A stretch of DNA of 64,000 nucleotides. Source: Utricularia gibba. Taxonomy: Eukaryota; Streptophyta; Magnoliopsida; Lamiales; Lentibulariaceae. Within the stretch, counting starts at the first letter, position 1; each line of letters opens with the position of its first letter. Position numbers and translations under genes: made by a program. The stretch spans positions 250,501-314,500 of the forward strand of contig NEEC01000014.1 of NCBI GenBank assembly GCA_002189035.1, read 5' to 3'. The notes under the pieces are model-generated. The model had not been told where the DNA came from and ran no database searches. It worked only from the letters and a program-made list of their open reading frames with translations. Below, piece by piece: positions 1 to 64,000 of the stretch.

Positions 1-322
1 CGGTATCCATCTCTTAATCAGAACCTGATATTGTTGCATAGTAATTGCAAATACGCCTTGCCCACCGCACACCCTATCACCGTCGTCGACATAACCAGCT
101 GCATCCCAGAGCATGTACTCGCGCACAGTGAATTGGGACTTTAAAACTCGGATAGCAACAATATTGGTTCCGATTAAGAGATGCGACACCGATCTTCAGC
201 AGCACCGCTGCCAGCATGAGCCCGACAGTAAAGGTGACGCGGAACAGGGAGAATTGTTGTGAATTGATGACGCTTAGTGTTTTTAGCTTATAAAAACAAT
301 GTGTTTTAATGTAACTTTTCAA

Positions 323-2425
323 TCTTTTAGTAATTTTACTAATATTAATATTTTTATGCCCAGAAGTTGATTAAATAATTGATTTAATAGTTTCCTAGTT
401 GTTAATAACAATTTTTTCCCAAGTCTTAATAGCAGCATTTCCAAAATCACCAAGTAAATTCTTACAAGCACTATGGCATGTAGCAAGTTGGAAGAGATTA
501 GACTAAAGTGACAAATTCTTCAACCCTGGATATTTTCATTAGCATCCGTAAACTGACTTCCTTTCAAATTTTTAAGTCATAAAAAAACTGTCAAATTACT
601 TACACTGATGATCCACAGTTGGAAGGTTTAACTGTGATTGAACCATTGATTTTTTTTAATTTTTTTCTTATGAAAAAATATGACATTTTGATTAAATCGT
701 AATTGAACCATGATTGAATCATGATTTTTTTATATATTTTAAAATGGTTCAGATTTAATTCAATTGTTTTGATTAATGATTCCCTATTCACTTTCTTCAT
801 ACGTGAGTTTGGTTTTATTAAGTTTATCATTTTTCATGGAATACAACCCATAAAGCCATTTCAAAGCTCTTCGGCAAAATGAAAGGGATTTGACTTGGTT
901 CTTTGTTGCTTTTGCACAAGTCATGTATAATTCTTGATCGGAGTCATCATTTTCCCTTCTAGCAAACTTAGAAAACATTTAAAATAGATACGAATATAAC
1001 TTATAGTTTACTTCTCTATCAAAGATGATTTCTTCCTTGATTGTATGTAATAACCGATGCTATCATCTAGTAACTACCACATAGTATCTAAAACCAAACT
1101 ACAAAATAACATATAGATCACCCCTGTAAGTATCCATCCAAAAGCCTTCACCAATCGTTGCCTCATCTATTTTGAATTTATATTTCAACTGAGTGCCCGT
1201 ACACCAAAATTAGTATGGCATGCTATTTTAATCAAGTATGACTTCAGACAAGCTTCCAGGAGGTAGGCTCTAAAGCTCTAATCCACTCCCAATATAAATA
1301 GTATGTTGCAATTTACTGCACTTAAAATGGGCCCAATGCATTTTCCTATTTACTAATGCTTTTGTGTTAAACTTTTCTTTTACAATGAGTTGCATCAAGT
1401 TCAACCGATTGTAAAATAAATACTACAAAAGATTACAATAATTGTCTAATTTAATATTTTTGAATTTTTCATAAAAATTGTTGAGTCAAATCCAAAAAAG
1501 TCATGAGTTTAGATTGAGTCAGATTCAATTCCGAATTCATCCCCAAATTTTAAAACACTGGCACAAGTCATTTAGATCGCCCACCCCTCGCATCCGTGCA
1601 ATTCAGTTCATATATGAGTGTTTCTTTAACCCAAAAAAAAAAAAAGGACTTTCTGCATTTATGCATGTCATCCTTACACTTGGGCCATGCTGATCTGTTG
1701 TATGTTGTTCCAATTTTATCGGGTGTCCACGTAGAGACATGCGTTTCTTCTTCTTCTTCTTCTTCCGTTTATCAGCAAAAAGAAATCACTTTTTTTTATT
1801 GTGATGACAAAACGCTTAATATAACAAGTCAGCCCACATCGCCGTTTCTTCTTTAATATAAATCGTACCTCCATAAACCAGATCTTCTGAAGGAAAAACA
1901 CGAATTCATAGTTATAAAAAACCATTGTTTTTTGTTTGGTTGATTCAGCTTCGTTATGCAATAAAAGGGCTTTGTAAGAACACTAATCCTTACGAAACTC
2001 CAGTATGTTCTGAACTTAAAAATAGGGGCTTATTATTCTATGCATAGCGTCTTAATAGCTTCACTTTTTACTTCAATAACCCTAAAGATGGCAATATCCC
2101 AAGAGGTGGAGATTTGGCGTTCGGGGGTGGTTGCACGATGCCGCATTTCTGGTTATCTGTACGTGCAAAGTTTCCCAAACGAAACATGTAGAATAAGAAC
2201 AGCAGTGTAATTTTTGTATAGACCTCATTCATTCATCTCTTACATAAACGGAGGAAAAGACACTCATATGCAGTCCAAGGGGTAGTTGCATGAGCACAAA
2301 TGGGTTAAGTGACAGCACCTTATTACACTTGAGGACTGTTTATTGTCGATTACATGACATAGGAAAAGATACGGGAGCAAGTGCCGGGGAATTCGTAGAA
2401 GACAAACGCCCACATGTCGTCTTTG
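323..2425. other. Left-arm DNA outside the gene, no gene recognised
   Basis: AT-rich DNA mirrored at 7736-9838. Several short open frames exist but none resembles a known family. Positions roughly 510-780 (mirror 9380-9650) are related to DNA at 27985-28180 and so belong to a dispersed repeat. A short GAA/TTC microsatellite lies near 1745-1766. Confidence 0.6.
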
Positions 2426-2962
2426 TTATATGAATTCCCATTTGGGTACACTCGCACTGATAATAGTACCAGCCACTGGTGGTGGAGGGTTGGCAAATAA
2501 TTTTGCATTTAGAAACAGAACCCCATTAGTCAGGTTTGAACAGGCAGCTGCTTGAAGTTGAATGGACAGACGACAAGGTAGCCAAGGAAACAGGAAAACA
2601 ACATTAGAGAAAGAATTTGCGGCCAATGTGAAGGCAACGGTTCCTGTGGTACCCGTTGAAGTTGTGGCCACCACAACCTCCCGTTGCGGCAGTGGCGGTG
2701 GCTGTGGTGGTGGCAGTGGCGGTAGCACTGGCGGTGGCAGTGGGACTGCAAGACAAAGAAGCCTTACAGGTTGGTTGAGAAGAGGAGGGATTGTAGTACC
2801 AGGATTACAGTTCCCGTCACTGGTACAACACACGTTGCTGGTTAGGTTCAATCCGAACATTCCCGGAAAGAGGTTGGCGGATGCCGGCACCATGGCCGTG
2901 ACAAACAGAATGACCATCCCGAGGGATAATGGAATGGACAGAACAAGGTTTGTATGAGCCAT
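2426..2962 (-). CDS. Phylloplanin-like (Ole e 1-like) secreted protein, left-arm copy
   Basis: This single-exon frame encodes 178 residues and is identical to the copy at 7199-7735. Residues 1-29 look like a signal peptide ending in an Ala-Ser-Ala context. The mature part has the layout of phylloplanin/Ole e 1-like proteins: a first Cys-containing segment (CCTSDGNC), a PVRLLC strand, a Thr/Ser-rich TSTGTTGTVAFTL strand and a later PCRLSI strand with more Cys. A proline-rich stretch of about 20 residues (PLPPP, PPPQPPP) is inserted around residues 72-92 and is unusual for phylloplanins. A TATAAATA box lies on the minus strand at 3011-3018. Phylloplanins are secreted leaf-surface or apoplastic proteins; that role here is inferred from layout only. 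Confidence 0.55.
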   Translation of the reverse strand: MAHTNLVLSIPLSLGMVILFVTAMVPASANLFPGMFGLNLTSNVCCTSDGNCNPGTTIPPLLNQPVRLLCLAVPLPPPVLPPLPPPQPPPLPQREVVVATTSTGTTGTVAFTLAANSFSNVVFLFPWLPCRLSIQLQAAACSNLTNGVLFLNAKLFANPPPPVAGTIISASVPKWEFI

Positions 2963-3018
2963 CTCTTTTCCACGTTAGGCAGTGAATGACGGAGGGTAAG
3001 AAATAACCACTATTTATA

Positions 3019-4303
3019 AGCGGCTTCGAACTTGTTCGCACAGGAGACTTTTCCAAAGGCAATTAAATCCCTAGACAAATAGAGCAATTAACCGGTCGAT
3101 TGTATTACATACCTGTTCATTTATTGTTCAAATCCATAACCGGGGCGAGTTTGATTAGAGATTAATTATTAGCACATGGTCAGTGCCCACTCGCCAATTC
3201 AAGTCAAATCCCGCGTGGAGGCATCCTTTTCCTCCAATTACACCATCTCTTCGTACCAACTCTTAATAAAGTGTCAAAGAATCGTCAGTAAGAAAAGTGA
3301 AACAAGTGCCAATGATTATGTATCTTGAATATGTGTGTTTTGGTGCACATGAAAAAGCAACTGCTCTTCTCTCTGTGGAAGTGCTCTCTCGGCATTCAAC
3401 TCTGGGATACGTAGGCATACGCTAATTTTGCGGCCAAGCCACTCTAAGAAATAGTATTTTGTACTCTGCAGTAGTTACTCTCAATACAAAACATAAAATA
3501 ATGCTGTGAGGGCCGTAGATTAACGGCTCTTTTGCATTGATTCTGATGCTTCACATTTTCAAAAGATGGCTTTTATGATCCAAGGGTTTTGAGACGAACC
3601 AACAGCTTATTTTTGCCAAGAAAAAAAAAGTTTCATTGCGAAGTTCGCGTGCGAGTGTTCCAGAAGCATGACGCAGGTACAGCAGATGAGAAATGGGGTC
3701 TTGAATTACTGCAACTGTAAACGAGAACAACTGACGAGGTTTAATTGGGGAGCTACGACTAAAACCCTAAACCCTAAAATGAGTGAGGGCAATAACGAGG
3801 TTTAATTACATGCCTAGCTACGCAAAATACACTCAAAGCCCTAAAACATAGATTGCGCAATTACGCGATAAAACCTTCTGAATTTAATTAATTCCCGTGC
3901 ATTCATTCACATTTCAGAATTATACTTTTAGGGGCCCCTCTGAATCCGGAAAGACATCATTATGTCTACTTTCATAGACCCTGAAATCTAAATGTCTCAC
4001 CTACGCGCCATGACTCAACGTTAGTGGATGAGAGATTTAGAAAAAAAAGAACTTGGTATGTTATTTAAAGAAGGATTAACTTTCATGTGTTTTATAGAAA
4101 ATTTTACGATTGAATTAACTGAATTTTTATAGGATATTGATTATAGACAATATTATATAAAATATTATCAAAATACTGATAATTCAAAATCTAATTAAAA
4201 AAGGTATTTTTTTTCATCGTAACCTTAAATTAGAGTGATTTTTGATAAAAGGTTTAAGATGATGAATTTATTCACAAAAGAAGAGAGAATAGCAAATATA
4301 TGT
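3019..4303. other. Upstream DNA of the left-arm gene, no gene recognised
   Basis: Mirrored at 5858-7142. It contains the promoter side of the phylloplanin-like gene and the telo-box pair. From about 3880 it becomes AT-rich without coding signs. I see no RNA gene or transposon signature here. Confidence 0.5.
3762..3779 (+). promoter_or_regulatory. Double telo-box-like motif (left arm)
   Basis: Two tandem CCCTAAA units lie about 800 bases upstream of the divergent gene at 2962. The mirror copy is at 6382-6399. This matches the plant telo-box (AAACCCTAA) found in promoters, and also a very short interstitial telomere repeat. Two units are too few to claim a telomere fusion. Confidence 0.4.
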
Positions 4304-5857
4304 GTAAAAAAAAATTTTTTGACGTAAGAGGGATAATAGTATTTTTTTGAATTATGAGATTGGTTAAATCCATCTAAATATTGATAAGAAAATTAAATCC
4401 ATCCAAATAATGGGTTTGTGTATCACTATTACTTAAGATTTAAATAATAAAATTTTGAAGATATCTATTAGATATTAATTACAACAAAACTTATGAATAA
4501 CTTGTATTATTTAAGATAAAATCAACATTTCATATATTACTGATCCTTATGGGTGGTTTGTTTCGTAGATAAGGTTGTGTAGATATAGCTTATTCGAGTA
4601 TATGCAATTGTATTTTGTGTGTTTAAAGAGTGATTCATATTTGAATTTTTATGGAAGATATTATTTGATAACCTATTATAAATTGTCATAGATTTTGTGA
4701 AAAAGGTTTAAGATACGAAAACATAAATTGAAACTCAAGTGACGTCACTTAATTAAGGGAATTAGTTATTGAGATTTTGTTTCCTACTTTGTATCTCATT
4801 GTATTGATTTTTACTGTTTTTTCCAAATAATCGGTTATAGAAATAAGTAAAAATCTATACTCACTTACATTCTATTATAAGTAGACATAAAAATAGCCTC
4901 ATGTTATTTTTATTAGAAGTTAGAGCAACGAGGTATACACTAATAGGTGGATCCCTCTATCGGAAATCCTTTGATGGACCCCTACTGAGATGTATCGGAA
5001 AAGAACAATTTCAAGACTTTATAACTGATTTGCACGAAGGAGAGTATGACTGTCATGTTGGAATGTGATCTTTGTACAGAAAAGCATTGAGAAGTAGGTA
5101 TTACTGACCAACTATGAAAAAAGACATCATGGAGGTAGTAAAAAAATGCAAGGTGTGCCAGTACCATGCGAGTATACCTAGAAAACCAATAAACAATCTC
5201 ACCGTTCTTCTGCTCTCATGCCCATTTGACCGTTGGGAGTAGACATCATGAGGCCTTTTCCCCAAACCTCTGGTCAAAGTAAATTTGTTATCATAGGAAT
5301 TGAATATTTTTCCAAATGAGTGGAAGCAGAAGCTGTGACAAAAATATCAGAGGAAACCGTTATCTGATTTTTATGGAGAAATATTTTCATTTGATTCGGA
5401 ATATCCTGGGAGCTGATAACCGATAATGGGACCTAATTCGCTGGGGGAAGATGGATACATGTTTGGATAGATATTTAATCAAGCACAACTTCACCTCAAT
5501 ATATCACCCAGAGCAATGGTCTTATGGAGGTTACAATCTGAATTCTCAAATAAGGTATCAGAACCAAACTTGAGGATTTCGGAGGATCACGGGCAGACCA
5601 GTTGGACGAGGTGCTATGAATGTGTTAAGTTGATATATGGGAGATGAGTTGGGTAGAAAGTCTAGTGAACTGAACATTTCCACTATTCGGTTTAAGTATT
5701 TGATTCTGGATGAATACATCATCAATCAGGCTCAAGATGGCCGAATACCCCGGGGTATAGGAGAGAGACCCCTTCCTCACTTAAGTCTCCCAATCCCCAT
5801 AGCATACTTGGAAAGCAGTCTTCGCTTTCTACTCCACCCCCTCATTGTTCAATTTCT
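4304..5857. other. Spacer of the giant inverted repeat
   Basis: This is the only unpaired DNA between the arms. The left part (4304-4940) is AT-rich with no gene. The middle part carries the Gypsy integrase remnant described separately. The right part (5620-5857) holds a short open frame without recognisable homology. Confidence 0.8.
4949..5620 (+). pseudogene. Decayed Ty3/Gypsy integrase fragment
   Basis: Read on the plus strand across stops and frameshifts, it encodes an integrase in order. The zinc-binding part is visible as LYRKSFDGPLLRCIGKEQF, then HVGM, MKKDIMEVVKKCKVCQYHA. The catalytic core follows: a VDIMRPFPQ segment, then IGIEYFSKWVEAEAV-like sequence (the Trp codon is a stop here), then an ITDNG-type motif near 5417 and a YHPE-SNGLMEV segment near 5505. 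Gypsy integrase normally lies between RNase H and the 3' LTR; none of the other domains nor LTRs are visible. It is too degraded to be active. Confidence 0.8.
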
Positions 5858-7142
5858 ACATATATTTGCTATTCTCTCTTCTTTTGTGAATAAATTCATC
5901 ATCTTAAACCTTTTATCAAAAATCACTCTAATTTAAGGTTACGATGAAAAAAAATACCTTTTTTAATTAGATTTTGAATTATCAGTATTTTGATAATATT
6001 TTATATAATATTGTCTATAATCAATATCCTATAAAAATTCAGTTAATTCAATCGTAAAATTTTCTATAAAACACATGAAAGTTAATCCTTCTTTAAATAA
6101 CATACCAAGTTCTTTTTTTTCTAAATCTCTCATCCACTAACGTTGAGTCATGGCGCGTAGGTGAGACATTTAGATTTCAGGGTCTATGAAAGTAGACATA
6201 ATGATGTCTTTCCGGATTCAGAGGGGCCCCTAAAAGTATAATTCTGAAATGTGAATGAATGCACGGGAATTAATTAAATTCAGAAGGTTTTATCGCGTAA
6301 TTGCGCAATCTATGTTTTAGGGCTTTGAGTGTATTTTGCGTAGCTAGGCATGTAATTAAACCTCGTTATTGCCCTCACTCATTTTAGGGTTTAGGGTTTT
6401 AGTCGTAGCTCCCCAATTAAACCTCGTCAGTTGTTCTCGTTTACAGTTGCAGTAATTCAAGACCCCATTTCTCATCTGCTGTACCTGCGTCATGCTTCTG
6501 GAACACTCGCACGCGAACTTCGCAATGAAACTTTTTTTTTCTTGGCAAAAATAAGCTGTTGGTTCGTCTCAAAACCCTTGGATCATAAAAGCCATCTTTT
6601 GAAAATGTGAAGCATCAGAATCAATGCAAAAGAGCCGTTAATCTACGGCCCTCACAGCATTATTTTATGTTTTGTATTGAGAGTAACTACTGCAGAGTAC
6701 AAAATACTATTTCTTAGAGTGGCTTGGCCGCAAAATTAGCGTATGCCTACGTATCCCAGAGTTGAATGCCGAGAGAGCACTTCCACAGAGAGAAGAGCAG
6801 TTGCTTTTTCATGTGCACCAAAACACACATATTCAAGATACATAATCATTGGCACTTGTTTCACTTTTCTTACTGACGATTCTTTGACACTTTATTAAGA
6901 GTTGGTACGAAGAGATGGTGTAATTGGAGGAAAAGGATGCCTCCACGCGGGATTTGACTTGAATTGGCGAGTGGGCACTGACCATGTGCTAATAATTAAT
7001 CTCTAATCAAACTCGCCCCGGTTATGGATTTGAACAATAAATGAACAGGTATGTAATACAATCGACCGGTTAATTGCTCTATTTGTCTAGGGATTTAATT
7101 GCCTTTGGAAAAGTCTCCTGTGCGAACAAGTTCGAAGCCGCT

Positions 7143-7150
7143 TATAAATA
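7143..7150 (+). promoter_or_regulatory. TATA box of the right-arm phylloplanin-like gene
   Basis: TATAAATA lies about 50 bases before the ATG at 7199. The mirror copy is at 3011-3018 on the minus strand. The spacing suits a plant core promoter with a short 5' leader. Confidence 0.6.
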
Positions 7151-7198
7151 GTGGTTATTTCTTACCCTCCGTCATTCACTGCCTAACGTGGAAAAGAG

Positions 7199-7735
7199 AT
7201 GGCTCATACAAACCTTGTTCTGTCCATTCCATTATCCCTCGGGATGGTCATTCTGTTTGTCACGGCCATGGTGCCGGCATCCGCCAACCTCTTTCCGGGA
7301 ATGTTCGGATTGAACCTAACCAGCAACGTGTGTTGTACCAGTGACGGGAACTGTAATCCTGGTACTACAATCCCTCCTCTTCTCAACCAACCTGTAAGGC
7401 TTCTTTGTCTTGCAGTCCCACTGCCACCGCCAGTGCTACCGCCACTGCCACCACCACAGCCACCGCCACTGCCGCAACGGGAGGTTGTGGTGGCCACAAC
7501 TTCAACGGGTACCACAGGAACCGTTGCCTTCACATTGGCCGCAAATTCTTTCTCTAATGTTGTTTTCCTGTTTCCTTGGCTACCTTGTCGTCTGTCCATT
7601 CAACTTCAAGCAGCTGCCTGTTCAAACCTGACTAATGGGGTTCTGTTTCTAAATGCAAAATTATTTGCCAACCCTCCACCACCAGTGGCTGGTACTATTA
7701 TCAGTGCGAGTGTACCCAAATGGGAATTCATATAA
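7199..7735 (+). CDS. Phylloplanin-like (Ole e 1-like) secreted protein, right-arm copy
   Basis: This is the same 178-residue protein as the left-arm copy, transcribed away from it, so the pair is divergent with 4.2 kb between start codons. The start is the first ATG after a TATAAATA box at 7143-7150. The frame has a signal peptide, then Cys, proline-rich and Thr/Ser-rich segments typical of small secreted wall proteins. Within the coding region, 7392-7415 resembles splice signals (GTAAGG and TTGCAG). They are only about 25 bases apart, too close for a plant intron, so the uninterrupted frame is preferred. If the palindrome is an assembly artefact there is only one gene. Confidence 0.55.
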   Translation: MAHTNLVLSIPLSLGMVILFVTAMVPASANLFPGMFGLNLTSNVCCTSDGNCNPGTTIPPLLNQPVRLLCLAVPLPPPVLPPLPPPQPPPLPQREVVVATTSTGTTGTVAFTLAANSFSNVVFLFPWLPCRLSIQLQAAACSNLTNGVLFLNAKLFANPPPPVAGTIISASVPKWEFI

Positions 7736-10250
7736 CAAAGACGACATGTGGGCGTTTGTCTTCTACGAATTCCCCGGCACTTGCTCCCGTATCTTTTCCT
7801 ATGTCATGTAATCGACAATAAACAGTCCTCAAGTGTAATAAGGTGCTGTCACTTAACCCATTTGTGCTCATGCAACTACCCCTTGGACTGCATATGAGTG
7901 TCTTTTCCTCCGTTTATGTAAGAGATGAATGAATGAGGTCTATACAAAAATTACACTGCTGTTCTTATTCTACATGTTTCGTTTGGGAAACTTTGCACGT
8001 ACAGATAACCAGAAATGCGGCATCGTGCAACCACCCCCGAACGCCAAATCTCCACCTCTTGGGATATTGCCATCTTTAGGGTTATTGAAGTAAAAAGTGA
8101 AGCTATTAAGACGCTATGCATAGAATAATAAGCCCCTATTTTTAAGTTCAGAACATACTGGAGTTTCGTAAGGATTAGTGTTCTTACAAAGCCCTTTTAT
8201 TGCATAACGAAGCTGAATCAACCAAACAAAAAACAATGGTTTTTTATAACTATGAATTCGTGTTTTTCCTTCAGAAGATCTGGTTTATGGAGGTACGATT
8301 TATATTAAAGAAGAAACGGCGATGTGGGCTGACTTGTTATATTAAGCGTTTTGTCATCACAATAAAAAAAAGTGATTTCTTTTTGCTGATAAACGGAAGA
8401 AGAAGAAGAAGAAGAAACGCATGTCTCTACGTGGACACCCGATAAAATTGGAACAACATACAACAGATCAGCATGGCCCAAGTGTAAGGATGACATGCAT
8501 AAATGCAGAAAGTCCTTTTTTTTTTTTTGGGTTAAAGAAACACTCATATATGAACTGAATTGCACGGATGCGAGGGGTGGGCGATCTAAATGACTTGTGC
8601 CAGTGTTTTAAAATTTGGGGATGAATTCGGAATTGAATCTGACTCAATCTAAACTCATGACTTTTTTGGATTTGACTCAACAATTTTTATGAAAAATTCA
8701 AAAATATTAAATTAGACAATTATTGTAATCTTTTGTAGTATTTATTTTACAATCGGTTGAACTTGATGCAACTCATTGTAAAAGAAAAGTTTAACACAAA
8801 AGCATTAGTAAATAGGAAAATGCATTGGGCCCATTTTAAGTGCAGTAAATTGCAACATACTATTTATATTGGGAGTGGATTAGAGCTTTAGAGCCTACCT
8901 CCTGGAAGCTTGTCTGAAGTCATACTTGATTAAAATAGCATGCCATACTAATTTTGGTGTACGGGCACTCAGTTGAAATATAAATTCAAAATAGATGAGG
9001 CAACGATTGGTGAAGGCTTTTGGATGGATACTTACAGGGGTGATCTATATGTTATTTTGTAGTTTGGTTTTAGATACTATGTGGTAGTTACTAGATGATA
9101 GCATCGGTTATTACATACAATCAAGGAAGAAATCATCTTTGATAGAGAAGTAAACTATAAGTTATATTCGTATCTATTTTAAATGTTTTCTAAGTTTGCT
9201 AGAAGGGAAAATGATGACTCCGATCAAGAATTATACATGACTTGTGCAAAAGCAACAAAGAACCAAGTCAAATCCCTTTCATTTTGCCGAAGAGCTTTGA
9301 AATGGCTTTATGGGTTGTATTCCATGAAAAATGATAAACTTAATAAAACCAAACTCACGTATGAAGAAAGTGAATAGGGAATCATTAATCAAAACAATTG
9401 AATTAAATCTGAACCATTTTAAAATATATAAAAAAATCATGATTCAATCATGGTTCAATTACGATTTAATCAAAATGTCATATTTTTTCATAAGAAAAAA
9501 ATTAAAAAAAATCAATGGTTCAATCACAGTTAAACCTTCCAACTGTGGATCATCAGTGTAAGTAATTTGACAGTTTTTTTATGACTTAAAAATTTGAAAG
9601 GAAGTCAGTTTACGGATGCTAATGAAAATATCCAGGGTTGAAGAATTTGTCACTTTAGTCTAATCTCTTCCAACTTGCTACATGCCATAGTGCTTGTAAG
9701 AATTTACTTGGTGATTTTGGAAATGCTGCTATTAAGACTTGGGAAAAAATTGTTATTAACAACTAGGAAACTATTAAATCAATTATTTAATCAACTTCTG
9801 GGCATAAAAATATTAATATTAGTAAAATTACTAAAAGATTGAAAAGTTACATTAAAACACATTGTTTTTATAAGCTAAAAACACTAAGCGTCATCAATTC
9901 ACAACAATTCTCCCTGTTCCGCGTCACCTTTACTGTCGGGCTCATGCTGGCAGCGGTGCTGCTGAAGATCGGTGTCGCATCTCTTAATCGGAACCAATAT
10001 TGTTGCTATCCGAGTTTTAAAGTCCCAATTCACTGTGCGCGAGTACATGCTCTGGGATGCAGCTGGTTATGTCGACGACGGTGATAGGGTGTGCGGTGGG
10101 CAAGGCGTATTTGCAATTACTATGCAACAATATCAGGTTCTGATTAAGAGATGGATACCGATCATCTCCACACATATACGAGCACAAATGCGATGGTAAA
10201 GGGGATACGAATCAGGAAGAATTGGCATGAATTTCTTGGTGATCAGGAGC

Positions 10251-11194
10251 ACACATCAAATCCCTATAGATAAGTTTTGTAGAAGCTGCTCACGAGCCCC
10301 AAACGGAATTGGTTGGATGGAACAGATACTGGGCCAAGAAATGAAACACACTCTCCTTGTCAGGAAATAGATTATCTAGTTCCTGCTCAAAACATGTCAT
10401 CGAGAAGAAAGAGGGGACGAAATATAGATACAACAGGATCATCAACCAGGGTACCTCCGTTACATATGATTGATCTTCATCACAAAAGAAACGTTTATCG
10501 ACTTCTCCAAAGTTTATGTATAGGTGGATGTATGCGTAGAGTTGTGGAGGGGTTGAGATACCTGAATTACCCAACAAGTTGTTTCCCAATAGTTTCCCGA
10601 AGGATTCCTCAGATTCTTTGTTAAAACCATCCAATTTATGAGCCAACGGGAAGTCCAAAGGAAGCAACCAAAAACTCTCAGGAAAAGGGTTCACAAAAGA
10701 GATCAACGAGGATAACCCTATCAGTGAGAAGAGAATACAAAAATGTGGAAGCAAGACTGAGGATTCTATTTCCTAATCCATCCGAAGGGAGCCATATAAC
10801 GTACTTGCATTCGAAGAGTGCAGTAGACATGTTGAATTTGAGGGCATGAATTGTCATGTTATATAGAAATGTACACGGAGCACATCTCTTGTGCCGAGCC
10901 TCATAGCTCCGTAACTTGGAGAGAAGATATAAAGAAGGTTTTCCGTTCTTTAATCTTTGCGTTAAGAGGAAATCATACCTGCTATAGCAAGAACGTCGGT
11001 CGAATCCACTTGGAGGGAGGTTGGTTTGATGCTGGAATTGATAACTGCCTTGGTTAGGGTTATACTCAAGATGGGCATACCTTTGTAAAGAAATGCGAGG
11101 ATCATCCCAAAAGTAGTAGAAAAAAGAAAACGAGTTTCAACCCATTCCGGATAGATTGCGTCAGTAACATCTTGAATGGTGTTTGGCGTTCCAT
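10251..11194 (-). pseudogene. Truncated GT37 fucosyltransferase pseudogene
   Basis: This is a clear relative of the intact gene at 58344-59942, read on the minus strand. The ATG at 11194 starts MERQTPFKMLLTQ and a membrane anchor as in the intact gene. The frame is broken soon after, and the middle domain reappears as a 154-residue open segment (10290-10754) containing FPESFWLLPLDFPLAHKL and FFCDEDQSYVTEVPWL. Relative to the intact copy it lacks about 21 bases near 10703 and one C near 10295. Homology ends at about 10251, before the GDP-fucose-binding IQIR motif and the whole C-terminal half. The upstream 130 bases also match the intact gene's promoter, so the duplication included regulatory DNA. 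It lies about 90 bases from the end of the palindrome. Confidence 0.9.
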
Positions 11195-14100
11195 GGTCTG
11201 AACGGGAATAAGTAAAGCCTTCAGATTACCTTCACTCGCACGTAGGAAAATGTCAATGGAGATGGATATCGCATAACGAGTTGTACGAGACATAAGCAAG
11301 AATTGAACCTACGCTATATATAATGAATTAGAGGAAATGAATGTTATTATTTCATTTGACCGTATGCTCACGTAGGGAATCTTTTCAGAGTGAGTGCACC
11401 ACAAATAAAAAAAACTAAAAAAAAAAAGCAATTTCCTATACAAACAAAAAATAATAATACCAAGTATTCATGTAACCACGAATTCATTCATGTGCAGCGT
11501 GGGTTATCAACATAGCAAATAAATAATAATGATACAAATATTTGATAAACGATAATTTCACATCGTCGAGTAAATTAGAAATTTTTGTATTCAATGAAAT
11601 TCATAAAACTGTTATCCTCATTAAATATAAATTAGATACAAGATGAATAGTGGGTTTTGGAGTTGAACTCAAAGAAATAATAATTGTGATGTGAAAATAG
11701 GCAAAAAAACACAGGTTAATTATATTTTAAGTTGTAAATAAAATTAAATGTAAGTAAACAATAAAATATAAATTAAATAAAGTAATATAAAACATTAGAC
11801 CTTAATTTAAAAAATTAAAACGTAAGTATCTCAATGATTTCTGGGGAATGTCCTCACTTGATATTGAATTTTAGGATTCAAAAATATTAACTAACTTCAG
11901 ACGGTCTAGTTCTACATGAACCAATTTTTATGGTTATTTTTTTTAATTTTTACGAGTTTTCTAATATCACCTTATACTTAGATTCACCATTTCTTAAGCT
12001 AAATAAGACAAAATCTAACTAATTCTATTAATTTCTACCTGTGAATTCTATTAATTCATATACTTATGAAAATATATCTCACTTTTTTTGTCTACCTCTA
12101 TGATTGAGTTTTCTTTTTTCTTTTTTCCTACATCTATTCCAATTTGTTAGAAAAATTCACATAAACATTCACAAGTTTTCAAACCTTAGGCTGATATTAC
12201 ATCTCTTCCTATTCTTCCCTAAAGCACACCACATAATATCTATCTACCCATACCAAAATAAATCAAAACCTCATAAAACAAAGGTAAAATCATGTTCATA
12301 GCTATAGTCATAACATTAAAACGACAAGCTCGAAGTAAAATGTTCAATCCTACAAATGATAATAAATCGAGTTATGATTCCACAATATTGCTTCCAATTA
12401 GGAGCAATAGCGCTTGAGAATAATTTCTTGGGTCTTTGTCTCGGTTGAGGTGGCTCCTCTTTATTGATCCATTTCACCACCCTCCTCTTGGATATATGGT
12501 CTCTTGTTTTCGAATTCTCTCCAAAACAATATATCTTTTTTCTTTTTCATTTCTCCTAAATATCTCTATTTTTCTATACTTTATAGTTTTCATGGTTTAA
12601 CCAAGAGAATGTTGAAGGTTGAATTAGTCTATCATATGCTCTCCTCATATGTCATGTCTACTCGATTTTATGTACATAATTAGACGTGATTTGCATCATA
12701 GTACTATTAATACTTGCAAAAACATTAAAAAACATAATATGGGCTAAACCATCAATTTACTCTACATTTACACATAAAAAATACAAATAACATTAAAATT
12801 ATCAAAATATTAAAAACCATAATTCAAACATCTAATTGCACGGTTAAACATTGATAGAAAAACACTAACGAAATATGTATTTTGAACTATATTACATATA
12901 TTACGAAAATACTTCAGTTTTTTGTATTAATTACGTATCAATATGTAATACTCAAATATACAATATGATACATATATCAATAGTCTAGCTATTAGCTCAA
13001 TTGGATCTGTTATTATATATATGCATAAAATGTTGAGTTTAAATGCCAAAACAATTTTATCAACTTCTTTTGAGTAAAACGAAAACAAATTGTCTACCTA
13101 TTAGCTTAATTGTTCCACGTGGCTTGTGAGTAAACCGAAAACAAATAATTATTTTTTTTTAAAAAAAGATTACTTATCCAACTAGCGCTTACCATGGGAT
13201 TCGTTCCATTAATTAAGCATCCGGAATTTAAGAAAGCCTAAATATTAATAAATAAATATTGGGGTTGAAGGGAAGCAATGCCTAAGACACCCCTAATTTA
13301 TAAATGTAACTATTTATATATCACGATATGGAATCTTGATTTTAGTATTGAGCTCATTAATATAGCAATTTTGTGGTAGAAAACATAGCAATGCGGAATC
13401 TTTATTTAAAAATGCACGAGTCAAATGAGGGCTTGGTGTTTATAAAATGTAATATCAAATGAAATTTAATTCATTTCTAAAATTAAGAATAATATGACAA
13501 CAAATATATGAGATCACAAGTAATAGTATATTAAACTCTCAACATTAAATTTACTAAACTTAAAAATGTAGATGATTTTTAATTTTTAATTTTTTTAAGT
13601 TTTTTAAAGCATATTATATTTGAGTCTACTATTTTATAAGGTAAATAAGATTAAATTTACCCGATTTCTACCTGTAAATTCATTTGTCTACTTTTTGTCC
13701 TACCTCTAATGGTATGGTTGATGAGGGTCGTGAAATTAAGGATGAAAATTAGATGGATGAATTGGATGCTGTGGTCAAATTCATTCAATTGAATGTTAAC
13801 AAAGATGAAAATAAGGATAAATTCAGATCTTTTTTCTGCATTATCATCTCGATGTTGTATTCTATATGTTGGATTGAATTGTTTGTATACATGTAAAGCT
13901 AACAAAGATGAAAATAAGGATTACACGATTTGCTCACCTGAACATAACCAGATCGGGCTAAACTGCAAGCCTACACTTCTCCAACTCAAATCAAATCTAC
14001 TATTATTTTTTAATGCATTAGTGCATCTCGATCAATATAGATCGACACAATATTCACAAGCAAGATGAATAATCGATAATATATTAACAAATTTCAGAGA

Positions 14101-14639
14101 TAACAACCAATCGAAGGTAAATAACTCACTTTCCTAAATAACCATAAAATTAACAAAACTTACCATCAAATTATCATCTTCTTAAAGTCATTACGTACAG
14201 CCACATATCATGGAAGATTCACTAGTTGCTTTATCACTCAAACTTCCCTTATCCTCAAATCTCATCCACACATTTCTTCATTGACTTTTTATTAGTTCAG
14301 CTTATACTTAGGCTAATAATTTAATTGCACTCTTGTTGTGATTAAAAATAGATTCTGAGAAGGAATCCGATTTGGAGTGTTAAACTGGTATTTATGCTTC
14401 TGATTTAACGGTTTCGTAGTTCGATTTTGGTGTTATGATCAAAGCAATAAAGAAAGCTGAAGATTTTTTTTACATGAAAACCATTAGCATGGAAAACCAT
14501 GGAGTTGGGTAGCTCATCGAAGAAGATGGTTTCACTAAAAAGAAAAAAGGGGAGAATTACAAGTTATGCGTAGAATGCAAGTGAATCTCTCTTAAGGGAT
14601 TCAGAAACAATGGTACCCCTTTTGTGCTGAGTTGTTCCA
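11195..14639. other. AT-rich intergenic DNA, no gene
   Basis: The first 130 bases match the promoter of the intact GT37 gene at 59943-60066. The rest is AT-rich without a credible gene. A degenerate repeat links 12036-12105 with 13660-13710. A 20-base direct repeat occurs at about 13799 and 13903. Positions 13821-13857 match the DUF7796-like fragment near 27918-27953. Confidence 0.6.
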
Positions 14640-15838
14640 TTTTAATTGCTCATCTTTTTTTCTTCCCTTGCATACCAGCTGGATGTGTTCCTTTTCTTGA
14701 CGATAGTTACAAATCTTGCACGGTGATAGAAATAGTTGGTAGGCAGGTGATTTTTCTGGTTGCAATATGGGCACGGTTAAAAGTCACTCTTCCCTTCTTT
14801 ATTATAATTTTGCATAATAGGTCCAGTTTGCATAGCCTTAAACTTATAATTGGTATCTTTTTTCTCTTATTTCAGCATCTTCAAGTGCTTCTATCAATTG
14901 AGCAGGTAAAAGTCTCTTCATTCCTCCTGGCAAAGCGATGGCACTAATACCAGAATTGTAGAGTCTAGGGAGCACTCCAACGATCTTCTCTTTTACTCTA
15001 CTGTCATCCATACTTTCCCCTAGTGCTTTCAATTTTTTGACCGCAGGTATCAACGTGCCCTTGAAAGTTGCTACAGAGATTCCAGAGTATAGTTTCAGGT
15101 CATCCATCTGTAGCTCTCCAATGATTGGTAACCTCTTTTCCTTTCTTTCATCTGCGATTGAGAATTCTTCGACAAGCGCATCCCAAACTTCCTTTGGGAA
15201 GGTGCAGTGGATAATATGATTATAAACTTCCCGCATGAGTGCAGCATCAAGTACACTTCTTCCTAGAGGAGACTTGTCATTCTATTTTTTTGTAGCCTCG
15301 GCATCATCATCATTGAACTTGGGAGTTTCTAGAAAGACATCCCAGAGTTTCAACAGCCGTCTTGAGGTGGTTAGTCATTTTCACAGCCCAAATCGTATAG
15401 TTCTTAACATCAAAGACAGTGGGCGGTAATGAGCTAGCTGATGCCATGATAACGATCTACTATCTGCAGGAAACAGGATGAGTGAAAGAATAAAACCAGT
15501 GGGTGGTAGAGTGACCTGAGTTGATCTTGGTCTCTTGGAATTTCTCAGAATCCCAAAGCTATCACCATGAAAAGGTTCTATAGGTTCCAAGCTTGAAGCC
15601 TTGAGATTGGGTTACCATCTTGAACGCAGAGATTGAGAACTACAAGCTTATAAGTCAAGAAGAGGATTAAATTTCAAAACTTACAATTTTCAGTACAGGT
15701 TATACATATTTATAGGGCAGTCTCAACGGCTAAAAAAACAGCCGTTAATTTGTCTGCTTGTGTGCCTCCTGATGGGCTGAGTGTAGGCTGAGATGTTTTT
15801 CCTTTAACTTAGGAATAATGATTACAATCATAATGTCA
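14640..15838 (-). mobile_element. Copia fragment: 5' LTR, primer-binding site and gag
   Basis: Minus-strand remnant of a Copia element related to the one at 46722-52131. The putative 5' LTR is about 15568-15838. It is followed on the minus strand by a primer-binding site (TGGTGATAGCTTTGGG), a leader, and a gag start near 15446. Gag (15446 down to about 14640) has frameshifts. A 130-residue open part shows the EVWDALVEEFSI and VKKLKALGESMDD segments of the UBN2-type gag. Further down a decayed CPYCNQKNH zinc-finger region is visible. Everything after gag is missing. Confidence 0.85.
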
Positions 15839-16309
15839 AGTTTTATAAAAACATGTACTTTTAGTTTTTAATTTTAAAAAAATATTATTTGAGATAAACG
15901 TGAATTGAGCACTTAAACTTTAACTGCAAAATATTTTACCAACTAAGATACGGACATGGGTTACATAACCCATGCCAATGTATATATGTTTAAGACACAA
16001 GGACACCATGTGGCATATAGATAAATGATGTTGATATGGTTTTCTTGAGCATATAGTTTAATTGATGTTTTTTTATCTTTGTTAAATCTTTGGGTCAAAG
16101 ATTTGATTCGGATTTGTTGTAAATTATATATTTTATAAAATTAAAATTAATTCAAAAAGACATAAAAAAATTGAAAATGATTAATTAAAATATTGAAAAT
16201 TTTATTAATTTTAATTTTTCATAAAACTAATAATATAAAATTGAGATATTGTACATATTATAACAGTTTGTATTATAAATCAGAATGTTATATATATTAT
16301 AAAAACTAA

Positions 16310-16361
<52 letters not shown>

Positions 16362-16749
16362 TTGTTTTAGTGTTTTTTTAATAAAAATTAGTTCTCTCAT
16401 TATATTAAATATGATATATTAAAATTAAGACTATTTAGAAAAAATATAAATAAAATAGTACTATAATGTAAAGATTTTTGAAATAGCACTATTTAACCAA
16501 TTAGTTTGCATATCGGTAATTAGCTAAATTATCCTACAAACAAATGACCCATTGCTTTTCCAGGGTTTCTTAATTAATGTCCTAGAACTGTGTTCCAAAG
16601 CTATGCTCAGATCCCTCAAGGGGGGTTGATTAGAAATTTAGGCGCTGTAAAAATTGTATGTGAGAAAAGTAGGGAGTTTTAGTATAAAATTTTTACCATA
16701 GTGTAAGGATGCTTACATTCATAAATGACCCCTCACGGGGGCTATACAA
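15839..16749. other. Intergenic AT-rich DNA with a microsatellite
   Basis: No gene seen. A compound (TA)n(TG)n microsatellite occupies 16310-16360. The right end contains the promoter of the proline-rich gene, with a TATAAAT-type box near 16753. Confidence 0.7.
16310..16360. repeat. (TA)n(TG)n compound microsatellite
   Basis: About nine TA units run directly into about sixteen TG units. This is a typical polymorphic simple repeat. Confidence 0.95.
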
Positions 16750-16812
16750 TGATATAAATGGGGGAAGGCTGTGCGCTTAATATCACCTTGTAGTAGTCAC
16801 TCGTATACAAGG

Positions 16813-17061
16813 ATGACGACGGTTGGCCGCTCTATTCCTCTAGTTTTTCTCTGTCTTGCTGCGGCAACCACAGCTTTTCTTCATTGCCCACCGCCACCAC
16901 CACCGGATTCACCTCCTCCGCCCTCACCGCCACCACCCGAATCACCTCCTCCACCCTCACCGCCACCGCCGATTCACCTCCTCCACCCTCACCGCCACCA
17001 CCGGATTCACCTCCTCCACCCTTACCGCCACCGCCCAATTCACCTCCCCCACCCTCACCGC
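16813..17061 (+). pseudogene. 5' part of a proline-rich secreted-protein gene, split by a Copia element
   Basis: The ATG at 16813 follows a TATAAAT-like box near 16753. It opens a frame with a signal peptide (MTTVGRSIPLVFLCLAAATT) and then Ser-Pro repeats of the (D/E)SPPPPSPPPP type, as in extensins and proline-rich wall proteins. After about 50 residues a single lost C near 16968 shifts the repeat out of frame; the same peptide repeat continues in another frame. At 17061 the gene is interrupted by the Copia element. The last five bases (ACCGC) reappear after the element, so the gene continues at 22226. The combination of frameshift and insertion means it is very probably dead. Confidence 0.8.
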
Positions 17062-17348
17062 TGTTGGAATAAGGTGTATTGGAGAAGGGATGCTCTATCC
17101 CACATTGCTAGTTGAACACATGTTCAACTAGTTTATAAGGGAAGACAACCCAATACATTTGATGGGCTTGAGAGTAAGTTGGGCCTCACGCGCCCGCAGG
17201 GTCTTAATTTATTAGATCGGGTTGGGCTCCGGGTTGGGCTCCCGGAGGCTTCTCGAAGGGTCTCTTGAATTTTGGGGGATCGTGAAATCTTTAGGACAAC
17301 ATTTATGTGTCTGAGGTTTTCTTCTTTTTTTGTGTTCGATTTACAACA
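17062..17348 (+). repeat. 5' LTR of the 17-22 kb Copia element
   Basis: 287 bases, TG...CA ends. It matches 21951-22225 except for scattered differences, including an extra GGGTTGGGCTCC-like duplication near 17228. Confidence 0.95.
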
Positions 17349-17365
17349 ATCTAAAGAATATTCTC

Positions 17366-20300
17366 GATGGATCCGACTGGTGCCTCTTTGGAAAACCCTA
17401 ACCCGCCGCTGCCCGTGCCTCCGGTGACCTGCACACTGTTCACCAACGCCACTCCGACACTGATGACCTCCCTATTGTAAATCTGGTTGCTATGCCGGCA
17501 TTGCAGATAAATCCTGTCCATCTGGTCCAGAATCCGCTTGTCTCCGTGCCACAGGTCACCTCTGGTCTTCACGATCTGTCCCTGAGTCATCCGGTTGTGA
17601 GTCGCCAGTTCCCTGATACTGCAAAAATCGAGCCCTTTGATGGAAAGAATTTTCGGCGCTGGAAAGATCGCATCTTTGAGTTGCTGGATATGCATGGCAT
17701 TGCCTGGGCTCTTGAGGTTTCCAAACAGGAAGCCACTAACTCTGATATCCTCGCTACAGGCTGGGATTGAGCGAGCCGGGTATGTCGTCATACCATTATT
17801 ACCACCCTTGGTGATAGTCTCTTCGATGTGTATGTAGTCTTCAAGGATGCTGCCTTCATATGGAAGTCGATGACTACCAAGTACACTGCAGAGGAGGCTG
17901 TGACATCCAGATTTGCAGTCACTAATTTTCTGCAGTGGGAGATGACTGATGACAAGGAGGTGGTAGTCCAAATCAATGAGTTCCATCGCCTCCTGGACAA
18001 CATGACTACTCAGAACTTTGATCCACAAGCTGCCACGAGGATGGGATGACTATAAGGCAAAGATTCGTCAATTTGATCGCAAGATGACTCTGGACCACCT
18101 GATCAATCACATTGCAATTGAAGAGAGGCAGAGGAAAACAGGTAAGAAGCCTATGAGCCATGAGTACCCGGCGAATGTTATGAAGAACAAACAAGGGAGG
18201 TACAAATCTCGCTCCAAACCTTATGATTCTGGTTCTCATATTGTATTAGCTCTTACTAATGATGGTATCAAAAAGAAAAAGGGCCATTGTTTTGTCTGTG
18301 GTAAGCTAGGGCACTATGCAGCACAGTGCAAGCACAGGAAGACTGGCAAACCTGGTAGTGAGCTTCCCAAAGCCAATGTTAACATGGCTCAGGGGGATGA
18401 TAATGATGAAGTGATTGTCACCATGCTGGGTTACTTGAACCTAATTGAGGCTAGTGGTGACTGGATCATGGACTCTGGAGCAAACCGTCATGTTTGCTCA
18501 AGGAAGGATTACTTCTCCTCCTATAGTCCACTTGGAGGTGACAATCACGTGATCAAGTTTGCTGACAAGTCTACTACTCCAGTGCCTGAAAAGGGAGAAG
18601 TCACCCATAAGTTCACCTTAGGGAAGACTGTCCTTCTGAGAGATGTGTTGCATGCCCCTGCCATAAAGACCAATGTCATCTCAGCTATCCAGATGGATAA
18701 GTGTGGCCTAAACATCAACTTAGGCAATGGGGTTGTTGTGGTGATGAAGAACAATGTCTTTGTTGGGAAAGAATACATTGGTAGTCAGGAGTTATATGTA
18801 ATGAATGCTATCATTATTTTTGAGAATAAAGTTGATTCTGCTTACATGATGTGTTCTTTTGATATTTGGCATGCTAGGCTAGGTCATGTGAATTATACCT
18901 ACATGAAAAGGATGCAGTAATTAAATTTGATTCCTAGATTGCATGAGTTACCTACTAAGTGTGAGACTTGGGTAGAGGCAAAGATGACTAAGAAATCATG
19001 CTTTTCTGTGACTAGGGAATCTGAGTTGCTTGCATTGATTCATTCAAATGTATGTGATTATAAGATGTGTGTATCTAGATGTGGCAATAAGTTTATGGTT
19101 ACTTTTATTGATGATTGCTCTAGATATACTCGTGTATTTGCTGAAACATAAATCTAAAGCATTTGAGAAGTTTCTGCTATTCAAAGCTGAGGCAGAAAAC
19201 CAACTTGACAAGAAAACAAAGAGAGTCAGATCTGATAGAGGAGGTGAGTATGTATTATTCAAAGACTTCTGTGAGAAGTATGGAATAATATATGAGACTA
19301 CTTCTCCCTACTCTCCTGAGTCAAATGGAGTTGCTGAGAGGAAGAAGAGGACATTGAAAGAAATGATGAATTCAATGCTTATTACTTCTGGCACTCCAGG
19401 TGAAACGTGGGGGGAAGCGATTCTCACTACTTGTCATGTTCAGAATAGGATCCCACATAAGAAAACAGGCAAAACTCCATATGAGATATGGAAAGGTTAT
19501 GCATCAAACCTTAAGTATTTAAGGGTGTGGGGGTGCTTAGCAAAGGTGATGTTACCTGATCCTAAGAAAAGGAAGATTGGGTCAAAAACATCTGATTGTC
19601 TGTTTATTGGATATGCACAAGGGAGTGCTGCATATCGATTCCTTGTGATCAAGAGTGATGTCCTTGATCAGCATACAATAGTGGAAACAAAGAATGCTGA
19701 ATTCTTTGAACAAATCTTTTTTCTAGTAGGAAAACACCAAGATGATGGTGATGAGACACCTATCACTGAACCTGCTGAAACTAGTGAACCCTTGGAGGAA
19801 GTGCCTCTGAGAAGAAGCAATAGGTAGAGGATAGAGTCTAGCTTCGGCGATGACTTCTATGTGTATCTCACTGATCCTCTGACCTACCATGCTGCAATTA
19901 CTTCCAGATGCTCCATTGTGGATGGAAGCCACTCTGAGTGAGATGGACTCGCTCCATCATAACAAGGTATGGGAAGTAGTGGACCTACCTCTTGGGGCAA
20001 AGTCAATTGGGAGCAAGTGGATCTTTAAGAAAAGGTTCCTTGCAAATGGTAAAGTAGACAAATACAAGGCTCGCCTTGTAGCAAAGGGTTTCACTCAGAA
20101 ACCAGGTGTTGACTACTTTGAGAAATTTGCCCCAATGGTTCACTTCTCTGCCATACGAGTACTCTTTGCAATGGCTCTGTACACAATTGGACAGTACACC
20201 AAATGGATGTCAAAACGGCATTCTTGAATGGTGAATTGGAGGAAGAAATCTACATGTTTTAGCCTGAGGGTTGCATAAAGGCTGGAGATGAACACAAAGT

Positions 20301-21420
20301 GTGTCGACTGAAGAAGTCACTGTATGGCTTGAAGCAAGCACCTAAACAGTGGCATGAGAAATTTGATAAAGTCATAACCTCATTAGGCTTCACATCAAAT
20401 ATAGTCGAAAGATGTGTTTATTCTAAGACTTTTAATGATCAATGTGTGATCATAACCCTCTATGTGGATGATATGCTAATCTTTGGGCCAAACCTTCACA
20501 CTGTGCTAGAGGCCGAGAAATTTTTAGCTTCTAAATTTGAGATGAAGGACATGGGTGAAGCCAGCTACATATTGGGAATCAAAATTGTGAGAAATGAAGA
20601 AGGGTTTCTACTGACTCAAAGTCATTACACTGAGAAACTCTTAGAGAAATTTGGGTTCCATGAGGTGAAACCAAGTCGTACTCCATATGATCCCAGTATT
20701 AGCTTGAAGAAAAATAGAGAGGACCCTATGTCCCAGAGTAAGTATGCTCAGATAATGGGCAGTGTGATGTATATAATGAACCATACCCGACCTAACATAG
20801 CGTATGCAGTGGGTAGACTGAGTCGATACACACACAACCCAAATGAAAGACATTGGGCAACTGTGAGATGGTTATTGAGATACCTCAAAGGGACAGCTGA
20901 CCATGGCATTCAGTATCAGAGAGAACCCACTGTACTGGAAGGATATAGTGATGCTAGCTAGGTATCTGGGAAAGAAGAGCCAAAGGCCACAAGTGGAATG
21001 ATTTTCACATTAGGCAAAGGCGCTGTGTCCTGGAAATCCACCAAACAAACCTTGATAGCTAGATCAACAATGGAAGCTGAGTTCATTGTATTAAATCTAG
21101 CAAGAATTGAGGCTAAGTGGTTGAGAAACTATGTGATGGGAATACCACTCAAGCAACATGGATCCTTCTCAGTGGTGCTGCATTGTGACTGTCAAGTAGC
21201 AATTGTCACTGCCAAGAATCGATCCTATAATGGAAGAAATATCCACATGCGATTGAGGCATGGAACATTGAGACAGCTGTTGAAAACCAGTGTGATCTCT
21301 GTTGAATACGTGAGAACGTCAGTGAATTTGACCGATCCACTGACCAAGCCTCTCAATAGAGAGAAGATCTGTGAGCTTTCGAGGGGAATGGGACTAATGT
21401 TGTTGAGCAAATGGCAGTGA
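17366..21420 (+). pseudogene. Copia gag-pol polyprotein, multiply interrupted
   Basis: The ATG at 17366 (MDPTGASLENPN) starts gag, which soon breaks. Gag resumes at 17492-17770 and 17828-18049. The segment 18018-18920 is open and holds the zinc knuckle CFVCGKLGHYAAQC and the protease motif MDSGANRHVCS. Integrase is at 18927-19827 with SDRGGEY and YSPESNGVAERKKRT. RT lies in 19889-20961 with KARLVAKGFTQKPGVDYFEKF and the catalytic YVDDMLIFG. RNase H lies in 20998-21420 with STMEAEFI. At least five stops or frameshifts separate these parts, including one around 20225 within RT. Copia membership follows from integrase preceding RT. Confidence 0.92.
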
Positions 21421-21950
21421 TGGTAACCCAACCTGTGAGAGGAGAAACACCTTGATCAGGTTCATATGGGTAATAACAAGTCACTGCTAGTTTTGAGAAC
21501 ACAAATTATGGCAAGTGGTCATTCCTATGGAATATGTGTTCTACCTGCAAAGTGATGGATGAGTATTTGCTCTTAATGTCTCTGTAACTGATGAAATTCA
21601 GTAACACATAGAAGTAGGGTATGTTAGGCAGAGACACCTATATAAGTGTGGAGGATAGCCACTCCTATGAGATATATGTGATCTCTAGAGCACTTATGAA
21701 CCAACAGGAGTTGCACCGGGCTTATGGGTGCGCTTGAGCGTTAAACAGTCGATAAATGTCGGGGTAGGCTTGATGTGGTTGGCTATGCCTCTGTATCACA
21801 ATATAGTATTCGGTTCATAGAAATACAATTTCACCGTCTACTTAATCATACATGTGTAGGGCAATCAAGAGATTGGTTCATAATCGAAAGATACCATTCT
21901 CCAGACATTAGAGCCTACATGACTTGGGCCTTCTCCAATATGTGGGGGAT

Positions 21951-22225
21951 TGTTGGAATAAGGTGTATTGGAGAAGGGATGCTCTATCCCATATTGCTAG
22001 TTGAACACTGTTCAACTAGTTTATAAGGGAAGACAACCCAATACCTTTGATAGGCTTGAGAGTAAGTTGGGCCTCGTGTGCACGTAGGGTCTTAATTTAT
22101 TAGATCGGGTTGGGCTCCCGGAGGGTTCTCGAAGGGCCTCTTGAATCCCGGGGGATTGTGAAATCTTTTAGGACAGCGTTTACGTGCTTGAGGTTTTCTT
22201 CTTCTTTTGTGTTTGATTTACAACA
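21951..22225 (+). repeat. 3' LTR of the 17-22 kb Copia element
   Basis: 275 bases, with the same ends as the 5' LTR. It is preceded by the polypurine tract and followed by the TSD copy ACCGC. Confidence 0.95.
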
Positions 22226-22880
22226 ACCGCCACCACCGGATTCACCTCCTCCACCCTCACCGCCACCGCCCGATTCACCGCCATCGCCCGATTCGCCTCC
22301 CCCACTCTCACCGCCACCACCGGATTCGCCTCTGCCACCCTCACCGCCACCACCGGATTCACCTCCTGCCCCTCACCGCCACCGCCGGAATCACCTCCTC
22401 CCCCTTCACCGCCACCACCGGATTCACCTCCTCCCCCCTCACCGCCACCGCCCGATTCACCTCCCCCACCCTCACCTCCGCCGCCCTCACCTCCGCCACC
22501 CTCACCGCCGCCACCGTAGCTGCTGCCACCACTCTATGTTAAATTGATTATTTCGAGCGTCCTATGTTGTTCTCCTACTCGGATACGCCCTCCAGTCCTA
22601 CTTTTCCCACCTTGACTTAGCCCACTTGGAGGTGTAACCGTAACTCTGAGATGCCAAAACCAAGACTTGCAGACTGCTACTACTGATTCAAATGGTCGAG
22701 TTATCATCTCGGTGTTTGTTAATTTTTTTGCTATTCCGTCTTTCAGAGTCGTCGTCCCATCAACACGCCAATGCAGAAGTTATTCTCCACCATGGTTACT
22801 GCCTATCTGTTTCCTACACTACCTGTGCAAGGCATCGTCAACGCCCAACTATGCCTCTGAGTCACCGGCTGGCCATGCCA
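22226..22880 (+). pseudogene. 3' part of the proline-rich gene, with a phylloplanin/Ole e 1-like domain
   Basis: Directly after the Copia TSD the DSPPPPSPPPP repeat resumes and runs to about 22515 with at least two frameshifts (for example near 22368). From 22631 a different domain is readable: a VTVTLRC strand, then TATTDSNGRVIISV, then FRVVVPSTRQC. This spacing (strand ending in Cys, a T-T-D-S-N-G turn, a hydrophobic strand, a later Cys) is the layout of phylloplanin/Ole e 1-like domains. The original gene therefore appears to have encoded signal peptide, proline-rich repeat and Ole e 1-like domain, an architecture related to the palindrome genes. The domain assignment is by eye. Confidence 0.55.
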
Positions 22881-24346
22881 CGGACACTCACAATGCAATA
22901 CAAATAATAATAATGATTATGATGATGATGATGTCCCATCCATTGTAATAAACACTTCCATTGAGGGGATGGGCTAATCATCTCGTTACTTGATTGATGT
23001 AAGATGGCTGAATAAAGATTATTTTATAAAGTAACCATATTTCACTTCAAAACGTTGTAACTAAAAATGATACTTTTTAGTACCAATGCTTATTCTTCAA
23101 AATAACCCCTGAATAAAGACTCATTTAGGCTGGTGCTCCAAACCATAACATTCAATTAACCACAAACTAATAACTATTAGTTTCAGGCTCAGTGCCCATG
23201 TCGACAGTATGCTACAAAAGGCCTAGCGTTTTGCCCCTCCTGGTCTCGTATGCATCATCTCAAATCGAACCAATAACACTGAAAATATAGTTCGCAGCAT
23301 GATCTCAAACCGTTTAGTCCACTGATAAACAAGCAGCCTTTGACTGATAAACAAGTTTAATAAATACGTTTTTTTTATTTATTCATTCTTGAACTTCTGA
23401 GATATCTTTTTTTGTGTATATCAGTTTAATGGGATATTAGGAGACTAACCAAACCATCATTTTTATAATTCAATGAATGCCCTCAAGGCATATTTCATTC
23501 AATTTTTATTTAATTCCCAAAAATGTAGTAGCACGCTTTGGCTACTCCAAATTGGATCCTGTGGGACTAATCGTGTTCAGTTCTTTATTAGGGTTTCCTA
23601 ATAATTTATTTTAATATATTATTATAATAATTTATACATTTTCTCATCTGCAAAACACTAATTATTTAAACTTGTACTATTTTCCGAATAAAAATCCTTA
23701 CCTAATTCATAAATTTCATCTGGGGGCTATACCATGTGTTATAAAGCGTGTCCCAAAAGGTACTGCGACCCGACCTGGAGGCATCCACGATATTGCCATG
23801 AACAGCAGTCGAATAAGCAATTCGATATACCTGTTGCAAAACGTGTATTCCACTTGCTAAGCTTCATGGATTCCGTATTGCCGTCCATGGTATTTGCAGG
23901 TTCATAGATAACGGAGTCAAGCTTCTTAGTCCCGGAGTCAAATAAGCAATTCGATATACCTGTTGCAAAACGTGAACGCTAATAACTATAAACTTTTATG
24001 GGGATGAGGTGTAGGAGTAGCTCATCTAGACGAGAGTAGAATCTGCTTCTTCTCATAGCAGGAATCATTTGTTCAGTTGGACAGAGTGGATTCCACGGAT
24101 TCTCTAGGTGCTCTCTGATGGAATTCCAAATGCTGGATGCGTAATTAATGCGTCAGTAATCAAGTCTTCGCCTCATTAAACCCTATCCAAGATCAGCCTC
24201 GTGATAGTGAAACGCCGGCGTGTGTATTTATTTATGCCTAACAGAATCCTTTCATAGGGATCATGAGAACCCTCTTCCCTCCATTCCATTCATTCTTGTG
24301 GTGACACTAGAATCATTGTAAATATCAATCTATATCGTGCCACATA
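22881..24346. other. Intergenic DNA, no gene
   Basis: The AT-rich 3' flank of the disrupted proline-rich gene is followed by about 1.3 kb without a credible gene. A direct repeat of about 34 bases occurs at 23812-23846 and 23941-23974. The last 100 bases match the promoter and leader of the GT37 gene at 37015. Confidence 0.6.
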
Positions 24347-26371
24347 ATGATGGGAGCATATTTCAGTAATTCATTGATAGTGAGAGAAATGGATGGTGAT
24401 TAGTTTTATAAATGATCCAAAGAAAAGCGCTCAACAATTTAAGTAGAACCAACCGAGGGGTCAACTACCCACCCTCCATTTCTATCACACACACTCATTA
24501 TAAAAAATTATATTTAGTATGTATATTTTTTATCATACAATCATTTTATAGTAAATATTTTTCAAAATCATTTCTTTTTTTCTATTTGGGATGACCATAT
24601 TGAACTTGCTCGCGGTGTCCGTATCAAGAGAATGGAATCTGTTGGAGTATGCACTTAATCAAGCTACTAAAGGCATGTTTGGTATGCGAGATAAGTGGTA
24701 TTTTCATTAGTGATTCAACAAACTCACCATAATCTCTTATATGTAGTAATAATGAAACTTGGGGGTGGGTCAGATTGTTAAAACCAATGTAAATTTATCT
24801 AATCACAAATAAATTCAATTATACATACCAAACATAAAAATGTATAAGATATATTATACTTAATATACATCAATCACAAATAATCTATAACTCTCATTAT
24901 ATAATCTCTTGTACCAAACATGCCCTAAGTCCTTCCAGTAGGTTGACGATGAGAATTTGTCAAGCGGATCTGATGGGGTTCTTGTCATAGTAGGTATGAC
25001 TCCCTCTTGCATAAGCATCCTGCAATAAGAAACCCCTCCGCAGATCTCATTTCCAAGTTAAAAAGTTACGAAAGTTTTCACAAACAGTGCGGCCCAAATA
25101 CATATTTGTATAACATGTCAATAGATGCCCTCAAAAGGAACATGTCTCAAGTGGCATCCGAATGCAAATACATCATATATATTGCTTCTTCTGGCTTGGG
25201 GAATAAAATGATAGCCCCTGCCTCTACATTTTTATATGCTCTTCTCACTGAAAGAATTCTCTTAATCGAGGATCAAGAGCTTTATTCTCTATTTTGTGAA
25301 CCCTTTCCTAAAAGTTCATGGCGGCTTCCCTCCGACTTCCCATTGTACGCTAGACTTCGTACTTTTTATAAGGAATCTAAAGAAAGCTTTGGAGACTTGT
25401 TGAGAAACGATTTATTAGGTAATTCTAGTAGTTCATTGCCTCAACCCTATGTATACCTCCATCTGGATCCAACATTTGGCAGTTTTGATAAGCGTTTCTA
25501 CTGTGATGAAGACCACTCATATATTCAGGATGTGCCATGGTTGATTTTATGGTCAAATCAATATTTCATCCCCTCCTTGTTCTCAATAACATCTTTTCAG
25601 AAAAAGCTGCATGATTTATTTCCAGATAAAGAAACAGTTTTTCATTTTTTAGCATCCTATTTGTTCAATCCAGAAGATTCGGTTTGGGGGTTAGTTAGAA
25701 GATTCTATGATACTTATTTATCTGATGCTGACCTCAAATTGGGGATCCAAATTCGAACTAATACTTTCTACAACACCCCATTCGAAGATGTTCTTAGTCT
25801 AATTGTCTCATGCACCACGAATGAGGGTTTACTTCCATCAGTTTATCAGCAAGAGGAAGGAAATTTGACCAAACCCATGTTCAAAAGGATGAAAACAGTT
25901 GTACTACTGACTTCCTTGAGCCGTGACTACTTTGAGCATATCAGGAGGATGTTTTGGGAGCATGCTACTGTAACCGGAGAGACGATCGCAGTTCACCAAC
26001 GAAGCTTCGAAGAGAACCAGAATACTGGGAATCTAATTGATGATCGAAAAGCCTTAGCAGAAATGTACTTGCTTAGTTTAAGCGATGAGTTGCTTACAAG
26101 TCCATCATCAACTTTTGGGTATGTGGCTCAAGGCCTTGGTGGGTTAACACCATGGATGATCTTGATGTCCAAGAACAAGACAGGCCATTACCATCCATGT
26201 CGCCGACTTCCTTCAATGGAGCCATGCTTCCATGTGCCACCATACTACGATTGTAAGACAGGAAGTGATAAATATCCAAATTCTACTGAGCCTCATACCA
26301 CACAGTGCCTGGATGGGATATGGGGCTTGGGAGGACTGCAGCTAGTTAACCACTTCGACGGTACAACTTAG
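24347..26371 (+). pseudogene. GT37 fucosyltransferase, 5' end broken by a MITE and other lesions
   Basis: Close relative of the intact gene at 37015-38622, including the DNA just upstream of the start. The ancestral ATG aligns to 24347. Soon after it, about 24375-24583 is unrelated DNA with stops in place of the anchor codons. The anchor region (GMTIL-like) resumes at 24585 and is then interrupted by a 255-bp MITE at 24671-24925. One G is lost near 24975, shifting the frame. From 25007 to 26371 the catalytic domain is one open frame of 454 codons, with the ASSGLGNKM motif, KLGIQIRTN (GDP-fucose binding) and STFGYVAQGLGGLTPW. A soluble protein without Golgi anchor could only arise from an internal ATG, so function is doubtful. 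Confidence 0.88.
24671..24925. mobile_element. Tourist/PIF-Harbinger-like MITE inside the GT37 gene
   Basis: 255-bp non-coding element with terminal inverted repeats AGGCATGTTTGGTA and TACCAAACATGCCC. It is flanked by the 3-bp duplication TAA (24668-24670 and 24926-24928). Comparison with the uninterrupted relative at 37015 shows an exact insertion between the CAAGCTAC and GTCCTTCCAG-type flanks. TWA duplications with a GGGCATGTTTGG-type end are typical of PIF/Harbinger MITEs. Confidence 0.9.
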
Positions 26372-27012
26372 ACTCATTCAGTGACTGCCTACCGCAAGTC
26401 TTTCAATTAAATTGTGTTGAGCAATTGCCACCATTTCAAACGCTCTTGTAACGGACTGTTGGGAAATGGGCCACGTCCAGGTCCGCAAACCAAACTCAGG
26501 GTTTAGTTTCACAATGATCATATCAAACCGACAACAGCAGTAGATTCCAAGTGAACCAATAAGAAAATGAAGGCTCCAAATTTTAGTTTCACAAATGCTA
26601 GGCTTGTTCAAGAAGTGTGTTTCAAATTGGAATTAAATGTTCAGAAAAAAAGATATATCATAACAACAATACATTCGGTGAATTTGGACAAGAATACACC
26701 TTACCTAAAACTCTAAGCTAAAATGTGTTAACACGCACATAATGCAAGTCACAACCTAATAAGGCCTCTTCATGTGGGTCGCCGAGGCGCCGAGGAAAGT
26801 TCCGGCTTCGATGATGACTTTGGGCTTGGCCTAATATGAATATACATATAAATGCCTACATAAAAAAATTGCAAAAAAAAAAAAAAAATCATTTTTTGGT
26901 ATTTAATTTTTAAAGGAATATTAATGATGGATACTTTTCAAAATGTTTTAAGAAGATGGATATTTTTCAAATTAAAATGAAAAGAGATGGATATTTTCCA
27001 TATAAACTCTCT

Positions 27013-27113
27013 AATGGTGATACTTTTTGTGGTCATCAGTATCCTTGTAGTCAATATGACGTCTTGGACCCTAGTGACAATAAGGATACTAATGACCACA
27101 AAAAGTATCACCA
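27013..27113. repeat. Inverted repeat able to form a long hairpin
   Basis: Arms 27013-27052 and 27075-27113 pair over about 39 bases with few mismatches, separated by a 22-base loop. The arm core reads GTGATACTTTTTGTGGTCAT. A third copy of the TATCCTTATTGTC motif follows at about 27123. No terminal repeats or TSD were identified, so it could be a MITE remnant or a small-RNA-type hairpin. Confidence 0.7.
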
Positions 27114-27305
27114 TCAGCTTACTATCCTTATTGTCCTCCGAGTCAGGGGGCGAGCTGCTGCTCCCTTCCACGAGGGAGGCCTTTTTTTTTTTTTTTCGCA
27201 GGAGCCTCAAGTCTTCTTAACTTGAATACTTATTTATAGTAGTTAAATGTACATAGAAAAAAAAGAAACTAATTCAATAGATGCTAATACAAATGTAGAT
27301 GCAGT

Positions 27306-27458
27306 AACCATAATTTGAGTTAGGTACTTAAATGGAGTACTCTCTTCGTATTAAGTAACCATAATTCGAGTTAGGTAATTAAACCGAGTACAATTTTCAT
27401 ATTAAGTAACCATAATTTCAGTTAGGTACTTAAATGGAGTACTCTTTTCGTATTAAAT
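27306..27458. repeat. Tandem repeat, about 51-bp unit, three copies
   Basis: Units begin TAACCATAATT at about 27306, 27356 and 27407 and share GAGTTAGGTACTTAAA and GAGTACTCT segments. The third unit is the better match to the first. Confidence 0.75.
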
Positions 27459-27665
27459 AAATATTAAAGTCAACCCAAGGGCGGACAGGTCTCATTTTGT
27501 AGTTGCGAATCGCATCTATGCAACATTTATAATGCCGAATCTCAAGGCATAATCTATTTAAATGTACCTCATCGCATCTTCTAAGCTCCTACCTAAAAGA
27601 AGACTAAGGTTCAAACCCTCTGCATATAATCCAACAGTCACTAAATTCTCTGTGCTACCAAAATC

Positions 27666-27953
27666 ATGCCTGAGTTTTCTATGCTTCCAATGAATTATCA
27701 ACTTACACTCATTATGTGTGTGACTTTTTTTATGGGTGTTTGTCTGCTCCCCTCGTATTTACGTAGTGTTTACCCTTTCAGATTTTATACATCCGAATCT
27801 GAAGCCGAGAGTCCGTTATATAACTCAAGAATTGCGATTTGTTTGGTGGGTGGAGCCCGGAGATTCGAACTCACCGGCCCTTCCATCATTCAACGAATGC
27901 TTCGAGTTTACCCTAATTCAGATCTTTTTTCTGCATTGTCCTCTTGATGTTGA
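27666..27953 (+). pseudogene. Fragment of a DUF7796-type plant protein
   Basis: The ATG at 27666 starts a short frame with a hydrophobic segment (LIMCVTFFMGVCLLPSYL, about residues 15-32). It is followed by a diagnostic motif block: IAICLVGGARRFELTGPSII, then RVYPNSDLF. This block is the start of the conserved domain in a family of plant membrane-anchored proteins annotated as DUF7796. An extra T in a T-run near 27925 shifts the frame; the expected LHCPLD continues in another frame for a few residues. Homology then ends, so the rest of the domain is missing. The family name is from memory of the motif and less certain than the frameshift. Confidence 0.6.
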
Positions 27954-28442
27954 ACTAAATTTAATTTTTTTTTAAAATAGAAAAGCAAAAGAAAATCACG
28001 ATCTAATCATGGTTCAATTGCAATTCAGCCATGATTCAACTATGATTTAATTATAATTTGATAATTTTTCATAAAAAAATATCAAAAAAAGTGAGCGGTT
28101 CCGATCATAGTTGAACATTTCCAATTGCAAACGATCAGTACCTGTTTGATGCTAAGGAAAATGTTCAGGAAGTTGCCAGTTGTTTTATATATGATCATAT
28201 ATTTGATGGTTTTCCCTTTTTCAATGCATGGTGTCCACGAAACCATATAGTTGACATTTGAGGTGCATGAATCCAAACATTTTTTGGTACTCTTGTGTTG
28301 TACTTGATTGAGTTGCAAACTGGCGGGATAACCCGAGAACTCAATAAGGGTAGCCTTCCAACTTCACCATCCTGTAAAATGATAATGTTTACAAGTCTTG
28401 ACAGTGTTCAAGGAAGAAACTAATTTCCTACAACACTATGCC
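27954..28442. other. Dispersed repeat and upstream DNA of the GT61 gene
   Basis: 27985-28180 resembles the palindrome-arm DNA at 9380-9650, sharing ATGGTTCAATT- and GATGCTAAGGAAAAT-type segments in the same order. It is therefore a dispersed, non-coding repeat. No coding signs are seen before the GT61 start. Confidence 0.5.
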
Positions 28443-29928
28443 ATGTGTTCCCTTCGATTCCAGTTGAAAATACTCTGCATCCTAATTGCTTTCCTCTCTC
28501 TATTCGCACTCCTTAATATGAAGTCAGCTCCAACTCTGCTAGCTGAACCATCTTCGTATACAATGAAAAACCATGAACAGGAGGAAGGAATGGCGACGAA
28601 GCGGCGAGACTCGGTCACTTTTCTCCCTTTGATAGACCTACGATTCTCTGAGACAGCTGAGAATGGGAAGACGTGGTTCATGAGCTCACTTACAGATATC
28701 GAAGAAGAAGGTGAAGCCCAGTATATGAAATTCCCTTCAAATGTTACAAAAGGTAGAGTTTTATGTATCAAGGCACGACATGGAAACCTAGGGTCCGAAA
28801 ATTCATATGCATTAGCATGGAGAGATTATCTTCCAAGGGATGCTACTTTGATTCAAGGGATTACATTCATTGCTGACTCTTACTATGTATACCAGAACAT
28901 TTGGCATGGGCAATCCGCTTTGATGTCCTTTGTGGGATGGTATATAAAAACGCACTGCAGGAAACCTGATAGATGGGTTTTATTTTATAGAGGTGAACTC
29001 GTAACGAGTGCAATTCCATGGGTGAAGAATTTGATGGATGCAACATTTGATGGCCACTTTAATATTGAGGATTTGGATAAGAATAAGACAAATTCTGTGA
29101 CTGATGCTCCAACTTGCTTCGAGGAGGCCGTGGTGATGAGACACACTGAAAGAGATCTGTCTAAGGAGAAGAGACGTAAGGTTTATGATTTGATGAGATG
29201 CAAAGCCAGGATCCACTGTAATGTTAGCTCAAAAGAGAAGTCAAAATCCGAGATTGGCATGACACTTCTTTTAAGGCCAGAGTCACGATCCTTCAAGAAT
29301 TCATCCGCAGTGATTAGCATATTTCAGAGAGCTTGCAACAAGGTTAACAATTGTCGTCTTTCAGTGGCCTACCCTCATAGTCTCTCATTTTGTGAGCAAG
29401 TAAGTATGAGTTGGTGCCTTTTATTCCTTGGTTTTTAAAACAAAAAAACTACAACTATCAATTTCAAAAGCATGATTTGTGTTTCATTGTCTGACAGCAC
29501 GCGTGATGGTAATTTAGGTGCAGCTGATGCACAAAACAGACATAATGATCTCGTCACACGGTGCACAGGTCACTAATATGATCCTGATGGATAGAAACAG
29601 CAGTGTCATGGAACTATATCCTAAGGGCTGGCTGGAGCACGCAGGCGTCGGCCAGTACGTGTACCATTGGCTAAGTGATTGGTCCGGAATGAGACACCAA
29701 GGTGTGTGGCGAGACCCTGTCGCAGATGACTGTCATAATTTGACGGACATGAATTCTTGCGTGAAAGCATCCTTCATGGTGAGAAAGATTGGGCATAATG
29801 AATCATATTTCATGGAGTGGGCTGACAGAGTTCTTAATATTATGCAACGTAGCATTCAGGATGCAAGAGGATCTGCAAATGATCCATCTGCTTCTGTTGG
29901 TTGTAGATGTGAATCAATTCATTGGTGA
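28443..29928 (+). CDS. GT61 (DUF563) glycosyltransferase, two exons
   Basis: Exon 1 is 28443-29399 and exon 2 is 29518-29928. The 118-bp intron has GTAAGTATG at the donor and TTTAG at the acceptor, and splicing joins FCEQ to VQLMHKTD in frame. The product is about 455 residues. Residues 3-24 form a signal anchor (LKILCILIAFLSLFALL), as expected for a type II Golgi enzyme. The C-terminal half holds the DUF563 signature MISSHGAQVTNMILMDRNSS and ELYPKGWLEHAGVGQYVYHW. Plant GT61 members transfer pentoses to xylan or to N-glycans; which acceptor is used cannot be told. I chose the ATG at 28443 because it starts the anchor; no upstream ATG is in frame. It lies inside the fucosyltransferase cluster. 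Confidence 0.9.
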
Positions 29929-30195
29929 ATTGATAGAGTATTCAACTATAAGCAAAACTTGCATATGAAATAAACACAAAAACCATAGGTGGGGATCATT
30001 TTTTTTTTTACATCTCATCCTTTTGGACATATCAAAAAGGGTACAAGAGGTGCCTTTTTTGTTGGTCGTACTTTTAGACCATATGGTGGCTCTCCAAACA
30101 TCAGAATCTGTTTCATTCCCCGTGTTCAAAAACAAGTTATCAGCTTGATTCATCATATATCCCAAGTCCTTGTAAACCACTGAACTCTTGATTTT

Positions 30196-30671
30196 TCAAG
30201 CCCAGGGAAACACTTGCGACTTCAGTAATTTGATATACTTCAAACTCGAACTCACGAAACGGTAAACCAGTGTTGCATAAGAATTGAGGCATTTCCCATC
30301 ATAGCAAACTCTGTTCGGGAGGCATATTTTGCTGCATTCTCCACAGTTGAATGGATTCGTGCGCAGATCCACAAACTCAAGCCCACAACGCTTCAACGAA
30401 GATGTTTGAGTACATCCTTCTTCTTTCAAATGTCAAAATAAATAAAAAAAAAATTTACTTGCTTTTGAATCTATGCGAGAGAGAATGAATAAGATGAAAA
30501 TAAAATGGGGAGAATCATAATTCTTATCCTTGTTTATTTCCAATCACCTTGGGGAGAATCTTGATTCTTATCCTTGATTAATTCTTCAGTGTTGGAACTC
30601 GCGAGGGCGGCGGTTGTAGCAGTAATCGCAATGACGGCAATGATCAGAGAATACTTGGCAGCCTTCACCAT
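30196..30671 (-). CDS. STIG1-like small secreted cysteine-rich protein, two exons
   Basis: The minus-strand ATG at 30671 begins a signal peptide (MVKAAKYSLIIAVIAITATT, cleavage likely after ALAS). Exon 1 (30671-30548) ends CAAG before a GTGATT donor. A T-rich intron of about 125 bases ends TTTGAAAG, and exon 2 (30422-30196) continues in the same phase. Exon 2 carries the STIG1-type core: RCGLEFVDLRTNPFNCGECS followed by CLPNRVCYDGKC. The mature domain has about eight Cys. A TATATAA box at 30711-30717 lies 40 bases upstream of the start. STIG1 proteins are secreted apoplastic peptides acting in stigma/pollen and lipid-related signalling. The splice sites are my prediction; without splicing, exon 1 would stop after 45 residues. 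Confidence 0.72.
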
Positions 30672-30710
30672 TTTCTTGTAATGCAAACTGCCGGGATCAG
30701 GATGCTCATA

Positions 30711-30717
30711 TTATATA
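30711..30717 (-). promoter_or_regulatory. TATA box of the STIG1-like gene
   Basis: TATATAA read on the minus strand, about 40 bases before the ATG at 30671. Its position supports that start codon. Confidence 0.55.
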
Positions 30718-31479
30718 GCCATGGCAACAGTTGCAGGTTGCCACCCGACGTCAATATCGTGTCGCCGGGGGCATGCATCACGCTGGTACGAGACTAATAA
30801 AGGAACAAAGACCAAAGCGAATACAAAACCTAAAATGCATACAATGCTACATGAATACAAAATATTAATCTAACATTCACCTAAAACAAACTTGGCGTTT
30901 GGCAGCATAACAGTCCGAATATGAAACGTTGCATTCAGGAATTTGAAGGGTCAGTTGATGCACCAACTTCAACACTGGCTTCGTTTCGAACTGATTTCTA
31001 AATGAAAATTCGTGAAATCAAGTTTCAGTACTATTAGAAATTTATATTTTATTACACAAAAATGTTAAAATTGGAATCTTGAAAATTGAATTAAATAATT
31101 CGTTAATATTGATTGAACAACATTTGTTGAGGGACAACTGCGACAAGGGTTTTACAAATTCAGACCACACAGAAGACAATGTCCAATCCTAATAACCCTA
31201 GTCAAGCACACTACGGATTAGCCACGCCAAACAACCTAAAAAAATGTCTTGGCGAAATTATTGATGTCCGAAGCAGCGTAGAACCAAGCTGACATAGAAA
31301 AATGCTCATTGCGAAGAATCTCGTGCCCAACTATTCTTCCTACACCATCATTTTTCAGCAAAAAAAAAAAAAAAGAATGGCTCTTTAACCTTGCCATTCC
31401 TGAACCAGCTCAATGGCTTGGAACCTTTCTGTGGACTCGTGAATTGTAACTACAATTAAGTATCAAAATATTACTTTTC
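30718..31479. other. Intergenic, no gene
   Basis: AT-rich DNA between the STIG1-like gene and a tandem repeat array. I see no coding or transposon signature. A long A-tract lies at 31362-31375. Confidence 0.5.
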
Positions 31480-32270
31480 AATGAACAAAATAAAAGGAGT
31501 ACATTTCGGTACAATTGTTCCAATGCTGGAGGACATTCATTTTTTCTCATTAAAAAGTAAATGTCAGACAGATGATGCCCCCGTGACCAGGTTATCCACT
31601 GCACTCAACGAAATGACCTAACACTTGTTTTATATTAAACAAATCAGTTAACGAGAATAACCGCAATTCATACTTCATTACAGATGAGAAGACCTGCCAC
31701 TTGGCAATGAAGAAAAACAACGGTTCATTTTTTAAGTCAAATAAAAGGAAAACATTGCGGTACAATTATTCCGATGTCGAGGTACAATTTTTCTCATTAA
31801 AAAACTATACTCTTCCAATTGTCAGATAGATCAGGGCATTGACTGCACTCAACAAAATGACCTAAACAATTACTTAATATTAAACAAATCAACTAATGAG
31901 AATAACAGCAGTTCATATTCAAAGAGGGCTTCATTACAGGATAGAAAACTTGCCAATTGCCAGTGAAGAAAACAACGTTTCATTATTTAAGTCATATAAA
32001 AGGAATACATTGCGGCGCAGTTATTCCAATGTCGAAGGACAATTTTTCTCATTCAGAAAGTATACTCTCTTACAAATGTCAGATGGATTTTGCCCCCGTG
32101 ATCAGGGCATTGACTGTACTCAACCAAATCACCTAACAATTATTTTATATTGCACAAGCCAATGAACGTGAATAACAGCAATTCATACTTCAAACTGGGC
32201 TTCATTACAGATTAGAAAACTTGCCACTTGCATGTGAAGAAAACAACGTTTCATTTTTTAAGTCTAGTAA
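31480..32270. repeat. Degenerate tandem array, about 245-270-bp unit, three copies
   Basis: Landmarks recur in order: a block with ACATTGCGGTACAATTATTCC, then TTTTTCTCATT, then GTCAGAT, then TTGACTGCACTCAACAAAATGA, then AACAAATCA and ATAACAGCAATTCATA. The AAATGACCTA landmark falls at about 31610, 31854 and 32126, giving periods of 244 and about 270. Units have diverged by roughly 10-20% by eye. Confidence 0.75.
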
Positions 32271-33301
32271 ATACAATCTTAATATTTCAAAACAAGGGAG
32301 CATTGCGCATGTGTTTGCAAGCATGACTTTGATTTTTGTAGCCATTATCCAGTGATCGAGCACCCCTTAGGTGCAATGGATTTGCATGTATTCACCGATT
32401 ACCTCTGACAAAGAAAAACAAGCATTTGGAATGACTCCTAAAGTATACAACAGCAGCAAGCTCCTTTTTTGTTAGATCACAGAGATGACCATAAAACGAT
32501 TTTTTTATTGTCAAATAATGATTATTATTATTATTATTATTATTATTTGTTTAGTATTTTTTATTTGAATAAGTAATAGTGTTATTTATATAATATAAAA
32601 ATAAAGGTAGAGAGAGAAAAAGAAATGATGGATACTTTTTGTAAAAAAAAATTTATGCACTAGGTAGATTTATAAAACCTGTAAGCGTTTGGATTTGACA
32701 TAAATTAGGTGCAATAAATTTCAATTTATCAAAGATCATCATAAGTACCTAATTTTTCAAATAATTCCATTGAAGAGCAAATTCCAACCTTGAAGGCATT
32801 ATTAGGAATGATGGTTTTGAATCTCCCAATAATCTATATCAACAACATGATTGAACTATGGAGTCAAACAATCAAACTTATTTCCAACTCCAGTTTGCTT
32901 AGTGCGGCATATGAATTACAACATGGTCCATGGGAAACATCAATAGAAATGAATACAATTGATAATACTATTAGATATTATTCATGACTTAGGTCAATTG
33001 GTTTTGAACGCAATAAATTGTGAATAAACTGTATATTCAAGGTAAATTATCAATAAGAATGGATACTTAAGGTAAATTACTGATAAAAATATAAACAAAG
33101 TTAAATTTCTAGTAGAAAGGAACATTTAAGATAACTTGTTAATAAAAATATTAAACAAGGATAAGTTAAAGGTAAGTTGCTAATAAACCATATTTAAAAG
33201 GTAAATCACAAATACATTGGATAAGAAAGGTAAAATAGTAATAAAAGATGTCTTGAAAGATTATTTTGCACAATGAGCCCAACACATACATATATCAATG
33301 A
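32271..33301. other. Intergenic AT-rich DNA with simple repeats
   Basis: An (ATT)n microsatellite lies at 32521-32547. Imperfect repeats of about 40 bases built on AAGGTAAATTA / AATAAAAAT occur from about 33030 to 33250. No gene seen. Confidence 0.6.
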
Positions 33302-34591
33302 TTATTCCATCGGCTTCTCGAAGACCGCCGAGAGGTAGACCTGATTCTGCAGTGCCGGATTATCAGTCTTTTTCCCCACATTCCATCTCAAGATATTGAA
33401 ACCTACTCGTTTGAGAACGGGGACATACGTTTCCTCGAGTTGCGGGCTCGAGCAGAAGAAATGGTCTAACCAAAACAGGCCACCAGGTCTCAGTATTCGA
33501 TAAATATCGTAAAGAATGAACTCCAACATAATCCCAGGGATCCAGTTACTGAGCATATGCATCGAGTGAACGATATCAAGTGTGTTTTCGAAGAAAGGAA
33601 GCCTCTGTGAAATGGAGATGTGCATTGACAGCAACCCTCGAGAGGCAATGAAGCTGTTGAAAGGTCCATCTAGGTTCATGCTAGTTGTTATGATCGTCAC
33701 GTTCCTCTCCATCATACGAGCTGCAAACGTACCCGATCCACCACCTATGTCAACACCGATGCGTATCGTTCCATGAGGTTTCAGTGCAAGAACTTGATCA
33801 ATGCCGTACTCGATGCCCCGATCGCGCAGCCACCTCTTTCCTTCTCTGCGTTCCAGGTCAAAGCAGTCATTGCAATCGAAATAGGTTTGTTTGTCACGCC
33901 ACCTTTGCCGCAGGCAAGCGTAGTTCTTACAAGTATATGAATCCCAAACAATGCTTGTGTCTGGTGGAATAGACCACAAGCTTTTTGGGAGGGGAGACGG
34001 TTCGACGTAGTTTTTGGGAGATTTGGGATGGCACCTCCTCCTAGGAAGCGGCTCACATCCACGAAGCATCATACTCTGAGCAGAAACCTCATCCATCGGG
34101 CACTCTCCTCCAGCTTGATAACTCATGAATTTCTCGAGTTCCTCTTTGTGCTTCAAGCAACCAGCTCCATACGAAAATGCAATCTCACTCCCCATTCTTA
34201 GATTATATCCATTAGGAAGATTGTGACTGCCTAGGGCAAGCTTCGCCTCACTGCTTAAATCTGACAAAGGAGTGCGCAATTCCAGCTGCAAGGTGTTACC
34301 TTTTGATGACCCCCCTTCATTCCTCAATTGGTGTACAAGTGAGCGGCAGGCGGCAAGGCCACCACTGAGTTCATGAATGAAAGAAGAATAATCAAACTCT
34401 GTGAGTCTAGTGCCAGAGAAGGCGTAGAATGTGACAACGTTCGTTAGTATTACAAGGAGAAGAACCTTGAACAGTGTACTCCACTTCTCGGTTTTGTCAC
34501 GATAATAAAAGGTTTGCTCCATCCTTGGATTCAAGGGAATGTCAGTTCTATTTCTATTCTCTATTTTCCTAATCGATGGGCCAAGAGGCAT
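33302..34591 (-). CDS. Membrane-anchored SAM-dependent methyltransferase-like protein
   Basis: This single-exon frame encodes 429 residues. A membrane anchor spans about residues 40-58 (LFKVLLLVILTNVVTFYAF), consistent with a type II Golgi or ER protein. A Cys-rich middle region (CEPLPRRRC, then NDCFDLE) precedes a Rossmann-type methyltransferase domain with SAM motif VDIGGGSGTFAARM at about 280-293. Post-motif segments (DIVHSMHMLSNW, then YRILRPGGLFWLDHFF) fit class I methyltransferases. It resembles the plant family annotated as probable methyltransferases of the At1g29790 type. The substrate is unknown. A TATAAAAA box on the minus strand at 34667-34674 supports the ATG at 34591. It sits between GT37 copies, divergent from the gene at 37015. 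Confidence 0.85.
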   Translation of the reverse strand: MPLGPSIRKIENRNRTDIPLNPRMEQTFYYRDKTEKWSTLFKVLLLVILTNVVTFYAFSGTRLTEFDYSSFIHELSGGLAACRSLVHQLRNEGGSSKGNTLQLELRTPLSDLSSEAKLALGSHNLPNGYNLRMGSEIAFSYGAGCLKHKEELEKFMSYQAGGECPMDEVSAQSMMLRGCEPLPRRRCHPKSPKNYVEPSPLPKSLWSIPPDTSIVWDSYTCKNYACLRQRWRDKQTYFDCNDCFDLERREGKRWLRDRGIEYGIDQVLALKPHGTIRIGVDIGGGSGTFAARMMERNVTIITTSMNLDGPFNSFIASRGLLSMHISISQRLPFFENTLDIVHSMHMLSNWIPGIMLEFILYDIYRILRPGGLFWLDHFFCSSPQLEETYVPVLKRVGFNILRWNVGKKTDNPALQNQVYLSAVFEKPME

Positions 34592-34666
34592 GAAACTCGA
34601 TGTGGGTAGGACAGCGGAGGTGCTTCAAGATCTGAAGATGATAAGAACTACTTCAAGAGCTCATCC

Positions 34667-34674
34667 TTTTTATA
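34667..34674 (-). promoter_or_regulatory. TATA box of the methyltransferase-like gene
   Basis: TATAAAAA on the minus strand, about 75 bases upstream of the ATG at 34591. Confidence 0.5.
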
Positions 34675-35384
34675 ACTGGGAAGTCAAAACTACGAAAAAT
34701 TACACATGTTCCAAAGTGGATCTCGCCCTCAGAGCATTCTGACTTTCATCCCAAAAAATTAGAAAAAAAAAAAATGGAATGCGGGACCTTACAGAATGGA
34801 GGTTGTACCACATCGTCGTTACAAGATAGAAAAAGATGTATCTTGAAATATTCAAGATGTGGACATATATTATGCTTGAATATCGATTGAAATTTTGAAT
34901 GTGTACACAAGTTATCGAAATAAATTTATTATTCTATGTTTTTATATAAATACACAAAAAATCATAATAGTTTAATCATTTGCCACCCAGAAAAAATAAA
35001 AGGGTTGGAGGGTTATCCAATCTTAAATCTAAACGTGGAGTGACGGTGAATAAACACGTTGATTTCGATATACGATTTGTTCACAAAGTGTGTTGTAAGG
35101 CTCAATACATGAAACTGTGTTTACACATGTTTTGAAGATCTCATTATAAAATAGTATTAATGGATAATCATTATAATACCATCTTTTGTCTTTTTGAAAT
35201 TGTTAAATTAGCATATAACAAAATTCATATAATCTCTTATTATAATCCAAGTTTCTGCATATCCAATCTCATTTTCGACAATTCACACTCTTGTACACAA
35301 CTTAGGTTAAAATATACTTTCATAATAATTTCCAATTGATCCTTTAGTGTATAGGGTTAAAATATAATTTCATAATAACAAGTC
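34675..35384. other. Intergenic, no gene
   Basis: AT-rich DNA between the methyltransferase-like promoter and the solo LTR. No coding signs. Confidence 0.5.
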
Positions 35385-35389
35385 AGACA

Positions 35390-35963
35390 TGTTGAGGGAT
35401 GATGAATTGAAGCCGCTGCATTCGATTGAACAGATCCAAGATGAAGGGATTACAAATGAGAAGTAGGGATTCTGAGAAAACACAAATCACAGATAAAAGA
35501 GAAGATGGGTATATCAAATCTCAGGGACATGGTCTAATCATGAGGGTAGTATTTTATCATGGTGAACTCCCATACAATTCTTGCGAGGAAACGAACTCCC
35601 GCATTCCGGCCGGTCCGTAGGCGATCGTAAACGATCCTTTGATTTTGGAATCCAATACCTAAACATAGGATGAAAGCAGTAAGTACACGAACGAAGCTGT
35701 CATACTTCTGGGTGAAAGCAGGCTGACTTATCTGCGGCTTGTCCGCTGCAGGCATATGGTTCTGGTGCAAGATGGAATAAGGCTCGGATATCCATACCTA
35801 GTACCTAGTCTATAAATAAGTAAAATCTATACATAAATCTTTGTCTTTCTGAGCAATACATACTCAACTCCTCAATTTGCAAGCACTCAAATCTCAAACC
35901 TGTGGTTCTAGATAGTAACCAATCTTCAAGTCTTCAAGCTTGGAAGCTATAGAACCTCTTTCA
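35390..35963 (+). repeat. Solo Copia LTR with target-site duplication
   Basis: 574 bases starting TGTTGAGGGATGATGAATTG and ending GAACCTCTTTCA. The 5-bp duplication AGACA flanks it (35385-35389 and 35964-35968). The ends match the LTR family at 46722, 51704, 57069 and 63548 (TGTTGGATGGTGATGAA start, CCTTTCA end). An internal TATAAATA lies near 35811. No primer-binding site or coding DNA follows, so the element was reduced to one LTR by recombination. Confidence 0.88.
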
Positions 35964-35968
35964 AGACA

Positions 35969-36387
35969 ATGCATGATGGATGTAAATTTTTGCACCAAGA
36001 TGGTTGCAATTAAAATTCATGTATCAAATAAACTAATAAATCTAGTCCACACAAATTATTTTCTAAATGAAAGAGTGTAGTTGTTCAGGGTAGATCGCAA
36101 ATGCACTATCTTATCTAGTTGAAAATTGGTTTTTCATGGTTATTTTCAACCTTTGATCAAAATTCATTTAGGGTTTATTTTTCTGTGAGGACGTGAATGA
36201 TAGAATAGATGGACATCATTTTTTCTTTTTTTTTTTTTTAAAGAAATGGTATCAAAACCAAGAAATGAATTCCTTTACATTTCGTTGAAGTTACACTTCA
36301 AATGTAATTAAATTAGTATGCGAAAGCCTTTGAAATTCAACTGCAAAAAAAGCACTCTTCCAAATACATGAATTGCCAAATCTCTCA
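35969..36387. other. Intergenic, no gene
   Basis: AT-rich DNA. From about 36310 it aligns with the region upstream of the GT37 gene at 41390, including the ACTCTTCCAAATACATGA segment. Confidence 0.5.
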
Positions 36388-36700
36388 GATTCCGTTTGGT
36401 TTGTGGGTTTAACCAAGTTTATACATAGGTTTAATATTTTACCAATGTTTGATATGTAAGTTATTGTTGAATATAAATTTACCTGACAAGTTTAGATAAA
36501 CTCATCAGTAACCCATAGATATGGGTTTATATAAATCCACCTGAAGAGTGGGTTTAAGTATAACTAATATACCAAATATATGTAATAATAAACCCAAATA
36601 ATTTTAATACACAAATCAAATACGTTTCTACATAAAACGCATGGATATGGGTTTAAACATACTCAAATAATTTATATCACCAACCCCTCAACCAAATATG
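36388..36700. mobile_element. MITE-like insertion in the promoter of the 37-kb GT37 gene
   Basis: The upstream regions of the GT37 genes at 37015 and 41390 align, but this roughly 310-bp block is absent from the second. Its ends are imperfect inverted repeats: CGTTTGGTTTGTGGGTTT on the left, and on the right AACCCCTCAACCAAATA. It contains repeated ATGGGTTTA-type motifs and no coding capacity. The exact TSD is not clear. Confidence 0.55.
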
Positions 36701-36865
36701 AAAAGGATGTCCCGTACGTTGACTTAACCAATTCACCTAACAAGGTACAATTATCTCTTATTAAAAAAATGAATTCTAAGATATGGAGCATGAGATGTCT
36801 TTTTGTTTAGACATTTCCTCAATAATACTTCAAGAAATTCGCCATGAAGGAGCTCAACTTTTGCA

Positions 36866-36872
36866 TATAAAT
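36866..36872 (+). promoter_or_regulatory. TATA box of the 37-kb GT37 gene
   Basis: TATAAAT within TTGCATATAAATGGTGTCT. The same block occurs at 41240-41246 before the paralogue, at a similar distance (about 145-150 bases) from the ATG. Confidence 0.65.
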
Positions 36873-37014
36873 GGTGTCTCCCTTTCCAACATTTTTACAG
36901 CGCAAAAACACTATTCTTTTCAGATGGATCATGAGAACCCTCTTCCCTCAATTCCATTCATTCTTGTAGTGACACAAGAATCATCCTGAATATCAATCTA
37001 TCTTGTGCCACAAA

Positions 37015-38622
37015 ATGACAGGAGCATATTTGAGTGATTCATTCAGAGACTCTCGGTTGCATCTACTTAAATTGGTGGGCGTTTTTCTCCTATTAGGGAT
37101 GACCATATTGACCTTGCTTGCGGTGTCCGGATCAACAGAATGGAGTCTGTTGGAGTATTCACTTAACCAAGCTACTGATTCCTCCCATCAGGTTCACGAT
37201 GAGACTTTGTCAAGCGGATTTCATGGGGGTTCTTGTCATAGTAGGTATGATTCCCTCTTGCATAAGCATCCTGCAATAAGAAAGCCTTCCGCAGATCTCA
37301 TTTCCAAGTTAAAAAGTTACGAAAGATTGCATAAAGATTGCGGCCCAAATACATATTTGTATAACATGTCAACAGATGCCCTCAAACGTAACACGTCTCG
37401 AGTGACATCCGAATGCAAATACATCATATATATTGCTTCTTCTGGGTTGGGGAATAAAATGATAGCCCTTGCCTCTACATTTTTGTATGCTCTTCTGACT
37501 GACAGAATTCTCTTAATCGAGGATCAAGAGTTTTATTCTCTCTTTTGTGAACCCTTTCCTAAAAGTTCATGGATGCTTCCCTCCGAATTTCCATTGTATG
37601 CTAGACTTCATACTTTTCATAAGGAATCTAAAGAAAGCTTTGGAGAATTGTTGAGAAACAATTTATTACGTAATTCAAGCAGTTCAATGCCTCACCCCTA
37701 TGTATACCTCCATTTGGATCCAACATTTGGCAGTTTTGATAAGCGTTTTTACTGTGATGAAGACCACTCATATATTCAGGATGTGCCATGGTTGATTTTA
37801 TGGTCAAATCAATATTTCGCCCCCTCCTTATTCTCAATGACATCTTTTGAGAAAAAGCTGCATGATTTATTTCCAGACAAAGAAACAGTTTTTCATTTTT
37901 TAGCACCCTATTTGTTCAATCCAGAAGATTCGGTCTGGGGGTTAGTCAGAAGATTCTATAATGCTTATTTATCTGACGCGGACTTCAAATTAGGGATCCA
38001 AATTCGAACTAATACTTTCTACAAAACCCCATTCGAAGATGTTCTTCGTCTAATTGTCTCATGCACCACGAATGAGGGTTTGCTTCCATCAGTTTATCAG
38101 CAAGAGCAAGGAAATTTGACCAAACTCATGTCCAAAAGCATGAGAACTGTTGTACTACTAACTTCATTGAGCCGTGACTACTTTGAACATATCATGAAGA
38201 TGTTTTGGGAGCATGCTACTGTAACCGGAGAGATGATTGCAGTTCATCAACCAAGCTTCGAAGAGAACCAGAAGGCTGGGAATCTAATTCATGAGCAAAA
38301 AGCCTTAGCAGAAATGTACTTGCTTAGTTTAAGCGATGAGTTGCTTACAAGTCCATCATCAACCTTTGGGTATGTGGCTCAAGGTCTAGGTGGGTTAACA
38401 CCATGGATGATCTTGATGTCCAAGAACAAGACAGGGCATTACCATCCATGTCGCCGACTTCCCTCGATGGAGCCATGCTTCCATGTGCCACCATACTACG
38501 ATTGTAAGACAGGAAGTGATAAATATCCAAATTCTACTGAGCCTCATACCACACAGTGCCTGGATGGGATATGGGGATTGGGAGGACTGCAGCTAGTTAA
38601 CCACTTCGACAATCCGCCTTAG
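37015..38622 (+). CDS. Xyloglucan-type fucosyltransferase (GT37), full length
   Basis: The gene encodes 535 residues from the ATG at 37015. The frame also extends four codons upstream without an ATG. A type II signal anchor spans about residues 17-37, followed by a stem and the GT37 catalytic domain. Landmarks in order are CHSRYDSLLHKHP (about 75-85), ASSGLGNKM (about 141), LYALLTDRILLIED, FCEPFPKSSW, YCDEDHSYIQDVPW, KLGIQIRTN (about 325-333; the Arg binds GDP-fucose in this family), ATVTGE, and STFGYVAQGLGGLTPW near 450. GT37 enzymes add L-fucose from GDP-fucose to xyloglucan galactose or arabinogalactan-protein arabinose in the Golgi. Which acceptor applies here is unknown. It is the closest relative of the broken copy at 24347-26371. 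Confidence 0.93.
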   Translation: MTGAYLSDSFRDSRLHLLKLVGVFLLLGMTILTLLAVSGSTEWSLLEYSLNQATDSSHQVHDETLSSGFHGGSCHSRYDSLLHKHPAIRKPSADLISKLKSYERLHKDCGPNTYLYNMSTDALKRNTSRVTSECKYIIYIASSGLGNKMIALASTFLYALLTDRILLIEDQEFYSLFCEPFPKSSWMLPSEFPLYARLHTFHKESKESFGELLRNNLLRNSSSSMPHPYVYLHLDPTFGSFDKRFYCDEDHSYIQDVPWLILWSNQYFAPSLFSMTSFEKKLHDLFPDKETVFHFLAPYLFNPEDSVWGLVRRFYNAYLSDADFKLGIQIRTNTFYKTPFEDVLRLIVSCTTNEGLLPSVYQQEQGNLTKLMSKSMRTVVLLTSLSRDYFEHIMKMFWEHATVTGEMIAVHQPSFEENQKAGNLIHEQKALAEMYLLSLSDELLTSPSSTFGYVAQGLGGLTPWMILMSKNKTGHYHPCRRLPSMEPCFHVPPYYDCKTGSDKYPNSTEPHTTQCLDGIWGLGGLQLVNHFDNPP

Positions 38623-41239
38623 AGTCATTTCTTCCATTTGTTTTTCTTTCTCATTGTTAACGATTTATACCTTTACCACTTATATTTTTCAGAACTTCGT
38701 GATTGCTGTACCCATTTAACATTGCTAGTTTCCAGTCAACACCTGCAAATCGTTTTGAGAAATGCGCCATTATGCGCTACGGTAGAGAGTGCGTGGATTG
38801 GTGTAGTATTTTTGTCTAAGCCGCATTTATCCCACAACTTATCTACCAATCGATAGTTTCAGTCTCCAATGCCATAAATAATTCTTCTTAATAACCACTA
38901 CAAAATCAAGTTAGCATCATCTGATTCAAACCCGTTTTTTTTTTGTCCTGTTTACTACAGGAAATTCTTGATACGATTACTCGGAATAACTGTATGTTAC
39001 CAGAAATGTCATCGAGACTTGAATAAAAAAAAAAAGGTCTTTTATGCGGCAATAATATTGCCCAGATAAAATTAAACCAGGCAGTTACTACTTGGAAAGA
39101 ATTTATGTAAATTAAGTTTTAAAAAATCACTTTAGAATTGATTTTAACATAATTGAAAATTCGAATAAGAATTGATAAATATTTAGAAGTATTTTTTAGA
39201 ATAATTATTATAAAATGAATTTATGTTTTGAATATAAAAAATAAAAATTAATTTAATAAATAAATGCCATATTTATCTATATTTATTAATAATTCTATTT
39301 TAGAAATTCATATTTTGAAAATATTTTTTATACACCAGTTATATTATAAAAATATTATATGATTTTTAAATTAGAACTTAAATTATTATTTTAATTTAAA
39401 TATATTTATATTAAAATAATGATTTAAAAATTATGGTAATTAAATTATTAATTATAATTATTTATAAGGATACAAATATAACTTCAATTATAAAATTATT
39501 TATTGAAAATCAATTCTGATAAAAGAGTTATTATTTCATGTTTCTCATAAAAATAAAATGATTTTTAAAAATTAATTCTCGTAAAATATAATTTGATGTA
39601 CATTTAAAAACAGAATCAATTTAATTAAGAATAATTTTAAATATAATTGATTTCTGATGATTTCCAAACTGGTTGTAGTTTCCTTTGGTAAAGGTGCCTA
39701 GTAATTGTGTATTAAGGTGAAACTTGTCTCCGGAATAAGTGTGTAGGCTTGAACTCCATTCTATCTTTTCCTTTTCGCTTGCTTAGTTTCCTTTGCAAAT
39801 TGTGTTGAGCTTTTGTGCAAAAACAATTTCAGAACTTTTTTGAAGTTCTTCAGCCTTTACCAAGGAATTATCCCATTTCGCTATAATGGGATAAACAATG
39901 TAAAATGAAATCAGTAATGCCAATTATTGAAATTAACTCAACATCTTCGATTCGCCATTTCCCTTGGGATTTCTTGTTTTCTTTAGATCTACCTCAAGAA
40001 CGCATACTGATCCTAGATTTCCTCCTCCAGTGTGTGGTCACATTTAAATCCATGATGACCACAACTTTTGTTTTATAATGGATTGAGACTATAAATTGTG
40101 TTCGAGGTGTAAATATGATGACAACCACTTTAGTCCGAATCTAAAATGTAAATCCATCGACACTCCAAGGATGTGAAATGTATTAGCCAACCCGGGGGAG
40201 TAGGGCATTTAATGCACTCAACAAACTTACCTAACGATAAATACCTTCAAAGAAAGTCGTTAATGAGAGTGTCAACCAACATATGCTTATATAGATCCGT
40301 GTGAACATATGACTTTTTCCATGAATTTCTGATTTTTGTGATGATGAAGAGACTATGGATTTCTTGAATGTTCATATACTGGCTTCGATTATCCTTTAGA
40401 GAATTCCACTAAAGAGAAAATTCCAACCCCACAAACATTATTGAGGATGAAAATTTTGAATCTTCAAATGCTCTGGTCAATAGTCCTGGGCCCTATGCAA
40501 AGTTTTTTTTTTTTTTTTCATTTTTTACAAAAATGTTCCTTTTGCTTTTCTTGCTACTTCTCTGAGGCAATTAGTAAAATGTCTTGACTTTTTTTTAAAT
40601 TATCATATTACCCTAATTTATAAATCAATTATTATGTTACATTAATTATTGAACATAGTTCACAATTTATATTATTTGTATTGTTATTTTCGTATTATCC
40701 TAATGAAGGTCTAAATTAAGATTTTATAAAGCTGAAATGTCAACTCCCCGGACAGTGTATACTCAGTTTTCAACTTGGCAGGTTAACCAGGTTTTGGTAA
40801 CTTGCTATTTAATTGGGTTCCAATTATTGGTTTTGGACAACAAACTTTTTAAGTACAAAATCCTTTTTTTTAAAATTTAAAAATAATAATAATAAGAGGA
40901 ATATATGAAAGGGTATTCTAAAAAAATATGGTCAAGAGCTTAAAAAATTTAGTATTACGATATTACGATACTTTACTTGGATTTAATGTAATTCACAAAA
41001 AATATTTAAGAAATATAATTATTATGGTAAAAGCTGTGTTTGAGCGTTTGAAAGCATACCACTCTTCGAAATACATGAGTTGTCAAATTATTTCAGGGAT
41101 AGGAATGCCCCGTACTACCTAACAAGGTACACTAATTTCCAATTAAACAAATTTACCTAACATGGTACACTTATTGCTTAGGCATTTCCTTACAATAATA
41201 CATTTGCAGAAGTTCTGAAGAAGAAGCTCAAGTGTTGCA
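38623..41239. other. Intergenic between two GT37 paralogues
   Basis: 38700-38960 is 3' flank shared with the regions after the GT37 copies at 44690-44850 and 57850-57980. 39100-39660 is very AT-rich with inverted-looking AATTGATTTTAA segments, possibly an old MITE. 40900-41240 is the duplicated promoter side of the next gene. No other gene is visible. Confidence 0.6.
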
Positions 41240-41246
41240 TATAAAT
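41240..41246 (+). promoter_or_regulatory. TATA box of the 41-kb GT37 gene
   Basis: TATAAAT in the conserved block TTGCATATAAATGGTGTCT, 144 bases before the ATG at 41390. Confidence 0.65.
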
Positions 41247-41389
41247 GGTGTCTGGCTTTCCAACTTTTTAAAGCACATAGACAGAAACCTTTTATTTGGA
41301 TCACCAAATCTCTGCTCCCTCCGTGTCATTCATGCTTGTAATGACATAAGGATCATCGTCGATATCATTCTATCTTGTGCCACGTGATC

Positions 41390-42985
41390 ATGAAAACACG
41401 TGTCAATAATTCATTGACAAAACCTTGGTTGCTTCTACTTAAATTGGTGTGCTTCTTTCTCCTAGGGATAAGCATATTGTCCTTGCTCTCCGCCTTCGAA
41501 TCAACGAGATGGAATGCATCGCTGTATACGCTTAATCAAGGTATTGATTCCTCCAAAAAACTTAATGATGAGCTTTTGCCAAGTGGATTTGATGGAGTTT
41601 CTTGTCGTAGTAGGTATGATTCCCTCTTACATAAACATCCCGTAATAAGAAAGCCTTCTACAGTTCTCATTTCCAAGTTAAGAAGTTACGAGAATTTACA
41701 CAAAATCTGCCGTCCACATACACATTTCTACAACATGACAGTAGATACCCTCAAAAGTAACATGTCTCGCGGGATATCTAAATGCAAATACGTCATATGG
41801 GTTGAAACAAATGACGGCATAGGGAATAGACTGATTACTCTTGCCTCTACATTCCTATATGCTCTTCTCACTGACAGAGTTCTCCTGATCGAGAATAAAG
41901 CGGTTTATTCTCTCTTTTGTGAACCATTCCCTAAAAGTTCCTGGTTGCTTCCTTCGGATTTCCCGTTATTGAATAAACTTGAAAGTTTTCATAGGGAATC
42001 CCACGAAAGTTTTGGTCAGTTGTTGAGAAACAATTTATTAGGTAATTCAAGTGGTTTATTGCCTCACCCCTATGTATACATCCATTTGGATAATGCGTAT
42101 GACAGTTTTGATAAACTCTTTTATTGTGACAAAGACCACTCATATATTCAAGATGTGCCATGGTTGATATTACGATCAAATCAATATTTCGCTCCCTCCT
42201 TGTTCTCAATGACGTCCTTTCAGAGAATGCTGGACAATTTGTTTCCAGATAAGGAAACAGTGTTTTATCATTTAGCTCGATATTTATTCAGTCCAGGAGA
42301 TAATATTTGGGGGTTAGTTAGAAGATTCTATGATACTTATTTATCTGATGCTGATTTCAAATTGGGGATCCAAATTCGAACCAATAGTTTCCATCACCCC
42401 CCAGTGGAAGATGTTTTCAATCTAATTCTCTCATGCACCACGAATGAGCGTTTACTTCCATCAGTTTATCAGCAAGAGCATGGACATTTGACCACGTCCG
42501 TATCCAAAAGGAAGAAAATTATCGTACTATTGGCATCATTGAGTCGTGACTACTTCGAAAAAATGAGGAAGATGTATTGGGCCCATGCTACTGTGACAGG
42601 AGAAATGGTTGCAGTTCATCAACCCAGCTTTGAAGAGCGCCAATATTTTGAAAACCTGGATCATGATAAAAAAGCCTTGGCGGAATTGTATTTGCTTAGT
42701 TTAAGCGACGAGTTGCTTACAAGCCAATCATCAACTTTTGGGTATGCGGCTCAAGGTTTAGGTGGGTTACAATCACGGATGATATTCATGTCTAAGAATC
42801 ATACAGGCCATTACAATCCATGTCGTCGAGTTCAGTCGATGGACCCATGTTACCATATACCACCATATTACGATTGTAAGACGAGAAGAGGGACATATGG
42901 AAATGCTTCGGGGCCTCATACTAGACCGTGCCTCGATGGAGTACAAGGTTTGGGAGGATTGCAGCTCGTTAACGATGCACCTTAA
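41390..42985 (+). CDS. Xyloglucan-type fucosyltransferase (GT37), full length
   Basis: The gene encodes 531 residues from the ATG at 41390 (MKTRVNNSLTKPWLLLLKLV). The anchor lies at about residues 12-34. The catalytic landmarks are present: GVSCRSRYDSLLHKHP, TNDGIGNRLITLASTFLYAL, FCEPFPKSSWLLPSDFP, YCDKDHSYIQDVPW, KLGIQIRTNSFHHPP, and STFGYAAQGLGGLQSRM. By eye it is about three-quarters identical to the 37-kb gene, so it is an older tandem duplicate. It is expected to be a Golgi GDP-fucose-dependent transferase. The C-terminal NDAP end matches the fragment at 57477-57694 better than the 37-kb gene does. Confidence 0.92.
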   Translation: MKTRVNNSLTKPWLLLLKLVCFFLLGISILSLLSAFESTRWNASLYTLNQGIDSSKKLNDELLPSGFDGVSCRSRYDSLLHKHPVIRKPSTVLISKLRSYENLHKICRPHTHFYNMTVDTLKSNMSRGISKCKYVIWVETNDGIGNRLITLASTFLYALLTDRVLLIENKAVYSLFCEPFPKSSWLLPSDFPLLNKLESFHRESHESFGQLLRNNLLGNSSGLLPHPYVYIHLDNAYDSFDKLFYCDKDHSYIQDVPWLILRSNQYFAPSLFSMTSFQRMLDNLFPDKETVFYHLARYLFSPGDNIWGLVRRFYDTYLSDADFKLGIQIRTNSFHHPPVEDVFNLILSCTTNERLLPSVYQQEHGHLTTSVSKRKKIIVLLASLSRDYFEKMRKMYWAHATVTGEMVAVHQPSFEERQYFENLDHDKKALAELYLLSLSDELLTSQSSTFGYAAQGLGGLQSRMIFMSKNHTGHYNPCRRVQSMDPCYHIPPYYDCKTRRGTYGNASGPHTRPCLDGVQGLGGLQLVNDAP

Positions 42986-45415
42986 AAGTAAATTTGTCTT
43001 TTTGTTCCATTCTAAGTTTCAATGTTTAATTTATGCTTTTACCTCTTGTCGTATATTTTAAATTTAGTCATCAAATTGAACGATAAAAAAATTTGTGATT
43101 TCTGTACCCATATATATAGCCTTTCTAGTTGGGACCAAAAATATGGGAAACATGATTGTAGAATCTGGATCAACACCTCCAAATCATGATGAGATATGTG
43201 ATTTTATTGTGCCAGATGAAATAAAAAGTGTGGGGAAGAAATTCTATATATTTCACTCACTAAATTTTACATGAATCCATGCTCTATATATACAGCAAGT
43301 TAAAAAACTAATAAATTCAACTACTAGACAATCAAATAATAAGTTTTCAATCTGCACAAATTTGAATAAAGTTGTCGAAACTTTTGTGCTCTTCCAACGG
43401 TTCATTTACCTCTAGGAGTTGATGGACCATAAAGTTGTGCTAAATGTCATGGTTTAGCATAATGCATCAAAATAAATTTATAAACCAAACTATTATTCTA
43501 AATAAATCACAGAAATTAATGTAGTGTAGCAAGCAAGGATTGAATCCCTAGAAAATGTTTGCAATTTTTTGAATTCCTTTATATTTACTGAAAACTAATG
43601 GTTATATAAGTTAAATTCTTACTTGCATAAGACATAAAATAATAGTAAATGTTGTGAATAGGTTGCAAGTCAAAAGAATGCAAGAAATGTCATGAATGCT
43701 CATAAAATACAAAAGGTAAGTGATTCGGTTGAGTTTTGCACCAGTATCTAGTTCTTTTATCACTTTATTACATCTAGAAATAGAGAAAAGTATTGTGGGA
43801 ATAGTTGTCATATTAAACTAAAAAAAAAAACTAAAGATAAAAAAACTCAAAAAAGAAACAGGTTGGTAAGCTAATATAACATCTACAGGAAGTTTAGCAT
43901 TCACAACTAAGCATCATAACTATAAGAAACGTAGAGAAATGACAGAAAATGCAAGAGCATGTTCAATGTTAGAAATAGAAGTACAGAAAACTAAAATAAA
44001 ATGTCAATCAATTGCTATGAAGCAGAGATCTGCTGAAACTGAAAGTTTTGGTAGTAAATCTAATCTGGAAACTAACTGGAGCTATCACTAGAGAACCACC
44101 GTTCTCCTTGCTTCATGCAATGCTACCTTCTCTTTCTTACTTCTTCTTTTCTTTTCCCACTTAAAAGAAGGGCATTTTCATCTTTTTCATGGGTTTTTAG
44201 AAAGAAAATTTTTAATTCATATCTTTTCTTTTCATAAGCGGATTACTTTTGGTTAAAAGCCATTCTTTCTCAATTTTTCTGACTTTTTTTACTTTTTAAC
44301 GTGGAAAGTGCGTTTCAGTACTTTTTATACTACTAAGACTTAATGATAGATTAGATAGAAACATTAAAGTTTTTGACTTAATTGTTGCCAATTAAACCTA
44401 TTTTCACAACAAACATATTCCTACTAATTCACAAAAGTAAATAATTAAGCATATGAAACAATATTTTAACATACAAAATACTCCTAAAAATACATACAAA
44501 AAGTATGATAAAAACAGTATTATCAGGAAAAACCTCATTTTTCCTCAATTACCAAAGTATTAAAAGATTATTACACAAAAAAGATATCACATTTCCCAAT
44601 TATATTCATATTTAGGGTAATCCTTCATTGTTTCTCTGCATCCTTATCACTCCATTGACCTGGCAAACTTGTGATATTAATACTAGAGTGGGGTAATGGT
44701 CTGGTTTTCTTTCCATCCCTCAACTTATCAAACAATCAACAGTTTCATTTTCTAATTTCACATAAATAATTCTTCTTAATATCTATTGCAAAATCAGGTT
44801 AGCATTGTCCTGATTCAAACCTTCTTTATTCCTATTTATTATAAATAGTGTTTGAATGTGTTAAAGATGAAAATCGGTGTTCGAGATGAGTCCGATTTTT
44901 GGGTGATAGATGTGGCCGAAAGTACCGCACCTTGTTATGTTTTTTGCGATTTGTTTGACTCAATCAACAGAAACGAGGGTAGGCGGAGATTTTTACGTGG
45001 AAACTATCAAAGAACGGAAAAACCACGGAGCTATCGAAGTTCGCCGAAGAAAATCCTTATTAGACGGAGATGGTGAAGAAGAGTACAGGTTGGGAGGATT
45101 AGGGTCCAACCCTTTCTCTGTTATGATTTCTTCTATTTTTTGAGTTTTTCATTGTATTGCATAAAGACAAGATCACTAAGTTGTTTATGATCTAATCAAT
45201 TGTGTTTCTTTGCGTCTACATGATCAAAGACTTTCCAATTTCTCTCACAACCTGAAGAAAACTTGTTTGCCCAAGAATCTTCACAGCTAGATCTTTTACC
45301 AAAGGAGTACTTGATTCAAAGCACTTCTACCATTGATCTACAAAAGTGCAAATCATATGTATCAAGTGTGATATTGTATACCATAGAGAATGTAATAAAA
45401 TGAATCCAGACAAGG
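42986..45415. other. 3' flank of GT37 gene and a probable 1.5-kb insertion
   Basis: Up to about 43190 the DNA matches the region after the 37-kb gene. The next piece of the shared 3' flank resumes only near 44690 (CTCAACTTATCAA-, ATAATTCTTCTTAATA-type segments). The roughly 1.5 kb between has no counterpart and is probably an inserted element of unknown type. Two overlapping short frames at 44852-45143 show no homology. Confidence 0.5.
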
Positions 45416-46716
45416 TTACATTTTCTTATTCTTGGCTGCTTGTTGTGTTTGTGGTCTTACAAACATATTCTTCTCATCTCTAAAACAACTCATTTGTATC
45501 AAATATTCATCAATGTCATTGCCTCCAAACTGATCAAATAAATCAATAACATCATCAACCACTCTACCCATTTCACTTGAATGCTTTGGATCATATTGAA
45601 AGTGTGGATTCAAGAAGTAAGCTGCAGTATTAATTTGTTTCTTATACTTATCATCCCAACACCTAGCAATGATTTTTGTAAATGCACCATATACTTTTTC
45701 ATTGTAACCACAAATTACTTTTATTGTTTCAACAACCTTTGGCATGTCACCATAAACAAATCTCATTGTTGCCCATATTTTCCATATCCACAAGTCTTAG
45801 AAACTTCATAAGAGGCTTGAGAATTGTGATTACAACTTCATAATCATTCCAAAAACTTGCATCTCTAATAATGTCTTTAAACTATCAGCCCTCTCAGCCT
45901 TTTCGGCCTTTTTTGGTCCAATCCACTCAATCACTTCCACAAACAACAACAACAATGTTTTTGCATCCTTAATCTTTGAAGACAAATTAATAGACGTGTA
46001 AAATATAGTTCTATTAGGACTATATATAAGAAAATTCACTAGACATTTTGAGCTCATATCAGTCTAACTATCAGCCATCACAGAAGTACCCGTTTCAGCC
46101 CAACTATTTTTCAAGCTATCTATCCAAAGCATTAATTCCATTTTGACATGTTTCAATAAAGAAATACGTATCTCCCAATATGATGGAGCATTTAAAGCAT
46201 CTCCTAACTTTGATATTGTAACTAACATTTTTATAAAGCTCTTAGATCTACAAGTACTTAAAGAAATACTTGTATTATAAAAGAACTTTGCAATAAATAC
46301 TTTTGTTTTTGCTATTGAATCCTTCTCTACAATGAAGAAATTCATTGTAGTTTGCTACATTCCTTTTTGTGTTGCTTTGAACACTTCTAGCTCGAACTTA
46401 CTCCTCAAAGTTCATTTAATCTGAATCAAAAATATTAAGATCATATAAAGAGTTCGGTTTCTCACCAATTTTTCTTTTGTTGCTCCTAGATGATTTAGAA
46501 TTCAGAGCTTTAGAAATCTCTTCTTTCACATACAAAGAAACCTTTAGACATTTAACAATTTGTCCTTTGATACAAGTAAGATGTTGTTTGACGATATATC
46601 CCATCTCCTTCAAACTTCTTGTCACAAAAATTACAGAAAATGATTTCTTTTCACTTAACCTTTTGCACTCTTGCATATTTCCATTCCATATCAGATCTAT
46701 TGCTACTCTGTGATGG
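45416..46716 (-). pseudogene. hAT-like transposase, decayed
   Basis: Minus-strand remnant in several frames. Nearest the N-terminus (46416-46716) is a BED zinc-finger-like region: MEWKYARV, then CNFCDKKFEGDGIYR when read across a frameshift. Next (46064-46345) is the DUF659-type start with FFYNTSISLS and PSYWEIRISLLKH. Then 45830-46057 has YTSINLSSKIKDAKTLLLLF. Finally 45416-45793 has IIARCWDDKYKKQINTAAYF, typical of the region after DUF659 in plant hAT transposases. The dimerisation (hATC) domain is not seen. A Copia element interrupts the 5' end at 46721. Confidence 0.75.
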
Positions 46717-46721
46717 ATTAG

Positions 46722-47134
46722 TTAAAGGAGGAGACGTTTTTTAGCTTTCGAACTTGAAGCCTGGCCTGGTTTTGAGCTTCCGAACTTGAAGTTAGACACT
46801 AAGAGACTTGGGTGAAACAGTTGAGAGAGATACAGCAGTATTCTTTTGACACAAAAAATATTTTTTTTATACATCTGGTTTCAATTCATATTTATACTTC
46901 AGTGCTGAATCGCACCCCAGGTCTAACGGTTATATTTGTAGCCATTGGAGGTCCCTATCTCGGGCCGCTCACAAGTGTGATTGGGCCTATCGAGTCCAGC
47001 CCAGTAGGTTGTTGGTACAGCCTGCATGGTTATCACTCAATTTATGGCCCATTGTTGTTTCCATCTTCCCACTCCTCTCGCTGCGCGATTTCCTCTCTCT
47101 CGGAGGGTTTGATCAGATTCATCACCATCCAACA
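46722..47134 (-). repeat. 3' LTR of the 47-52 kb Copia element
   Basis: 413 bases. Read on the minus strand it starts TGTTGGATGGTGATGAATC. Its outer end reads CCTTTAA instead of the expected CCTTTCA, a terminal mutation. Confidence 0.93.
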
Positions 47135-50100
47135 CTCCACCTTGATGCTCAGATTCTGATGGTTCCGAGTCTCGGTAAATTGATTTTGTCTCTTGTAGTC
47201 CCATCAGGTTGCGCAAATAACAGAATTGCCTTGGGTAGAGGAGTTTTGTGAGTGGGTCGGCAATCTGTTCTTCGGTTGACACATACTCCACCTCAATTGT
47301 CTTGTCTCGTACATAATTTCTGAGTACGTCGTATTTTATGTGTATATGCTTGCATCTCCCAAACTATGCTGGATTTTTGGCCATGCAGAGGGCAGATTTG
47401 TTGTCGATCTTGAGGCTTATGTTCTTTTCCAAGTTTATTCCGAGGTCCCTCAAGAGTTTCAGTATCCATACAGCATGGTTTGCAGCTGCTGCCCCAGCCA
47501 TGTACTCAGCTTCGGCTGATGACTGTGCAACTATTTCTTGTTTTCTGCTGTTCCACACAAAAGCAGTCCCTCCAAGTAAGAAAATATAACCGGTGGTTGA
47601 TTTGTAATCTGTGGTGTCCCCTGCAAAATCACTATCTACGAAGCATTCCAAAAGAAGGTTAGCATGTTTTTTGTAATGTAATTTGAGGTTTACCGTGCAC
47701 CTTACATAATTTAGCACCTTCTTTGCTGCCTCATAGTGGTTTTGATGTGGGTTGCTCATGAATCTAGCGAGAAGGCTTATAGCATAGGCAATATCAGGCC
47801 TGGTTGCAGATAGATACATCAAGGACCCTATCAAGCTTCGATAGGCTTTAGCATTTGCCAGATTTCCCGGATCACAGATTTTGTTTGCTGTTTTTTCTGT
47901 GATGGCCACAAGTTTGGCATCAGGAGACAGCAGCACAGAGATATGTTTCCTTTTATTGAGTTTATATTTTTGTACCAGATCAGTAGCATACTTTGTTTGA
48001 CTCAAATAAATGCCTTTGCTTGTCTGAAGTACTTCCAATTCTAAGAAATAGCTCATGAGTCCTAGATCAATCATCTCAAACTGAGTCATAAGTAGTTTTT
48101 TTTGTTCTTGGAGCATGTCTTCGTTGTTCCCTGTGATGAGTATATCATCAACATACAAAGAAATAATGACTTTGTCACTTTTATTGCAGGTGAGCACATA
48201 AAGAGTGGGATCATTGCTGCTTCTAATAAATCCTTGTTGGCTGAAGTAAATGTCAATTTTGCTATACCACTCTTTTGGTGCCTGTTTGAGGCCATAGAGA
48301 GCCTTGTGCAGTAGGTACACCTTATTCTCATCTCCTTCAATTTTAAAACTAGGGGGTTGTTCTACATACACTTCTTCCTTTAACTCCCCATTCAAAAATG
48401 CTGATTTTACATCTAAGTGAAATACTTTCCAACCCATGCAAGCAGACAGTCTGAGAAGAAGTTTAATTGTGTCCAGTCTTGCCACCGGTGCAAAGGTTTC
48501 TTCGAAGTCTACTCCTTTATGCTGTGAGTACCCTTTAGCCACTAGTCTCGATTTTAGTTTGACCACTGAGCCATCTGGATTTAACTTGGTTCTTAGTATC
48601 CATTTGGTTCCTATCACCTACTTGTGCATAGGCCGATCAACTAATGTCCAAGTGTTATTTTTTTCTATGGTGGTTAGCTCAGTAATCATAGATTTCCTCC
48701 ACTCTGGATGCTTTGTTGCACTCGAGACAGAATTAGGTTCTGTAGTGATGAGAGCTTTGTCTAGGATTTCTTCCCAACTACGGTATCTCTGGTTTAAAGG
48801 TATGTCTTCAGGATCACTAAAGCTTCCATCACAAGGTACGAACTGATCACTGTCGCTATAGTTTTCAAGTGCTTCTACGTTTTCGGCTTGCTCTAAGGTT
48901 AATCTGTCAAATCTGTTCTTGCTGTCAACATTTACTCTGATATCTTGAATTTCATGGACTATTTCGGTTTCTTTTCCAGAGTTTTCATCTTGAATGATGG
49001 TTTGAATAGGTTCTGGATTTTGCTCTTCCAAGGTTTCTGGGGCCGGTACTTCAGTCCCTGAGAGGTTGCCTATGTGCTCTTCAGCTGAATTTTCAATTTC
49101 TATTTGGACTTCATTTTCCATTGCGTTTGCTGCAGTGTGATCTACAGGTCTGAATGAGGTGGAGATCAGGTTCCCATTTCGTTCTACTTGGCTTTCTTCA
49201 TTGGCACAGCTGAGTTGATCACCTTGTTGACTTTCTGTGTCTGAACTTTCTGTGATCACTTCAAGCAAGGGCAAGCATTTTACGATCTGGTTCATGGATA
49301 TTCCGCCATTTGTAGATGTTTTACTTTCCTCAGCTTTCCACTTCCAATTTTTGGATTCATCGAAGGAGACATCTTTGCTTACAACAATTTTCTTGCTATT
49401 TAGATCAAGTACCCTGTATCCTTTAATTGTCTCACTGTACCCCATAAGAATTCCCATTTGTGCCTTTTTGTCCAGTTTGCTTCTTTTCTCTTTAGGAATA
49501 TGTACATAGCATACACTACCAAATATTCTGAAATGCTGAATATCTGGTTTTTTTTCATAGAACAACTCATACGATGTCTTGTAGGTTTCAGTTCCAGAGG
49601 TAGGTAACCTATTTAGGATATACACTGCTGTGTTTACTGCTTCTGCCCAATATTTCAGAGGTACTTGATTCTCATAGAGCATGCATCTAGCCATTTCTGT
49701 TATGGTTCGGTTTCTTCTCTCACTGACTCCATTCTGTTGAGCAGTGTAGGGAGCTGTAAACTGGTGAATTATTCCTACAGAGTCACATATGTTGGTCAGT
49801 TCCTTGGGAGTATATTCTCCCCCGTTGTCAGTTCTGAGATGCTTAATTTTTACCCCACATATGTTCTCAGCTTGTGCTTTAAATTTCTTGAAGCAATCCA
49901 GTACTTTAGACCTGTGTTTTAGAAAGAAAACCCAACAAAGTTTAGTGAAGTCATCAACAAAAATTAAGTAGTGTCGATTTCCAATTGGTGAGTCAACATT
50001 CATTGGCCCACAGACATCACTGTGCACTAATTCCAGTTTTCTAGTGGTTCTCCAGGAGCTTCGGGGAAAGGGTGGTCGGGTCAATTTTCCATATTGGCAA

Positions 50101-51590
50101 CTTTCGCATAGGTCATGATTGGCTGTGAGCATAGGTAACCCTTCTACCAAGTTAAGCTTCTGGATATTGTTTAAGGAGGTGAAGTTGTGGTGACCACATC
50201 TTTTGTGCCAGAGGTTCGCAGTGTCTTTAGTTGAAAGACTCATATCTGAGTTTATGCAACCTCTTTCCTCAGGTTTCAGCGGAAAAACTCTATTTTCCAT
50301 TCCAACGGTCAGTAAAATCTTTCCTGCAAAATTCCTGACTTCACATTGTCCTTGAAGAAAAGCCACTGAATGACCCCTTTTTATCAGCTGCCCCACGCTG
50401 ATCAAGTCATGGGAGTAGCGAGAGACATGGTACGTGTCTTTGATGTCCAAGAATTTGTCTATAATTTCCAACCTAACAGTCCCAATTCCATCCACCTTTA
50501 TTTCATTTCCATCTGCTATCTCTATGCTTTTTCCATGTAGGGGTTGGTATGTTGTGAAATTTGTGAAATCGTTGCAGATATGGTTGCTACATCCACTATC
50601 TATTAGCCATGTTTGGTTTCCTTTCAGCTTGGTGGTGATTGCTAGCATTGTATCCCTCCTAAGCATGTAGAGGTCAACAACTTCCTTTTCATTGAATAGT
50701 TTTGAAGTAATTACAACAAACATGGCTTTTGAGTTTTCAGATCCGAAGTCTCCTCGTTTTCCCTTTTTGTTTCCTTCCTTTTCATCTTCCTTCCTAGCTT
50801 TGCACACCCTTTGAATATGCCCCTTCTCTTGACAGTAATTGCAGATTTTTTCTGGGTGGTAGAAACAATTTTCTGGCATGTGGTTTTTATGTTTGTAGTA
50901 AGGGCAGGTAGGGTAGTCCCCCTTTTTTTCTCTCTCACGGTTTTGAGTAGTTGACCCATTGAACAGGGCCTTGAAGGCTCCTTCACTGGCTTCCAAATAT
51001 TGATATCGTTTTTCTCTTATTTCAGCATCTTCCAGTGCTTCGATTAGTTGGGCTGGGGTGAGTTTCTTGATGCCTCCAGTTGAGACAATGGTAGTAACAG
51101 CGGAGCTGTATGTTCGAGGTAAGACCCCAATGATCTTCTCTTTTACTCTTCGGTCATCAACAAGCTCTCCAAGTGCCTTGAGTTTCTTTACTGCAGGTAG
51201 CAAGTTGTCCTTGAATGTTGACACGGAACTTTCAGGCGCAAGTTTCAGATCGTCTATCAGCCGCCAAAGGTTGGTAATCTCTTTTTCTTTCCATTCCTCC
51301 GTAACAGAGAATTCCTCAGCGAGGGTATCCCAAACCTCTTTGGGCGTGGTGCAGTGTATGATTAGGTTGTAGACTTCGCCAACTAGTGCAGTGTCCAAAA
51401 CACTTCTGGCCATGAGAATCTTGTCGTCCCATTTTGCTTCAGCAGTAGCATCTACATCTGTGAACTTGGGATCTTCTTGAAAGACTTCCCAAAGCTTCAG
51501 TGTTCTCAGGTGATTGGTCATTTTTACTGCCCATATAGTATAATCTTTTCCATCGAAGATAGATGGTGGTAGTGCGTTTGAGGATGACAT
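47037..51590 (-). pseudogene. Copia gag-pol polyprotein with two nonsense codons
   Basis: The ATG at 51590 (MSSSNALPPSIFDGKDY) opens a 990-residue gag-protease-integrase segment. It has a UBN2-type gag, zinc knuckle CNYCQEKGHIQRVC, protease WLIDSGCSNHICND, integrase HHCC with WHKRCGHHNF and CESCQYGK, and core RTDNGGEYT with TAPYTAQQNGVSERRNRT. A TAG at 48618-48620 then ends the frame. The next codon continues IGTKWILRTKLNPDG in the same frame, through RT (YVDDILITGN) and RNase H (SSAEAEYM). A second TAG at 47364-47366 falls after KNPA. Reading continues to the normal C-terminus (EEQIADPLTK) and into the LTR. Without the two stops it would be a full-length Copia polyprotein. Confidence 0.94.
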
Positions 51591-51703
51591 TTCAGCTTTC
51601 ACAATTCCTGCAAGAAAGATTTATGAACGAGTATAATTGTAAGTGTGATACAGTTAATCTTTGGGATCTTGTGGGACTTTTCAGAATCCCACAGCTGTCA
51701 CCA

Positions 51704-52131
51704 TGAAAGGAGGAGATATTTTGTAGCTTCCGAACTTGAAGCCTGGCCTGGTTTTGAGCTTTCAAACTTGAAGTTAGACACTAAGAGACTTGAGTGAAAC
51801 AGCTGAGAGAGATATAGTAGTATTCTTTTGACACAAAAAATATTTTTTTTTATACATTTGGTTTCAGTTCATATTTATACTTCAATGCTGAATCGCACCC
51901 CAGGTCTAACGATTATATTTGTAGCCATTGGAGGTCCCTATCTTGGGCCGCTCACAAGTGTGATTGGGTCTGTCGAGTCCAGCCCAATAGGTTGTTGGTA
52001 CAGCCTGCATGGTTATCACTCAATTTATGGCCCATCGTTGTTTCCATCTTCCCACTCCTCTCGCTGTGCGATTTCCTCTCTCTCGGAGGGTTTGATCAGA
52101 TTCATCAGGATCAGTTCATCACCATCCAATA
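51704..52131 (-). repeat. 5' LTR of the 47-52 kb Copia element
   Basis: 428 bases. It matches the 3' LTR except for scattered substitutions and an extra GATCAGTTCATCA-type duplication near 52108-52121. Its outer end reads TATTGG instead of TGTTGG on the minus strand. Confidence 0.93.
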
Positions 52132-52136
52132 ATTAG

Positions 52137-52831
52137 TTGATTGAGTTCAGGCTGCTAACAGAAGAGCTAATTACATCCACTTAATATTTCTGCAAAATTT
52201 AAATTATTGTAAGTAGAAAAGCTTAAGATAGAGACATCGCCTAGACAAACCCAAACTAGAAAAAAATATAAAAATTGTAAACTTAATCTAAAAAAATCTG
52301 AACAATGAAATTTTCACTAACTCAAACATTGACCATGAAAATAGCAGAAAAATGCATTGATTGAGATGTCATTTACATACAATTGCAAAAACAAAACCAA
52401 TATTACAAAATTAGCAAAATACAGAACTTGTGGCGTGCAATCTAATCCCTTAGAAACCCAAAATAGGAAGAATCGTTGCTCTTAGAAATCTAAAATATGA
52501 AGAATTGATTGATTAAAAAATAACCCTAAAAAACTAATAATTGCTTGGCTGGTTAACTGGCCAGGTAAGAAAAATCGGTTAATCGATTTGATTCACTGGT
52601 TAACGGCCGAGTCACAGTCACAGTTGTGGTGACACTATTCTACACTGATTGGTTAGGGATGGTAAGAAGAATATCGGGATCTTTAGCAGGCCGTTATGGT
52701 TGGGAACCAATTCACACCAGTCCTTCCTGATCAGAATCGCATTTTAGTGTGTTATGCTCATGCACATATTGGTGCTGGTGATGATCGGCATCGTATCCCT
52801 CAAGCAGAACCCAATATTGAAGCGCTTCATC
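52137..52831. other. Right flank of the hAT/Copia nest, no clear gene
   Basis: The first part is the continuation of the hAT element upstream of its transposase. A GGTTAACTGGCCAGG / GGTTAATCGATTTG segment lies at 52552-52605. A short open stretch at 52696-52830 has no recognised homology and runs into the GT37 fragment. Confidence 0.45.
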
Positions 52832-53140
52832 GCCTCACCCCTATGTATACCTCCGTTTGGATAATTTGTATGACAATTTTGATAAACATTTTTTTTATGA
52901 AAAGACCCAACATATATTTTGAATGTGCTATGGTTGATATTTCGTTCAAATCTATACTTTACTTCATCCTCATTCTCAATAATATTTTTTGAGGAAACAC
53001 TTCATAAACTCTTTCCACACAAAGAGGTAATTTTTTCATTTTTAGCTAGATATTTGTTCAATCCACAAGAGTCAATTTGGGGGTTAGAAGATTTTATGAA
53101 GCTTATTTATTTGATGCTCACTTCAAATTAGGGATTCAAA
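52832..53140 (+). pseudogene. Middle fragment of a GT37 fucosyltransferase
   Basis: The fragment starts PHPYVYLRLDNLYDNFDKHF and aligns with 42062-42380 of the intact gene. It continues through the counterpart of DHSYIQDVPWLI, the FEETLHKLFPHKE segment and LARYLFNPQESIWGLE, and ends at KLGIQI just inside the GDP-fucose-binding motif. One base is lost near 52900, several more lesions follow, and the IQIR Arg codon is TGA here. Homology ends where the truncated Copia begins. The 3' end of this same gene is at 57477-57694. Confidence 0.85.
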
Positions 53141-53172
53141 TTTGAAATAACTGAGATGGTTAAATATATGCT

Positions 53173-54514
53173 GATGCGTGTCATTTCCACAACAAATTTT
53201 AATACTTTTAGGACTCGTAAAACACAAAAGCGTAGTATGGGTGTCGAACACAGGAAATTGTTTTTGAGTGAAAGATGAGGTACTCCGAATACAACTGTCA
53301 CGATTTGTAAACGGTTTTGAAAGTAAAAGGTGCGAGAAACGTTGATGATGAAGCTTGAGTAAGGGAATAAGAGGAGTTTTGAACAGATAATAGAAATAAA
53401 CGTAAGCGATGAACCTTAAATAAAGTAAATGTTCCTGGGTTTAGAATCCTGTCCAGCTATATTCGTTGCATCTTCACTCTTTTCTAATCTTCTTGAGTAC
53501 TCGGTTATAGGAGTAAGGAATTGCTTATTCTCCCTTATACTCTCTTGTAAGAAGGCACGGGAATAGCCCGATGTTGCTCCTCCTTGGACGAACGTGAGAA
53601 TATGAGGTCCTGCCAGCGTACCCTCACAGCCGAATTGCACGCGTGCGCCCAAGTGCTGCCAATAACTCAATGAGTCTAGATACGAGGTCACTACCTGTCT
53701 ATTGATCCTGAGGTACAGCCACAGACAAAATGTAGTCTTCCTCTTGCCAAAGGGGCGTGAGTTGGTGCTCTCCACCTTGCTCCTCTCCAAAACTCGTGGG
53801 AAGTGATCAACTAACCATGAATCTTGAATAAGGGGACTGTTACAGAAAGACTGCAACATAGTCGCGCGAAGACATACGAAACCCGTTCGGATTCAGAGAA
53901 AATGTGAAGATAAGCTAACGAAACATAGATCTGGTGGTGTTCCAACCCAGAAGCAGAAGTTTCTAGCCGCGAACGGCCATACAAACTAAAGGAAAGGAAA
54001 ACAAAGTTCTAGAGAGAAGTTCGAGGAAAAATCCTCTAGATAGAGAAAACAAAAGGGAAAAAAACTAAAACTAACTCTTCTAACGTCTGAAGAGAATGGA
54101 ACTTCAATGAGAGTCTGAGATTTCGTGTTCCTGTGATTCTGCTGAACTTGGGGTAACTTGCAAACAACATCTGACATTGATACGCTAATGATGTCGTCTG
54201 TTAGAGACTACCGTATTCCGCACGTCAAGGCTCATGATTAAGCATGTGCAGTCTTCCGGAAATCAAGAGAATGTTAGCTTGGGAAGATCCAATTTGTCGC
54301 CATCTGATGCCCTCTTTCTCTCATGCTACCACGTGTGCGCCTCTAGAAAAACTCAATTAAAACTAATAAAATTAACATATAAAATACAAGATTTAGGATA
54401 ATTATCCTAAACTAGATAAAAATCTAAATCCCATATTATAAACTCCTAATTATACACTTCTAATAACATTTAGACATAAAAGCAGCCTAAGAAATAGTAA
54501 GAAAATGACACTTA
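53173..54514. mobile_element. 1.34-kb insertion with 9-bp target duplication, MULE-like
   Basis: It sits inside the Copia integrase sequence, which reads continuously when it is removed (MVKYML joins YEKQIL). ATATATGCT is duplicated at 53164-53172 and 54515-54523. The ends share a short inverted GTGTCATTT motif (left 53178, right AAATGACAC near 54503-54511). The 9-bp duplication suggests a Mutator-like element with poor terminal repeats. A 147-codon open frame (53416-53859, minus) has no recognised domain. No transposase is visible, so it would be non-autonomous. Confidence 0.75.
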
Positions 54515-54523
54515 ATATATGCT

Positions 54524-57060
54524 CTATGAGAAGCAAATACTTTTAAAAGATTGGACTGAAATTGTAAACACAGCCGTGTACATTCTAAACAAGCTACCTA
54601 CCTATGGAATTGAAGACTAAAACACTCCTTATGAGCTTTTCTATGAGAAAAACCAGATATTCAATGCCTCATAATTTTTGGTTGCATATGTTATGTGCAC
54701 GTACCTTTAGAGAAAAGAATCAAATTGGATAAAAAGGTACAAGTGAGAATCTTCATATAGTATAACGGCATAATCAAGGGATATAGAGTGCATGATCTGG
54801 ATAGTAAGAGATTTGTTATAAACAGAGATGTCTCCTTCGATGAATTTAGGAAATGAGACTGGAAAATTGAGGAAAGTGAAGCTCCGACAAGTGGCAGCAC
54901 AAATGCTTACCACTTCTTAAAGCTATCTTAGACAATTGAGACATGGAAAATGCACACAATGATCAATCCAACTCCACTGATGAAGAAAGCCAAGTGGAGG
55001 AAAATAATAATTTAACTTCCACCCCTAGGAGATCTATAGATCACACAATATCAAATGCATTGGGAAGTCATGAACTAACTACAAATGACAATTTAAGTGA
55101 AGAACACACAAGTAACTTCTCAGACAGTGAAGAACCAGTTTTGGAAACATTGGAAGAGCAAAATCAGATATTAAATCAAAGCACTAACCTACATGAAAAC
55201 ACTAGAGAAGAAATTGCCATAGTTTGTGAAAATCAAGATGTTAGGGCAAGTGATGATTGTAATTCTGGAAGTGTCAATAACGGCAGAATTGATGGTCTAA
55301 ACTTGGTGCATTTTGAAAATAAAAAGGAAACCAATGATTTCAGAAATAGTGAACCACTCATACCTTGTGATGGAAGTTTTAGTGATCCTGAAGGAATATC
55401 ATTGAATGAGAGATATAGAAGCTGAGAAGAAATTGTAGATAGAACTATTGTTACTATCAAACCAAACTCTATGTCAAGTGCCTTAAGACATCCAGGCTGG
55501 AAAAAATCCATGATCACAGAGTTAAACCACCATAGAAAAAAACAACACATAAACCTTAGTAGATCGACCATTACATAGGAAAGCTATAGGAACAAAATGG
55601 ATACAAAGAACAAAGTTGAATTCAAATGGTTTGGAGCTTAGACTATAACCGAGATTGGTGGCTAAGGACTACTCACAACGAAAAGGAGTGGACTTTGAAG
55701 AAACATTTGCACTAGTAGTAAGACTAGACACAATCGAATTTATCCTTGGACTTTCTGCCTACCTAGAATGGAAAGTATTTCATTTAGATGTAAATTAGTC
55801 TTCTTAAATGGGGAATTAAAAGAGGAAGTTTATGTAGCACAACCATCTAGCTTTAAAATTAAAGAACATGAGAACAAAATGTATTTGTTGCATAAATCTC
55901 TTTATAGCCTCAAAAAAGCACTTAGAGAATGATATAGCAAAATTGATACTTGTACAATAAGGATTCACCAGAAGCAGCAATGATTCCACTCTCTGTGTGC
56001 TAAACTACAACAACAATGACAAAGTCATGTTTTTTATGTATATCGATGATATCCTCATCATAGTAAACAATGAAGAGTTGTTTTAGGAACAAAAAAATCT
56101 GCATATGAATCATTTTGAAATGATTGATTTAGGACTCATGAGTTACTTCTTATGGTTGGAAGTACTTAAGACAAATGATGCTATTTATTTTAGTCAACAA
56201 AATATGTTACTAACCTAGTGTGGAGGTATGAGCTAGATAAGAGAAAATATGTCTCGCTGCCGTTGTCCCTAGATGCTAAACTTGTGGCTACCACAAAAAA
56301 AAAAAAAAAAACAGCAGGCATAATCAGCAATCCAGGAAATCTAGCCAATGAAAAAACTTATCGAAATTTGATAGAGTCCTTGATGTATATATCTACAACC
56401 AAACCAGATATCAATTATGTTGTAGGACTCCTCTCTAGGTTCATGGCCAATTCACATCAAAATCTATGAGGCCGCAACAAAGATCTTAAATTATGTAAGG
56501 TGTAAGGTAAACCTCAAAGTCAATTATAAAAAAACATTCTAACCTTTTTCTGAGCTGTTTTATGGATAGTGATTTTTTAGGTGGTATCATAGATTATGAC
56601 TCCATCACTGGATATATCTTCTTGCTAGGAGGGATTGTATTTGCATGGAACAATAAAAAAAAAAAGAAATAGTTGCACAATCGTGGGCTGAAGCTGTGTA
56701 CTAGCAAGAGTGGCTACAGCGAATAACACCATCTGGATCTTGAAACTCCTAAAGGACTTGGGCATAAATCTGAAAAAAGACATAAGTATCAAGGTTGACA
56801 ACAAAATCCACCATCTGTATGTTTAGAGACCTGATATAGTTTGGAAGATGCAAGCATATAAACATAAAATACCACATACTCAAAAATTATGTACGAGACA
56901 AGATGATTGAAATGGAGTATGTGGCCTCTAAAGAATAGATTGCAGACCCACTTACAAAACTTCTTTATCCAAGGCAATTCTACTATTTGTGAAGCTTGAT
57001 GTGGCTACAAGAAACTCAATAGATCAACAAAAATTCCGAGGCATTTGAATCTGAGCATCA
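54524..57060 (+). pseudogene. Decayed Copia integrase-RT-RNase H
   Basis: Same family as the element at 46722-52131. An open stretch of 160 codons (54943-55425) covers the variable region between integrase and RT, ending in VPCDGSFSDPE-like PCDGSFSDPEGISLNERYRS. RT follows with many stops and frameshifts, with VAKDYSQRKGVDFEETFA-like and YIDDILI segments. RNase H is recognisable by the GGIVFAWN and IADPLTKLLYPRQF segments. It cannot be active. Confidence 0.88.
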
Positions 57061-57068
57061 AGGTGAAG

Positions 57069-57476
57069 TATTGGATGTTGATGAATTGATTTTAATGAAC
57101 TTAGTAAAACCCTTCGAGGAAGAATAAATCGCATCACGTGATGAATGGGAAGATGAAAATGTTGGATCTAGAAATTAGATTATGAAATGTGCTGGTTGAA
57201 ATAGTAACTCACTAGGCTCAATTTTAATATGCCCGATCACACTCAAAGCAAAAGGTTCAAGACAAACAATTCCAATGATCATAAATGTAACTGTTGGATT
57301 TGTCCTCTAGCTCCATACTGTATTATAAATACTTGTAGGAACACATTGAATGATATACTTTTAAACTGCAAAGTTTACACAATATTCTTCGAAACATCAG
57401 AATACAGCTTCAAGTTCGGAAGCTTGAATCAGACTAGGCTTCAAGTTCAAAAGCTACAAACCATCTCCTCCTTTCA
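57069..57476 (+). repeat. 3' LTR of the truncated Copia element
   Basis: 408 bases, starting TATTGGATGTTGATGAA after a purine tract and ending CATCTCCTCCTTTCA. It belongs to the family shared with 35390, 46722 and 51704. GT37 coding sequence resumes at the next base. Confidence 0.85.
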
Positions 57477-57694
57477 TATGACTCAAGGTTTTGTTGGGTT
57501 CACACCGAGGATGATTGTTGCACCTAGTACATCCATGTCCTCGAGTTCAGTCAATGGAACCACGCAACCATGTCCCACCAAACTATGATTGTATGACAAG
57601 AAGTGTGAAATCTGGGAAAGCTAATGATCCTCATACTAGACTTTGCCTCGATGCCATATGGGGAGGACACCAGCTAGTTAACGATGCACGTTAG
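57477..57694 (+). pseudogene. 3' end of the GT37 gene split by Copia
   Basis: This begins at the counterpart of YVAQGLGGLTPRM and reads CAAGG FVGFTPRMI with a frameshift. It then continues to the conserved VPPNYDCMTR, PHTRLCLDAIW and GGHQLVNDAR stop at 57692-57694. About 150 codons between this piece and the fragment ending at 53140 are missing. The split gene is thus both interrupted and internally deleted. Confidence 0.85.
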
Positions 57695-58343
57695 CATCAT
57701 CTTGTCATGTTTTCACTATAATTTGCAATGATTTCTGTTACCACTTTCCGTTATGTTTTAAATTGAGTCATCAAATTGAACGATACAACAATTTGTGATG
57801 ACAGGTGTCCATTGAGCTTCAAGCTAGAGGTGAGTAGATTGGTCTTGTTGTCCGCAATTATCCCTCAACTCTTCAATCAGCTAACTGTTTCGTTTTTAAT
57901 TTCGCATAAACAACCACCACAAAATAAAGAGTCTGATTTAAAACTTCTTTAGTTCTAATTATCATAAACAGTGTTTGAACCTAACATGAAAATGATTTAT
58001 GAAAGCTGAGTACGATGTGCTTGTCTACCGGTTTTTTCCTATATTGGTTTAGTGAACAGATATCGACAGAATGGCGCCTTTGATTCATTTTTAAAACTGG
58101 GATTTTCCCAAGGATTTATTCGCTTAGAAATATAAACCACGTTGGAAATCAACACTCCATTTTCTTCCCTATCGTTCAAAAACTTTTGTAGTTGGAACAC
58201 TGATATTCATCTTCAATATCATTATGATAAGAGATTATATCGCTGCAAGATATCCATTTGAGAAGGTGAGAGATGCAAGAGAACAGCTTTCAGTCAATGC
58301 GCTAGCATCATTAAGTGGACATTTCCGATCAAAATGGTATGCT
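57695..58343. other. Shared GT37 3' flank, no gene
   Basis: 57850-57980 matches the flank after the GT37 genes at 38830-38960 and 44700-44850. The rest separates the plus-strand pseudogene from the convergent intact gene and shows no coding signs. Confidence 0.55.
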
Positions 58344-59942
58344 CTAGGATGCATTGGTATGGTCATTAACTAACTTCACTCCTCCCCAGTAATTATCAGC
58401 ACACGGTCTTGTATGCCTTATTACGCTTTCATCAATCACACGTTTCATCTTGCAGTCATATCTTGGGGGTATGAGGTAGCATGGTTCCATGGATACCACT
58501 CGTTCGCAGGGTCGATCATGGCCGGTTTGGTTCTTCGACTTGAAGATCATCCTTGGTGTTAACCCGCCTATGCCTTGAGCCGCATATCCGAAAGTTGATA
58601 ACGCACTTGTAACCAGTTCATCTGCTAAACTAAGCAGATAAATCTCGGCCAGTGCTTTTCGATCATGATCTCGGTTCCCAGTAGCTTGCTTCACTTCAAA
58701 ACTTGCTTGCTCAATCGCAACTATTTCTCCAGTTGTTGGAGCATTTTCCAAGTACAGTTTTCTGATTTCTTCAAAATAGTCTCGGCTCAGTGACGCTAGT
58801 AGAACAACGATCCTTTTTCCATTCTTCTTCATCATGGGCTCAGTCAAATTCACAGGCTCGTTTCGTGGGAGTAAGCCATTGCTCATAGTACACGAAAGGA
58901 TTTGATTAACAATATCTTGTGTTGGGATATTTTCGAAATCAAAATTCCGAATTTGGACCCCAAGTTTTACATCAAATCCTAATAGATAAGTTTTGTAGAA
59001 GCTGCTCACGAGCCCCCAAACGGAATTAGTTGGATGGAACAAATACTGTGCTAAGAAATGAAACACCGTCTCCTTGTCAGGAAATAGATTATCTAGTTCC
59101 TTCTCAAAGCAAGACATTGAGAAGAAAGAGGGAGCGAAATATAGATCCGAAAACATCATCAACCAGGGTACATCCGTTACATATGACTGATCTTCATCAC
59201 AAAAGAAACGTTTATCGAGATCTCCAAAGTTTATATATAGGTGGATGTATACATAGAGTTGTGGAGGGGTTGAGATACTTGAATTACCCAACAACTTGTT
59301 TCCCAATAGCTTCCCAAAACATTCCTCGGAATCTTTGTTAAAACCACTCAATTTATGGGCCAATGGGAAGTCCAAAGGAAGTAACCAAGAACCCTCAGGA
59401 AAGGGTTCACAAAAGAGATCAGAAATGGCATCCTTGGGATCAACGAGGAGAACCCTGTCGGTGAGAAGAGCATACAAAAATGTGGAAGCAAGACTGAGGA
59501 TTCTATTTCCCAATCCATCCACAGGGAGCCATATAACGTACTTGCATTCAAAGAGTGCACCACTAGACATGTTGATTTTGAGGGAATGAATTGTCATGTT
59601 ATATAGAAATGTATATGGAGCACATCTCTTGTGTCGAGCCTCATAGCTCCGCAACTTGGAGATAAGATATAAAGAAGGTTTTCTCATCTTTGATCTTTGC
59701 GTCAAGAGTAAATCATACCTACTATAGCAAGAAGGTCGATCGAATCCACTTGGAAGGAGGTCGGCTTGATGTTGGACTTGATAACTGCCCTCGTTAGGGT
59801 TATGCCCATGCTGAGCATACCTTCGTGTCATGTTGTAAAGAAATGCCAAGATCGTCCCAAAAAGTAGAAAAAAGAAAACAAGTTTCAACCAATGTCTGCT
59901 AGATTGTGTCAGTAACATCTTGAATGGTGTTTGGCGTTCCAT
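58344..59942 (-). CDS. Xyloglucan-type fucosyltransferase (GT37), full length
   Basis: The gene encodes 532 residues from the ATG at 59942 (MERQTPFKMLLTQSSRHWLK). The signal anchor spans about residues 19-37. Catalytic landmarks in order are PSCYSRYDLLL (about 70), VDGLGNRILSLASTFLYALL (about 141-160), FCEPFPEGSWLLP, FFCDEDQSYVTDVPW, KLGVQIRNFDFENIP (about 326-340, GDP-fucose-binding Arg at 332), APTTGEIVAIEQASF, and STFGYAAQGIGGLTPRM. It belongs to a second sublineage that differs clearly from the 37- and 41-kb genes and ends WGGVKLVND. Its dead sister is at 10251-11194. It is expected to be a Golgi GDP-fucose-dependent transferase with unknown acceptor. Confidence 0.93.
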   Translation of the reverse strand: MERQTPFKMLLTQSSRHWLKLVFFFLLFGTILAFLYNMTRRYAQHGHNPNEGSYQVQHQADLLPSGFDRPSCYSRYDLLLTQRSKMRKPSLYLISKLRSYEARHKRCAPYTFLYNMTIHSLKINMSSGALFECKYVIWLPVDGLGNRILSLASTFLYALLTDRVLLVDPKDAISDLFCEPFPEGSWLLPLDFPLAHKLSGFNKDSEECFGKLLGNKLLGNSSISTPPQLYVYIHLYINFGDLDKRFFCDEDQSYVTDVPWLMMFSDLYFAPSFFSMSCFEKELDNLFPDKETVFHFLAQYLFHPTNSVWGLVSSFYKTYLLGFDVKLGVQIRNFDFENIPTQDIVNQILSCTMSNGLLPRNEPVNLTEPMMKKNGKRIVVLLASLSRDYFEEIRKLYLENAPTTGEIVAIEQASFEVKQATGNRDHDRKALAEIYLLSLADELVTSALSTFGYAAQGIGGLTPRMIFKSKNQTGHDRPCERVVSMEPCYLIPPRYDCKMKRVIDESVIRHTRPCADNYWGGVKLVNDHTNAS

Positions 59943-61135
59943 GGCCTGAACTTCAGATTACCTTCACTCGCACGTAGGATAATGTCAATGGAGATGGATA
60001 ATTTATGATGAAGACATCATTGCACGAGATGAAAACCAGAGTTGAGCATACGCTATAATCGAATATGCAACATGAATCTTGAGGTTTCAAAGATTTTTAA
60101 ACTATTCAAATCCATGCATACTCTTTGCCACAGCCCCCATCCTTAAGGCACTCTATAGATTCACCAAACATTGTACAATAATAGGCGTGCCAATCCACAT
60201 TCGATTTTGCATTATATTATTTTATTACCTATGGTCAAATATTTCATGGTCGTCACAGTTTTGACCATAATGTAATTGAAGTGGAATAAGGTTGTGTACA
60301 TTTTATTGAGTCGGCCCACATAGGCACGTTGTGTACGATTGGCTTAATTGTGCTTTTATTATTATTATTTTCTAAAGAATCATAAAACCAAAATTTGCTA
60401 TTATTTTTTTATATTATTGTGATTTTTTAGCTTTTGTTTCCCACTTGTGTGACCATGTATCTGTGGGGGTGTACGTATTATCCAAAAAAATTCGAGAAGT
60501 CTGCAATAGATGAGATTTCTACACCCAAGGCACAAACCCAAATATTTCAGAATATATATTTGATATATAATAACATCCAAATATATCAGTACTTTATATG
60601 GATCTTATTTACTGAATCTATCTTCAAGATATAAGAGAATCCACCTTTGTCATTGTTGAAGGCTTCATACGTCCACATAGGATTATTGGGGAGACCCTTT
60701 GGAGGATAATTTTAGGAGTTAGGGAGGAACTTTTATCTCTTTGTTTCTACACGATCTATATTTGTAACACTGTATTTGATTCTATGATCTTTTTTTCTGG
60801 TTGTTTTGTTAAATTTATTCATCTTGTTCTAGTGAAATAATTTATCTAGCGTGTTTAGCGTCCATAACTTTTCCTTTGGATTTCAGAGTCACCAAAGTAT
60901 GTCCTTTGTCTTCATGTGTCTTCCAATCACTACACGCATCCATCCATCATCATAATCAAATTTGAACAGCTAGCTTATCGCTTTACATGGGAATACTATT
61001 TTCTACGATCCCTTAAAAGGGATTCCTAATGGATCTTAACAAGTGCTATAAATAGCTCGTTTTCCTCATGAGATATGCATTCCCAAAAGCACAATAAGCA
61101 TTATGAAAATTGGGAATGCAAGATGATTTCGATAA
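59943..61135. other. Promoter side of the 58-kb GT37 gene and intergenic DNA
   Basis: 59943-60066 matches the promoter of the pseudogene at 11195-11330. Further right the DNA is AT-rich with no recognised gene. A stretch at 60450-60840 looks LTR-like in base composition but I could not define ends. Confidence 0.5.
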
Positions 61136-62689
61136 ACCGCTGTCACAGTTTGATGCTTCAGGGTGAGTATTATTTGGTTATGAGTGTAGACAAAGCCTTA
61201 ATGTTTATCAATTTTGAGATCCTGTAAACTCAACTGAATGTGTGTAAGGACACAAAATGTTTCAGGTAAAAACCGAGTTTTTTAGCTGGTAAAACCTCTT
61301 ATAATCTGGTTAATCACCCCAGATTTCAGAGTTCACTATAAACAAGAGGAAGCACACTTGATCACACACATAGAACAACTACAATGCACACCAGTGCAGG
61401 AAACACACACTCCTTGTGATCACTTCTCCAATAGCTTTTGTGATCATCCACCGTGCCCCACATCCAGACAGAATTCTCACTCCTTGGATCAGGTTCCACA
61501 CCTTGCTCCATATATCCACTTCCAAGATTTGTGGATTTAGTAGGAAGTGTAATTGTCAGGTGCATCTCACGCCTCACTTCCAACCTGTTATTGAGCAGCC
61601 CATTTGCACATTATGGACTTGCTTACCTCCTACAATCACCCCTTCAGGCTGGAAAGGGGGATCAGATTCAGAAACTGAACATTTGACTAGCCTACTTTAG
61701 CAGAATCATATGCTGTGAGGAGGCTAACACTTTTGTCAACGTATTTGCTATGTTATCAGCGGTCTTCATCTTTTCCAGCAGGAATTGATTCTGTTCCACC
61801 ATATCTTTGACCCAGCAATATCTCATGTCTACGTGCTTGGCTCTTGAGTGATATATATGATGTCTGCTCAAAATTAATGCACTCTGATTATCACAAAAAA
61901 TGGTTACCCTATATTCCTACAGACCAAGTTCTTCCATAAACCGACCAAGCCATATGGCCCTCCTTTCCAGCTTCAGACAAGGCCATATATTTGGCTTCGG
62001 TACTTGATAGAGCTATACACTTTTGTAATGTAAACATCCAAATGACTCTTGCTCCACCTAACAAAGCAATTAAACCAATCATAGATCTTCTTGTATCAAC
62101 ATCCCCTGTCAAATCAAAATCCACATACACACATGGGGTTAGGAACTTGCTGCCATAACATAGGTAGAGCTCAGCTGTCCCCTTTAGATAACGCACCAGC
62201 CATTTAGCAGCTTCCCAATGTTGGCGGCGTGGATTTGACATGTATCTACTGATGCAGCTAATTGCGTAAGCAATGTCAAGTCGAGTACTCAGCATTATGT
62301 ACATGACCGAATCCACCAAGGAAGGAAATGGCACGTTGTTCATTTCATGCTGCTCACACTCCTCATTTGGACAAAATTTGGTGGATAATTTAACACCAGG
62401 ATTCATGGGCATTGATAGTGACTGACTATCTCTCAACCCAAATTTTTCTACAACTTGGTTGATGTAGCGTGTTTGGTTGCTTAGAATCCCACGAGCTCCA
62501 TCTCATTCAATATCAATACCCAAAATTCTCTTAGTTGCACCTAAGTCTTTCATATCAAATTCTGACCTCAACTGCTTCTTGAGAGCATGAATATGCCTTA
62601 TATACTTACTGATGAGCGGCATATCATCGACATATAAAATCAAGATCACTACATCATTGATAACACATATTTTTGAATAATGCACAGAA
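61136..62689 (-). mobile_element. Copia fragment: RT/RNase H and probable 3' LTR
   Basis: Minus-strand remnant. RT begins abruptly at about 62689 with LYVDDMPLISKY and DMKDLGATKRILGIDIE, so the 5' end is missing. A frameshift follows. The next open part (61909-62436) has YAISCISRYMSNPRRQHWEA and the RNase H segment CIALSSTEAKYMALSEA. The C-terminus reads on to about 61695. A probable LTR lies at about 61136-61640, with a TATA box near 61337 read on the minus strand and a purine-rich tract near 61640. This lineage differs from the other Copia elements in the window. Confidence 0.75.
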
Positions 62690-63547
62690 ATTACTTATAT
62701 TGTGCTACAAAAAATCATGTTTTATTGTCTAGTTTTATATTTTTACGTATAAGTACTGTAATTGTGTTATTTTAGTCTTATTTGGGACTAAAAATCATAG
62801 ATTTAATCTCAACCTTCTAATAGTTTTATTAGAGCAATGCAGTACAAGTTGCAATACAAATCCCAAGGAGCCGAATATGAATAGTGTGGTGACAAAGGGT
62901 GAGACAGAAGTCTGAAAAAGAGTACACACAAAATCCAAGAAAAAGTAAAAAGGGGGATTTTGGACAAAAAGGGAGAAAAAATGGAGAGATAAGGCAGATC
63001 TACCTCATTGGAGACTCACGACATTCTTTCTGGAAAAGGTTTTTTTGAGGAGGAAGAAGGAGGAAGACAAACAGGAACGAAGCTGAAGTTTCAACACTAT
63101 TTTCTATTTTCGAAGAATATTACTCTTAACTAAGAGTAGCTAGCGACGTTTCTAGTTTCTATTGACATTTCACATTACTTGCTTGTTTAGTAATAAACAT
63201 ACATCCCTTAGGAGTTCCAAAGCATTACCCATTTTCTATTAGAAATCACTGAGTTCCAAGCTTATTACTTTTCTTTACTGCATTCCACCCTTAGTGCTAG
63301 TTAAGACCAATTCTACCACGTGACACTGATTTCATGTATTAATAATTACATGACAAGAACCTGCTCTTTGTGTTCGACCCTAATAACCATGCTCATAATT
63401 GTATTATGCTTTAATGTGTATTAGGTTATAAATTTATTTGATAGGAAAATTGCAATTTAACGACGTTGAATTTTTTGTTTATCATCATCTTCAAGTCTCT
63501 TTAAATATACGCACAAATCAGAAGCTGATTTATGGAAACCAAGCTGC
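62690..63547. other. Intergenic or decayed repeat DNA, no gene
   Basis: Non-coding. The section with TGTGTTCGACCCTAATAA near 63371 resembles retroelement or MULE terminal regions; a related CCTGTGTTCGACACCC occurs inside 53173-54514 in reverse orientation. I cannot define an element. Confidence 0.4.
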
Positions 63548-63932
63548 TGTTGAAGGATGATGTGGTTGGCCAGAGTCATCACGCTGAGTCTCACGAAGGG
63601 GAAAGAATGTGGCTAGGGTTCGAGGAACAAGAAGGCCGCTGAAATGAGCTAAAACCATGGACCACCGCAACAAACAAGGCCCACCTAAGCTTTGGAAAGG
63701 CCACAGGGGGGGCTCAAACCAGCCCAGCCTAACTCGCAATACATGGGATCATGAGCAACCAACCTCCACCACTTGTGCAACGGTAACATTTATAGCCGTT
63801 GGGAAAAACTCTATAAGTACTGAATCACACCTGTAACGAATAGAATTCTTTTCAGCAAAACAGATACAATAATATCAGTTATAGTTCAGTGACTAGAAGA
63901 GGCTCCAAGTTAGAGAGCTACATATCCTTTCA
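63548..63932 (+). repeat. 5' LTR of a Copia element running off the window
   Basis: 385 bases starting TGTTGAAGGATGATGTGG and ending TATCCTTTCA. It is followed at 63933 by the primer-binding site TGGTAACAGCTGTGGG, as in the family at 51704 and 15568. A TATAAGTA box lies near 63811. The gag region would begin after 64000, so completeness is unknown. Confidence 0.82.
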
Positions 63933-64000
63933 TGGTAACAGCTGTGGGATAAAAGCAAGACTCTGCTCAAAGCACAGCAATCCCCTCCCAGGTTCCACGA

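Follow-up and report, generated by a model that had tools for sequence, protein, structure and literature searches.

How did a nearly perfect palindrome come to lie in the genome of Utricularia gibba, which of its arms is the original, and is the structure real? The window analysed here is a stretch of 64,000 nucleotides (G000:C98:250501-314500) within a 3.15-Mb contig, and a sequence-only reading of it had reported, at its left end, a 10,160-bp palindrome with arms of at least 4.3 kb. For the present analysis, 55 kb of upstream sequence (G000:C98:195501-250500) was added; positions upstream of the window are given as negative numbers, and neither that DNA nor the window contains any N.

Window positions 1-4303 match the reverse complement of 5858-10160 at 4303 of 4303 bases, without a single indel. 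The reported pairing of landmarks with a sum of 10161 and no indel over 4.3 kb is therefore right, and chance cannot give such a match. The lower bound on arm length also held; the outer limit did not, being only the left edge of the window, and the actual arms are about three times longer (13.16 kb). The whole palindrome covers 27,882 bp and consists of the following parts:

-8861..4303 (G000:C98:241639-254803; 1..4303 within the window), minus strand: full left arm, 13,165 bp, read below as the derived, inverted copy
4304..5857, no strand: single-copy spacer, 1,554 bp, with an AT-rich left part and repeat fragments
5858..19020, plus strand: right arm, 13,163 bp, read below as the ancestral copy; it is contiguous with the spacer to the left and runs on into an intact Copia element to the right

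The full arms are 99.94% identical. Their eight differences comprise two transitions and six one-base length differences, five of which fall in runs of at least four identical bases, the remaining one being GGG/GG. A 600-bp arm query gave two high-identity matches only, these same two arms, so there is no third copy or separate haplotype in the 100 Mb of genome searched.

The arms had been described as non-coding, which is in part incorrect, as each of them carries a 178-codon ORF, a U6-like copy, a fucosyltransferase pseudogene and part of a Copia element. The features of the arms and of the adjoining element are:

2426..2962, minus strand: 178-codon ORF of the left arm, with a signal-peptide-like start
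7199..7735, plus strand: the same ORF in the right arm
8423..8524, plus strand (mirror 1637-1738, minus strand): U6 snRNA-like copy (57.9 bits), visibly diverged, with a long T run after it
10253..11318, minus strand: truncated xyloglucan fucosyltransferase (PF03254) pseudogene of the right arm, a paralogue of the intact gene at 58344-59957
13131..13337, minus strand: arm block with one other relative in the genome searched, the flank end at -9080..-8862
14847-15281: old Copia gag fragment, present in each arm
16797..17061, plus strand (mirror near -6.8 kb): proline-rich ORF into which Copia has inserted
17062..22225, plus strand: Copia element with LTRs at 17062-17348 and 21951-22225 and the target-site duplication ACCGC on both sides

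The 178-codon ORF has no Pfam match, and its product presumably resembles phylloplanin and Ole e 1-like secreted proteins. A 2.5-kb tandem paralogue of the inner arm, 83% identical, lies about 102 kb to the right (L055 3891-6461; C98:357891-360461) and contains an open copy of this ORF that is 59% identical. The U6 snRNA-like copies are probably pseudogenes. The proline-rich ORF is open in the left (new) arm, and the lack of one base shifts its frame in the right (original) arm; as it is open in one and broken in the other, a sequencing error in one arm may be responsible. Each arm also contains an imperfect 40-bp inverted repeat (-2..37 / 155-194, mirror 9967-10006 / 10124-10163) enclosing a region with relatives on C255 and C409 (72-75%), possibly a small element. 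This repeat was considered as the arm end and rejected, since it sits within the arm. A plasmid search gave no match.

Dispersed repeats at the borders allow the two copies to be told apart. First, the arm boundary at 19020 lies inside the Copia element, between its gag/protease and integrase regions; the integrase and reverse transcriptase run on beyond this point, and other Copia copies in the genome (the best 93% identical) continue through the position matching it. The border between the right arm and the right flank is thus ancestral, and that between the left flank and the left arm is new: the left arm has just the first 1.96 kb of Copia, cut at -8861 and followed by unrelated DNA. Second, copies elsewhere in the genome of a gag-like fragment located at the right end of the spacer cross 5857/5858, reaching about 18 bases into the right arm (to ~5875); hence the spacer/right-arm border is ancestral as well, and the left-arm/spacer border is new. 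With both right-arm borders ancestral and both left-arm borders new, the left arm is the derived copy. Orientation was compared with two paralogues: the fucosyltransferase pseudogene in the right arm has the same orientation as its best paralogue (58344-59957), and the 83% identical paralogue of the inner arm (C98:357891) has the right arm's orientation. Judged by these sequence comparisons, the right arm is the original and the left arm is a new inverted copy of it.

The new outer junction is informative in another way. The last block of the left flank (-9080..-8862) is 79-85% identical to the arm block at 13131-13337 and has no other relative in the genome searched. Its homology to the arm block stops exactly at the junction, and the left flank was therefore probably truncated there, within this local paralogue. 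Microhomology at -8862/-8861 amounts to at most a base or so, and this second junction joins other sequence. An ancestor in which the left flank and the spacer were contiguous was considered and found no support: the flank should then continue as the arm paralogue, and the spacer does not match it.

The composition of the spacer bears on whether the palindrome could be an assembly artefact. Its components are:

From 4304: AT-rich left part with a C328-like repeat (to ~4385)
~4638-4908: dispersed repeat
~4912-5618: gypsy integrase fragment
5650-5875: dispersed gag-like fragment, extending from the spacer into the right arm

This is coherent genomic sequence, including the gypsy integrase fragment and other repeats, with no unaligned filler; the full-length 1554-bp spacer has a single match in the genome searched, and one of its edges is independently ancestral. 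These properties argue against an origin from a fold-back long read or from a head-to-head join of two haplotypes, an explanation that we regard as unlikely, even though arms this nearly identical, with length differences mostly at homopolymers, resemble consensus noise. Fold-back artefact reads are common, and some of them have ~2 kb between their halves (PMC12870357); however, the 13-kb arms here end abruptly on both sides, the left flank being a different, truncated sequence, and neither new junction has a long overlap prone to misjoining, the nearest other Copia copy being 93% identical. A haplotype misjoin should moreover extend the homology outward, whereas the 46 kb of left flank and the 45 kb of right flank share only scattered gene-family and repeat matches. 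A heterozygous inversion could also mislead an assembler; the specific case of such an inversion stitched together by the assembler was rejected, because the inversion allele would put the other end of the spacer on the left arm. It is thus very probable that the structure is real rather than an artefact.

The same borders bear on whether the palindrome could be a transposable element (of the Foldback or long-TIR MULE type) whose terminal inverted repeats are very long, as long inverted arms do flank an internal segment. This origin is extremely unlikely: the arms end in the coding region of another element, Copia, a target-site duplication is lacking at -8862 / 19021, the scanned ORFs of the arms and spacer yielded no transposase, and DNA searches with arm segments recovered no second copy of the unit in the genome searched. 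A transposon of this kind was rejected on the grounds of its ends inside Copia, the missing duplication and the missing further copies. The spacer was likewise considered as a transposon end and rejected, since it holds just a gypsy integrase fragment and a gag-like piece, and no element end was found in it.

The inner junction gives an indication of how the copy was initiated. At its left edge the spacer consists of sequence from a small repeat family, whose copy on C328 aligns across 4303/4304 with 76% identity over 124 columns. Left of 4303/4304, the C328 copy matches the innermost sequence of the arm, ATTTATTCACAAAAGAAGAGAGAATA, at 23 of 26 positions, a score reached or exceeded by 0.02% of random local segments and by 0.2% of AT-matched segments (empirical p 0.0002-0.002). 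In a second family member, on C412, the same region is part of the repeat, which lends weak support to the inverted homology. The comparison draws on one distant copy (C328), since the spacer no longer has its ancestral left edge; it suggests that the ancestor probably had a short imperfect inverted repeat at both edges of the spacer.

Taken with the borders, these observations make it probable that the palindrome is genuine and arose very recently, as an inverted segmental duplication generated by fold-back priming at a break (or by a strand switch of a replication fork). We infer a break, a fold-back or template switch, and end-joining, in the following order. The ancestral arrangement would have been left flank, DNA since lost, spacer, right arm and Copia. 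A break or stall would have occurred to the left of the spacer, and the free 3' end would have folded back onto the short imperfect inverted repeat 1.5 kb away, or the fork would have switched strands there. Synthesis would then have copied 13.16 kb outward via the right arm, as far as the middle of Copia, after which a join with little or no microhomology would have attached the new end to the left flank, truncated within the diverged local paralogue, the loop of the fold-back staying as the single-copy spacer. In the left arm, the 18 bases closest to the spacer resemble the template and not the spacer, so that fold-back would also need tail removal or heteroduplex repair. The predicted empty site has the order left flank, extra DNA, a C328-like repeat with a ATTTATTCACAAAA-like sequence, spacer and right arm.

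Template switching at a replication fork (FoSTeS/MMBIR or ODIRA), in place of a broken end folding back, would leave the same junction anatomy (short inverted homology, single-copy spacer, and non-homologous joining at the second junction), and these junctions do not separate the two routes. We consider it possible, if doubtful, that template switching was responsible: both flank ends look truncated, suggesting that DNA was lost between the left flank and the spacer, as after a break, and ODIRA in particular predicts an inverted triplication, whereas two copies only are present here.

Fold-back priming has been described in other organisms. Human inverted duplications with spacers of 766-70,466 bp have been explained by a resected end that folds back and primes synthesis (Hermetz et al., 2014, PMC3907307), and the 1,554-bp spacer falls within this range. 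The human cases and the present one share an inverted copy beside the original, a single-copy spacer of a few kilobases and a second junction to unrelated sequence, and probably also a short inverted homology at the spacer edge. They differ in that the human duplications are mostly megabase-scale, terminal and dicentric-derived, whereas the present 13-kb duplication is interstitial and belongs to a plant genome, that of Utricularia gibba. In yeast, widely spaced and divergent inverted repeats can seed fold-back in single-stranded DNA; the Alu repeats used in those experiments greatly exceed in length the 26-38 bases inferred here (PMC10164571).

The two substitutions in 13.16 kb (95% range, about 0.2 to 7) correspond to 1.5e-4 per site. 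Substitution rates were assumed to be 2.5e-9 to 1.3e-8 per site per year, which would date the separation of the arms to some 6,000 to 30,000 years before present, provided that they were not reset by conversion. The LTRs of the Copia element differ by K = 0.082, so by this sequence measure the duplication is later than the Copia insertion (~0.08 for the LTRs vs ~1.5e-4 for the arms). Recent formation, gene conversion and assembly error had all been offered by the sequence-only reading as reasons for the identity of the arms. The contrast between arm and LTR divergence bears out the first: the arms are identical because the duplication is recent. Conversion is not needed, and assembly error is disfavoured by the coherent single-copy spacer and the lack of a long overlap at the junctions.

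An older palindrome, with arms held identical by arm-to-arm gene conversion as on the mammalian Y and willow W chromosomes, is quite unlikely. The inner 4.56 kb of the arms are free of differences and seven of the eight differences are located further than 8.9 kb from the spacer (KS p = 0.007), a pattern that would fit stronger homogenisation of the centre, and a diverged inverted paralogue of one arm block was already present in the left flank; nevertheless, the distribution comprises eight differences only, of which six are one-base length calls and possibly consensus errors, a non-homologous join, rather than the end of a conversion tract, forms the outer boundary, and recent formation alone accounts for the data. 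The closest plant parallel is the palindrome W.P1 on the W chromosome of Salix purpurea, in which, as here, a spacer of a few kilobases separates arms that are almost identical. The willow palindrome differs in its ~20 kb arms, its location in a sex-determining region and the demonstration of conversion by interspecies comparison, set against 13 kb arms and one genome only in the present case (PMC7023750). As willow sex-chromosome palindromes have ~20 kb arms with >99% identity (PMC7023750), the earlier description of the present structure as unusually large was an overstatement.

The palindrome is situated within a cluster of xyloglucan fucosyltransferase (PF03254) genes (24974-26371, 36973-38622, 41345-42985, 58344-59957, and one at about -52.8 kb in the left flank) that have long open frames and mixed orientation, accompanied by several fragments. 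The window also contains a long ORF with a methyltransferase domain (Methyltransf_11/29) at 33305-34624, minus strand, and a Copia-like polyprotein, minus strand, with open frames of 1000 and 417 codons (48618-51620 and 47364-48617), apparently from a fairly young copy. The duplication doubled one small ORF and several dead sequences within this cluster, and it has no evident function.

A regulatory role would follow if the palindrome were homogenised by conversion and transcribed across the spacer: the very long hairpin could then give rise to putative siRNAs silencing dispersed relatives, namely the 178-codon ORF family, the fucosyltransferase cluster and the Copia family. Such a role appears very unlikely. 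Both copies of the 178-codon ORF, the only intact one in the arms, point away from the spacer, and the arrangement thus has no built-in read-through into a hairpin. A newly formed inverted repeat this large is also of the sort that can give rise to hairpin siRNA loci.

The inverted duplication is a clean instance of a mutation type already known; it does not represent a novel kind of element. Owing to the youth of the copy and to the information in the repeats around it, original and new copy, as well as the four junctions, can all be distinguished from one another. It supports the view that duplication by fold-back or template switching, best studied in yeast and in human disease, also adds to plant tandem gene clusters.
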